A DNA stretch of 64,000 nt. It comes from Siphonodentalium dalli (taxonomy: Eukaryota; Mollusca; Scaphopoda; Gadilida; Siphonodentaliidae). Where the stretch lies: contig CP136069.1 in assembly GCA_032622095.1 (NCBI GenBank), positions 126,251,450-126,315,449 of the forward strand, written 5' to 3'. Under the pieces are notes generated by a model that was given only the letters and a program-made list of their open reading frames with translations, was not told the DNA's origin and did no database searches. The position numbers were made by a program, and so were the translations under genes. This document shows positions 1-64,000 of the stretch, one piece after another (position 1 is the stretch's first letter; each line of letters begins with the position of its first letter).

Positions 1-629
1 CTTTAAATAGATGAGAATAGTAATCGGTTTTATTTTATTAAATTTACGTTTTTTAAAAGGTTATCATTGTCAAAATATGTTTATTGTATCGATAGATGCT
101 TACAGTTGATAAGTAGGTTAACAGAGCTCGCTAATAAGTCAAGTCATTGAGATAGTGATGTAACACACATTCCACCGGCCGTTAATTTCCCGGGGGTTAG
201 GCACTTCTGTGTACAAATTGCTGGTTTGGACAGGGACTGTCCGCGTCATGCGAAACAGACATTACGTTATTATCGTATTAGAGATACACGTTGATTCATT
301 TAAATAAATCGCCAAGAATACAATTTCAATTCAGAATTTTATTAATTCCAACTCGAAGTTTGCGTTATGTGCTGACAATGTCATTGGACATTATCTGGTC
401 TTCGGTGAAAAGGACAATTTACTTGAACGATTCTGGCTAATTCGGTAGACGGGCTTTTCCATCGTATTTGTAAATTGATAAAGTGGTTTTAAGAGTTTCC
501 AAAAAAAAACATTTCGCTTTCAATAGTAACTTCATTTTAATAATGACAACCGGGGGGTATAAATCTCCAGAGGAATTCCGAAATATCCATGCAGAACGTG
601 TATCAAAATGATATCCCCTTTATAGTCGG
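1..629. other. Unassigned AT-rich DNA
   Basis: No coding frame, RNA gene or repeat that I can recognise. AT-rich with short homopolymer runs. Reported only so the gap is accounted for. Confidence 0.6.
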
Positions 630-1590
630 ATTCCTTATGTCGAAAAAGATTGTCGCGCGTTTTCAGAATGTTAAAAGCGATATGAGAACAGTTTATATAG
701 CACCAATGTGTCTATTTTCAGAATCTACCTGTTTCCAGCTTGATATTTTAGTGGAAACAGGTTTGTGTGAGGCTTTTGTTTGTGTACCCCTCTATTTTTT
801 TTTCCCGTCCACCTGGTAATAAAAACATGCTATTACGCATAGCAAGTTCGGTAAGTGGCTTTCTTTGTTCTTGGATATCGAAAAACATGGGGAGATCTTG
901 CCAAAAATTACTTAATTACATATCTTAATGTGGAATTTTATCAAAATTCATCAGACGAATTGCATTTATGACTGCATTTTCAATTTTCTTTCCCAAATAT
1001 TAAGGTATTGTATATTCTTAGATTCAGCTATATCACATATAGACGAACATGAACAATCTGCAAGGATATCTTGATCATATGCCACAAACAAAACTTCGAT
1101 ACATCGGATTTTGGTGAAGATATCGCAGAAAAGCTAACCCCCACCCTCGCTGATTTCACAAGTCAGATTCCTTTGGTCGAAAACAACGGTCGCGCCATTT
1201 CGGATTGTCTAAGACGACATGCGAACGGTTTATTTATCAATAGCATGTCTACTTTCAGAGTTTACCTGTGTCCAGTTGAAATTTTATTGGAAAACAAGAG
1301 TTTTTGGACTGTTTTAAGAATTTAAAGAGCGTTTACTTATTATACACATATTAATCCTCATAACTGACCTTCTGGTGGAGTCTGCGAGTTGAAATTAACA
1401 AAGGTATCAAATATGGCGGTCTACTTTCAGAGTCTATTTGTTTCCAGTCTGGCATTTTAGTGGAAACAAATTGTTTGGACGGTTTTAAAAATTTAAAGAG
1501 CGTTTCCTGATTATACACATAGTAACTAACACCATTATCCTTTTCATGAATTGTGTAAGTTGAAATTGTGCACATATGTCAAGTATGACT
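630..1590. repeat. Degenerate tandem and dispersed repeat with an ACTTTCAGAGT word
   Basis: The segment near 630-780 is recognisably similar to 1,180-1,310 (shared words GTCGCGC, TTCAGA, TACCTGT and TTTCCAG in the same order). The part from about 1,248 is then repeated in tandem from about 1,421 (period ~173 bp). Both tandem copies contain CTACTTTCAGAGT, then a TTTTA-TGGAAACAA-type stretch, then AATTTAAAGAGCGTTT and TATACACATA. Copies are clearly diverged. Short open frames overlapping this region are not conserved between copies and are unlikely to be genes. Confidence 0.7.
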
Positions 1591-2077
1591 CTGAAATGTA
1601 TTTTTGAGAATGGTGTCGTCGGACAAGACTCCGCTGGTACAGTACTACAGTTGCGAACAAAACTATCGTTGGACCCTATAGAGAGTTTGACAATTTACTC
1701 AAATATTCACAGTGATGGAACTTAATGTCTGTCATATATGCATGGCTCTTACATATGATCTATCGTAACTACATGTGATTTTACAAAATTAACATGCAAT
1801 ATAGTCAGGCCACCAGATACAGTAGTTGATAAAAAATGTGGTTCACATCAATCATATACATCACAATCACGTGATTCGGTGATAATGTCCAGCTATTATA
1901 CAAATGCAATGTTTATCAAGACTAAAGTTTCAGGATGTTATTGTAAAATTGATTGATGGTATTTTTTTCATCAATTGACAAATTTAATGTGTATTGCCAG
2001 GACGAAGTACCGCATAAAACGGAGTTGTTTGCTAAGTAATCTGGGAGTCATATTTATGTAAGTGTCAGTCAAAACTT
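1591..2077. other. Unassigned DNA
   Basis: Non-repetitive, AT-rich, with no supported coding potential or structured element. Confidence 0.5.
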
Positions 2078-3236
2078 TTAGGACATGGGAATATATATTT
2101 TTATTTCGTAGCCACGAAATACTAATTCGTGGCCACGAAATAACTAATTCGTGGTCACGAAATAAATAATTCGTGGCCACGAAATAACTAATTGTGATAT
2201 ACGATCGTCAGGCCCATTTGTTTAATGGAAGCGAACAGAGATGATCTGGTTGTAGCTGTCCACCATCTTGGAATGAGCCACGACGATTTGAGATAAAGGG
2301 TGTTGTAGGGTGGTCCGTAAAACAAATTAAGTAATCACCCCTTTCACCAACCCGATCCAAAGTTGCCGCCGTCCTGGGGTGGGTTACAGAGGCACCCACG
2401 ACATTCAGTGTATATTGGGGCCACCCTACATCACCAAGTATACCACATCAAACGGTTAAGGGGTCGATAAATTGTACAGGTGTCATATTTGAACCCATAT
2501 GGGTTGGCCATTTTGGGTCGGGGATGGTGACAGCGGGTGAACATTTAGTTTGTCTCAGGGGTCACCCTACAACACACTGTATTCGACCTAAAAAGGGGGG
2601 ATTGCATGTTATCATATATGAACCCCTCTGATCAGTTATCATTTTCGCTCGAGGAGGCTGAAGGTGTGAAAATTTAGCTTGCTTTGTTAGCCACGGTACA
2701 AGACCCTTTATTTGATCTATATCAGCCAAGTGACCGAGAAATAATGTGTACCCCATTTGACCCCTTCAGAGCAACGACCATTTTGGATCTGGTATGGTGA
2801 AAGGGGTGAATATTTATAAGCTTGTTTTGGGCCCACCCTACAAAACCCCTTATTTGACTTAAATCGGTCAATATACCGAGATGAATGCATGGCATTCCCA
2901 TTCGATCCCTTGTGGTAACAACTAATGAATATCCAGTGTGTTTTGGAGCCACCTGACCCGTGTTTTCCCGTTCTCTCGAGGCTAGTGTATACATAGGACG
3001 TCCATATCCCCATAGAGCCCGGGTCCCATGACATAAGGTGTTTATAGTAGCTTCTCTGCGATCGTACGCATTGTTTCTATAACATCATCAAGTTAGTATA
3101 ACCATACCGTAAAGGTATCTGGCTATATGCAAAGGTCAATCAGACATTTCGTGGCCATGAATTAGTATTTTGTGGCCACCAAATTAGTTATTAGTATTTC
3201 GTGGCCACGAAATAAAAAAAAAAATTCATGTCCTAA
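2078..3236. mobile_element. ~1.16 kb non-autonomous DNA element with GTGGCCAC-rich inverted ends
   Basis: The left end reads TTAGGACATG followed by AT-rich sequence and then several copies of the 18-bp palindrome ATTTCGTGGCCACGAAAT (about four, 2,105-2,190). The right end is the inverted equivalent: three to four copies (3,145-3,212), then an A-rich run and CATGTCCTAA. The interior holds diverged ~130-140 bp repeat units marked by CCACCCTACA (near 2,420, 2,565 and 2,830). No transposase frame is visible. I read it as a MITE-like or foldback element; a clean target duplication was not identified. Confidence 0.7.
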
Positions 3237-5179
3237 ACCAGCCACCGTAGCTTATGGATCATTCTGTTTTAGTATTAAATTTGGAGAAACCCGACCAGCG
3301 TAAATGTAACAACTACAACAACTCATCTATGCCAATGATATGTTTAGCCATATAATATTATATGTGGATATAGGGTGGTATTGTTTAAAAATGTTAAACA
3401 ATGATATCACATCCATGTGTATTGCTAAGTATTGCTGGGTTTATATAGATGGTTGTTCTATAATTACTGGTCGGGTTTATCCAAAGTGGGAGTTTAAATT
3501 ATGTTCATCTGATGATAAAGAAAACACTTTCTCCGTCCACTCGATACCTCCCCGGCATACATGTTTTACATACTAAATTAACACCTTAGTAAACATAACA
3601 AATCTCGCCCTCAAATACTTTGCCACAAAAATAAATTGTCAGTATAAATAGGCACGACATATCTGGACACTTTCTAAGAGATAATTTATTTATAAGAAGA
3701 TATATATATGCGCATGGTGTGCTTGGACTTATATATAGTACAACACAGTAAGATACAAGTGACACAGTGCGGGGACAATACTGTGTCGAAAACATAGTTA
3801 AGGGGAACCTTCCATCGTCCTTCATAGTGTACCATGGCTCCATCTGTTGTGAACAAACCATCGACTTAGGCCTAATGTGTCGTTCTCCCCCAATAATATA
3901 CTTGGCTTTGAACCGATCAATACTATGGGCCATGGTATTTTCCAGTAAATTAGATAGTGTCTATAGTCAGATGGTATTGGTTATGTTCAAATGGTGACAC
4001 AGATATGAAACTGTGCATGTTTGTGCCCCGTGGGCCATTGATCATGATAAGATCAAGAAACTTAGTCTAGGAGAATACCAGGAATTCACTGGAAATTGCA
4101 ATTATAGCTTATAGGGTCGTAATTCAACGTTGGCGTTTCCGATACAGTTAATACCCAAATGTGAAATTTGAGATATACCTGGTCGTCAAAATGAACCAGA
4201 TGTCTTATTTAAGGTTAGCAACGGTTGCTAATCAAATGCCACAATTGTGTACTAATCATTCATTGGTATTTCCTTAATTTAGTCAGTGGCTAATCACATG
4301 GTGCTGGTTTTTTTTCAAAGTTGGGCACACGCATGTCTAAAACTATAGGCCTATATATATGCAGCCATGTTGTGCATAGGCCACTGATCATTATAAGATC
4401 GGGAGACTTTGCCACCGATCCCCATAGCTCATTATTAACGGTTACTAAGTACCAACTCGGAATGCAGGAAAATGCAACTATGGTTGATACCTATTTTACT
4501 CATTAAGCTCTACTTTAGTAGAAATTCGAATTTACTTGATTTGCACAGCTATAGCGTGGAGATTAACTGTGGTCAGAATATTGATGGTGAATGTTGGGTT
4601 TCAGTCGCTGCACTGAAGTTGGTCAAATGTAACTGGCGTGGGAAGCGTGAAAGCAAAGCCTATGCCGCTATACTAAAGATCTCAGCTGCACCGAAATGTC
4701 CGTTTATCAGTAGCACAAATCCCGCGAAAACACAGATTATCTCAGTGCATATGGGATAGACTCCGATGACAACGATTGAGTTATAATGACAACGAACAAC
4801 TACCATCTACAGTATACCTGTGTATTTGTGACACTACATCCCGTTATGATCAACGATGTGGTTTCAAAACTAGTCAGTGGACAACAAGACATACAAGTAT
4901 CAAATTAAACAATGGTATAATATGTAATCACATCGTGAACAGTCTTGTTGTGAATATTTTTATTTGATTCTGATTCAACAGGCTGCATATTATCGAAACT
5001 ACAAAACCATTCGACACTTACTTTTGCCAATTACTGTATCTTGAGGCATAACTATATCATATGTTGCAACATTAAATCACGGATAGTTACAGTGGGTAAA
5101 ACACGAGTGTTAAACTTCATATATAGATGTGCACGATTGCCAATAAGTGATATTACAATCAACGTTTGAGCATAATACG
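3237..5179. other. Mostly unassigned DNA with a faint ~335 bp duplication
   Basis: Segments near 4,020-4,080 and 4,360-4,420 share the order TGTG-GGCCA-TGATCAT-ATAAGATC and look like an old duplication. Otherwise I see no gene or structured element. Open frames here are short and lack splice or codon support. Confidence 0.45.
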
Positions 5180-5520
5180 AAATTCTCCATAGGGTTAAGT
5201 GTTAAATTTTGATCGCAACTGTAGCCAGCAAGAATTAGCTGATCACATCCATTCTTTTTAAAACTGCGACTGTATTTCATACTTAGTATTTTTTAGGAAT
5301 ATCAGAACGTGCATACCATCATACGCAAAATGGCGCCATTTATCCAAAGTACTAGAATCTCCATAGGGCTCAGTGTTAAATTTTGATCACAACTGTAGCC
5401 AACAAGAATGAACCGATCACATCAAAAATACATGTAATGGTCATGTCTAGTAGTTTGGAGAAGTTTAAAATCGCACCTATCACCATACGCCAGATGGCAC
5501 CATCTATCGTTTTCTGTAAA
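5180..5520. repeat. Two-copy tandem repeat, ~175 bp period
   Basis: TCTCCATAGGG followed by GTGTTAAATTTTGATC and CAACTGTAGCCA occurs near 5,186 and again near 5,360. Each copy is followed about 120 bp later by a CATACGC-ATGGC-CCAT-TATC stretch. The copies are diverged by substitutions and small indels. Confidence 0.75.
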
Positions 5521-6590
5521 TACGAAACGCTCTCTAAATGATGTTGACCCCGATTTAGGCCGACCCGCCAAAATTCAAGAATGGAAACAAGTCAATCCTG
5601 AAAACACACCTACTATGTATACACAAGAAAACCATAGTCAGAAATGGTAACGCCACCAAGATTATGGTATTACATATAAATAGAAATTATAAAAAATACA
5701 TAAAATATTTTGATAACAATTGCGTTTAAACAAGTAATCCTTCAAATTATTACTAACAAAGTAAACGACTGTGGGGTCACGCAACAGATTATAAAGACTT
5801 GGACTTAGTATACTGTAAATACTAAAATTTAAATGAAATAATTAAAAGATAAAATTTAGCAAGTAGTAAAAGTTAATTTTCTCATTTTTGTTTTGGTTAA
5901 ATAAAGCAATAATTTAAATGTAACATTTGGTTTTTAAAAAATGATTGACCGTGGCTCTTCCAATAATTGCGCGACTGACCTGGTCAATTGTTCTTAAGAA
6001 GTTGTTTTGAGAATTACTATGGAGGGAAATAGTTGTGGCTGTGGCTTCGCAAGTAATTACCTTGGTGACGTGATGTTAACAAATCTGAACTCCAGTTAAC
6101 CAAGGACGCTTTATACCAAATATAAGGTGAATTATTAATTCTTTAGAAGTTGTTTTAAGATTTACTATGGAGGGAAAGAATTGTGGTGCTGGCTTCGCAA
6201 CTATTTGACCTCATTGTAACAAATATAAATATTAGTCACTCAGGCAATAGATGTATCTATTCTGTATATTAACTTATTGGGTCTTACGTGTCTTGAGATG
6301 TCTAAATAGTTTTCGATGGACAGATCGCGCAAGGGACCCACGCCAATCTTCTCTGTTGGGATTCCAATTGTTGGCTCATTAAATAGGCACATATGCTTAA
6401 GATACAGTCGCACGCTCCCGTAAGTCGGGTTTTGATTCCAGTTAATGAAAATATCATTGAAATAATCGGTTTCCCCCAATAAACATCCATATATTGAATA
6501 TACATGTTTTGGAGCAGAATTAGGCAGTCCATATTGGACGCCATCATGGAATTTATTTTGTTTTGTTTTAATTTTCACACATAATTATTA
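5521..6590. repeat. AT-rich stretch with a ~145 bp two-copy repeat
   Basis: GAAGTTGTTTT followed by TTACTATGGAGGGAAA and a GTGGCT/GCTGGCTTCGCAA stretch occurs at about 5,999-6,060 and 6,146-6,205. Around it the sequence is AT-rich and unassigned. The open frames at 6,240-6,578 on the minus strand are not supported as genes. Confidence 0.55.
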
Positions 6591-6638
6591 GTTATATGGA
6601 TGGAGTTCTCATTAAACCTCACATCCTTGTATTGATTA

Positions 6639-6767
6639 CAGTAATACCCAAAGTAATTGACCACTTAACCACATCATAATTATTGGTAATTTTTCAGGAT
6701 TTGAAATCCTGAAAATTTACCAATAATTTTGCTGTGGTCAAGTGGTCAATTACTTTGGACATTACTG
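6639..6767. mobile_element. Palindromic CAGTAAT/ATTACTG MITE, copy 1
   Basis: A near-perfect hairpin of 129 bp flanked by TA. It begins CAGTAATACCCAAAG and ends with the inverted equivalent. The arms contain TTGACCACTTAACCACA and TTTTTCAGGATTT. It belongs to the same family as the copies at 39.9, 43.2 and 44.8 kb. The TA flanks agree with Tc1/mariner-type target use, but no family was confirmed. Confidence 0.85.
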
Positions 6768-6813
6768 TATGAGGATTGAGTTATCATTAAACCTCAACTC
6801 CTTATATTGGTTA

Positions 6814-6938
6814 CAGTAATGCCCAAAGTAATTGACCACTTAACCACAGCAGAATTATGTATTTTTTCAGCATTTACAATCCTCAAATTACCCATTATTC
6901 TGCTGTGGTTAAGTGGTCAATTGCTTTGAACATTACTG
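6814..6938. mobile_element. Palindromic CAGTAAT/ATTACTG MITE, copy 2
   Basis: Same hairpin as copy 1, flanked by TA. The spacer between copies (GATTGAGTTATCATTAAACC and onward) is itself repeated. The three copies therefore arose by tandem duplication of element plus flank with a ~171-175 bp period, not by three insertions. Confidence 0.85.
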
Positions 6939-6984
6939 TATGATGATTGAGTTATCATTAAACCTCAAATCCTTATATTGGTTA

Positions 6985-7113
6985 CAGTAATGCTCAAAGT
7001 AATTGACCCTTTAACCACAGCATAATTATGGGTAATTTTTCAGGATTTAGAATCATGAAAAAATACACACAATTTTGCTGTGGTTAAGTGATGAATTACT
7101 TTGGACATTGCTG
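6985..7113. mobile_element. Palindromic CAGTAAT/ATTACTG MITE, copy 3
   Basis: Third tandem copy of the hairpin element. It is slightly more diverged in the right arm (TTGGACATTGCTG instead of TTGGACATTACTG). Confidence 0.85.
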
Positions 7114-7379
7114 TATGTAGATGGAGTTAAACCTCACATCAGTGTGTTTGGGGATTTGGACCTTGACTTGGGACCTTTGGTTTTTAACGCAACAAATGCG
7201 CGTACACCTTACACACAAATGTTTTATGTAACCAGAGTTTTTCTTGGATAAGATGAGTTTGAAGCCTGCTTACATTTCAAAATGTTGTCAGTTTTGTATT
7301 GTCTGCAGCGGATCCCGACGCGTTGAAGCAAAAGTTACAAAAGATAAAATGTGTATGTGACGAGACTATAATACAAATG

Positions 7380-8120
7380 AAAAAATAATTTGAGGGAGGG
7401 GTGGGCGATACAGGGAACTAAGGGTTGAACCGATATAAATTTGTAGAGCAATAACGACCAATGTTGACATATTATGCATATCAACTCTACTGTTGCAACA
7501 AGGCTATACAATAGGGGGGTGCCAGAATCTTAGTCATCTCTATATAGTGCCAGAATAGTCATTTATGGAGTTCTATAAGATGTTGGGTTGGTTATATGGA
7601 CTCAGAGAAAAAAGGGGTTTGTACCGATGAAGTTGATGAACTGACATAAATTAGTGGATCGATGTTGCCATGTAATGCATCGTGATCGACTGTACTAAAG
7701 CAGCAATTATATAAAATTGGGGGGGGGGGGTCTGAAATTATCTCTATAGTTGGCACCAGGATTATATAGAAAGGAATAGCAATTGATATACATATAAGGC
7801 ATACTATAGTAATACCATAGACATATAAGTACAAGTATCACGATATAAAATATTACGTAACATGACTATACACCGATGAAAGAAATAAATAAATTGGACC
7901 GGGATTAGAGGTTGGGTTGGTTATATGTGGATAATTGGATATGGAATTCATACCGATGAAACGATACAAATTAGTGGAGCGATAAAGACACTTACTGACT
8001 TAGTCAGGCTACGCGGGGGAAATAGGGGTTGTTACGATAGACCGAAATAAATTTGTCAAGTGATAATGACCAATGTTGACGTATAAAGTAACGCGACTGT
8101 ACTGTCACACAATTATCAGG
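7380..8120. repeat. Degenerate repeats with a CCGATGAA / AAATTAGTGG motif
   Basis: Recurring order of ACCGATxxAA, AxAxAAATTxGTxGAxCGATAAxGxCxAATGTTGAC and (in two copies) a CGACTGTACT word, seen near 7,429, 7,622, 7,871, 7,950 and 8,034. Spacing is irregular. It includes a poly-G run at about 7,721-7,730. Confidence 0.5.
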
Positions 8121-8139
8121 TAGAACCGGTCAAATATGA

Positions 8140-8375
8140 CAGGGTACAGCACGTAATTATTTCCTAGATCGAAGAAATGATTTTTTTTTTCGATGATAAA
8201 ATTTAACATTAAAATTGATTTATGTCTATAAAACTGTCATTTTTCAAAATTTTGAGCTGAAACTTGGTGTGTATGTGTATAATACTACTATATTCTTAAA
8301 ATGACAGAGTTCAGCGCGTAATTATGTTTTAGATGGAAGAAATTGAATTTGTTTTCGATAACAAATTTACAGCGT
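8140..8375. repeat. Two-copy repeat, ~165 bp period
   Basis: AGxGCGTAATTAT-TT-TAGAT-GAAGAAAT followed by TTTTCGAT(A)A occurs near 8,149 and 8,314. Diverged copies with an AT-rich spacer. Confidence 0.55.
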
Positions 8376-8636
8376 GTACGGCCTACGGGTCATTGAGTAT
8401 GCTCAATTTTTGTAAACAAACTTTTATCAATAGCCGTTTTGGTCAAACTAAACCTTCTTCGACCGGGACAGCAGATCCGAATAGTAGCTAAGATGTATTT
8501 AGATAGAATTATCAAAAGAATATGACCGATCAGGGTACATTTTAACAGAATAGAGTGGAGAAATCTTGGTGATAATTCCAGAAAATAAAGATGTAGGAGA
8601 ATCACAATTAAACTTCCCACAATGCACTTCACTAAA

Positions 8637-9083
8637 CCAGGGGTTCGCAATGGGTTACACATTATTTTCAGTCTATCAGATTATTTATATTTTCAACAAC
8701 AAGTGACTTTAAGTTTACAATTTCAGCCTGTCCTGACTCTATCGATACGATTTAACACATTTTCAAAAACGTATTATACACCGGTGGCGTTAACTTTACA
8801 ATTTAAGCATCTACGTGATTCTATCGGTACGATTGAGTAAGGTACAAACAAGAATACATCAGGGGCTCCCAATGGGTTATATATTATTTTCAGTCTATCA
8901 AATTATTTATATTTTCAACAACATATTATTACACCGGTGACTTTAAGTTTACAATTTCAGCCTGTCCTGACTCTATCGATACGATTTATCATATTTTCAT
9001 AAACATATTATACACCGGTGGCGTTAACGTTACAATTTCGGCATCTACGTGATTCTATCGGTACGATTGAGTAAGGTACACAA
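8637..9083. repeat. Two-copy direct tandem repeat, ~220 bp unit
   Basis: The unit starts at CAGGGGTTCGCAATGGGTTA (first copy) and CAGGGGCTCCCAATGGGTTA (second copy). It runs through TTTCAGCCTGTCCTGACTCT, TATACACCGGTGGCGTTAAC and GATTCTATCGGTACGATTGA. Copies 8,637-8,854 and 8,857-9,083 are close to identical apart from small indels. Short open frames on both strands follow the repeat and are not credible genes. Confidence 0.85.
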
Positions 9084-9367
9084 AATCTCCAAGAATACAT
9101 TCGCCCTGTACACCACACAATATCAAACTCACAGAAGCTAGAAACACCACAGGTGGCGTAATAATCCGTTTTCAGATCGCTTTTAACAAACCAAAAATGC
9201 AAAATAACAATTAGGACTATTAGTTAATTTCACTGCAGCGCTATACCTCTTTATTTCCGAATTAAACATTACTCTTTTTTATGAGAGCGACACTTCAGCT
9301 ACATTCCATCTGATTCAAACATTGATTATCTTTAGCGTGCGCTGGTCATGTTATCTTGCCAGCACGA
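9084..9367. other. Unassigned DNA
   Basis: Nothing recognised. Confidence 0.5.
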
Positions 9368-10150
9368 CCCATATAAAATGTACCCGGTAGAACTGGTAAA
9401 ACTGGGGATTTACTCGATTTAACCCCTGACATATCCCAGTATACCCGGATCAAATAATAATTTACCTTGGTACAACACATGTAAAAGCCATTACACCGGG
9501 AATAATTTTATACCTGTAAATACAAATGGTATTTACTAATTGGTGGGAACAAATTTGTGTTAAATATCACAGTGGTTTCATAGTACAGCGTAAACTGAGG
9601 GTTATTATTTGTATAGTAATTTATGAATATATCAACATTGCATTAATAGTTTAGCAATTAAGTTTCATCGCCTCTCAATCATACCATTTCGTCCGAATAC
9701 GGATACTGCGACCGGGGGTGACACGTTGTGGTGTTGGGTGGCTTACTGGGTGTCTCCCCCGCCAACTTTGGTCAAAATATTATTTCAACAGTTGGAAATT
9801 TCATTCTTTCCTGAATTTTCTGTACATATTTGGGGGTTTATGGGTCAAATATTAAAAGACAACATGACCTTCTAACACTAAGAAATAATTTTTTTCTCCA
9901 ATTATTTTCTATATTCCAGGACAGAAAATGTGGCTATTTTTAAAATGAGAAGAAATTACCTCACTGGAAATGTAGTTGCAAGGTATACCGGTACAATACA
10001 TAGGCACTAAACATAATGAGTATTTTTAGTTCCTATATCATGTAGCTAGTATAACTTGCAACTATATGTTACTTGCCTGGTGGAATTTGCAAGTGTTTGT
10101 AATCAAACTTTTAACCAAACTCATGATAGTAAGTGCTAACGCATACTGTA
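9368..10150 (+). mobile_element. Left part of an old, internally deleted relative of the 19.6 kb element
   Basis: Position 9,368 begins CCCATATAAAATGTACC, which is the first 17 bp of the terminus of the 33,416-53,055 element minus one A. The following ~170 bp has the same degenerate ACCCxGG/TTTACC texture. From about 9,822 the sequence matches 51,561 onward (TTTGGGGGTTTATG, AGACAACATG, CCTTCTAACACTAAGAAATAAT). Near 9,955-10,130 it matches 51,845-52,080 (ACCTCACTG, GTAGTTGCAAGGTA, ACTTGCCT, CAAGTGTTT). The left end is thus fused to right-side sequence, as expected for a deletion derivative. Inferred from shared words only. Confidence 0.6.
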
Positions 10151-10346
10151 TTATTATAGAGGATCTGCAACGAGTCCTTAGTTTATAGCGTAATTTACAA
10201 AACGTGTCCAGTAAATTAGGTCCTGACAGAGCCTTTGACGAATTCGAGAACTAATTTACTCGACGAGTTTTGTAAATTCTGATATGAACTGGGAACGAGT
10301 TGTAAATTATATTAATTACGCGATACAAAACCTCGACAAAACATAC
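10151..10346. other. Flank of the giant foldback element, with a small hairpin
   Basis: Contains TTTACAAAAC (about 10,195) and its inverted form GTTTTGTAAA (about 10,268), a possible short foldback. The last 8 bp (10,339-10,346, AAACATAC) are the left target-site duplication of the element at 10,347-22,571. Confidence 0.6.
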
Positions 10347-10393
10347 AACTCCATGAATTCAGTTCCCAGTTCCCTGTTCCCTATTCTCCTAAA
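10347..10393 (+). repeat. Left terminal inverted repeat of the foldback element
   Basis: The sequence pairs with 22,525-22,571 in inverted orientation, except for a 6-bp duplication (TTCCCTG-TTCCCT) present only on the left. Confidence 0.8.
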
Positions 10394-13300
10394 ATTGCAC
10401 TTTCGTTACTAAATCGGCTGCGTAGTCAGAGTCATAGTGGCCACCCGGAATCCTTGTATTTTCGTGCGGTGCCACCCAGCGAGCATATATAGGAAAGTCA
10501 CGCGACCACGCAGCCCCTCCCAAATTTTCGAAAATTGGACTGAAGTCGTACATGAAGCTAAAAATTGCACTTTTTGTTCCTAAATCGGCTGCGTAGCCCC
10601 CGGGAATCCTTGTATTATTGTGCGGTGCCACCCAGCGGGCATCTATAGGAAAGTCACGCGACCACTCCCAAATTTTCGAAAATTGGGCTGAAGTCGTGCA
10701 TGGGATGTCAAAATAGCACGTTTCGTTACTAAATCGGCAACGTAGCCAGAGTCATGGTGGCCACCGGGAAACCTTGTATTTTCGTGCGGTGCCACCCAGC
10801 GGGCATCTATATGAAAGTCACGCGACCACGCAGTCCCTCCCAAATTTTCGAAAATTGGGCTGAAGTCGTGCATGGAGCTAAAAATTGCACTTTTTGTTCC
10901 TAAATCGGCTGCGTAGCCAGAACCATGGTGGCCACCCGGGAAACCTTGTATTTTCGTGCGGTGCCACCCAGCGGGCATCTATATGAAAGTCACGCGACCA
11001 CGCAGTCCCTCCCAAATTTTCGAAAATTGGGCTGAAGTCGTGCATGGAGCTAAAAATTGCACTTTTTGTTCCTAAATCGGCTGCGTAGCCAGAACCATGG
11101 TGGCCACCCGGGAATCCTTGCATTTTCGAGCGGTATCACCCAGCGGGCATCTATAGGAAAGTCACGCGACCACGCAGCCCCTCCCAAATTTTCGAAAATT
11201 GGGCTGAAGTCGTGCATGGGGTGTCAAAATAACACTTTTTGTTCCTAAATCGGCTGCGTAGCCAGAACGATGGTGGCCACCCGGGAATCCTTGTATTTTT
11301 GTGCGGTGCCACCCAGCGGGCATCTATAGGAAAGTCACGCGACCATGCAGCCCCTTCCGAATTTTCTAAAATTCAGCACTTTTCGTTACTAAATCGGCAG
11401 CGTAGCCAGAGTCATGGTGGCCACCGGGAATCCTTGTATTTTCGTGCGGTGCCTCCCAGCGGGCATATATAGGAAAGTCACGCGACCACGCAGCCCCTCC
11501 CAATTTTTCGAAAATTGGGCTGAAGTCGTGCATGGAGTTAAAAATAGCACTTTTTGTTCCTAAATCGTCTGCGTAGCCAGAACCATGGTGGCCACCCGGG
11601 AATCCTTGCATTTTCGTGCGGTGCCACCCAGCGGGCATCTATAGGAAAGTCACGCGACCACGCAGCCCCTCCAAAATTATCGAAATTTGGGCTGAAGTCG
11701 TGCATGGGGTGTCACAATAGCACTTTTTGTTCCTAAATCGACTGCGTAGCCAGAACCATGGTGGCCACCCTGGAATCCTAGTATTTTGGTGCGGTGCCAC
11801 CCAGCAGGCATTTATAGGAAAGTCACGCGACCATGCAGCCCCTTCCAAACTTTCGAAAATTGGGCTGAAGTCGTGCATGGGGTGTCAAAATAGCCCTTTT
11901 CGTTACTAAATCGGCTGCGTAGTCAGAGTCATAGTGGCCACCCGGAATCCTTGTATTTTCGTGTGGTGCCACCCAGCTGTCATCTATAGGAAAGACACGC
12001 GGCCACGCAGCCCCTCCCAAATTTTCGAAAATTGGACTGAAGTCGTACATGAAGCTAAAAATTGCACTTTTTGTTCCTAAATCGGCTGCGTAGCCCCCGG
12101 GAATCCTTGTATTATTGTGCGGTGCCACCCAGCGGGCATCTATAGGAAAGTCACGCGACCACTCCCAAATTTTCGAAAATTGGACTGAAGTCGTACATGA
12201 AGCTAAAAATTGCACTTTTTGTTCCTAAATCGGCTGCGTAGCCCCCGGGAATCCTTGTATTATTGTGCGGTGCCACCCAGCCGGCATATATAGGAAAGTC
12301 ACGCGACCACGCAGCCCCTTCCAAATTTTCGAAAATTGGGCTGAAGTCATGCATGGGGTGTCAAAATAGCACTTTTCGTTATTAATCGGCTGCGTAGCCA
12401 GAGTCATGGTGGCCACCCGGGAATCCTTGTATTTTCGTGCGGTGCCACCCAGCGGGCATCTATATGAAAGTCACGCGACCACGCAGTCCCTCCCAAATTT
12501 TCGAAAATTGGGCTGAAGTCGTGCATGAAGCTAAAAATTGCACTTTTTGTTCCTAAATCGGCTGCGTAGCCCCCGGGAATCCTTGTATTCTTGTGCGGTG
12601 CCACCCAGCGGGCATCTATAGGAAAGTCACGCGACCACGCAGCCCCTCCCAAATTTTCGAAAATTGGGCTGAAGTCGTGCATGGGGTGTCAACATAGCAC
12701 TTTTCGTTACTAAATCGGCAGCGTAGCCAGAGTCATGGTGGCCACCGGGAATCCTTGTATTTTCGTGCGGTGCCACCCAGCCGGCATATATAGGAAAGTC
12801 ACGCGACCACGCAGCCCCTCCCAAATTTTCGAAATTTGGGCTGAAGTCGTGCATGGGGTGTCACAATAGCACTTTTTGTTCCTAAATCGACTGCGTAGCC
12901 AGAACCATGGTGGCCACCCTGGAATCCTAGTATTTTGGTGCGGCGCCACCCAGCAGGCATTTATAGGAAAGTCACGCGACTATGCAGCCCCTTCCAAACT
13001 TTCGAAAATTGGGCTGAAGTCGTGCATGGGGTTGTCAAAATAGCCCTTTTCGTTACTAAATCGGCTGCGTAGTCAGAGTCATATTGGCCACCCGGAATCC
13101 TTGTATTTTCGTGCGGTGCCACCCAGCTGTCATCTATAGGAAAGTCACGCGACCACGCAGCCCCTCCCAAATTTTCGAAAATTGGACTGAAGTCGTACAT
13201 GAAGCTAAAAATTGCACTTTTTGTTCCTAAATCGGCTGCGTAGCCACCGGGAATCCTTGTATTATTGTGCGGTGCCACCCAGCGGGCATCTATAGGAAAG

Positions 13301-15790
13301 TCACGCGACCACTCCCAAATTTTCGAAAATTGGGCTGAAGTCGTGCATGGGGTGTCAAAATAGCACTTTTCGTTACTAAATCGGCAACGTAGCCAGAGTC
13401 ATGGTGGCTACCGGGAAACCTTGTATTTTCGTGCGGTGCCACCCAGCGGGCATCTATAGGAAAGGCACGCGACCACGCAGTCCCTCCCAAATTTTCGAAA
13501 ATTGGGCTGAAGTCGTGCATGGAGCTAAAAATTGCACTTGTTGTTCCTAAATCGGCTGCGTAGCCAGAACCATGGTGGCCACCCGGGAATCCTTGCATTT
13601 TCTTGCGGTACCACCCAGCGGGCATCTATAGGAAAGTCACGCGACCACGCAGCCCCTCCCCAATTTTCGAAAATTGGGCTGAAGTCGTGCATGGGGTGTC
13701 AAAATAGCACTTTTCGTTACTAAATCGGCTGCGTAGCCAGAGTCATGGTGGCCACCTGGGAATCCTTGTATTTTCGTGCCGTGCCACCCAGCGGGCATCT
13801 ACAGGAAAGTCACGCGATCACGCAGCCCCTCCCAATTTTTCGAAAATTGGTCTGAAGTCGTGCATGGTGATAAAAATTGCACTTTTTGTTCCTAAATCGG
13901 CTGCGTAGACAGAACAATGGTGGCCACCCGGGAATCCTTGCATTTCGTGCGGTATCACCCAGCGGGCATCTATATGAAAGTCACGCGACTACGCAGCCCC
14001 TCCCAAATTTTCGAAAATTGGGCTGAAGTCGTGCATGGGGTTTCACAATAGCACTTTTTGTTCCTAAATCGACTGCGTAGCCAGAACCAAGGTGGCCACC
14101 CGGGAATCCTAGTATTTTGGTGCGGTGCCACACAGCAGGCATTTATAGGAAAGACACGCGACCATGCAGCCCTACCCAAATTTTCGAAAATTGGGCTGAA
14201 GTCGTGCATGGGGTGTCAAAATAGCACTTTTCGTTACTAAATCGGATGCGTAGCCAGAGTCATGGTGGACACCCTGGAATCCTTGTAGTTTCGTGCGGTG
14301 CCACCCAGCGGGCATCTATAGGAAGGTCACGCGACCATGCAGCCCCTTCCAAATTGTCGAAAATTGGGCTGAAGTCGTGCATGGGTTGTCAAAATAGAAC
14401 TTTTTGTTACTAAATCGGCTGCGTAGCCAGAGTCATGGTGGCCACCCGGGAATCCTTGTATTTTCGTGCGGTGCCACCCAGCGGGCATCTATAGGAAAGT
14501 CACGCGACCATGCAACCCCTTCCAAATTTTCGAAAATTGGGCTGAAGTCTTGCATGGGGTGTCAAAAGAGCACGTTTTGCTACTAAATCGGCTGCGTAGC
14601 CAGATTCATGATGGCCACCCGGGAATCCTTGTATTTTCGTGCGGTGCCACCCAGATGACATCTATAGGAAAGTCACGCGACCACGCAGCCCATCCCAAAT
14701 TTTGGAAAATTTGGCTGAAGTCGTGCATGGAGCAAACAATTGCACTTTTGTTCTAAATCGGCTGCGTAGCCAGAACCATGGTGGCCACCCGGGAATCCTT
14801 GTATTTTCGTGCGGTGCCACCCAGCGGAAATCTATAGGATAGTCATGCGACCATGTAGCCCCTCCCAAATTTTCGAAAATTGGGCTGAAGTCGTGCATGG
14901 GGTGTCAAAATAGCACGTTACTAAATCGGCTGCGTAGCCAGATTCATGGTGGCCACCCGGGAATCCTTGTATTTTCGTGCGGTGCCACCCAGCGGGCATC
15001 TATAGGAAAGTCACGCGACCATGCAGCCCCTTCCAAATTTTCGAAAATTGGGCTGAAGTCGTGCATGGGGTGTCAAAATAGCACTTTTCGTTACTAAATT
15101 GGCTGCGTAGCCAGAGTCACGGTGGCCACCCGGGAATCCTTGTACTTTCGTCCGGTGCCACTCAGCGGGCATCTATTGGAAAGTCACGCGACCACGCCGC
15201 CCCTCCGAAATGTTCGAAAATTGGGCTGAAGTCGTGCATGGGGGTGTCAAAATAGCGCTGTTCGTTACTAAATCGGCTGCGTAGCCAGTTTTATGATGGC
15301 CACCCGGGAATCCTTGTATTTTCTTGCAGTGCCACACAGCGGGCATCTATAGTAAAGTCAGGCGCCCACGCAGCCCCTCCCAAATTTTCGAGAATTGGTC
15401 TGAAGTCGTGCATGGGGTGTCAAAATAGCACTTTTCGTTACTAAATCGGCTGCGTAGCCAGAGTCATGATGGCCACCCGGGAATCCTTGTATTTTCGTGC
15501 GATGCCACCCAGCTGTTATCTATAGGAAAGTCACGCGACCACGCAGCCCCTTCAAAATTTTCGAAAATTGGGCTGCAGTCGTGCATGGGGTGTCAAAATA
15601 GCACTCGTTGTTACTAATTCGCCTGCGTAGCCAGAACCATGGCGGCCACCCGGGAATCCTTTCATTTTCGTGCGGTGCCACCCAGTGGGCATCTATAGGA
15701 AAGGGACGCGGCCATATAGCCCCTTCCAATTTTTCGAAAATTGTCCTGAAATCGTGCATGGAGCTCAAACTTGCACTTTTTGTTACTAAA
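10391..15790 (+). repeat. ~172 bp satellite, subfamily A, left arm (about 31 monomers)
   Basis: Each monomer runs TTGTTCCTAAATCGGCTGCG, GTAGCCAGAACCATGGTGGC, CACCCGGGAATCCTTGTATT, TTCGTGCGGTGCCACCCAGC, GGGCATCTATAGGAAAGTCA, CGCGACCACGCAGCCCCTCC, then AAATTTTCGAAAATTGGGCT and GAAGTCGTGCATGG. The landmark GCGTAGCC recurs at 172-173 bp. Some monomers are shortened to ~145 bp (GCGTAGCCCCCGGGAATCC variants near 10,590, 12,093, 12,238 and 12,566). Blocks of several monomers are duplicated: the rare AGCAGGCATTTATAGG variant recurs at about 11,807 and 12,955. Short open frames on both strands follow the monomer and are not genes. Confidence 0.95.
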
Positions 15791-16288
15791 TTCTCAAAAT
15801 ATAATAATAATCGTTACTAAATCGCCTATGTATGCATAACCACAGCATCTACGGGACCATCCTTTGGATTATTCTTGTGCCACCACTAATCCATCTAAAA
15901 ATCACAAACTAGGTCACATAAACTTGTCCAGCTGTTCAAAAATTTGGCGAAAGTCGTGCGTGGGGTTAAAATAGGACATTTTCGTTGCTAAATTCCTTAT
16001 GTATTCATAACCACCGAAGCCAGGGAGCTATCTTTATGGATTCTTCTTGTGCCATCATTAGTCCATTTTGAAATCACAAACAATTTTACATACGCCTGTC
16101 CAGCTGTTCACAAAATGTGCGTAAGTCGTGCGTGGGGTCAAAATAATGAAAAAATGTCATTTTTCGTTGCTAAATCGCCTGCGTAGGCATAACCATAGCA
16201 GCCACGGGGCTATCCTTGTGGATTCTTCTTGTGCCACCACTAGTCCATCTAGAAATCACAAATTGGTTCACATACGCATGTCCAGCTG
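15791..16288 (+). repeat. ~172 bp satellite, subfamily B, left arm (about 3 monomers)
   Basis: Same monomer architecture as subfamily A but strongly diverged: TCGTTGCTAAATCGCCTGCG, TAGGCATAACCATAGCAGCC, TTGTGGATTCTTCTTGTGCC, ACCACTAGTCCATCTAGAAA, and TGTCCAGCTGTTCA in place of the GACCACGCAGCCCCTCC part. Landmarks lie near 15,825, 15,996 and 16,175. It ends abruptly at about 16,288, where the core starts. Confidence 0.85.
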
Positions 16289-17398
16289 GGATTGTTTGTA
16301 ATAACAACAGACTGTCTGATGCCTATGACCTCGAGAGGTTCCCACGGGATGCTGTTTGGGTTGAGTTTGCGTCAGTACTGACTCAAAGCCATTATAAATA
16401 TTTATATTACTTTGTAATAATATATATGTTGCTGCTGCGCAATTCAGACTATTGAATCGAGGCTGGCTTACCTTCAATTATATATGTTATATTATTGTGA
16501 CAGAGTCACTAAGTAATATACATATAACAGAACAATGGCAGACTTTGGTAACCTCACATTTGATCCTGATATCAGAGCCGATAGGGATCCTCAAGATGAA
16601 ACATTGCCACTCATTGAACCGATCGACCCGACGGGCATGGGTACCCATGGCCGACTGTCATGGATACGACGGCAACAACCAGGCTGATACATCAATAACT
16701 CCTGCAGTCGGCGGTTGATTACAATTATGGCGCCCTGGCCAGAAGGGGACGAACACCAGCCCTTGGCCGCGCCCCTCAAAATTTGAGCTTGACACACGCG
16801 GACAGATCCGATTAAAGGCATATCCCGATATCAATCTCACAAACACTCGTACCAGTGAGCCCCTAGCGATATCGACGACAACCGACCGGCGGGCGGAACT
16901 GCGGCAATCCGAGAAATCTTGGGATTTGCTGACTGGCGCCCAGAAGGAAGGGGCGGGTCGCGACCAAAGGCGACCACAGCCCACCAGACAGCAAGGAATG
17001 AACTCGGCGGTGTAGCTTATGCTGCAGATAGTGTAGAGCTGCAGGACCTGGGGCAAACTGCAAAAGAGGCCTCGGATGTGGTATGGCGAATGTAGACCAA
17101 CTTCAAAGATGCCGACATTGAAGAGATCATCGGAACTATGCATGACCCCAGCTAAACCTCCGCGAAATCAGGGGCTGGACAATACAATGCAGACCATTCG
17201 AGGCGAGTTGACCAACAACCTGGCCAAACTATCCGCATTGGATTAGCACATCGCAGTGGAGAAGCGGAAACTGGATGAGGCAGACAGTGGACTGTCGATG
17301 GGAATACCAGGCGCCGCATCGCAGAGCGATGGCGCAACCTTGAAGATGAACGGGCCTCCCTCCTGGATGTCCCCGCAACGACCAGGGATGCTCTATCC
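16289..17398 (+). pseudogene. Core of the foldback element: decayed coding region of unknown family
   Basis: This 1.1 kb is not satellite and is more GC-rich than its surroundings. On the plus strand an ATG at 16,535 opens a protein-like frame beginning MADFGNLTFDPDIRADRDPQ that stops after 50 codons at 16,685-16,687. Downstream, all frames break, but protein-like pieces continue (for example one containing RAELRQSEKSWDLL and another containing IAVEKRKLDEADSG), which suggests one ancestral gene with stops and frameshifts. I do not recognise the family. A retroelement gag-like or other structural protein is possible, but that is a guess. The minus-strand frames of 161 and 142 codons here read across the same sequence and lack recognisable domains. 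Satellite orientation flips across this core, so it is the centre of the inverted repeat. Confidence 0.5.
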
Positions 17399-17610
17399 GA
17401 CTTTCGCCCAATTTTTGAACAGCTGAACGGGCGAATGTGACTTGATTTGTTATTTCTAGATGGACTAGTGGTGGCACAAGAAGAATCCATAATGATAACC
17501 CCATGGCTGCTATGGTTATGCCTACGCAGGCGATTTAGCAACGAAAAATGACCTGTTTTCATTATGTTGACACCACGCACGACTTACGCCCAATTTTTGA
17601 ACAATTTTTG

Positions 17611-17713
17611 GCCATGCCGCTCCTGTACAATATACCTATGTTCACTTTTGTATATTGTATTGTTACAAATATCTATATATTGTACAAATAAATACTACTA
17701 CTACTACTACTAC
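17611..17713 (+). mobile_element. Probable 3' tail of a CR1/L2-like non-LTR retrotransposon
   Basis: TGTACAATATACC, then TTGTATATTGTATTGTTACA, TATATTGTACAAATAAATAC and a (TAC)n tail of about eight units, inserted inside a subfamily B monomer. A TATTGTA-rich 3' UTR with AATAAA and a simple tail is usual for truncated CR1/L2-type copies. No coding part is present, so the assignment is tentative. Confidence 0.45.
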
Positions 17714-18247
17714 ATAAGGAATTTAGCAACGAAAAATGTCCTATTTTTACCCAACGCACGACTTACGCCCAATTTTTCAAAAGCTGGACAAGCTAGTTTG
17801 TGATGTTGCGATGCACTACTGGTGGAACTAGAAGATTCCACAAGGATATCCTCGTGGCTGCTACGGTTATGCCTACGCATGCGATTTAGCAACAAAAAAC
17901 GACATGTTTTCATTATTTTGACCCCATGCACGACTTACGCCAAATTGTTGAACAGCTGGACGGGCTTATGCGACTAGGTTTGTGATTTTTAGATGGACTA
18001 GTGGTGGCACAAAAGAAGCATCCACACGGATAGCCTCGTGGCTGCTATGGGTATGCCTACGCAGGCGATTTAACAACGAAAAATGACCTTTTTTCATTAT
18101 TTTGACCCCATGCACGATTAATTTTTGAACAGCTGGACAGGCGTATGTGAACCAGTTTGTGATTTCTAGATGGACTAATTGGTGCATAAGAAGAATCCAC
18201 AAGGATAGCCCCGTGGCTGCTATGGTTATGCCAACGCAGACGATTTA

Positions 18248-18600
18248 GTAACATATATCCTCGCGCGAATGCGCACATAACCGACCTATAATTTTAATTA
18301 GGTACTTAAAGTGATTATTTGGTTCTGAAATAAGCAGATAATGGAGTCATAGTCGTCATTTCGTGTTATGGCGCGATCCACAGTAAAAACACATGCTAAT
18401 GAGCGTACACCTGAAAAATTTGGCTTATTTTTGTCATTGTCCGCACATCATTTACTTAGAATCGCATTATATGAGTCGATAATGTGACTAATGGGGATTC
18501 ATTTTCAGCTCACTGTCGACTCAAAATGAGGCGATTCTAAGCAGATTATCTACCTAAAATATTGTATCGTCTCAGCAAATAATGTGCTGGTTTTCAGGAT
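18248..18600. repeat. ~350 bp segment inserted in satellite B, copy 1
   Basis: Runs from ATATATCCTCGCGCGAATGC to AATAATGTGCTGGTTTTCAG. It contains an imperfect hairpin at about 18,454-18,545 (CTTAGAATCGC with GCGATTCTAAG, and AGTCGATAATGTGA with TCACTGTCGACT). It may be a MITE captured by the array. Confidence 0.65.
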
Positions 18601-19141
18601 TAAGCAACGAACAATGTCATATTTTTACCCCACGCACGATTTACGCCCAATTGTTGAACAGCTGGACAAGTTTATATAACCTATTTTGTGATTTCTAGAT
18701 GGACTTGTGGCGGCACAAGAAGAATCCACAAGGATAGCCCCATGGCGTCTATGGTTATGCCCACGCAGGCGATTTAGCAACGAAAAATGAAATTGTTTTC
18801 ATTATTTTGACCCCACGCACGACTTACGCTCAATTTGTGAACAGCTGGACGGGTGCATGTTACTTGATTTGTGATTTCAAGATGGACTGGTGGCGGCAAA
18901 AGAAAAATCCACAAGGATATATATAGCCTCGTGACTGCTATGGTTATGCCTACGCAGGCGATTTAGCAACGAAAAATTACCTTTGTTTCATTATTTTAAC
19001 CCCATGCACGACTTAATTTTTGAACAGCTGGACAGGCGTATGTGAACCAGTTTGTGATTTCTAGATGGACTAATTGGTGCATAAGAAGAATCCACAAGGA
19101 TAGCCCCGTGGCTCGTATGGTTATGCCAACGCAGACGATTT

Positions 19142-19494
19142 AGTAACATATATCCTCGCGCGAATGCGCACATAACCGACCTATAATTTTAATTAGGTAC
19201 TTAAAGTGATTATTTGGTTCTGAAATAAGCAGATAATGGAGTCATAGTCGTCATTTCGTGTTATGGCGCGATCCACAGTAAAAACACATGCTAATGAGCG
19301 TACACCTGAAAAATTTGGCTTATTTTTGTCATTGTCCGCACATAATTTACTTAGAATCGCATTATATGAGTCGATAATGTGACTAATGGGGATTCATTTT
19401 CAGCTCACTGTCGACTCAAAATGAGGCGATTCTAAGCAGATTATCTACCTAAAATATTGTATCGTCTCAGCAAATAATGTGCTGGTTTTCAGGA
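19142..19494. repeat. ~350 bp segment inserted in satellite B, copy 2
   Basis: Almost identical to copy 1 at an offset of 894 bp, so it was duplicated together with the flanking satellite monomers and did not insert independently. Confidence 0.7.
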
Positions 19495-20219
19495 TTAAGC
19501 AACGAACAATGTCATATTTTTACCCCACGCACGATTTACGCCCAATTGTTGAACAGCTGGACAAGTTTATATGACCTATTTTGTGATTTCTAGATGGACT
19601 TGTGGCGGCACAAGAAGAATCCACAAGGATAGCCCCATGGCGTCTATGGTTATGCCCACGCAGGCGATTTAGCAACGAAAAATGAAATTGTTTTCATTAT
19701 TTTGACCCCACGCACGACTTACGCTCAATTTGTGAACAGCTGGACGGGTGCATGTTACTTGATTTGTGATTTCAAGATGGACTGGTGGCGGCAAAAGAAA
19801 AATCCACAAGGATAGCCTCGTGACTGCTATGGTTATGCCTACGCAGGCGATTTAGCAACGAAAAATTACCTTTGTTTCATTATTTTGACCCCACGCACGA
19901 CTTACGCCCAATTTTTGAACAGCTGGACAGGCGTATGTGAACCAGTTTGTGATTTCTAGATGGACTAGTGGTGGCCTAAGAAGAATCCACAACGAGAGGC
20001 CCGTTGCGTCTATGGTTATGCCTACGCAGGCGATTTTCAATGAAAAATGACCTTTTTTTCATTATTTTTATCCGATGCACGACTTACGCCCAATTTTTGA
20101 ACAGCTGGACAGGCATATGTGAACCAGTTTGGGATTTCAAGATGGACTAGTGGTGGCCAAAAAGGAATCCACAAGGACAGCCCCGTGGCTGCTATGGTTA
20201 TGCCTACGCAGGCGATTTA

Positions 20220-20505
20220 GCGACATATCCTCGAGCAAATACGCACATATTCGACCTATAATTTCAATTAGGTACATAAAGTGATTATTTGATTCTGAAA
20301 TAAGCAGATAATGGAGCCATAGTCGTCATTTTGTGTTAAGTCGCGAGCCACAGTGAAAACACAAGTTAATGAGCGTACAGCTGAACAGTCGTGAGTTGGC
20401 TTTTTTTTGTCAATGTCCGCACATAATCTGCTTAGAATCGCTTCTATATGAGTCGATAATGTGACTAATACGGTCTCCTTTTCAGCACATTATCGACTAA
20501 CGAAA
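20220..20505. repeat. ~350 bp segment, copy 3 (diverged, shortened)
   Basis: Begins ACATATCCTCGAGCAAATAC and keeps AAGTGATTATTTGATTCTGA and AGTCGATAATGTGACTAATA. It ends near CACATTATCGACT, the inverted partner of AGTCGATAATGTG. It is clearly older than copies 1 and 2. Confidence 0.6.
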
Positions 20506-20640
20506 AATGTCCTATTTTGGACAAGATTATGTGACCTAGTTTGTGATTTTTAGATGTTATAGTGGTGGCACAAGAAGATTCCGCAAGGATAGCCTCGTGT
20601 CTGCGACGGTTATGCCAACGCAGGCGATTTAGCAACGAAA

Positions 20641-22524
20641 AGTGCGATGTTGAGCTCCATGCACGACTTCAGCCCAATTTTCGAAAGATTGGAAGGAGCT
20701 ATATGGCCGCGTACCTGTCCTATAGATGCGCGCTGGGTGGCACCACACGAAAACGCAAGGATTCCCGGGTGGCCGCCATGGTTCTGGCTACAAAGCCGAT
20801 TTAGTAACGAAAAGTGCTATTTTGACACCCCATGCACGACTGCAAAGGATGGAAATGGGCTGCATGGTCGCGTCCCTTTCCTATAGATGCCCACTGGGTA
20901 GCACCGCACGAAAATATAAGTATTCCCGGGTGGCCACCATGACTCGGGCTACGCAGCCGATTTAGTAACGAAAAGTGCTATTTTGACATCCCATGCACGA
21001 CTTCAGCCCAATTTTCGAAAATTTGGGAGGGGCTGCGTGGTCGCATGACTTTCCTATAGATGCCCGCTGGGTCGCACCGCACGGAAATACAAGGATTCTC
21101 GGCTGGCCACCATGACTCTTGCTACGCAGCCGATTTAGTAACGAAAAGTGCTATTTTGACACCCCATGCACGACTTCAGCCCAATTTCCGAAAATTTGGG
21201 AGGCTGCGTGGTTGAGTGACTTTCCTATAGATGCCGGTGGGTGGTACCGCACGAAAATACAAGGATTCCCGGATGGCCACCATGACTCTGGCTACGCAGT
21301 CGACTTAGTAACGAAAAGTGCTATATTGACACCCCCATGCACGACTTCAGCCCAATTTTCGAAAATTTGGGAGGGGCTGCGTAGTCGCGTGACATTTTTG
21401 TATATGCCCGCTGGGTGGCACCGAACGAAAATACTAGGATACCCGGGTGGCCACCATGACTCTGGCTAAAGCAGCCGATTTAGTAACGAAAAGTGCTATT
21501 TTGTCACCTCATGCACGACTTCAGCCCAATGTTCGAAAATTTGGAAGGGGCTGGATGGTCGCTTGACCTTCCTATAGATGCCCGCTGGGTGGCACCTCAC
21601 GAAACTACAAGGATTCCCGGTTGGCCACCATGACTCTGGCTACGCAGCCGATTTAGTAACGAAAAGTGCTATTTTGACACCCCATGCAGACTTCAGCCCA
21701 ATTTTCGAAAATTTGGGAGGGGCTGCGTAGTCACGTGACATTCTGATATATGCCCGCTGGGTGGCACCGTACGAAAATACAAGGATACCCGGGTGGCCAC
21801 CATGGTTCTGGCTACGCAGTCGATTTAAGAACAAAAAGTGCAATTTTTAGCTCCATGCACGACTTCAGCCCAATTTTCGAAAATTTGGAAGGGGCTGCAT
21901 GGTCGCGTGCCTTTCCTATAGATGCCCGCTGGGTGGCACCTCACGAAACTACAAGGATTCCCGGGTGGCCACTATGACTCTGGCTACGCAGCCGATTTAG
22001 TAACGAAAAGTGCTATTTTGACACCCCATGCACGACTTCAGCCCAATTTTCGAAAATTTGGGAGGGCTGCGTAGTCGCGTGACTTTCCAATAGATGCCCG
22101 CTCGGTGGCACCGCACGAAAATACAAGGTTTCCCTGGTGGCCATCATGGTTCTGGCTACGCAGCCGAATTAGGAACAAAAAGTGCAATTTTTAGCACCAT
22201 GCACGACTTCAGCCCAATTTTCGAAAATTTGGGAGGGGCTGCGTGGTCGCGTGACTTTCCTATAGATGCCCGCTGGGTGGCACCACACGAAAATACAAGG
22301 ATTCCCGGGTGGCCGCTATGACTCTGGCTACGCAGCCGATTTAATAACTAAAAGTGCTATTTTGGCACCCCATGCACGACTTAAGCCCAATTTTCGAAAA
22401 TTTGGAAGGAGCTGCATGGTCTCGTGACTTTCCAATAGATGCCCGCTTAGTGGCACCGCACGAAAATACAAGGATTCCCGGGTGGCCACCATGGCTCTGG
22501 CTTCGCAGCCAATTTAGTAACAAA
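20641..22524 (-). repeat. ~172 bp satellite, subfamily A, right arm (about 11 monomers)
   Basis: Inverted copies of the left-arm monomer: CACGACTTCAGCCCAATTTT, CGAAAATTTGGGAGGGGCTG, CCTATAGATGCCCGCTGGGT, GGCACCGCACGAAAATACAA, GGATTCCCGGGTGGCCACCA, then CTGGCTACGCAGCCGATTTA. Variation between monomers matches the left arm, including the TTTTTAGCTCCATGCACGAC variant. Confidence 0.93.
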
Positions 22525-22571
22525 GTGCAATTTTAGGAGAATAGGGAACTGGGAACGGAATTCATGGAGCT
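22525..22571 (-). repeat. Right terminal inverted repeat of the foldback element
   Basis: GTGCAATTTTAGGAGAATAG, GGAACTGGGAACGGAATTCA, TGGAGCT: inverted partner of 10,347-10,393. The target duplication AAACATAC follows at 22,572-22,579. Confidence 0.8.
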
Positions 22572-22579
22572 AAACATAC

Positions 22580-24043
22580 TTAAATTAACAAATGGGACGC
22601 GAAACTAACATCGGCTTCTATAAGGCATGCGATGACGTTTCCCGTGACTATGCGTTATTTGCCCGCGTAAAGAAATAGTCCAGGTTAATAAAGACTCTTT
22701 GGTGTATTTAATGGCATATTTAATGACATAACTTTTCAATCTCTTCATTCGTTATAGTTTGTTGGAAAAATATTGGAAGCCATATTATTTTGAGACGTAG
22801 CTAAAACAGACGACAGACCGCAAGTCATAGGTCACCTGGCACTATTTTCTGTTATTAAACGAACGTTTAATATCACAATTTATAGAATGCGTTTATTGAA
22901 AGTAATAAGGGTAGGATCATGTAATCAATATAAACACATGTATTACATGTTTTGTTGTATTTTATCTTTATATAGTTAGTTTGTTCATCTTGAATAATTT
23001 TACTGGACTCCACTCCGTATGTACTGCCTTCCAGATTAGCTGACTAACACATATAACACATAACACCCCTTTGCATAAGACCCTGCACCGACAGTAGTTA
23101 AAACGAACAAACAATCACACAAACTCACCAAATGTTATAAGCCCACGTAGGACTGGGCCGAAGGCTCAGCACAGTGGGGATCTGGACGTAAGGCATACAC
23201 ACACTCGACGCTGGGATAGCATTGAATCTTCAATACTATTTAACGAAATTTGATTTTCCAAAAATATCTTGACATTTGACCCGCTCTTTGAACTCTTGGT
23301 CTCGTCTTTCCGAGCCACATATGCAGAGATTGGATAATCGCGTTATCTCACCCAATCAGAATTGACGTTACTCACAGACGATTGTTAGATAAATACTTGT
23401 ATTCAAACAACAGTTTATGAAAAACATGCACCACCTCGGCGTTATTATTCGCCCATTAGCACATTACCACACATGCGATAAACAAAACAAACCTGCCTAC
23501 GTATGGTATACATGGTGAGTTACATGTATATAGTATAGTCGGTCTTGTTTGTCCGCAAATGTAACGAATTCAGCAATTCCCGGCCGGCGATGGCAGACTC
23601 ACCCACTCAGTGACTGAATCTGACCTGATCTGACTCTCTCAGCTTAATTAGTCACTGAGTCTCTCCTCTGGCTCAAAGTTAAATATTCATAATTTCGTGA
23701 TTTACTCAGGCAATATACTTCGATATTCAATTCTGAACGAATCAAACATCTATCTCAATATATCTGTGATTATGTGTACAATGACAGGATTAATTTATAA
23801 AAAAAGATTTGTGACAGGTATCAGTCAATGAAATCAGATTTTTTGTAGAAATACGGAAACTGGTTGAATTGATTGTTGAAACAGATTCTCGTATTGTTAA
23901 CTTGTCTAATTATTAGAAAACTGGCACACGACGTTGGTAAAAGGGATTTCACGGCGATAATCTAGTTGAGAAAGTATCACAATGTCATAATACACTAGTC
24001 GGCACTCTCCTATGCGAATCCAACTCCAACTAGAGTTCCTTTT
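22580..24043. other. Unassigned flank; contains a remnant of the older 19.6 kb-type element
   Basis: Near 22,935-23,000 the sequence (ACATGTATTACATG, TTTTATCTTTA, TAGTTAGTTTGTT, CTTGAATAA) matches 52,120-52,180 of the 19.6 kb element and continues the match that breaks off at about 10,150. No right terminus (ATTTTTATATGGG) was found here. The rest is AT-rich with no gene evidence. Confidence 0.5.
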
Positions 24044-27000
24044 GAAGGGTTGTTATGTTACACCAGCGATATAGATTTACGGGATATTTGTATTATTGAG
24101 AAATCGGTACCCCAACTGCCAGAAATATATATATATACAGCCGGTACCCCAACTGACCAGTATATAGGTTCAATATATATATTCATAATTAACTGAAAAA
24201 TGGAAGTGGGGCTATTCCGAAAATATCTAGATAGTGGAGATAGCACAATTACAAGCTGATATATGAAGGTAAAATGGTGCAACCTGTTTCCAATCCGAAA
24301 TGGTGCATAATTATACATTATGTTGGTGGCCATGAATGGCAAAAAATTGTCAAATTTGAGAAAATTGGGTAATATAGGTGACAAAATTAATCACGGTCAC
24401 CATATCGGAGAGCTTAATCACGCGTTATTCAGTAACCACCACAAATAATTGCGTAATTTAACGCTAAATGGTGGAGCTTGTTGGCTATATATGTGGTTTT
24501 TTTTCCCAAAATTACTAAGAAATTGGACCCAAAATACATCTTAAAACAGTCATTTACGGAATATAACAGCTGGTTGCCATGGATACAGAGATCCACATGG
24601 TTACCCCAACTCGTAATAGGAACGATCTAGACCAAGAACATGTCACATGTGCAGAAGGGGTGTTATGTTACACCAGCGATATAGATTTACGGGATATTTG
24701 TATTATTGAGAAATCGGTACCCCAACTGCCAGAAATATATATATATACAGCCGGTACCCCAACTGACCAGTATATAGGTTCAATATATATATTCATAATT
24801 AACTGAAAAATGGAAGTAGGGCTATTCCGAAAATATCTAGATAGTGGAGATAGCACAATTACAAGCTGATATATGAAGGTAAAATGGTGCAACCTGTTTC
24901 CAATCCGAAATGGTGCATATACATTATGTTGGTGGCCATGAATGGCAAAAAATGGTCAAATTTGAGAAAATTGGGTAATAAAGGTGACAAAATTAATCAC
25001 GGTCACCATATCGGAGAGCTCAATCACGCGTTATTCAGTAACCACCACAAATAATTGCGTAATTTAACGCTAAATGGTGGAGCTTGTTGGCTATATATGT
25101 GTTTTTTTTCCAGAATTACTAAGAAATTGGACCCAAAATACATCTTAAAACAGTCATTTACGGAATATAATAGCTGGTTGCCATGGATACAGAGATCCAC
25201 ATAGTTACCCCAACTCGTAATAGGAACGATCTAGACCAAGAACATGTCCCATGTGCAGAAGATGTGTTATGTTACACCAGCGATATAGATTTACGGGATA
25301 TTTGTCTTATTGAGAAATCGGTACCGCAACTGCCAGAAATATATATATATACAGCCGGTACCCCTACTGACCAGTATATAGGTTCAATATATATATTCAT
25401 AATTAACTGAAAAATGGAAGTGGGGCTATTCCGAAACTATCAAGATAGTGGAGATAGCACAATTACAAGCTGATATATGAAGGTAAAATGGTGCAACCTG
25501 TTTCCAATCCGAAATGGTGCATATACATTATGTTGGTGGCCATGAATGGCAAAAAATGGTCAAATTTGAGAAAATTGGGTAACAAAGATGACAAAATTAA
25601 TCACGGTCACCATATCGGAGAGCTCAATCACGCGTTATTCAGTAACCACCACAAATAATTGTGTAATTTAACGCTAAATGGTGGAGCTTGTTGGCTATAT
25701 ATGTGTTTTTTCCAGAATTACTAAGAAATTGGACCCAAAATACATCTTAAAACAGTCATTTACGGAATATAACAGCTGGTTGCCATGGATACAGAGATCC
25801 ACATAGTCACCCCAACTCGCAATAGAAACGATCGAGACCAAGAACATGTCCCATGTGCAGAAGGGATGTTATGTTACACCAGCGATATAGATTTACGGGA
25901 TATTTGTCTTATTGAGAAATCGGTACCCCAACTGCCAGAAATATATATATATACAGCCGGTACCCCAACTGACCAGTATATAGGTTCAATATATATATTC
26001 ATAATTAACTGAAAAATGGAAGTGGGGCTATTCCGAAAATATCTAGATAGTGGAGATAGCACAATTACAAGCTGATATATGAAGGTAAAATGGTGCAACC
26101 TGTTTCCAATCCGAAATGGTGCATATACATTATGTTGGTGGCCATGAATGGCAAAATATGGTCAAATTTGAGAAAATTGGGAAACAAAGGTGACAAAATT
26201 AATCACGGTCACCATATCGGAGAGCTCAATCACGCGTTATTCAGTAACCACCACGAATAATTGTGTAATTTAACGCTAAATGGTGGAGCTTGTTGGCTAT
26301 ATATGTGTTTTTTCCAGAATTACTAAGAAATTGGACCCAAAATACATCTTAAAACAGTCATTTACGGAATATAACAGCTGGTTGCCATGGATACAGAGAT
26401 CCACATAGTCACCCTAACTCGTAATAGGAACGATCTAGACCAAGAACATGTCCCATGTGCAGAAGGGATGTTATGTTACACCAGCGATATAGATTTACGG
26501 GATATTTGTCTTATTGAGAAATCGGTACCCCAACTGCCAGAAATATATATATATATACAGCCGGTACCCCAACTGACCAGTATATAGGTTCAATATATAT
26601 ATTCATAATTAACTGAAAAATGGAAGTGGGGCTATTCCGAAAATATCTAGATAGTGGATATAGCACAATTACAAGCTGATATATGAAGGTCAAATGGTGC
26701 AACCTGTTTCCAATCCGAAATGGTGCATATACATTATGTTGGTGGCCATGAATGGCAAAAAATGGTCAAATTTGAGAAAATTGGGTATTAAAGGTGACAA
26801 AATTAATCACGGTCACCATATCGGAGAGCTCAATCGCGCGTTATTCAGTATAACCACCACAAATAATTGCTTAATTTAACGCTAAATGGTGGAGCTTGTT
26901 GGCTATATATGTGTTTTTTCCAGAATTACTAAGAAATTGGACCCAAAATACATCTTAAAACAGTCATTTACGGAATATAACAGCTGGTTGCCATGGATAC

Positions 27001-30000
27001 AGAGATCCACATAGTCACCCCAACTCGTAATAGGAACGATCTAGACCAAGAACATGTCCCATGTGCAGAAGGGATGTTATGTTACACCAGCGATATAGAT
27101 TTACGGGATATTTGTCTTATTGAGAAATCGGTACCCCAACTGCCAGAAATATATATATATATACAGCCGGTACCCCAACTGACCAGTATATAGGTTCAAT
27201 ATATATATTCATAATTAACTGAAAAATGGAAGTGAGGCTATTCCGAAAATATCTAGATAGTGGATATAGCACAATTACAAGCTGATATATGAAGGTCAAA
27301 TGGTGCAACCTGTTTCCAATCCGAAATGGTGCATATACATTATGTTGGTGGCCATGAATGGCAAAAAATGGTCAAATTTGAGAAAATTGGGTAATAAAGG
27401 TGACAAAATTAATCACGGTCACCATATCGGAGAGCTCAATCGCGCGTTATTCAGTATAACCACCACAAATAATTGCTTAATTTAACGCTAAATGGTGGAG
27501 CTTGTTGGCTATATATGTGTTTTTTCCCAGAATTACTAAGAAATTGGACCCAAAATACATCTTAAAACAGTCATTTACGGAATATAACAGCTGGTTGCCA
27601 TGGATACAGAGATCCACATTGTCACCCCAACTCGTAATAGGAACGATCTAGACCAAGAACATGTCCCATGTGCAGAAGGGATGTTATGTTACACCAGCGA
27701 TATAGATTTACGGGATATTTGTCTTATTGAGAAATCAGTACCCCAACTGCCAGAAATATATATATATAAATGCAGCCGGTACCCCAACTGACCAGTATAT
27801 AGGTTCAATATATATATTCATAATTAACTGAAAAATGGAAGTGGGGCTATTCCGAAAATATCTAGATAGTGGAGATAGCACAATTACAAGCTAATATATG
27901 AAGGTAAAATGGTGAAATCTGTTTCCAATCCGAAATGGTGCATATACATTATGTTGGTGGCCGTGAATGGCAAAAAATGGTCACATTTGAGATAATTGGG
28001 TAATAAAGGTGAAAAAATTAATCACGGTCACCATATCGGAGAGCTCAATCACGCGTTATTCAGTAACCACCACAAATAATTGCGTAATTTAACGCTAATT
28101 GGTGGAACTTGTTGGCTATATATGTGTTTTTTCCATAATTACTAAGAAATTGGACCCAAAATACATCTTAAAACAGTCATTAGCGGAATATAACAGCTGG
28201 TTGCCATGGATACAGAGATCCACATAGTCACCCCAACTCGTAATAGGAACGATCTAGACCAAGAACATGTCCCATGTGCAGAAGGGATGTTATGTTACAC
28301 CAGCGATATAGATTTACGGGATATTTGACTTATTGAGAAATCGGTACCCCAACTGCCAGAAATATATATATATGCAGCCGGTACCCCAACTGACCAGTAT
28401 ATAGGTTCAATATATATATTCATAATCAACTGAAAAATGGAAGTGGGGCTATTCCGAAAATATCTAGATAGTGGAGATAGCACAATTACAAGCTGATATA
28501 TGAAGGTAAAATTGTGCAACCTGTTTCCAATCCGAAATGGTGCATATACATTATGTTGGTGGCCATGAATGGCAAAAAATTGGAAAACTGGTCAAATTTT
28601 AGAAAATTGGGTAATAAATGTGACAAAATTAATCACGGTCACCATATCGGAGAGCTCAATCACGCGTTATTCAGTAACCACCACAAATAATTGTGTAATT
28701 TAACGCTAAATGGTGGAGCTTGTTGGCTATATATGTGTTTTTTCCAGAATTACTAAGAAATTGGACCCAAAATACATCTTAAAACAGTCATTTACGGAAT
28801 ATAACAGCTGGTTGCCATAGATACAGAGATCCACATAGTCACCCCAACTCGTAATAGGAACGATCTAGACCAAGAACATGTCCCATGTGCAGAAGGGATG
28901 TTATGTTACACCAGCGATATAGATTTACGGGATATTTGTCTTATTGAGAAATCGGTACCCCAACTGCCTGAAATATATATATATATACAGCCGGTACCCC
29001 AACTGACCAGTATATAGGTTCAATATATATATTCATAATTAACTGAAAAATGGAAGTGGGGCTATTCCGAAAATATCTAGATAGTGGATATAGCACAATT
29101 ACAAGCTGATATATGAAGGTCAAATGGTGCAACCTGTTTCCAATCCGAAATGGTGCATATACATTATGTTGGTGGCCATGAATGGCAAAAAATGGTCAAA
29201 TTTGCGAAAATTGGGTAATAAAGGTGACAAAATTAATCACGGTCACCATATCGGAGAGCTCAATCGCGCGTTATTCAGTATAACCACCACAAATAATTGC
29301 TTAATTTAACGCTAAATGGTGGAGCTTGTTGGCTATATATGTGTTTTTTCCAGAATTACTAAGAAATTGGACCCAAAATACATCTTAAAACAGTCATTTA
29401 CGGAATATAACAGCTGGTTGCCATGGATACAGAGATCCACATAGTCACCCCAACTCGTAATAGGAACGATCTAGACCAAGAACATGTCCCATGTGCAGAA
29501 GGGATGTTATGTTACACCAGCGATATAGATTTACGGGATATTTGTCTTATTGAGAAATCGGTACCCCAACTGCCAGAAATATATATATATATACAGCTGG
29601 TACCCCAACTGACCAGTATATAGGTTCAATATATATATTCATAATTAACTGAAAAATGGAAGTGGGGCTATTCCGAAAATATCTAGATAGTGGATATAGC
29701 ACAATTACAAGCTGATATATGAAGGTCAAATGGTGCAACCTGTTTCCAATCCGAAATGGTGCATATACATTATGTTGGTGGCCATGAATGGCAAAAAATG
29801 GTCAAAATTGAGAAAATTGGGTAATAAAGGTGACAAAATTAATCACGGTCACCATATCGGAGAGCTCAATCGCGCGTTATTCAGTATAACCACCACAAAT
29901 AATTGCTTAATTTAACGCTAAATGGTGGAGCTTGTTGGCTATGTATGTGTTTTTTCCCAGAATTACTAAGAAATTGGACCCAAAATACATCTTAAAACAG

Positions 30001-33000
30001 TCATTTACGGAATATAACAGCTGGTTGCATGGATACAGAGATCCACATTGTCACCCCAACTCGTAATAGGAACGATCTAGACCAAGAACATGTCCCATGT
30101 GCAGAAGGGATGTTATGTTACACCAGCGATATAGATTTACGGGATATTTGTCTTATTGAGAAATCGGTACCCCAACTGCCAGAAATATATATATATATAT
30201 GCAGCCGGTACCCCAACTGACCAGTATATAGGTTCAATATATATATTCATAATTAACTGAAAAATGGAAGTGGGGCTATTCCGAAAATATCTAGATAGTG
30301 GAGATAGCACAATTACAAGCTAATATATGAAGGTAAAATGGTGAAATCTGTTTCCAATCCGAAATGGTGCATATACATTATGTTGGTGGCCGTGAATGGC
30401 AAAAAATGGTCACATTTGAGATAATTGGGTAATAAAGGTGAAAAAATTAATCACGGTCACCATATCGGAGAGCTCAATCACGCGTTATTCAGTAACCACC
30501 ACAAATAATTGCGTAATTTAACGCTAATTGGTGGAACTTGTTGGCTATATATGTGTTTTTTCCATAATTACTAAGAAATTGGACCCAAAATACATCTTAA
30601 AACAGTCATTAGCGGAATATAACAGCTGGTTGCCATGGATACAGAGATCCACATAGTCACCCCAACTCGTAATAGGAACGATCTAGACCAAGAACATGTC
30701 CCATGTGCAGAAGGGATGTTATGTTACACCAGCGATATAGATTTACGGGATATTTGACTTATTGAGAAATCGGTACCCCAACTGCCAGAAATATATATAT
30801 ATGCAGCCGGTACCCCAACTGACCAGTATATAGGTTCAATATATATATTCATAATCAACTGAAAAATGGAAGTGGGGCTATTCCGAAAATATCTAGATAG
30901 TGGAGATAGCACAATTACAAGCTGATATATGAAGGTAAAATTGTGCAACCTGTTTCCAATCCGAAATGGTGCATATACATTATGTTGGTGGCCATGAATG
31001 GCAAAAAATTGGAAAACTGGTCAAATTTTAGAAAATTGGGTAATAAATGTGACAAAATTAATCACGGTCACCATATCGGAGAGCTCAATCACGCGTTATT
31101 CAGTAACCACCACAAATAATTGTGTAATTTAACGCTAAATGGTGGAGCTTGTTGGCTATATATGTGTTTTTTTCCAGAATTACTAAGAAATTGGACCCAA
31201 AATACATCTTAAAACAGTCATTTACGGAATATAACAGCTGGTTGCCATAGATACAGAGATCCACATAGTCACCCCAACTCGTAATAGGAACGATCTAGAC
31301 CAAGAACATGTCCCATGTGCAGAAGGGATGTTATGTTACACCAGCGATATAGATTTACGGGATATTTGTCTTATTGAGAAATCGGTACCCCAACTGCCAG
31401 AAATATATATATATACAGCCGGTACCCCAACTGACCAGTATATAGGTTCAATATATATATTCATACTTAACTGAATAATGGAAGTGGGGCTATGCCGAAA
31501 CTATCAAGATAGTGGAGATAGCACAATTACAAGCTGATATATGAAGGTAAAATGGTGCAACCTGTTTCCAATCCGAAATGGTGCATATACATTATGTTGG
31601 TGGCCATGAATGGCAAAAAATGGTCAAATTTGAGAAAATTGGGTAACAAAGGTGACAAAATTAATCTCGGTCACCACATCGGAGAGCTCAATCACGCGTT
31701 ATTCAGTAACCACCACAAATAATTGTGTAATTTAACGCTAAATGGTGGAGCTTGTTGGCTATATATGTGTTTTTTCCAGAATTACTAAGAAATTGGACCC
31801 AAAATACATCTTAAAACAGTCATTTACGGAATATAACAGCTGGTTGCTATGGATACAGAGATCCACATAGTCACCCCAACTCGTAATAGGAACGATCTAG
31901 ACCAAGAACATGTCCCATGTGCAGAAGGGATGTTATGTTACACCAGCGATATAGATTTACGGGATATTTGTCTTATTGAGAAATCGGTACCCCAACTGCC
32001 AGAAATATATATATATATACAGCCGGTACCCCAACTGACCAGTATATAGGTTCAATATATATATTCATAATTAACTGAAAAATGGAAGTGGGGCTATTCC
32101 GAAAATATCTAGATAGTGGAGATAGCACAATTACAAGCTGATATATGAAGGTAAAATGGTGCAACCTGTTTCCAATCCGAAATGGTGCATATACATTATG
32201 TTGGTGGCCATGAATGGCAAAAAATGGTCAAATTTGAGAAAATTGGGTAATAAAGGTGACAAAATTAATCACCGTCACCATATCGGAGAGCTCAATCACG
32301 CGTTATTCAGTAACCACCACAAATAATTGCGTAATTTAACGCTAAATGGTGGAACTTGTTGGCTATATATGTGTTTTTTTCCAGAATTACTAAGAAATTG
32401 GACCCAAGATACATCTTAAAACAGTCATTTACGGAATATAACAGCTGGTTGCCATGGATACAGAGATCCACATAGTCACCCCAACTCGCAAGAGGAACGA
32501 TCGAGACCAAGAACATGTCCCATGTGCAGAAGGGATGTTATGTTACACCAGCGATATAGATTTACGGGATATTTGTCTTTATTGAGAAATCGGTACCCCA
32601 ACTGCCAGAAATATATATATATACAGCCGGTACCCCAACTGACCAGTATATAGGTTCAATATATATATTCATAATTAACTGAAAAATGGAAGTGGGGCTA
32701 TTCCGAAAATATCTAGATAGTGGATATAGCACAATTACAAGCTGATATATGAAGGTAAAATGGTGCAACCTGTTTCCAATCCGAAATGGTGCATATACAT
32801 TATGTTGGTGGCCATGAATGGCAAAAAATGGTCAAATTTGAGAAAATTGGGTAATAAAGGTGACAAAATTAATCACGGTCACCATATCGGAGAGCTCAAT
32901 CACGCGTTATTCAGTATAACCACCACAAATAATTGCTTAATTTAACGCTAAATGGTGGAGCTTGTTGGCTATATATGTGTTTTTTTCCAGAATTACTAAG

Positions 33001-33415
33001 AAATTGGACCCAAAATACATCTTAAAACAGTCATTTACGGAATATAACAGCTGGTTGCAATGGATACAGAGATCCACATAGTCACCCCAACTCGTAATAG
33101 GAACGATCTAGACCAAGAACATGTCCCATGTGCAGAAGGGATGTTATGTTACACCAGCGATATAGATTTACGTGATATTTGTCTTATTGAGAAATCGGTA
33201 CTCCAACTGCCAGAAATATATATATATATACAGCCGGTACCCCAACTAACCAGTATATAGGTTCAATACTTATATTCATAATTAACTGAATAAAGGAAGT
33301 GGGGCTATTCCGAAACTATCAAGATAGTGGAGATAGCACAATTACAAGCTGATATATGAAGGTAAAATGGTGCAACCTGTTTCCAATCCGAAATGGTGCA
33401 TATACATTATATTGG
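24044..33415 (+). repeat. ~605 bp satellite array, left block (about 15.5 units)
   Basis: Units are about 602-611 bp and >95% alike by eye. The landmark ATGGATACAGAGATCCACAT (sometimes TAGATACAG) recurs near 24,579, 25,183, 25,785, 26,387, 26,993, 27,600, 28,207, 28,818, 29,423, 30,029, 30,637, 31,248, 31,849, 32,454 and 33,060. Each unit contains TCGGTACCCCAACTGCCAGA, an (AT)n tract of variable length, CAGCCGGTACCCCAACTGAC, and ATCACGGTCACCATATCGGA. A four-unit higher-order repeat is visible. Recurrent 61-75 codon frames on both strands come from the shared repeat sequence. The block starts abruptly at GAAGGGTTGTTATG and stops at the insertion point. Confidence 0.97.
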
Positions 33416-33785
33416 CCCATATAAAAATGTACCTGGGTAAATCTTATTGTTAACCTAGGTATACCCCTGATGAACCCCGGTACATGTAGGTTTTACCCTG
33501 GTTCCACCCAGGTCACACCCAGGTTACACCCAGGTAAATCAGGGCTTTATAAAGATTTACCCTGGTGTTTTCTATATATGTTAGGTTAAACCCCAGTTTA
33601 CCCGGGTTTTTACCGATATAATTTAGAAAAACGCTGTCACACCCAGGTGGTATTTAGACCCAGGTTATCCGGAGTATTTACACCCAGGTATTTACACCAG
33701 GTTTTCGCCCAGGTATTTACTACAGTGTTCACCCGGATATATACACCTGTGGTATTTTGTTAAACTGTATAATCTGCACTTGAAG
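33416..33785. repeat. Left end: terminal repeat plus ACCCAGGT-rich stretch
   Basis: After the 28-bp terminus, ACCCAGGT or ACCTAGGT words recur (GGTTCCACCCAGGTCACACC, GGTTACACCCAGGTAAATC, TTTACACCCAGGTATTTACA). They are irregularly spaced to about 33,735. The same word dominates the right end. Confidence 0.8.
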
Positions 33786-36515
33786 TTACCGTATTAACCC
33801 GTTCTATATTACAGCATCATTGGCGTGTAGTTAACCATTATTAACCATTCTATATTAAAGCATTAATTGACAGGTAGTTACCTTATTAACCCTTTCTATA
33901 GTAAGTAACATTGGTGAGTAGTTACAGTATTAACCCATTCTATATTAAAGCATCATTGACGTGAAGTTACCTTATTAACCCTTTCTGTATTAAAGCATTA
34001 TTGACGTGTAGTTACCTTATTAACCCTTTCTATATTAAAACATAATTGATGTGTAGTTACCATGTTAACCCTTTCTATATTTTAGCATCATTGACGGGTA
34101 GTTGCCTTATTAACTCTGTATATACCAAATTATCATTGTCGCGTATAATTACCTTATCCATTTCTATACTAAGTATCATTGGTGTGTAGTTACCTTATTA
34201 ACCCTTTCTATATTAAAGCATTAATTGACAGGTAGTTACCTTATTAACCCTTTCTATACTTAATATTATTGGTGAGTAGTTGCATTATTAACCCTTTCTA
34301 TATTAAATCGCCATTGACGGGTAGTTACCTTATTAACAATTTTTGTATTAAAGCATCATTGACGTGTAGTTACCTTATTATAACCCTTTCTATATTAAAG
34401 CATCATTGACGTGTAATTACCATATTAACCATTTCTATATTAAAGAATTATTGCCGGGTAGTTACATTATTAACCCGTTCTTTAAAAGTATCGTTGGTGA
34501 GTAGTTACCATATTAACCCTTTCTATATTAAAGCATCATTGACGTGAAGTTACCTTATTAACCCTTTCTATATTAAAGCACCATTGATGTGTAGTTACCT
34601 TATTAACCCTTTCTATATTAAAACATCATTGACGTGTGGTTACCATGTTAACCCTTTCAATATTAAAGCACCATTGACGGATAGTTGCCTTATTAACCTG
34701 TATATACTAAAGTACCATTGTCGTGTAGTTACCCTATTAACCCTTCATATACATTGACGTGTAGTTACCTTATTAACCCTTTCTATATTAAAGCATTAAT
34801 TGACAGGCAGTTACCTTATTAACCCTTTCTATACTAAGTATCATTGGCATGTAGTTACCTTATTAACCCTTTCTATATTAAAGCATTAATTGACAGGTAG
34901 TTACCTTAAACAACCCGTTCTATACTAAGTATCATAGGTGAGTAGTTACATTATTAACCATTTCTATACTAAAGCGCCATTGACGGGTAATTACCTTATT
35001 AACCATTTTTGTATCAAAGCATCGTTGACGTGCAGTACCATATTATAACCCTTTCTATATTAAACCATCATTGACGGATAGTTACCATATTAACCCTTTC
35101 TATATTAAAGTACCATTGGCGTGTAATTACCTTATTAACCCTTTCTATATTGAAGCAATAATTGACAGGTAGGCCCTAGTTACCTTATTAACCCTTTCTA
35201 TAATAAGTGTCATTGGTGATTAGTTACATTATTAACCCTTTCTACAATAAAGCATCATTGACATGAAGTTACCTTATTAACCATTTCTGTATTAAAGAAT
35301 TATTGACGTGTAGTTACCTTATTAACCCTTTCTATATTAAAGTATCATTGACGGGTAGTTGCCTTATTAACCATGTATATACCTAAGTATCAGTGTCGTG
35401 TAGTTACCTTATTAACCCTTTCTATACTAAGTATCATTGACGTGTAGTTACCTTATTAACCCTTTCTATATAAAAGCACCATTGATGGGTAGTTACCTTA
35501 TTAACCATATTTGTATTGAAGCATCATTGGCGTGTAATTTACCTTATTAACCCTTTCTATATTGAAGCAATAATTGACAGGTAGGCCCTAGTTACCTTAT
35601 TAACCCTTTCTATAATAAGTGCCATTGGAGATTAGTTACATTATTAACCCTTTCTACAATAAAGCATCATTGACATGAAGTTACCCTTAACCATTTCTGT
35701 ATTAAAAAATTATTGACGTGTAGTTACCTTATTAACCCTTTCTATATTGAGACATCATTTACGTGTAGTTACCATGTTAACCCTTTCTATATTAAAGTAT
35801 CATTGACGGGTAGTTGCCTTGTTAACCCTGTATATACCTACTAGTAAGTATCAGTGTCGTGTAGTTACCTTATTAACCCTTTCTATACTAAGTATCATTG
35901 GCGGTTAGTTACCTTATTAACCCGTTATATACTAAGTATCATTGACGTGTAGTTACCTTATTAACCCTTTCTATATAAATGCACCATTGATGGGTAGTTA
36001 CATTATTAACCGTTTTTGTATTGAAGCATCATTGGCGTGTAGTTACCTTATTAACCCTTTCTATATTAAAGCATCATTGACATGTAGTTATCATATTAGC
36101 CAGTTCTATATTTAAGCATCATTGACGGTAGTTACCATAGTAACCCTTTCTATATTAAAGCACCATTGGCGTGTAATTACCATATTAACCCTTTCTATAT
36201 TAAAACATCATTGTCGTGTAGTTACCCATAATTAGCTCTTTCTATATTAAAGCATCATTGACGTGTAGAACTTTATCTTATTAACCCTTTCTTTATTAAA
36301 GCATTATTGACATGTAGTTACCTTATTAACCCTTTCTATATTGATGCATCATTGACAAGAAGTTAAATTATTAACCTTTCTATACTAAGTATCATTGCCG
36401 TGTAGTTAGTTACCTTATTAACCCTTTCTATATTAAGACGTCGGTCATTGACAGGTAGTTACCTTATTAACCATTTCTGTATTCAAGCATCATTGGCGAG
36501 TAGTTACCTTATTAC
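33786..36515 (+). repeat. ~45 bp minisatellite array (about 60 units)
   Basis: The unit approximates AGTTACCTTATTAACCCTTT, CTATATTAAAGCATCATTGA, CGTGT. Units vary by substitution and 1-10 bp indels. A larger duplication is visible: the rare GTAGGCCCTAGTTACC variant occurs near 35,170 and again near 35,580 (offset ~412 bp), with similar flanking units. No coding frame runs through it. Confidence 0.95.
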
Positions 36516-37944
36516 TTGAAGTTTATTATGACAATACACTACCACGGACAAATGAAGCAATATCACACTTTATCTAACAGCCTAGCTATAACTAGTGAAC
36601 ATTAAGCTGACAAACAGACAATTTTCAGGGCCATTACCAGTATTTAATATTAAAGGGATACAAAATAAAGATATTTCTAATTATCAGTAAGAATTATTCT
36701 CTAAGTGATACTTATTATTTCAAATAAATGATTGCGTATACTATAGTAGACCATATACCAACAGGAAAATATTAGTGAATACAATTATTGTGTTTCAAAA
36801 TTCGTTTCGTTTCGTTTCTGCAGCCAAATTACAATCTTAACTTTTAGTTACCGTTACTTCGAAAAGAAGCGCCGATAATTCCTTGTGGTGTTTTGAGTTA
36901 ATTTTGTCGCGAATCAACGCGGAATGACAGAAGGAAATGGTGTATTCGCTACAAACGGATAAACTGTGGACTTATATATAAGATTCGCCGATTTTGTCTG
37001 CATGGATGTGCGCAAATATCGAAAAAGACTGAATTTCATGTGACAAAAAATATTTCAATTCCCGGAACAGTAAGAATTAAGCTACGATAACGAAACGGAT
37101 CAACTATAGTATTGAACGGCCATCTGCCCATAACCAGAATATTCCCGCTGACACATCTGTATGACCTGGAATATTTGTATCACATGAAAACCACTGACAG
37201 TGGACATAGTGCATTGGGATTGAATTGAAAAGTAATACATGTACAGTACATTGTAATTATTTGTAATTGTCACGCTACGACAATACGCAAAATTGAATTT
37301 GTGGTACCGGTACAAGCATGATGCAGTGGCAGTGGCCTGATCATGCACCTGTCCAGAAGAAAATTGAGAAGTTTGATCTGCGATAGTGAGGGGTCTGTAC
37401 TACTGTACATGTACATGTGGCGGCATTGTGGCCATAGACTCATACGGTACTGATAGTGTTAAGCCTGCTGTTACAATAATACTACTTTTGCTGTTTTACT
37501 GGTCTTACTGTGTCAATGTGACATTGTTAATTCAGTTCCACTCTAATGTACATTAACTGGCAATGATGCATCTGACACTATTAAAGGCACCGGTAATCCC
37601 TACATACCAGGAGGACGCGGCATTGAAACTTGGTACAACAGTTGTTACACGACAAAGAAAATTATCAACAAGTTCATGGTGACAATTGTTACAATTTACA
37701 AATATTTAAGGATTATACTAATGTCAATTTGATGAGTAGATGCGTGACTGATAAAAGAATTAGAGACTCCATATTTACTCAAAAGATAACAGTATACGAT
37801 GCCATACAGTTGTTCCATAACACCTCAACCTTTGGTGGATAACAGCAAACTAATGAAAATGATGAAACCCAGACTCAACATCAAGACTACATGTGCATGC
37901 ATAAGTGACGGTTCAATGATTTTGACTCCATCAGATGATATTTA
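36516..37944. other. Unassigned DNA inside the 19.6 kb element
   Basis: AT-rich single-copy-looking sequence with ACATGTAC words. The 70-82 codon frames here (37,100-37,348 minus; 37,630-37,842 plus) show no recognisable domain. Confidence 0.5.
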
Positions 37945-38314
37945 GGCGACACCAATGTTTAAGTCTGGTTTACTATAATGTGGGGATAAAAAAAAGTAGA
38001 TGCAGGACAGTGCAGGAGGGGAAAAAATAAAAAAGATTGTCCCCCCAATTTATATCAAGTAAATCGTGGAATTTCACATAAATTGTGAAAAAATGTTTTT
38101 GAATAAAATTCTGAACCAAACAAGACATATCTTGTCATGAAATACATGAAAATATGGATATGTAAATGATCATAAGCAGAACCGGATGCGACAACACATG
38201 AAAATCAGTACGCATGTAAAATATTTTGGGAGAAAACAGTTTTATTTTTTTTCATGAAATGGACAAAAAGTTGTAGGAGGTGTTCGTAAACCAGACTTTA
38301 AAATTGGTGTCGCC
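37945..38314. mobile_element. ~370 bp PIF/Harbinger-type MITE
   Basis: The left end GGCGACACCAATGTTTAAGT continues CTGGTTTAC. The right end is the inverted GTAAACCAGACTTTAAAATTGGTGTCGCC. TTA flanks both sides (37,942-37,944 and 38,315-38,317). A TTA/TAA target duplication with GG-starting termini is characteristic of PIF/Harbinger elements. No transposase is present. Confidence 0.75.
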
Positions 38315-38748
38315 TTAGGCTCATGTTAACACAGGTTCACATATTCTCAAATTAATTGTCTCCCTCAACCGTACTAGTATTTATATCTGATAGAACCTCA
38401 GTGAGACCATGTTGAAAATTACCATCAATACTGTTCCAGTGTTGATCCAAGTTACATGCAACGTGGTCATGTTACTTCAAACCAGTTGCAATGTTCCTTC
38501 GTGAAAATAAATGTCAATGCAACTTACTCTCGGGCTCCAAATAAAAGTGCATGCCCAAATAATAGTGCAGGGGGGGGGGAATTCCATTGAAAGTTATTAA
38601 ATAAAAGTACAGACCCAAATAATAGTGCAGGGGCAACTCTGAGCAAAACATCAACTGTGGTTAACCAAATAATTTTTATAGATGGTATGTAGTACATGTA
38701 CATGTATGTATCATGTGGTGTTTTGGTATGCCACATACTTGAATATGT

Positions 38749-39139
38749 ACTCTTGAGTGCCTAATAAACATACATGTACGATTATTAAAATCGAGGTAAA
38801 ATTCCCACCTGTACGATCGTTATTTGGTCCTGTACGTTTATTAAATTAACCAAAAGAAATAATTCACCAATCTTAAATTGTGTTATTCATAGATAAATGA
38901 ACTCTGATTGTTGACAGTGATCAGCACACTGTAGATTCACAGACCTGGCTATCAATCAAAACTATTTCTGTCACATGGCATCAGTATATAAACCAGTCAC
39001 TGGCAGTCAGATGGTGCGTTTTGTTGGGATGTATGGTACTAATAGTTCCAGTCTGTACGTTTATTTCGCGACATTTTCCAACCTGTACTACATGTAGTCT
39101 ATTATTCCACCCTGTACTTTTATTAGGCACTCAAGAGTA
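38749..39139. mobile_element. ~390 bp foldback element with CTCTTGAGTGCC ends
   Basis: TACTCTTGAGTGCCTAATAA at the left is inverted at the right (TTATTAGGCACTCAAGAGTA). The inside holds repeated CCTGTACGTTTATTA-like words in both orientations. Just upstream (38,530-38,640) AAATAATAGTGCAGGGG occurs twice and probably belongs to a related repeat. Confidence 0.65.
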
Positions 39140-39892
39140 ATGTTTGCAACAGCGATGTTGTCGATTAATCAAAATACCGTAAATACTATGAGGCATTCCA
39201 GCGGTCAGCGGCATTGTAATTGAATGTGGTTGAACAGTCAAATACCGGTGGTCAATCTTGTTGTGGGGTGGGGTCATTTAATTAGAACATAGCTATATTT
39301 ATGTTAAACTAGTCTCTTGTGTAGTTTGGGTTACTATTAATAAGATATTTAATGAATGTTTGGAATGTATGGTAGCATTCTTACTAGTACCTGGATAAAC
39401 ATCTGACATGCACAACGCTGGTCATCATATCATCACCACTGTGGGCAATAAACCCCGGCAGGCATCAGTAAACCGCTCATCGGGCTACAAAAATTAGAGT
39501 TTTCCATACCAGGGTTAGTCTAATCAATTAAAATTGGTCAATTTAGAGGTTATACCAACCAGTGGAAGACGTACATGTATATTCAGATATCTATCAGTTT
39601 TCGAGAAAAACCCCATCTTAGTCGAGCAGACTTAGAATATCGGGGTAAACTTAAATTTCATTCAGCAAAACTTTCACAGCAGAATAAAAAAATAGTACAT
39701 TATAATCACTTACAGTACATGTACATGTAGCCCAGGTGCAGTGCTAGCCTATATACTACCAAAACTTTTGGTCGGTTTCTCGATGTCTGACACTTGTAAA
39801 CGCTTGAACGGGTATATAGTACATGTATGTGAATTAAAGATCTTATTAGAGACACAACACTTCACAAGAGGCTAGACATACATTTGTAACTA
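39140..39892. other. Unassigned DNA
   Basis: No gene or structured repeat seen. Confidence 0.5.
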
Positions 39893-40054
39893 CAGTAGTG
39901 CTCTAATTAATCGACTCCTTAACCACAGCAGAATTATGGGTAACTCGGGGAGAGCTTTCCGATGAATGACAACAAGCCATATTTCCGACTAAATCCTGAA
40001 AAGTTACACATAATTCTGCTGTGGTTAAGGGGTCGATTGCTTAGGACATTACTG
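39893..40054. mobile_element. CAGTAxTG palindromic MITE, copy 4 (asymmetric)
   Basis: Same family as 6,639-7,113. It starts CAGTAGTGCTCTAATTAATC and ends with the inverted equivalent GGACATTACTG, with TA on both sides. The middle is lopsided: the left arm lacks the ~45 bp (TTTTCAGGATTTAGTCGG and neighbours) that the right arm keeps. This copy has therefore lost part of one arm. Confidence 0.8.
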
Positions 40055-41653
40055 TATCTGTTTTAGTGCACATCAAATTGATTTGTTGTATTTCCTCTTG
40101 TAATTTGTCTTTGATTGTGTTCGCCATTTCGATGGACTACATGTACTGACATCAATGACTGAAATGAGTCAAAATTTAGCAGTGCAGCCAATTATATAGA
40201 TAAACAGAATTAAATAGCATCCAAATTCCAAATGACCATAAATGATAAAACAAACTTTATTGAGCACATTTTTAATACTAGTAATTACAGCTACAATGAA
40301 AGCATACAGTTTGAGCTTCTTTATAATACCACTGAGTTAGGTGATGTTTTGATATTTTGGTTTGGGCACCTAATAAAAATTCTAAGTTTGGTAAAACTGT
40401 CTGTATACAAAGTTTATCTGACCGTGATGAATAAAACCTATAAATGGGATCATATACATGTATGTTAGATATCATTACATGATTATTTGAAAACACATAT
40501 CCGTATGGAAAACAAACTATTTTACCACTGGCCAAGTGGTCCTGCTAATATGCTATGATGCTGGTGGTCCTGCTGAATTGCTATGATGCGGGTAGCGCAA
40601 TTCATAGCAATTCAGCAGGACCCAACCGCATATCATAGCACATTAGCAGGAACACTTGAACAGGGGTATATTTACAGTGTCAAATCGAATGGGCATCTTT
40701 TAACAATATTTTTTAACAATTTCCTAGAAGTGTTTGAAAATTGAGAACTGAATTTATATTTTTTTTTATGAGGTTTCGATTGAAAAATTTCTAACTTAGC
40801 ACATCAGGATTAACAGACTACTGGTATGTTTGGTATATTTTTCTGTAATCGACACCTGCTGAGGTGGGGAAATATCATCCATTTTCGCACAGCTATATTC
40901 TCTTTCCCAACAAAGTCCATAGAACATACATGTAAAATTACAGCTATGCTTTAATTAATCAACTCGCCTTATAAAGGTTGACCATCGGGTATTACTGCAG
41001 TATTCAGGCGTGTTCATGTGATCAACCGCAGTCAGTTATACCGCTGCAGAATGTGGTCCACCTCACATTTGCAGTTAGGTTGTATTTTTCATGCGATGTT
41101 TAAATGAATTTTTTTTTAAAGTTGACATTGTAACCACACCATAATTTTTTTTTATTGTTTCAAATTGTCTAGATAGAATTCAGAATTTTTGTGGTAAAAC
41201 AATTAACTTGGTTATCACAGACATATTACTGTGGTAAGATTACTAGCGGATACCGCATGTCAACAGGGACTGCATGCTCTAATTATTATCAGGTTTAACA
41301 TGTTTATACTGGATACAGTTCATCGAGACTTAATAGTGGCCCAGAAAAATTTGACGAGCCGACGGTCTCAGACCAAATTGCAGATGAAGATGGATAACTC
41401 TAAAATCAAGAGGCTTTGTGTTGATAATAAGGCCAAACTTCATCGAACAGCATGTTGATAAATATAATGTATCGGGCAATTTTATACTATACATGCAGTT
41501 GACAGCGGTTAGAATTATTTTTGGGCAATTAATCGATTCTGATAACTGAAGCAGCATTTCTAAAAAAAATGTTGTTGGAATCTGATTATATGGGGACCAT
41601 CGAATCTGATTGAGCACCTTTAATAGTTAACTATATGAGCTAAATACACATAA
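40055..41653. other. Unassigned DNA around the hairpin at 40.5 kb
   Basis: Apart from the hairpin, no recognisable gene or repeat. Frames of 75-95 codons (40,232-40,468 plus; 41,330-41,617 minus) have no visible domain. Confidence 0.45.
40535..40656. repeat. Nested hairpin of TCCTGCTxAxxTGCTATGATG repeats
   Basis: Two direct copies (TCCTGCTAATATGCTATGAT and TCCTGCTGAATTGCTATGAT) are followed by their two inverted copies in mirrored order, giving an outer and an inner stem with a short loop near 40,600. Likely a small foldback element. Confidence 0.75.
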
Positions 41654-41720
41654 GGCGACACCAATTTTTAAGTCCGGTTTACGAACACCTCCTACAACTT
41701 TTTTTCCATTTCATGAACCC
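41654..41720 (+). mobile_element. One end of a second PIF/Harbinger-type MITE
   Basis: TAA followed by GGCGACACCAATTTTTAAGT and CCGGTTTACG, then a block (CACCTCCTACAACTTTTT-TCCATTTCATGAA) that is the inverse of the subterminal sequence at 38,255-38,300. The opposite terminus was not found, so the copy is truncated. Confidence 0.6.
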
Positions 41721-42319
41721 AAAGAATTTACACGCATAATAGACATTTAAACTTTGAATATTGCAGGTTTTGCTCTAAATTTACACATTTCCATCTTAAA
41801 AAATTATTTGATTTCCTGTATCGCAATACACATGATATCATGATATGCGTATCATTGATAGTGTATCCCTCAGAATTCGCTATGAATCATTACAGTCCCA
41901 CAAAAAATGGGAACTGCAGTTATCTCTCATTGATTTTAACTCAATAACCACATAGTAAATTGGAAGTTTTCCATGGAAATTTGTGTTGTCGATTAGTCTA
42001 CTTCGACTTGATTTTTTTACTGTCGATTAGTCAACTATGAAAAACCCAAGCCATTTCAATACTAATGCAGTATCTGCTGGTATTAAATCTTACTGCAGTA
42101 ATATTTTTGTTGTAACCAAGTGAATTACTGCAGTGTTTCAACCACGGTAAACCGCATTAATTTTTCTCATGACCGCCTTTCAGCCAGATCATTCTTTACA
42201 GTACTTACCATGTACATGTACCATATGTTCTATTTGGGGATAGACCATGATACTAGTATGTCACTTTGTGGGTTAAGTTTATAGAATTGGTGCAGTTGCA
42301 CACTGCATCACTGCCTAAC

Positions 42320-42736
42320 TCATTGCAAATGGAGGTCTCTTAATACATTTACATGTGTATAGTTTCTCAGTGCAATTTGGCTTTTTGGATGAAAACCAAA
42401 ACTCGATAAGTCCATACAATAGGGACAATTTGATTGAAATTTAAAGCAGAAATATAGCTTGGAGCAATTCATAGGGTCACATAACCATTACCGCAATTAT
42501 GTACATTATTACATGTACCTCAATCATATTTATGATGATTCAATGACAGTGCGTTAGACCGAGTGGTCATTACTAGTAGTCCGATGGGTTCGATTGTCAA
42601 GAAATTCAATAGTTTGAGGGTTCAATAGTCCAAATGTTCAATGGTAATCGCGTTGAGAGTATCAATTACTGTACCGTAGTACAAAGTTATTTACTTGAGA
42701 CATAACATGTATTGTCGATATACATGTACACAATGA
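42320..42736 (+). repeat. Tandem ~600 bp duplication, first copy (interrupted)
   Basis: CTCATTGCAAATGGAGGTCT through GCAATTTGG, GATGAAAAC, GGTCACATAACCATTA, GGGTTCGATTGTCA and GAGACATAACAT matches 49,145-49,570 in order. The unit continues after the insertion at 49,009-49,140 (CTTTGGGGAAGATA, CTGGGCATGAAGATTACAA). The 42,739-49,008 block is therefore an insertion in this copy. Confidence 0.75.
42545..42600 (+). other. Possible tRNA-like (SINE-type) promoter remnant
   Basis: TTAGACCGAGTGGTC resembles a tRNA A box and GGGTTCGATTGTC a B box at roughly normal spacing. The second copy near 49,330-49,385 keeps GGGTTCGATTGTC but has a poorer A box. No cloverleaf can be drawn convincingly. Weak. Confidence 0.25.
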
Positions 42737-42738
42737 TA

Positions 42739-43987
42739 TGGGAGGCCAAATTCACATTTAATAATGAATTGCGCTTAAGCGCAATTGATTGCGCTTAAGT
42801 GCAATCAATTGCGCTTAAGCGCAAATACCACATATTGTGCTTAAGCGCAATAAGGGCATTTACGCTTAAGCGCAATTAATTAACCTACCCATAAACTATT
42901 AGCATGACCTGGTGTATCACCTAGCAACACAAGATGAGCATTGGGCTAATTTTGACCTGTACTCAACAGTCAAACTGTGAGTATGTGTTCAACAAGGAGA
43001 ATCCCCTAATTACATATTATCAGCATCCCTCTATCCAAAGAATTGATGTCGCCTTCCCGGAACTCTAGTAATGTTTTGTATGATATTTTTAATGTATTTT
43101 TGCACAGATTTTAGCCTTTACTATGTTAATATCCTATACATGCATGCGGTGTCACTGCATGAGAGCTTTCTTACCTCATACAGTAATGCTCTATTTAATC
43201 GACTTCTTAACCACAGCAGAATTATGGGTAACTTTTCAGGATTTAGTCGGAAATATGCCTTGTTGCCATTCATCGAAAAGCTCTCGAGAGCTTTCCGATG
43301 AATGGCAACAAGCCATATTTCCGACTAAATCCTGAAAAGTTATCCATAATTCTGCTGTGGTTAAGGAGTCGATTAATTAGAGCATTACTGTATGGTTTAC
43401 TTATTGACTTAAATCAGGGGGAAAAAACCCTATTTTCATATTATCAGGATCCCTGTCCAAAAAATGGTGTGTAATTACTGGAGCTTTGGTGTCTCAGTCC
43501 TGAAGCTCTAGTTTTTCTTATTAAATCAGCAGCTCTTGCAAATCTATAGTATTTCCATGATCATATAGTGTGAATGTGGTGTGCACTGGTGTCACCGAGG
43601 GCTTGCTTCCCTCATACGGTGTGCCTGTATACTCGAAAATTGAAGAAAATCAATGTCGCCCCGACTAATACAGAAAGTAATGCTATTGCAAGTAGCCCCA
43701 ACTAATATATACCGAAGATAATATAATGCTATCACGAATCGCTCCAACTAAAACAGAAGGTGATACTATTGCGAGTCAGCCATTTTGATAAAGAAGTTGG
43801 GCTAGCTCCCTACCCATCCAAACCAATGAAACCAAGAAGTGACATGTCAATAGGAATTAATGCTAAGTTATTGAGAAACCTATTTATTCACCAGGGGTGT
43901 TTTGTTACATATAACCATGAATTGCGCTTAAGCGCAATTGATTGCGCTTAAGCACAATTAATTATTAAATGTGAATTTGGCCTCCCA
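42739..43987 (+). mobile_element. TGGGAGGCC-ended element, copy A (1.25 kb)
   Basis: Begins TGGGAGGCCAAATTCACATT and ends with the inverted AATGTGAATTTGGCCTCCCA, flanked by TA on both sides. Subterminal sequence is packed with GCGCTTAAGCGC-type 12-bp palindromes (42,765-42,885 and 43,920-43,960). It holds a 210 bp CAGTAAT MITE. No transposase. The 63-codon frame at 43,760-43,951 is not supported as a gene. Confidence 0.85.
43181..43390. mobile_element. CAGTAAT/ATTACTG MITE, 210 bp copy inside element A
   Basis: Near-perfect palindrome with TA flanks. The centre is AGCTCTCGAGAGCT and the arms include TTAACCACAGCAGAATTATG and TTTTCAGGATTTAGTCGGAA. This is the longest and most symmetric member of the family seen in this window. 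Confidence 0.9.
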
Positions 43988-44180
43988 TACAATGAATGTT
44001 TTATCCAATTGATATTTTATGAATACATCTACTCACAAGCCCCTGGAGAAAAATACAATAATACCAATATGGACTATACCAGTGACTGGTATACTCACTG
44101 TATAGTCTATATTGGTAATTCAGTTTTTTTTCCCAGGGGCCTGTGTATGTACATGTAGATGTACTGATAGATGCTTTGTA
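43988..44180. repeat. Spacer between elements A and A', with its own hairpin
   Basis: Contains a ~105 bp hairpin (about 44,040-44,143) whose arms are GCCCCTGG-AGAAAAA and the inverted TTTTTTCCCAGGGGC, with ACCAATATGGACTATAC and GTATAGTCTATATTGGT inside. The axis of the large palindrome passes through here, near 44,077-44,083. Confidence 0.7.
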
Positions 44181-44749
44181 TGGGAGGCCAAATTCACATT
44201 TAATAATTAATTGTGCTTAAGCGCAATTCATGGTTATATGTAACAAAACACCCCTGGTGAATAAATAGGTTTCTCCATAACTTAGCATTAACTCCTATTG
44301 ACATGTCACGTCTTGGTTTCATTGGTTTGGATGGGTAGAGAGCTAGCCCAACTTCTTTATCAAAATGGCTGACTCGCAATAGTATCACCTTCTGTTTTAG
44401 TTGGAGCGATTCGTGATAGCATTATATTATCTTCGGTATATATTAGTTGGTGCTACTTGCAATAGCATTACTTTCTGTATTAGTTGGGGCGACATTGATT
44501 TTCTTCAATTTTCGAGTATACAGGCACACCATATGAGGGAAGCAAGCCCTCGGTGACACCACATTCACACAATATGATCATGGAAATACTATAGATTTGT
44601 GCAAGAGCTGCTGATTTAATAAGAACAACTAGAGCTTCAGGACTGAGACACCAAAGCTCCAGTAATTACACACCATTTTTTGGACAGGGATGCTGATAAT
44701 ATGAAAATAGGGGTTTTTCCCCCTGATTTAAGTCAATAAGTAAACCATA

Positions 44750-44956
44750 CAGTAATGCTCTAATTAATCGACTCCTTAACCACAGCAAAATTATGGATAA
44801 CTTTTCAGGATTTAGTCGGAAATATGGCTTGTTGCCATTCACCGGAAAGCTCTCAAGAGCTTTTCGATGAATGGCAACAAGCCATATTTCTGACTAAATC
44901 CTGAAAAGTTACCCATAATTCTGCTGTGGTTAAGTCGATTAAATAGAGCATTACTG
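44750..44956. mobile_element. CAGTAAT/ATTACTG MITE inside element A'
   Basis: Inverted counterpart of the copy at 43,181-43,390, with a few substitutions and a 3-4 bp deletion in one arm. It sits at the same position within A', so it predates the A/A' duplication. Confidence 0.9.
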
Positions 44957-46188
44957 TATGAGGTAAGAAAGCTCTCATGCAGTGACACCGCATGCATGTA
45001 TAGGATAAAGGCTAAAAGGATATACGGCTAAAATCTGTGCAAAAATACATTAAAAACATCATACAAAACATTACTAGAGTTCCGGGAAGGCCACATCAAT
45101 TCTTTGGATAGAGGGATGCTGATAATATGTAATTAGGGGATTCTCCTTGTTGAACACATACTCACAGTTTGACTGTTGAGTACAGGTCAAAATTAGCCCA
45201 ATGCTCATCTTGTGTTGCTAGGTGATACACCAGGTCATGCTAATAGTTTATGGGTAGGTTAGATAGTAGTCACAATTACGCTTAAGCGCAATTAATTACG
45301 CTAAGGGTGCTTTCACATAAAGGGTTGCTAAAATCTGACAACATGGGGTGAAAATAAACTTCCTAGTTTGGAAACTTTCTCTGGATTTTTTGAAGGAGCC
45401 AACATTGAAAGATCATATTCAGATTGTTTCAGGGCTACAAATAACACATTTTTTTGGCTCTGGTCATATTTGCATTAGAAATAAATAAACATTATTGAAA
45501 CCACACTTTAGTTAAGAATTTTCTAAACATAAAAATACAACAATTTTCATAAAATGGAACAGGATATTACTTAAAACTAACATTGGGCTATAAAATTATC
45601 GACCCGCTCTTCAGATTAATTTTGAAAAATAATCACTATGAAGCCCATAAATGAAAAAAAAATTCTTGCAACTCATATCTACCACCAATAGTTCTCAACA
45701 GTTTTTGCAAAATGCAAGCTATTGTACGCATTATGTCTTCTGGGTAAAGAGCAGTGTATGGGACAGATGTGAAAAGAAAATAATCTTGATCCAATTGTAT
45801 CCTCTCGAGATATGGGCAGTCCTTGAAAATAGTCCATTTTTAAGTGTCAGGTTCTGGAGGGGACATATTTTTGGACAATCAAAATGAGGCCTATAATTAA
45901 CAGTCATACAATATAAATGTAGTTCAATTGTTGCACACACGTAGTGCTCATATAAATATTGCTTTGAATAGACAAGGATTCATCAGAAAAGACTGAGGCG
46001 TGGATTTGAAACATACCAAACGCTGACCTCCATCTTGTAAGTACTTTGACAGGCATTATACATTGAACAGGCAATAAATTCTCTCATACATTTCCAAACA
46101 TTTAACATATTAGCAGTTCCAGTTGATAACTATGTCTTATTTCAAGAATTTATAATGTGTACATTGTACAACACATTGGAATTTATGT

Positions 46189-47668
46189 TTATGGAGAGGA
46201 CATTTTTTGGACAAAGATTTGTTTCACATAAACGTTCTCCGGCAGAACATAGTTTCTGCCTGAGCTCGACTCAAGGGAAGGTGGACTTATTGCAGAAATT
46301 ATCTTGTTTTCTTCTACATACATGTAGCACATGTCTGATTTTGATGTCCAGACAAACTTATTAGAACCAGCATTTTTCATGAAATTTATCAACACATCTC
46401 GATTTTCATCACTCTTTTCCTTCACTTCTCCTGTATACCACATTTCATCTTATGTGGCGGTAATCCAGCAATTGGGTCCTGGTTCAATGTTTTCTAGAGT
46501 ACATATATATAGCATGTTCATCGAAATATCATTGTCATGTTCATCAGTTAGATCATCAGTAACTTCCATTTCGTTTTTGTCACTAGCGTCCTTTTCTATT
46601 TCCAGTGATGCTATTTTCCATTTAATAATGGTGTTAACCTATTCGCAAGATTTCGAATCATTTTGTAAACAAGCTACACAGAAACATGAAAGGTCTCTGA
46701 CTTTGATGGATGATGCATATGTAAAACCTTAATATTGTGCATGGTCATGATTCCCTTAACTGGCTTAATGCTACAAATTTCACGCAGTTTATTTCAACAC
46801 ATAAAAGAATTTCCTGTCAGAATTCAAGTATTTAATGTTATTTGAATCACAGGGGCATGTAACGCGCTACACTGTTCACCACCCTTTTGCATTCCCCTAT
46901 ATGCCAATGCTATACGTGCCTGCTTCATGTTAATAGTACTATACAAAGTCCTTTGTATACTGTATAGTACTATTAACATGAAGTGCTCAGGCACATATAG
47001 CATTGGCATATAGGGGCAATGCTAACGGGGGTGGACATCGTAGCACGTTATAGCCCCTGTGGTATTTAACCATGGCACCAAGACCATCAGAAACATTCTT
47101 CCTGTGAGACTCCAAATAGTTATGGCCATAGTGAGTTCACTTTCAGATCGCCTTCTTGATAGAAAATAGAATGATCTTTTTGATTTGTACTGCACAACAG
47201 TCCAAACATTCATCAACATGCTGGATTGCATATTGTTTTTTCAAGTCTGCATAACTTCCATAAGAAAGCTTCAGATAATGATATATGACATCAGTTGTTG
47301 GTTAAGTCATCGGACACGAAAGCATGTGATGTAATGTTGGTAATCTTTCCTGAAGTATCAGATGCATTTACATAGAACATGATTGGATGTAGAGTTGTCT
47401 GTGTGTGCAACCACTGGGCACGTTGCACCTCATCTCGTTCTTGGCATGACAAATTAGTGACCCCCCAACCACACCAAAATAAGTTAAACTTTAGAAAAAC
47501 ATACCGGTACCTTAGTTCTTGATGTCTAAGAAATACTCGTAAAATACTGTCCAACGATACCTTATCAAGTTGTCTGAGGTAATTTCCTTGGATAAAATTT
47601 CCAAATTCAGAATTCATTTTGGAAATATGGCTTGGCGAATATAGTGACAGTGAGGAATACTGAATCAC
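46189..47668 (-). pseudogene. Broken transposon-associated protein gene (uncharacterised invertebrate family)
   Basis: Protein-like pieces occur in the expected order on the minus strand but in different frames. From 47,668: a stretch with CQERDEVQRAQW then TTLHPIMFYVN and ITSHAFVSDDLTNN. Next, after a frameshift near 47,300, a stretch including YLKLSYGSYADLKKQYAIQH. After a second shift (47,130-47,040), HYGHNYLESHRKNVSDG followed by GAMVKYHRG. Beyond a palindromic insertion (46,894-47,016) come VRDLSCFCVAC with CEx-type cysteines, an acidic linker, NCWITA with a stop, and WYTGEVKE ... FMKNAGSNKFVW ... SSGRNYVLPE. From memory, this order (ERDEVQ-W, H-SDG-G-K, R-LSCFC-C, WY-G-V, GR-Y-L) is that of large uncharacterised, transposon-linked proteins common in cnidarian and mollusc gene models. 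A role as the element's transposase is inferred only. At least two frameshifts, stops and one insertion make it non-functional. Confidence 0.65.
46894..47016. mobile_element. ~123 bp palindromic MITE inside the decayed gene
   Basis: CCCCTATATGCCAATGCTAT at the left is inverted at the right as ATAGCATTGGCATATAGGGG. The arms also pair through TTCATGTTAATAGTACTATA, with a short loop near 46,955. It interrupts the broken gene between the SDG-containing and LSCFC-containing parts, so it postdates the gene. Confidence 0.85.
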
Positions 47669-49008
47669 ATATAATCATGAATCATATAATCATCATTCAT
47701 ATAAATTGGATAGATCATCTCACTCGTGCTTTCAGAATTAAGAAGGGTGACATTATTCTTGATTGGGAGTTAGGAACAAAAGGTTGCGTCACTCAATTCA
47801 ATCATTGTCCAAAAAAAAGTGTCCTCTCCAGAACTTTATACTATATCATAATAATATTGGACATCAGTTAGATGACAGTCCCGTATTAGTGTAATAAGGC
47901 CATATACTCCAGGTAAGTTATTTCTATGTATTTTGCTAATGCTCTTATATCATAAGGACCAACATCGACCTTCATTTGTCCAACTTAACTCCTCATTTGA
48001 ATTATAATTTTCTGGTTGGGAGAAGATTTCATTAGATTATGGTGCTGAAATTATTTATTGAGGCCAGAAATAAGGATTACTGGGCCATATCCACCTTCTT
48101 GGTGGGATAAAACATTATTTTCTATGAATTCCATAAAACTATAGCTCTTAATATGTCAGTCATGAAATAGGTTCTGGAGAGGACATGTGTGTTGGACACC
48201 AATCTGACAGATATGGTCAAGCTAATCGAATAGGGATGCTATGGCTAACCAAAAATTTATTTTGAGTTACTTGTCTATTAGATTAAAATTTTCCAATAGT
48301 TCTGGAGAGGACACATTTGGACGGAAAGTTTTAGCCTGACAGTCGAGGACAGATAGTATCTAAACAGTTCATCTCTCAAGCAAAATTATATGTTTAAACG
48401 TATTTGCATTCAAGTTCTGAATTAGGCCTACCAAAATGGGTTATATATTTCCTTAATTTGTAACTGTGTGATGCTGCATTTGGAATGAGGAGGTCATGGA
48501 AAAGATTGGACGGAATATAATCTGTGACGCATAATGCTGAATATCTCCAGAACCAACAATGATAGACTCATGAAATTTTCACAGTTGCTAGATGTTAGAT
48601 CTCTCTCACACAATATGCAGTGGATACGTGGAAACCTCAAAAGAGTAATGAATGACAAGTCTGTGAAAAAATAGAAAATTTCTGTGTCCACTGAAAACTT
48701 GTTAAAATAGGGTTGATAAGAGCTCCTTTAGCAGAATAATGGAGTGCAAAGTATTGGTGCAATTTTTGTAGAATATCTAGCCACCAAACTGTAATTCTGA
48801 GTAAGATTTAGCATATCATAGTATGTTCCCTCTATCTTATAGGCAGAAAACCTGCTCAATAAAAAAGCAACCCTTTATGTGCAAGCACTCCTTAAGCGTA
48901 AATGCCCTATTTGCGCTTAAGCACAATATGTGGTATTTGTGCTTAAGCACAATATGTGGTATATGCGCTTAAGCGCAATTCATTATTAAATGTGAATTTG
49001 GCCTCCCA

Positions 49009-49740
49009 TACTTAGTAGCTTTGGGGAAGATATTTTGTGTATAATTGGGTGTCTACTACATGTATGTTACCTAATTGTACATGTAACTGTCACTAACACT
49101 GGGCATGAAGATTACAACTTGGGAGACTATTATTATTGCGGCCTCATTGCAAATGGGGGCCTCTTGGACGGTACATGTGTATACTAGTAGTTCTTCGTTG
49201 CAATTTGGATGAAAACAAAAAATCAGTGTCGATACAATTGGAACAATTAAAGGACATTTACTAGTAAAGCAGAAAAATTACTTAGACCAATTCCTGAGGT
49301 CACATAACCATTAACTCAATCATGTACAGTGCATTAGTCAGAGTGTTCATTACTAGTACATGTAGTTCGATGGGTTCGATTGTCAGGAAGTTCAATAGTT
49401 TGAGGGTTCAAATGGTCCAAGGTTCAATTGATGGTACATAGGTTTGAAAGAATCCATTGTGTTTTCCAACACATTAATTTAGTCAGTTATATACATGTAC
49501 ATGTATGGTAATAGTATTACCCTCATACAAAATAAATTACCCGAGACATAACATATATTACCCATGAAAATATACACAAATTAATGCAATATTTATGCAA
49601 TTTATAGTTTATGCATACATGTACTGATGCTTTGGGGTAGATAATTAGACCTAACATGACTCTCGCTATAAACTGGGCATGAAGATTACAAATTTTGAGA
49701 CAATGTACACTCTATAATAACCAAACACCCAGGTTATCAG
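49009..49740 (+). repeat. End of first and full second copy of the ~600 bp tandem duplication
   Basis: 49,009-49,140 completes the first copy. 49,145-49,735 is the second copy, running from CTCATTGCAAATGGGGGCCT to GGGCATGAAGATTACAAATT. In the second copy there is no element between the ACATAACATATATTA part and the CTTTGGGGTAGATA part, so it is the empty-site reference for the 42,739-49,008 insertion. Confidence 0.75.
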
Positions 49741-50068
49741 ACTCTCGGACTAATGCACAGTACTCATGATTTCCGCTTGGATCTCACATATTTGAAAATA
49801 AAAAAAATTGTTAGGTGAATCAGCTACATGTACTTGTACAGGTACATGTACTTGTAAATGAAGTAAATTGAAAACATTGATGCACAATTTTCAGGTGGCA
49901 TGCATGATTCATACCCCTCTGCTAATTTGGTAGTCGCGATTCATTTGCGCAGTTTAACCGGTATTCCGGTATTCAGGATTCAACAAAAAGGCTGGTTCGC
50001 AGCTTTTCTAGCACAAAATTAATTTTGTTTTACTATTTTCCAGCCCAAATGACATTTATGATGTAATT
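49741..50068. other. Unassigned DNA with ACATGTACTTGTAC words
   Basis: No gene or element recognised. Confidence 0.5.
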
Positions 50069-50779
50069 GTCCCCCGAAAATTTCAGGGGACTATTAAAAT
50101 AGCCGGTGTCCGTCCGTCCGTCTGTCCGGAAATGGTTTCCAGATGATAACTTTAGTTTCGGTTATTAGATCAAAAGCAAATTTGGTATGTGTGTTTATCA
50201 GACCAAAATAAAGATCAAGTTCGAATATGGGTTTGCTCTGCCTATTTTTGCGAGAGTTATGGCCCTTTTTTTACTTAGAATTTTGTAATTTTCTGGTTTC
50301 CGGATGATAACTTCAGTTTGTGTGATCATATCTGAAACAAATGTGGTATGTAAGTTTATCAGACCAAAATACAGGTCAAGTTCGAATATGGGTGGGCTCC
50401 GCCCATTTTTGCAAGAGTTATGGCCCTTTTTTACTTAGAATTTTTTAATTTTCTGGTTTCCGGATGATAACTTCAGTTTGTGTGATCATATCTGAACCAA
50501 ATTTGGTATGTGAGTTTATCAGCCCTATTAACAGGTCAAGTTCGAATATGGGTTTACCCATATTTGCGAGAGTTATGGTCCTTTTTCGACTTAGAATCGT
50601 GTTAATTTCTGGCTTCCGGATCATAATTTTAGTTTGTGTGATCATATCTTAATCAAATGTAGTATGATAGTTTATTATTCACCATTTCATGGGACACTGG
50701 TTGGATTGTTCTGAAATGTATTATCAGATATTTTTTTCAGACAAGCTGATGCCCCAATGAAGCCACTTTTTCGGGGGAC
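50069..50779. mobile_element. ~710 bp element with GTCCCCCGAAAA ends and internal ~155 bp repeats
   Basis: The left end GTCCCCCGAAAA is inverted at the right (TTTTCGGGGGAC). Next to the left end is GTCCGTCCGTCCGTCTGTCC. The inside holds about 3.5 tandem units of ~152-160 bp marked by TCTGGTTTCCGGATGATAAC, TTCAGTTTGTGTGATCATAT, TTTATCAGACC and AGTTATGGCCCTTTTT. Elements with these ends and the GTCCGTCC tract are, as I recall, widespread in mollusc and other marine invertebrate genomes. No protein is encoded. Confidence 0.75.
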
Positions 50780-51540
50780 ACTGCGGACGGACGTCCTTTT
50801 ATTCAATCTATTATCTATAGGTATGTAGAAGTTATGGATACAACTTCAGCAAATACTAGTACATGTATATGAAAACTATATTATTAGTGTAATATTAGTT
50901 TTCATTCAATATTTCCTTACTTGTAACTGGTACGCATGATTCAACCTTTTACATTAACTGGTATTGGGGCCAGGGAGGTGGGGGTGGTGACACCTTCCAT
51001 ACTGGTGTATTCAATTGTGAGTGGCCTTTATGAGGTTGTTACCCCTCCTATCACCCATGAATACTGAATACCAGTTCACAGTTTTCTCACATTTGCTGAA
51101 ATAGTATCCAAAACATCAACATATCAAGAGGTATTAGACTGAATTAGATAAAAATATATCACTTGGGTCTGTTTTGGCTGGAAAATACTCACAATTTGTA
51201 TAATTTTCTGCTACCGGTATTATATCTGCATACTAGCCTTTTTGCTGAATCATGAATGCCGGTTATATTACCGTGTGAAATCCTGGTACCAGATAACATT
51301 GGGTATGTATATAGCATACCACCTGAAAATGGCCTGAATATCACATGCCAAAGCGGGGTGGGGGTGTGTGTGACACCCTCCTTGATCATAGTCTGTATTC
51401 TACAGGGTATGTTAACTGTTTCGAGTTGGTGCAATTAATGTGATTGTTTAATCTCTACCATCTGAAATCTATTTTTTATAGCATATTTTGCTATCTGATC
51501 AATTGCTACTGATATAAAAAAGGATAAAGATGGTGTGTCT
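50780..51540. other. Unassigned DNA inside the 19.6 kb element
   Basis: Contains a duplicated CGGGGTGGGGGTG-TGACACC-type word (near 50,975 and 51,355) and no gene. The opposed 60- and 81-codon frames at 51,189-51,438 overlap on both strands and are not supported. Confidence 0.45.
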
Positions 51541-52200
51541 CTTTCCCAAATGTTCTGCTTACATGTACATTTGGGGGTTTATGAGTCAAATAATAATAGA
51601 CAACATGTCCTTCTAACACTAAGAAATAATGTGTTCTTATGAACCAGGACAAAATATGACTATTTCTGGAGCATTACAGCACACTATTACAAATATATAT
51701 TTGTAAGCAGTGAGATAATGACAGGAAACATGTCCTTAGACTAACAAATAATTTTTTGGTGTGTATTTCACATCACAGCTCATGTGTATACTCACATTAG
51801 TTTATGTCATTCAAAGGGAGAAACCCATTTAGAAAGTTTAAATGAGACAAAACTACCTCACTGTTGATGTAGTTGCAAGGTAAAACATGTACATGTATAC
51901 TGGTAAATGACATTGGAACTAAAATAATGATTTTTGTGTCCACCGGTATGTCATGTACCGGTATACATTGCAACTACACGTACATGTAACTTGCCTAACA
52001 TACCATATACATGTATGCAGAGGGAATTTTCAAGTGTTTTTTAATCAAAAATTTAACCCAACTCTTGTTGTCAGTAAGTTTTAACCCATGCAGTTTAATG
52101 AGTTTATATATTTATGTATTACATGTGTTTCTATACATGTATTTTATCTTTAGTTAGTTTGTTGTCCTTGAATAAACTTGTATTGCTGCACAATCAGTTT
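51541..52200 (+). repeat. Right-side segment shared with 9.8-10.1 kb and 22.9-23.0 kb
   Basis: Matches the older copy through TTTGGGGGTTTATG, CCTTCTAACACTAAGAAATAAT, GTAGTTGCAAGGTA and CTTGAATAA. The match identifies this as a conserved subterminal part of the giant element family. Confidence 0.6.
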
Positions 52201-52299
52201 CCTTAATGTTCTATTATACTAAAACAACTCCATTGATAACAATACCCCTGCATCCCATCCAAATCTACTTCATTGCCATCCTCATCATTTCACTTTGGA

Positions 52300-52860
52300 T
52301 CCCCACCCAGGTGTACCTTGGTGTTATTCACCCAGGTGTTCCTTGGTGTTTCCTACCCATGTGTACCTTGGTGTTTCCCACCCAGTTGTACCTTGGTGTT
52401 TTCTTACCCAGGTGTACCTTGGTGTTTTCTTACCCAGGTGTACCTTGGTGTTTTCCTGGCCAGGTGTACCTTGGTGTGTCCTTACCTGGGTGTACCTGTG
52501 TGTTTTCTAACCAGGTGCATCTCAGTGGGAAATCCACCTGGGTAAGAAAACACCAAGGTACACCGGCGTAAGAAAACACCAAGGTACATCTGGGTTGGAA
52601 ACATCAAGGTACACCTGGGTGGGGAACACCCAGGTAGGAAACATCAGGGTTCACCTGGGTGAATAACACCAAGGTACACCTGGGTGGGAAACACCCAGGT
52701 AGGAAACATCAGGGTACACCTGGGTGAATAACACCATGGTACACCTGGGTGGGGGAAACACCTGGGTGAATAACACCATGGTACACCTGGGTGGGGGAAA
52801 CACCCAGGTAGGAAACACCAGGGTACACCTGGGTGGGAAACACACAGGTAGGGTAAACCT
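52300..52860. repeat. Foldback minisatellite of ACCCAGGTGTACCTTGGTGTT units
   Basis: From 52,300 to about 52,515 units of ~28-30 bp read CCCAGGTGTACCTTGGTGTT. From about 52,535 to 52,860 the same units run inverted (AACACCAAGGTACACCTGGG and variants). The array is therefore a hairpin with its turn near 52,525. Open frames rich in PGVPWCF-type peptides are products of the repeat and not genes. Confidence 0.9.
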
Positions 52861-53055
52861 GGGTGTGGTCACCTGGGTAAATACACCCAGGTTTATCCAT
52901 ACCAGGGTTTTTTGTCCAGTTTCAGGTGGGTAAATCATGGTAAAACCCAGGTTTCAGGGGGTCTTGATGGTTGGTGGATATCTTGGTAGATAGATTTACC
53001 TGGGTTTCGGCCCAAAAAACCTGGGTGGATTTACCCAGGTACATTTTTATATGGG
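52861..53055. repeat. Right end of the 19.6 kb element
   Basis: Scattered ACCTGGGT and ACCCAGGT words, then the right terminal inverted repeat (ends ...CATTTTTATATGGG at 53,055). Confidence 0.85.
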
Positions 53056-56000
53056 GGTGGCCATGAATGGCAAAAAATGGTAAAATTTGAGAAAATTGGG
53101 TAACAAAGGTGACAAAATTAATCACGGTCACCATATCGGAGAGCTCAATCACGCGTTATTCAGTAACCACCACAAATAATGGCGTAATTTAACGCTAAAT
53201 GGTGGAGCTTGTTGGCTATATATGTGTTCTTTTCCAGAATTACTAAGAAATTGGACCCAAAATACATCTTAAAACAGTCATTTACGGAATATAACAGCTG
53301 GTTACAGAGATCCACCATGGATACAGAGATCCACATAGTCACCCCAACTCGTAATAGGAACGATCTAGACCAAGAACATGTCCCATGTGCAGAAGGGATG
53401 TTATGTTACACCAGCGATATAGATTTACGGGATATTTGTATTATTGAGAAATCGGTACCCCCACCTGCCAGAAATATATATATATACAGCCGGTACCCCA
53501 ACTAACCAGTATATAGGTTCAATATATATATTCATAATTAACTGAAAAATGGAAGTGGGGCTAATCCGAAAATATCTAGATAGTGGAGATAGCACAATTA
53601 CAACCTGATATATGAAGGTAAAATGGTGCAACCTGTTTCCAATCCGAAATGGTGCATATTCATTATGTTGGTGGCCATGAATGGCAAAAAATGGTCAAAT
53701 TTGAGAAAATTGGGTAATAAAGGTGACAAAATTAATCACGGTCACCATATCGGAGAGCTCAATCACGCGTTATTCAGTAACCACCATAAATAATTGCGTA
53801 ATTTAACGCTAAATGGTGGAACTTGTTGGCTATATATGTGTTTTTTTCCATAATTACTAAGAAATTGGACCCAAAATACATCTTAAAACAGTCATTTACG
53901 GAATATAACGGCTAGTTGCCATGGATACAGAGATCCACATAGTCACCCCAACTCGCAATAGGAACGATCGAGACCAAGAACATGTCCCATGTGCAGAAGG
54001 GATGTTATGTTACACCAACGATATAGATTTACGGGATATTTGTCTTTATTGAGAAATCGGTACCCCAACTGCCAGAAATATATATATATATACAGCCGGT
54101 ACCCCAACTGACCAGTATATAGGTTAAATATATATATATTCATAATTAACTGAAAAATGGAAGTGGGGCTATTCCGAAAATATCTAGATAGTGGAGATAG
54201 CACAATTACAAGCCGATATATGAAGGTAAAATGGTGCAACCTGTTTCCAATCCGAAATGGTGCATATACATTATGTTGGTGGCCATGAATGGCAAAAAAT
54301 GGTCAAATTTGAGAAAATTGGGTAATAAAGGTGACAAAATTAATCACGGTCACCATATCGGAGAGCTCAATCACGCGTTATTCAGTATAACCACCACAAA
54401 TAATTGCGTAATTTAACGCTAAATGGTGGAGCTTGTTGGCTATATATGTGTTTTTTTCCAGAATTACTAAGAAATTGGAACCAAAATACATCTTAAAACA
54501 GTCATTTACGGAATATAACAGCTGGTTGCCATGGATACAGAGATCCACATAGTCACCCCAACTCGTAATAGGAACGATCTAGACCAAGAACATGTCCCAT
54601 GTGCAGAAGGGATGTTATGTTACACCAGCGATATAGAATTACGGGATATTTGTCTTATTGAGAAATCGGTACCCCAACTGCCAGAAATATATATACATAC
54701 AGCCGGTACCCCAACTGACCAGTATATACGTTATTACGTTTATATATATATATATTCATAATTAACTGAAAAATGGAAGTGGGGCTATTCCGAAAATATC
54801 TAGATAGTGGAGATAGCACAATTACAAGCTGATATATGAAGGTAAAATGGTGCAACCTGTTTCCAATCCGAAATGGTGCATATACATTATGTTGGTGGCC
54901 ATGAATGGCAAAAAATGGTCAAATTTGAGAAAATTGTGTAATAAAGGTGACAAAATTAATCACCGTCACCATATCGGAGAGCTCAATCACGCGTTATTCA
55001 GTAACCACCACAAATAATTGCGTAATTTAACGCTAAATGGTGGAACTTGTTTGCTATATATGTGTTTTTTTCCAGAATTACTAAGAAATTGGACCCAAAA
55101 TACATCTTAAAACAGTCATTTACGGAATATAACAGCTGGTTGCCATGGATACAGAGATCCACATAGTCACCCCAACTCGCAATTGGAACGATCGAGACCA
55201 AGAACATGTCCCATGTGCAGAAGGGATGTTATGTTACACCAGCGATATAGATTTACGGGATATTTGTCTTTATTGAGAAATCTGTACCCCAACTGCCAAC
55301 TGACCAGTATATAGGTTCAATATATATATTCATAATTAACTGAAAAATGGAAGTGGGGCTATTCCGAAAATATCTAGATAGTGGATATAGCACAATTACA
55401 AGCTGATATATGAAGGTAAAATGGTGCAACCTGTTTCCAATCCGAAATGGTGCATATACATTATGTTGGTGGCCATGAATGGCAAAAAATGGTCAAATTT
55501 GAGAAAATTGGGTAATAAAGGTGACAAAATTAATCACGGTCACCATATCGGAGAGCTCAATCACGCGTTATTCAGTATAACCACCACAAATAATTGCGTA
55601 ATTTAACGCTAAATGGTGGAGCTTGTTGGCTATATATGTGTTTTTTTCCAGAATCACTAAGACATTGGACCCAAAATACATCTTAAAACAGTCATTTACG
55701 GAATATAACAGCTGGTTGCCATGGATACAGAGATCCACATAGTCACCCCAACTCGTAATAGGAACGATCTAGACCAAGAACATGTCCCATGTGCAGAAGG
55801 GATGTTATGTTACACCAGCGATATAGATTTACGGGATATTTGTCTTATTGAGAAATCGGTACCCCAACTGCCAGAAATATATATACATACAGCCGGTACC
55901 CCAACTGACCAGTATATACGTTATTACGTTTATATATATATATATTCATAATTAACTGAAAAATGGAAGTGGGGCTAATCCGAAAATATCTAGATAGTGG

Positions 56001-56530
56001 AGATAGCACAATTACAAGCTGATATATTTAGCAGAATGGTGCAACCTGTTTCCAATCCGAAATGGTGCATATACATTATGTTGGTGGCCATGAATGGCAA
56101 AAAATTGTCAAATTTGAGAAAATAGGGTAATAAAGGTGACAAAATTAATCACGGTCACCATATCGGAGAGCTCAATCACGCGTTATTCAGTAACCACCAC
56201 AAATAATTGCCTAATTTAACGCTAAATGGTGGAACTTGTTGGCTATATATGTGTTTTTTTCCAGAATTACTAAGAAATTGTACCCAAAATACATCTTAAA
56301 ACTGTCATTTACGGAATATAACAGCTGGTTGCCATGGATACAGAGACCCACATAGCCACCCTCAACTCGTAATAGGAACGATCTAGACCAAGAACATGTC
56401 CCATGCGCAGAAGGGATGTTATGTTACACCAGCGATATAGATATACGGGATATTTGTCTTATTGAGAAAACGGTACCCCAACTGCCGCCTAGATATATAT
56501 AAATATATATATATATCCGGTACCCCAACT
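53056..56530 (+). repeat. ~605 bp satellite array, right block (about 5.8 units)
   Basis: Continues the unit broken at 33,415. The landmark ATGGATACAGAGATCCACAT recurs near 53,315, 53,922, 54,531, 55,137 and 55,721, with a diverged version near 56,335. The units at 54,531 and 55,721 share a private variant (ATATATACGTTATTACGTTT), and the unit between them lacks ~40 bp around the (AT)n tract, so a two-unit higher-order repeat was duplicated. The last unit is the most diverged, as is usual at an array edge. Confidence 0.95.
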
Positions 56531-56832
56531 GACCACTATATAGGTGGCAGTTTTGGCAGTTGGGGTACCGGCAGTTGGGGTACCGGCAGTTGGGGTACCA
56601 TCTCTGTATATATATGAAGGAGTGTGTGCTTTCGTTTTATTCCTGTATTACAAGTGCCTTGGGGTCTAGTAGACATGATACACTCATGTCGGGGTCATCA
56701 TCCTCAAACAATTCCAAAGAGAGGCTCCTTTAGAAATCGGTACCCCAACTGCCAGAAATATATATATATACAGCCGGTACCCCAACTGACCAGTATATAC
56801 GTTTATATATATATATATATATATATATATCA
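56531..56832. repeat. Array edge with inverted GGCAGTTGGGGTACC triplet and (AT)n
   Basis: GGCAGTTGGGGTACC occurs three times in a row (about 56,548-56,599), in the opposite orientation to the GGTACCCCAACTGCC word of the satellite. After ~130 bp of other sequence a fragment of the satellite (TCGGTACCCCAACTGCCAGA ... CAACTGACCAGTATATACG) returns in normal orientation, followed by a (TA)n tract to 56,829. This makes a potential hairpin at the array border. Confidence 0.75.
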
Positions 56833-56838
56833 TTTATT
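56833..56838 (-). promoter_or_regulatory. Polyadenylation signal AATAAA for the exon at 56.9-57.3 kb
   Basis: AATAAA on the minus strand, 39-44 nt beyond the stop codon of the adjacent exon. This is a plausible distance if the 3' UTR is short. The (AT)n satellite edge lies immediately downstream. Confidence 0.45.
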
Positions 56839-56876
56839 GTAGAATGTATGCTGGAACCGAGGGCTCCGTCCTGTCA

Positions 56877-57277
56877 TTAGAGGAGTCGGCATTTCAGTTC
56901 TTTTAACATTATAGGCCTATCATCCGAATCCGATTCTGCGAATAACGTCTTACGACAATGGACATCTTTCATTGGTGTGTCTTCACGTTTGATCTTTGAA
57001 TGACGTTCTCCACGTGGTGGCGTGTGTGGGTTTTTTAATGTCAAACACTTCGCATCTATATCCAGAAGATATTCCTCCGGTCGATCATCGATGTCATCTG
57101 GTGACACCCCGAATCTAATCGAACGATAGTGTGCTTTCCGGTCCTCCGAAGTTGAGGAATTCTCTTCTCTCACGAGGATAATTATTTCATCTGTTCTGTG
57201 ATGATGGGCCGTGTGTATAAATGTATCTTGTGGCGTGGTGTGCTTTGCAATGCTTTGCAATGGAAACACCTGTATAT
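56877..57277 (-). CDS. Probable 3'-terminal exon of a host gene of unknown function
   Basis: Reading the minus strand, GTTTCTTTTTCAG (57,290-57,278) is a strong intron acceptor (pyrimidine tract plus CAG). The open frame then runs 133 codons from 57,277 (intron phase 1) to TAA at 56,879-56,877. The product is hydrophilic and charged: IIILVREENSSTSEDRKA, then RFGVSPDDIDDRPEEYLL, KNPHTPPRGERHSKIKRE and an acidic ESDSDDRP near the C terminus. I see no known domain, membrane segment or cysteine motif. An AATAAA lies ~40 nt past the stop. The frame also extends upstream to 57,347, but that part is hydrophobic and lies across the acceptor, so it is probably intron. Upstream exons on the minus strand could not be identified within the window. 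It may alternatively be a long chance frame or belong to an unrecognised repeat. Confidence 0.45.
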
Positions 57278-57950
57278 CTGAAAAAGAAACAAGCACATGT
57301 AAGAATAACCAGAAATAAGAATAATCAGACACGACATCATACAACAATAACCTTAACTAGTGTGTGCCAACCAGAAATAATCATAATAAATCGCGTAAAT
57401 ACCAAAATATAACGACTGAAAGCAAAATAGTGTCATTTCTACTCAATAATGTAGGGTAATTTGCATACGTGTGTGCTTATATTGAATAATACCGTTGACA
57501 TACATTCAAAAATCTATGCATATGCTCCGAATATGGTCGATTTTTGCCGTATTGATCAAGGCGATGTTTGGAGAAGAGAAGTGTAGCGTATCAATTATCG
57601 GAACATGAGAAAAGTAGCGTGCCTTAAATCGGAAACGTAGCGTATGTGTATTGGTTTCAAATCATTTTTCGCTATATAAACGGGCAATATAAGTGGAAAT
57701 TTTATGACATCACAAATATAGATATGCAGAACAAAATATATCTCGCCTCAAAACGTCCAGCTGTATCTTATTCACAGAAGGGATTGAGTTTGTTGTGGGA
57801 TTTTACAAAATATGCTGATTTCCACACCATTATCGGGTGTGAAGCGTAGCAAATCGGAATGTGCCGCGCAGCGTTTATCGGAGAGAGGCGCGTTTGTCGT
57901 GTAACAGATGAACCCCCGTGTATAATGATGGATGTAACCATCATATTTTC
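57278..57950. other. Unassigned DNA, probable intron of the minus-strand gene
   Basis: Contains scattered TAGCGT and ATCGGAA words (57,580-57,890) but no clear unit. No further exon recognised. Confidence 0.4.
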
Positions 57951-59300
57951 AGATTTGGATATTGTTCTAAACAGGTCAGCATCAGATGAATTTATCTAAT
58001 TTTCATAGTTTCTATTATTCCATTTCCATGAAATATCGCGTGTAAAATTAACAGCTACTTTTCGCAAAATATTCATATTATATCAGATTGTATCAGCATT
58101 CCTGGATCGTTTACCAATAGGGGAAAATGTGTTTAACAGTAGTCATTGCCAACCCACCTTAGGAGCGTTATCAATTAAACTTGCAAATTTGGATGATTTC
58201 TCCATTTTGGTAACCATCTCAGTCACCATCTTGAATTTAAATGCATAAGTATAATAATATGTCAAGCTAACATATCATTGTTTACGAATGACTAAATATT
58301 ATAATTTTTTCAATATAAAGTTGTTATTAGCCGCCGATTTCAAACCGCTGTGAATAATTTAAGAGGCGAGTGTGAAAAATCATCAATTATTATAACTTCG
58401 GTCGCCGTTTTGGGAGCCATCTTGGATTTTGAGGCCCAAATTCGACCGTCAAGAGGAAGTGTGATGCAATGGCATCACTGATGACGAAGCATAATCATTT
58501 TACTATCTAAATTTTGCTCCCAGACTCAATGCCAACTCTGAAATTGTTCATTGTTGCCATTTTGATGATGTTATCTCATTTTCGTGGTTTCATTCTCTTG
58601 AATTCTTGGGTATAAACATCCATTGTTCGCAAAATATTTATATTGTTTCATAACTCCACCTTCGTTCGCCAACATGGATCAGATATATTCACCTATATTT
58701 ACTAAATCGCACATTAGGAGGGATATCAAAGAAAATTTGATATATTTTAGTGATTTATCTAGTTTGGCAACCATTTTGGCCGCCATCTTGAATATATATG
58801 CACTTTTTTGGTTGTAGTTATATGGCAATCTATATATTTAAAATTGATGTACTTTTTTTTAATTAAATTCAGCTTTTTTCTGGCTAACACTTTGCTCGAG
58901 TCACAAAATCTATTTTTGGTAAAATGCCATACCATATTTATGAATTCACATTTTAACAATATTATTACTAATAAGACCCAAAGTAGGACATATTAGCATG
59001 TACAAATGGTTAGGTATTCAAATTTATTTAAAATTAAGTTGCTAATAGCCACCGATATCAAACAAGCATGAATAAAGTGTGAAAATTCATCATTTTTCCG
59101 AATTTCGGTCGCCATTTTGGCCGCCATCTTGATGTAACGTGGTCAATTGTTATGTCAAAGTGAAGCCTGTTGTGTAACACTATCACAAAAGTAGAGAAAT
59201 ATTATATTTCCTGTCATAAATTCACAACTAGCTATTAATCAAACTGACTCAGTGCCTACTCAGAAATTATTGATGGCGGCCATCTTGATGACGTCATATA
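57951..59300. repeat. Two-copy degenerate repeat with TTGGCCGCCATCTTG words
   Basis: CCATTTTGGxxxCCATCTTG occurs near 58,204, 58,410, 58,770 and 59,112, with a shortened form at 59,275. Two ~550-600 bp units can be lined up: a CGCAAAATATT-ATATT part (58,065 and 58,629), then CATTTTGG-CCATCTTGAAT (58,204 and 58,770), then AAGTTGTTATTAGCCGCCGAT / AAGTTGCTAATAGCCACCGAT (58,320 and 59,036), then TTCGGTCGCCxTTTTGG (58,400 and 59,104). Diverged, no coding support. Confidence 0.65.
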
Positions 59301-59837
59301 TCCACCCAGTCGCGACCCCCAGGTGTCTAACATTTGTTTTCTGGTGCCTGAGATATCAAGCAACATCATTAGCATGGTCGCTATATTTCTTCACAAAATG
59401 CACACCGGAGCCAAAAAATGGACTAAATATAAGAATATTGAAAAGAGTGAGCATTATTTATATATAATGTAACTATTATATGAGTTATACCATTTAAGAA
59501 CAACTATTATTGAGTGTGTTAGCATTATTTGTATACATTATTAATATCATATAATATGATGGACTCATTTATTGATGTACCTGTATGTTATGTATTGTTT
59601 GTATATATGTATATAAGTTGTATAGCATGTTGCAACTTAGATGTTGATTTTGCTAATAAACCATTTCATTCCAGTAAACTGTTAGTCATGTACATTTTTT
59701 AAGTAGTGTGCCATTCACATCACAGCACCCTACAACCCTCTACGATGAATCGTAAACACTATGGTTCTGATCGATATCTAAACACCAATGTCCTTATACA
59801 TCCAAGTTGCGAATGGAAGCAATTAAGAAAAAAGCAA
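59301..59837. other. Unassigned AT-rich DNA
   Basis: No gene or repeat identified. Confidence 0.5.
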
Positions 59838-60021
59838 TTGGTATAACACACTATACGGATTTTGCTTAATTTGAGAGCGATATGCCCGAGGCCGTATACA
59901 CGTGAGAGGCAGTCGAACTCCCTTGTTCGATTGGTTATTACGTGCGCGTACGGTCTCAATAATAATATTGCTCTTAAATTAAGTAAAATTCGCTCGGATC
60001 GACATTTTTGTATTATACCAA
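59838..60021. mobile_element. ~184 bp imperfect palindromic element
   Basis: TTGGTATAACACACTATACG ... TTTTGCTTAATTTGAGAGC at the left pairs with GCTCTTAAATTAAGTAAAAT ... TATTATACCAA at the right. The centre is GC-richer. The 132-codon minus-strand frame here is accidental, since it runs through the hairpin. Confidence 0.65.
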
Positions 60022-60478
60022 CATAACAAGCGTTTAAACCAGGAAGTTGTTGAAACAGGAAGTTGTTGAAACAGAAAATGTCAACATTGAATAGTGGCGA
60101 CAGCGGACCATTAGCCAAATCATTTTGTATCAGAATACTGTAAGCGTATGATGACATACATGGGAGCGGGATCGGCTCTGCAGTCCGAAAATATATAAAC
60201 GATCATTGTTTGAAAGAAAGACCAACATATATAATGTTGACAAATCGTTGTAGCACACACTCACAGTGAAGGACCAACATACACGATATAATAAATACGC
60301 CAAAACAAGATCAATGGTAGGAAATATAAAGGTTTATTCGTCATCGACAAATCAAACACTCGATTCATCCGAACGGGGATGTGGACAGTGCATGCATATA
60401 TACGGCTCCTGCGATATTGAGTTGAAACGATCAAAAGGACACATTAACTGTTATTCTTGGGCCACGATATATAGAGTA

Positions 60479-60628
60479 ATCAATTGGTTTCGATGATTAC
60501 GTGAAATAATTCACGAGGGGAGTCGGCCGTGATATTTATAAACCGAGTGAGCGGAGATAACGAGGATTTTACCAACAGGACCGGCTCCCCGGGCGAATTA
60601 CGCCACGTAATCATCGAAACCAATTGAT
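60479..60628. mobile_element. ~150 bp MITE with perfect ~25 bp inverted ends and TA flanks
   Basis: ATCAATTGGTTTCGATGATT continues ACGTG; the right end is its exact inverse. TA lies on both sides. The interior (GGAGTCGGCCGTGATATTTA and CGAGTGAGCGGAGATAACGA) is too short to code. The 76-codon frame ending at 60,496 runs into its left end. Confidence 0.85.
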
Positions 60629-60889
60629 TATTCTCTTAAAACATATTTTTCGCGACTTAAAAGCGCTAATTCTAAAGATGATTTGTGACAAAATAGTCAC
60701 GACAAACTGTCACCGGGACGTAATTAGCCAGCCAATACGCACACGCTTGACTACCAAAAGATAACATATCGGGGTTCACGATATGATGGCTATTGCATGG
60801 CATACAATCGCGACCACGGGAGGCACGTGGTGTTCGATTGAATATCAGAATGTAGGGTATCTTATAATACCATATCCCATAATATGTCA

Positions 60890-61240
60890 AATATAGCGAA
60901 TTATCGAAATATGAAATAAAACGAAAAAGCGAAATAGGAAACTACATCGAAAATCGAAATAGGAAAATACAGCGAAATAGCGAAATAGGGCGAAATATAG
61001 AACGAAATATAGAAATATGAAATTATTTTTATAAACGAAATAACGGAGATATTTGAAAAAGCGTCTTTGACGAAATAACGGACATATTTGGAGAAGTGTT
61101 TTAAAGAGCGAAAATATAGAACGAAATATAGTAATATGAAATTATTTTTATAAATGAAATAACGGAGATATTTGAAAAAGTGTCTTTGACGAAATAACGG
61201 CCATATGCATATTTGGAGAAGTGTTTTAAAGAGCGTAAAT
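60890..61240. repeat. GCGAAATA-rich tract and ~125 bp tandem duplication
   Basis: Short GCGAAATA and CGAAATAG words fill 60,895-60,995. Then a ~120-128 bp unit (TATAGAACGAAATATAG, TTATTTTTATAAACGAAATA, ACGGAGATATTTGAAAAAG, TCTTTGACGAAATAACGG, ATATTTGGAGAAGTGTTTTA) occurs twice in tandem, 60,992-61,112 and 61,113-61,236. The minus-strand 144-codon frame here, rich in F/Y/I, is a product of the repeat. Confidence 0.85.
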
Positions 61241-64000
61241 TCCAGTAGCATCGTTAAATGTGAAACTACAGACATTTTACTTCTCATGCCGTTTGCTTTG
61301 ATAAAGATACGTGCTGCATGCATGTTTCCATTCATATTCTGGCACCGCGTGGTTTCCTATGACTAAATGACTGCAAAAACAAACCGTGCAAACATGCCAG
61401 CGTATGAATGTACCCTAAGTGACGGCTAAGTATGAGATAAACGCAACAGGAGCTTTGCTGTTTATTACGCCCATAGTATGGGTGTTTACTGCTTAGCTGA
61501 TCTAGCCGTACCAATGGAGCAATGGGGATATTTCGCAATTCAATTATTAGTTTATTCTGATCGTCAAGTTGAGACATTACAGATATGTATGTATATAATG
61601 TACAATATAGTTCAGTACAGGTATACATGTATATATTATATATGGCATAATAATAGAAGATAGAAAGGTTGGACCGTATTCGGTTGTTTCAGTGTGCCAG
61701 GCGGGGTGGTAATAAGCCTCGGGCAGACCTGAATATTTATAAGACCTTCTTAATAAACACTGATAGATTTTTAACTGTCTTTTGATTTCGGGAGTTGAAA
61801 AGAGCGGCTAGTTTGTAAGTGTTCGGACTCTGGCAGTAGTAGGGTTTCAGGTATTTTATTCTAAGTTCATTAAGTTCCCTACACTTCAGTATCATGTGGT
61901 ATTCATCGCCGATTTCGAGATTATAGAGGACAACATATTTCGGATTTCACGCGATGCGAGTTATTTTAGGAAATTGTAGTAAAGCTTATCTGGCCTTGAG
62001 CTATGGAGCGATGGGGATATCTCGCATGACATCACATTTCGGGTTTTCACGGATGTATCTTCGCGGAAGTCTCATTGTTGCAGGGTGTAATTTTTATGAT
62101 CGCGTTATAATTAATTGCTTTCGATATTTAGGTAAACAATGCCTGGGCCACTTTTGAAGATTTTATTACGGGAACACAATTCATATTATAACAGCTAACT
62201 TTGCTGACGATGTATGTCTCAGTTGGAATGTAGAATAAAGGTACCGGGCGTGTATTTAAGCAGATTAGTATTTTTTCCGCATTTAGAGGCTTTCTGGTGC
62301 GGTGAATGAGAAACATGCAGTAATATGGCGTAGTTGTTGCAATAATTTTAAGAATTAGTTGCTTTAACCGAATTCTAAGGTGGTGCATTCATGAAACCAA
62401 TATATGTTATAGTATAATGTATATATATGCCTAATAATATGATTTTGAGGGCGTTACCATTTCTGAATATGGTATTCTTGTTAGAAATGTGCCGCATGCA
62501 GACAGAATCTCCTGGAAAATAACATATATAGAGGCAGAGAGATGGAGAGATTCGTGTATATTGTGTGGTTGTGATAATGTAACAATGGTTGGAAAGAACG
62601 ATAGCAGCGTATTGTATAGTATATGGTTATAAGTATAGTCTATAGCGATGCTTTGGTGAAATAGAAAATTATCAGATAGCTATAGAACCGTCGGTTCTAT
62701 AACACATTCAAAACAAATGTCAGCTACATACTCCTGCATGCATGCAGGCGTGTTCTTCCCGATATGGTTACAAACTTAGAACAGAAATACTGCTGTATCA
62801 AGGCAGTTAGGAACGAATAAAGATCACATTTCTTAATTGAGAATGCATATAATGTCCTTGACAAATCCAGACACATGGCGACAAAATAGCAGGACCTGGT
62901 ATGCTTTGAAGATAAATAATTTGAGTGGCGTTTTATGGTTAATATGCAAGTGAACAAGTTTTTCCAGCTACGAAACGCAGCTTGCGTATATAAATTTCCC
63001 GTTCGACAGGCATCATTCCCAAGATATTTTGAGCAAGAATTGTTGGAGTCCGTGTTGGTAATAATTGGATATGCTATATGCATACCCGGAACCACCTCTT
63101 GGTGTTCAACATCGCATCACTGTTTCTAAAGAAAGTAACTCGCATCCGTAGAGATAATTTAGGGAATACAATGCACTTGAAGAATTTAGTCATGACAGCG
63201 GGAAAACATAACTGCATGCATAGTGCAATCTTTTTTGTTTTGTTGTTGTAATAGTTTTCCAGCTAAGGCAAATTAGGTAATAAGCATCTTATGTGCAATG
63301 TTTTGGTTGCATTTTAACGTGTTACAAATTTTCCCCGAAGAATTCCAAGATGTGTACATTACGTGTCTTCAGTTAAGCATTGGTTGACCCTATCCCCAAG
63401 TTACCAAGTACTAGATCGAGCTGGCAAATGGTCTCATTGAAGACAATCAACTTTGCTTTTAGCATTGGATAAATTGAATCGCCACCATGTATACCACTAT
63501 ACTGTATTTGTGGCATATTGACAACCAAGTTGCAGAACAGGGTTCAGTCTGACCGCTGTCGGCATGTGTAATTTCTTAATTAAATCTAACATTTTTTATT
63601 GAAGTGTTTTGTCAGTAACAATTCATTCTGGCATGATCTAGACTATTTCAAATGAATATAGACAGTTCAGTTTCTCATGATAATTCTGAATAAATTGTAA
63701 ACTACAAAAGTCTTCAATAAAATAATGAGTGTTTTCCTTTCATTCTATTTTTAGGTCACAGCCATTGTATTGTCTGGTTTACTGGTCCTCTTACCTGGCC
63801 AAACATAACACAGGCGAATAAAAAAAAAAAAAAAAAACCGAATGTGCATTTTGAATTTTATGGTTTGACTTCAAAAGTAGTCATGGTTTACATACATTCA
63901 CCGGGACAGAACCTGGGAATCGCAAATGTTTATCAAAATGTTTGCATTTTAGTGATATGAGCCGAGACATCCTTTTTAGACACATGCAGCAAGGATGCCA
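61241..64000. other. Unassigned intergenic or intronic DNA
   Basis: Near 61,490-61,545 and 61,975-62,030 a similar string occurs (GCTTAxCTGxxCT, ATGGAGCxATGGGGATAT, TCGCA), perhaps two copies of an old dispersed repeat. A poly-A run of 18 lies at about 63,820-63,837 and could be a retroposed tail, but no body was recognised. The 123-codon minus frame at 62,724-63,095 has no recognisable domain. No tRNA or other RNA gene seen. Confidence 0.45.

Follow-up and report, generated by a model that had tools for sequence, protein, structure and literature searches.

In the available part of its description, Tetris of Drosophila virilis is a foldback element without coding capacity that makes 8-10-bp target duplications and is laid out as a unique outer domain, tandem ~220-bp repeats, an inner domain and a variable middle (PMC4079207). 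Its repeats are presented there as the source of satellite arrays; its arms reach 1,735 bp. Its long arrays, with as many as 66 copies, are called satellite-like in that study, whose authors raise the possibility that transposition was disrupted by larger arrays (PMC4079207). Tm1 of Meloidogyne, a Mutator/Foldback element, has composite arms that vary in length and contain tandem repeats, and its duplications are most often of 9 bp; according to the sections at hand, many copies lack coding capacity and some members carry a putative transposase (PMC3169594). Muta1 of Aedes aegypti is an active Mutator-like element, termed a type 2 foldback in the accessible text, with 8-9-bp duplications (PMC5225508).

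The question of how satellite arrays get to new places on the chromosomes is a long-standing one. We describe one genome with hundreds of ends of a single satellite-bearing element, in which bounded insertions, empty sites and a monomer order that can be compared between sites make movement and growth measurable apart. The analysis centers on the window, i.e., a 64,000-nucleotide stretch of Siphonodentalium dalli DNA, and on related copies elsewhere in the genome. With a probability of about 0.88, we read the element in the window as a non-autonomous DNA transposon of the foldback type, with satellite arrays for its long terminal inverted repeats.

Structure of the window copy

A single insertion spans positions 10339-22579 of the window. 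An initial sequence-only reading had noted an exact repeat, AAACATAC, outside both ends, and it is found at 10339-10346 on the left and 22572-22579 on the right. The tips inside these duplications, AACTCCATGAATTC with unique subterminal bases on the left (10347-10390, plus strand) and AGCTCCATGAATTC as read on the minus strand on the right (22527-22571), are inverted copies of A(A/G)CTCCATGAATTC. The inverted, unique character claimed for these ends holds: the 12-mer CTCCATGAATTC occurs once per strand in the window, at the two ends, and the first ~50 bases of the ends align as an inverted repeat, the differences being two substitutions and one 7-bp unit of GTTCCC type.

Between the tips, the satellite runs on the plus strand in the left arm and on the minus strand in the right arm around a 1.1-kb core (16291-17400, plus strand), as had been proposed. 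The core has broken reading frames and forms a discrete block in other copies. The opposite orientations stood, but the single ~172-bp satellite of the earlier description resolves into two layers, an outer ~172-bp satellite and a diverged inner satellite of ~183 bp. The arms are unequal, with 32 recognised outer monomers on the left (10391-15791) versus 11 on the right (20618-22526, minus strand). The inner layer occupies 15811-16288 on the left and 17401-20617 on the right (minus strand), where a ~345-bp nested repeat breaks it up in three places (18254-18598, 19149-19493 and, as a shorter match, 20225-20498, all on the plus strand); the left inner layer carries no such interruption. The order of layers recurs in other core-bearing copies. 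Searches of the window for RNA genes gave no Rfam matches at gathering scores and no tRNAs by ARAGORN.

Empty sites

Empty sites were sought by joining the flanks of an insertion, for the window with one AAACATAC between them. All 40 scored places for the window insertion, out of 2718 candidates, cross the junction at 86-89% identity, and the search returned 38 further short inverted matches. Since the joined flanks match uninterrupted sequence elsewhere, empty sites with one copy of the duplication exist and the structure in the window is more than a chance arrangement. Two of these sites, aligned without gaps through the junction, read CGACAAAACATACTTAAAT and CGACAAAGCATACTTAAAT; to judge by these, the insertion may at first have duplicated AAACATACT, and the left copy may later have lost one base. 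The duplication length of 8 bp given in the sequence-only reading is what is visible at the window copy but not what is found in other copies, where it is 9 bp.

Empty sites are present for all five insertions tested. Every one of the 40 scored matches crosses the junction for the 51-kb insertion (50 candidates; 17 matches at 100% over 87 bp), the 30.5-kb insertion (502 candidates; 25 at 100%) and the 21.3-kb insertion (849 candidates; from query base 18-33 to 86-87). For the copy L022, 32 of 35 matches cross it, five of them listed at 100%, and two of the three that do not are the copy's own two flanks. Some long-array insertions lie in host repeats that, over the bases compared, match empty copies exactly.

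A dispersed family with variable arrays

The window copy is a member of a dispersed family in which array length varies. The tip pattern occurs 182 + 173 times in the genome, versus 0 and 0 for a reversed control. The first 100 ends include 34 convergent adjacent pairs; 32 exact ends among these 100 lack an adjacent exact partner in the list, the last of them being paired with an end listed further on. Among 16 end pairs read, ten have an exact 9-bp duplication, three have one with a single mismatch, two have none (L041/L042 and a 93-kb pair) and one is ambiguous (L046/L047). Most copies, i.e., 13 of the 16, therefore have a duplication with at most one mismatch and do not show the inconsistent, duplication-free flanks that had been named as evidence against a transposable unit. 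At L018/L019, L020 and L023 no duplication was found at the tip, and inverted repeats of the inner-satellite type form the flanks; the duplication of L014 sits inside a tandem repeat in which GAGGTTTGG is itself present.

Copy sizes range widely, from small copies of 595, 598 and 1002 bp (L011) to copies of 21, 27, 29, 30 and 51 kb flanked by exact duplications, the latter in line with the suggestion of a foldback-like unit with satellite arms far longer than the usual type. Long inverted arms with internal tandem repeats in varying number, target duplications (10 of 16 exact, three with one mismatch) and empty sites for five of five insertions are together the features of the foldback class.

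Array movement and array growth

Two copies, L014 and L022, have flanks without similarity to each other, and their interiors form a single alignment of 5336 bp at 97.6% that covers both arms and the center. Monomer order agrees in both arms, and none of 200 shuffles matched the score in either. Given the unrelated flanks, one ordered array of ~5.3 kb moved as a unit; at least one ordered satellite array has been transported between sites, and an array carried from site to site means that satellite DNA here spreads as a transposon. Arrays also grow, as indicated by block duplications: in E21, which has 83 and 28 monomers per arm (matches at 96% and 95%), a 23-monomer run recurs 35 monomers further on. 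L014 and L022 differ by seven and four monomers, through growth or loss. The proposal that a satellite array "moved, or was built" within one transposable unit is accordingly borne out on both counts, movement by the empty sites and the array shared by L014 and L022, and growth by the block duplications.

The array of E21 is collinear with neither L014 nor L022 (scores as high as the observed ones arise in 64, 129, 129 and 132 of 200 shuffles), and on the window's own arms the monomer-order test scores 0 and hence has no power. Homogenisation between arms was considered as a rule and rejected, as each arm of L014 and of L022 lies closer to its counterpart in the other element (0.042-0.043) than to its own partner (0.072-0.075); the arms of E21 resemble each other (0.038).

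These observations raise the possibility, which we rate at slightly less than even, that arrays of 20-30 kb move whole, each in one transposition event, by means of a Mutator-type transposase for which the short tips suffice, and that the satellite is thereby dispersed over the chromosomes as a transposon, not by unequal exchange or circle reinsertion.

Source of the transposase

None of the copies examined contains a recognisable transposase gene. The core was rejected as a candidate, its frames being broken in the six copies translated, and six pieces submitted to Pfam (five from the window core, one from a stretch beside the core in L023) gave no matches. An extra 4669-bp stretch in the core of L018/L019 was likewise dismissed as a lost transposase; its longest frame is 134 aa, it contains tandem repeats and its ends are inverted, so that it is probably another insertion. 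In 7 kb read from the middle of the 51-kb copy, only two frames exceed 100 aa (101 and 208 aa), and the longer one matched only DUF3769, at an E value of 0.061, below the cut-off. Tip copies within monomers were also discarded as extra binding sites: the 9-bp tip occurs as its reverse complement in 14 of 269 monomers (29 with one mismatch) and in the forward sense in none, and reversed controls occur in none. The Mutator-type transposase domain PF10551 is common in the genome (150 scored of 813 candidates), and a by-eye comparison placed none of the matches listed between the end pairs listed. A search for PF03108 gave no matches, as did its controls.

Mutator-superfamily elements make duplications of 8-10 bp, mostly 9 bp, in agreement with the 10 of 16 pairs whose 9-bp duplications are exact. 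Judged by this duplication length and by the structure of the arms, Mutator is the most likely superfamily, and the transposase presumably acts in trans. Short unique tips close both satellite arms, and insertion duplicates ~9 bp of target; in the proposed mechanism, this transposase would cut and paste everything between the tips, and the arms would lengthen and shorten by unequal exchange or by slippage among their repeats.

Alternative explanations

A transposase from another superfamily is unlikely, if the most serious of the alternatives. It gains from the fact that the copies examined contain no transposase, the assignment to Mutator drawing on duplication length and arm structure, and from Galileo, in which foldback arms arose in the P superfamily as seen in the part of that study available (PMC3573991). 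The duplications are, however, 9 bp as opposed to the 7 bp of Galileo and fit the Mutator-type foldbacks Tm1 and Muta1 as far as these are described, and Mutator-type domains abound in the genome. Improbable, by our estimate, is that small foldbacks insert with few repeats and that long arrays all grow afterwards in place, never moving. The small copies, the block duplications in E21, the seven- and four-monomer differences (growth or loss within arrays) and the lack of collinearity of E21 would all suit such a history, but it is contradicted by the monomer order that L014 and L022 share through arms and center over 5.3 kb at unrelated sites, a contradiction that covers these two copies and not those of 20-50 kb, and by the identical empty sites of L022.

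Helitrons and Helentrons produce no target duplication and have no long inverted arms, and 9-bp duplications with fixed inverted tips are expected neither of them nor of circle reinsertion. Both duplications and inverted tips are present here, so that spread by rolling-circle transposition or by reinsertion of satellite circles has almost nothing to recommend it for this family, even if both are proposed for satellite spread in the literature as partly available (PMC12628747; PMC7492417). Scarcely more credible is an error of assembly, or an ordinary inverted satellite array on which two ends are paired by chance: long palindromic arrays are difficult to assemble, but all five insertions tested have empty sites, 10 of 16 pairs have exact 9-bp duplications and other copies repeat the same layered plan.

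Comparison with known systems

The classical foldback elements FB of Drosophila and TU of sea urchin likewise have inverted arms of tandem repeats; by their general descriptions, they are set apart by arm repeats much shorter than those found here. In Galileo of Drosophila, long arms vary independently and one group has ~210-bp tandem repeats in variable number, but in the text at hand it belongs to the P superfamily, with 7-bp duplications and arms of at most about 1.26 kb (PMC3573991). As far as the available portions of these accounts go, the closest known systems are Tetris, Tm1 and Muta1, and the family described here is a variant of the foldback kind already known.

Muta1 resembles it in having subterminal tandem repeats and many non-autonomous derivatives, and differs, in the excerpted description, in its 145-bp arms with 12-bp repeats and in having a known autonomous element (PMC5225508). 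Tm1 shares tandem-repeat arms of variable length, 9-bp duplications and non-coding copies, whereas its arm repeats are ~14 bp rather than satellite monomers and some members carry a putative transposase, which was not found in the copies examined here (PMC3169594, as partly available). Compared by description, Tetris is alike in being a foldback without coding capacity, with layered tandem-repeat arms and duplications of similar length. The present family differs from that account, so far as it is accessible, in enclosing as many as 83 copies per arm within intact tips, with both duplications and empty sites, and in having an ordered array common to two sites. This bears on the suggestion from Tetris that long arrays disable their carrier, as here long arrays sit between intact ends.

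Structure and insertion of the window copy

The genome searched, that of a eukaryote judging by size and repeats, comprises 2.23 Gb in nine contigs, the window being G000:C9:126251450-126315449. At window 10339-22579, the octamer AAACATAC stands directly outside both inverted tips of the satellite-armed element (positions 10339 and 22572); the left tip reads AACTCCATGAATTC and the right tip, inverted relative to it, AGCTCCATGAATTC. The 12-mer CTCCATGAATTC occurs once per strand in the window, at the two element ends. From either end the layers run from the tip through an outer ~172-bp satellite and an inner ~183-bp satellite to a 1.1-kb core in the middle (16291-17400). The arms are unequal, with 32 outer monomers recognised in one vs. 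11 in the other, and a ~345-bp repeat, absent from the left arm, occurs three times in the right arm's inner layer. The two arms are old and diverged, and a collinearity test had no power on them.

The window element is an insertion. When the left flank with one AAACATAC was fused to the right flank and this 300-bp query was searched against the genome, all 40 scored places (of 2718 candidates) matched across the junction at 86–89%, next to 38 other matches that were short and inverted, and both of the empty sites that were aligned are gapless through the junction. The joined flanks are uninterrupted elsewhere, and the element therefore sits in a dispersed repeat of which other copies are empty. 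Because the better of the two aligned empty sites reads CGACAAAACATACTTAAAT and other copies habitually duplicate 9 bp, it was perhaps AAACATACT that was originally duplicated, the left junction having lost one base afterwards.

Other repeats occur in the same window. Two ~606-bp repeat arrays (24044-33415 and 53050-56545) share orientation and are about 94% alike, and their phase suggests one array split by a 19.6-kb insertion at 33416-53049. The intervening stretch, perhaps another foldback-like element, carries CCATATAAAAATGTACCTGGGTAAAT as inverted ends, and minisatellites of the ACCCAGGT type lie close to each of them. A 2.4-kb palindrome (42881-45261; 91.9% in self-comparison) adjoins AATTGCGCTTAAGCGC-type repeats, and a 175-bp tandem repeat at 6599-7129, also matching its own reverse complement, has relatives near 39.9, 43.2, and 44.8 kb.

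A family with paired ends and target duplications

The window copy is one member of a family. Genome-wide, a 26-base tip pattern is present in 182 forward and 173 reverse copies, and its backward reading, used as a control, in none. The first 100 ends listed include 34 adjacent convergent pairs (68 ends), which span 595 bp to 93 kb with a median of about 4 kb, nine of them being at least 10 kb long; the other 32 are unpaired among those listed, the final one solely because the list stops there. Searching with the core gave 54 matches from the best 40 scored of 140 candidates, 17 of which, the window's own counted, cover at least bases 1-1093.

The flanks of 16 end pairs carry an exact 9-bp duplication in ten cases, one with a single mismatch in three, and an ambiguous one in one; it is absent from two, including the 93-kb pair. 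One of the 16 (L031/L032) has the same flanks as the L025-L028 group and is hence not independent of it. Judged by eye in copies read whole, duplications are exact over 9 bp in L022, L021, and L014 (in L014 within a tandem repeat), have one mismatch in L011 and L028, and are absent at the tip in L018/L019, L020, and L023, where the tips are located within a larger palindrome or inverted repeat of inner-satellite type. The last three copies are near-identical to each other. Within the core of L018/L019, a 4669-bp stretch (element bases 5044-9712) that has inverted ends and contains minisatellites of its own is probably another mobile element. Six core copies spaced about 120–175 kb apart at G000:C7:112490597-113248105 suggest a large tandem segmental duplication carrying the element.

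Several copies have long arrays. A 21,279-bp copy (E21; C1:76845508-76866786; duplication GAGATTAGT) has 83 satellite copies in its left arm (14.5 kb, 96% match) and 28 in its right (4.9 kb, 95% match), separated by what is left of the core and inner layer. The 30.5-kb element at C1:95.27 Mb (duplication CCCCGCGGG) is satellite in 10/10 probes, with orientation flipping in the fourth probe, roughly 11 kb into the element. At C1:53.99 Mb, the 27.5-kb element (duplication GAAATAATC) is satellite in 7/7, with one flip. In the 51-kb element at C2:202.995 Mb (duplication CTGTTATAT), the five outermost of 11 probes are satellite, five are non-satellite, and one is part of the core; a 208-aa open frame in its middle (G000:C2:203006400-203013399) has no significant Pfam match. 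All three large copies tested have empty sites, with 40/40 scored places spanning the junction in each: 17 at 100% over 87 bp for the 51-kb copy, 25 at 100% for the 30.5-kb copy, and matches beginning at query base 18–33 for the 21.3-kb copy. Identity at these sites is a weak clock because the queries hold only about 48 + 39 flank bases.

A satellite 26-mer gave 1023 and 1674 occurrences in the genome (control 0). Its first 100 listed places fall into six clusters on C1. Two clusters (52 places) lie between paired exact tips, another (1 place) stands next to a single tip, and the remaining three (47 places) have no exact tip; roughly half of this small sample is thus associated with exact tips. 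The remainder may represent separate arrays or copies whose ends are eroded. Of the three tipless clusters, one, at 63.32 Mb, lacks a tip where it begins and runs out in the inner layer, which is what a broken copy would look like, and another, at 64.60 Mb, has a core nearby. The 26-mer is blind to some satellite types, as the 27.5-kb element is absent among the listed places despite satellite in all 7 of its probes.

Movement and growth of the arrays

L014 (7337 bp) and L022 (5420 bp) are built solely of tips and outer satellite. One satellite type makes up both left arms and another both right arms, with a divergence of 0.042–0.043 between the same arms of the two copies and 0.072–0.075 between opposite arms inside one element. 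Monomer order agrees in both arms, the collinear score being reached by 0/200 shuffles for either arm, and a single alignment of 5336 bp (97.6%) extends across the centre and the two arms. Given this common order and alignment, together with flanks that have no similarity, different duplications, and identical empty sites for L022, an ordered array with both arms passed between these two sites, or reached each of them from a shared source. Blocks of 7 and 4 monomers also distinguish the two copies, and in E21, which is not collinear in monomer order with L014 or L022, a 23-monomer run recurs 35 monomers further on; arrays therefore also grow or shrink by blocks.

Affiliation and comparison with known foldback elements

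We infer that the family, in whose examined copies no transposase is recognised, would fall within the Mutator superfamily, since 9-base duplications, long unequal tandem-repeat arms, and the absence of a recognised gene agree with Mutator-type foldbacks as reported for Tm1 (PMC3169594) and Muta1 (PMC5225508). Mutator-type transposase domains are common in the genome (150 scored of 813 candidates); compared by eye, none of the domains listed lies between any of the tip pairs listed, each list covering part of the total. The PF03108 profile matched neither the genome nor its controls. In the literature searched, which omits most subscription papers, neither a satellite-armed foldback of this size nor the sequence letters of tip and satellite were found.

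The plan of the family is that of foldback elements, Tetris above all, which its authors assigned to Mutator and whose arm tandem repeats gave rise to satellite arrays (PMC4079207). In the part of that report drawn on here, the arms of Tetris are up to 1.7 kb long and its authors suggest that transposition may have been disrupted by larger arrays, whereas in the present family long arrays are enclosed by intact tips and come with duplications and empty sites, and one ordered array is common to two sites (L014/L022). Set against that text, the difference from Tetris is one of scale and mobility.
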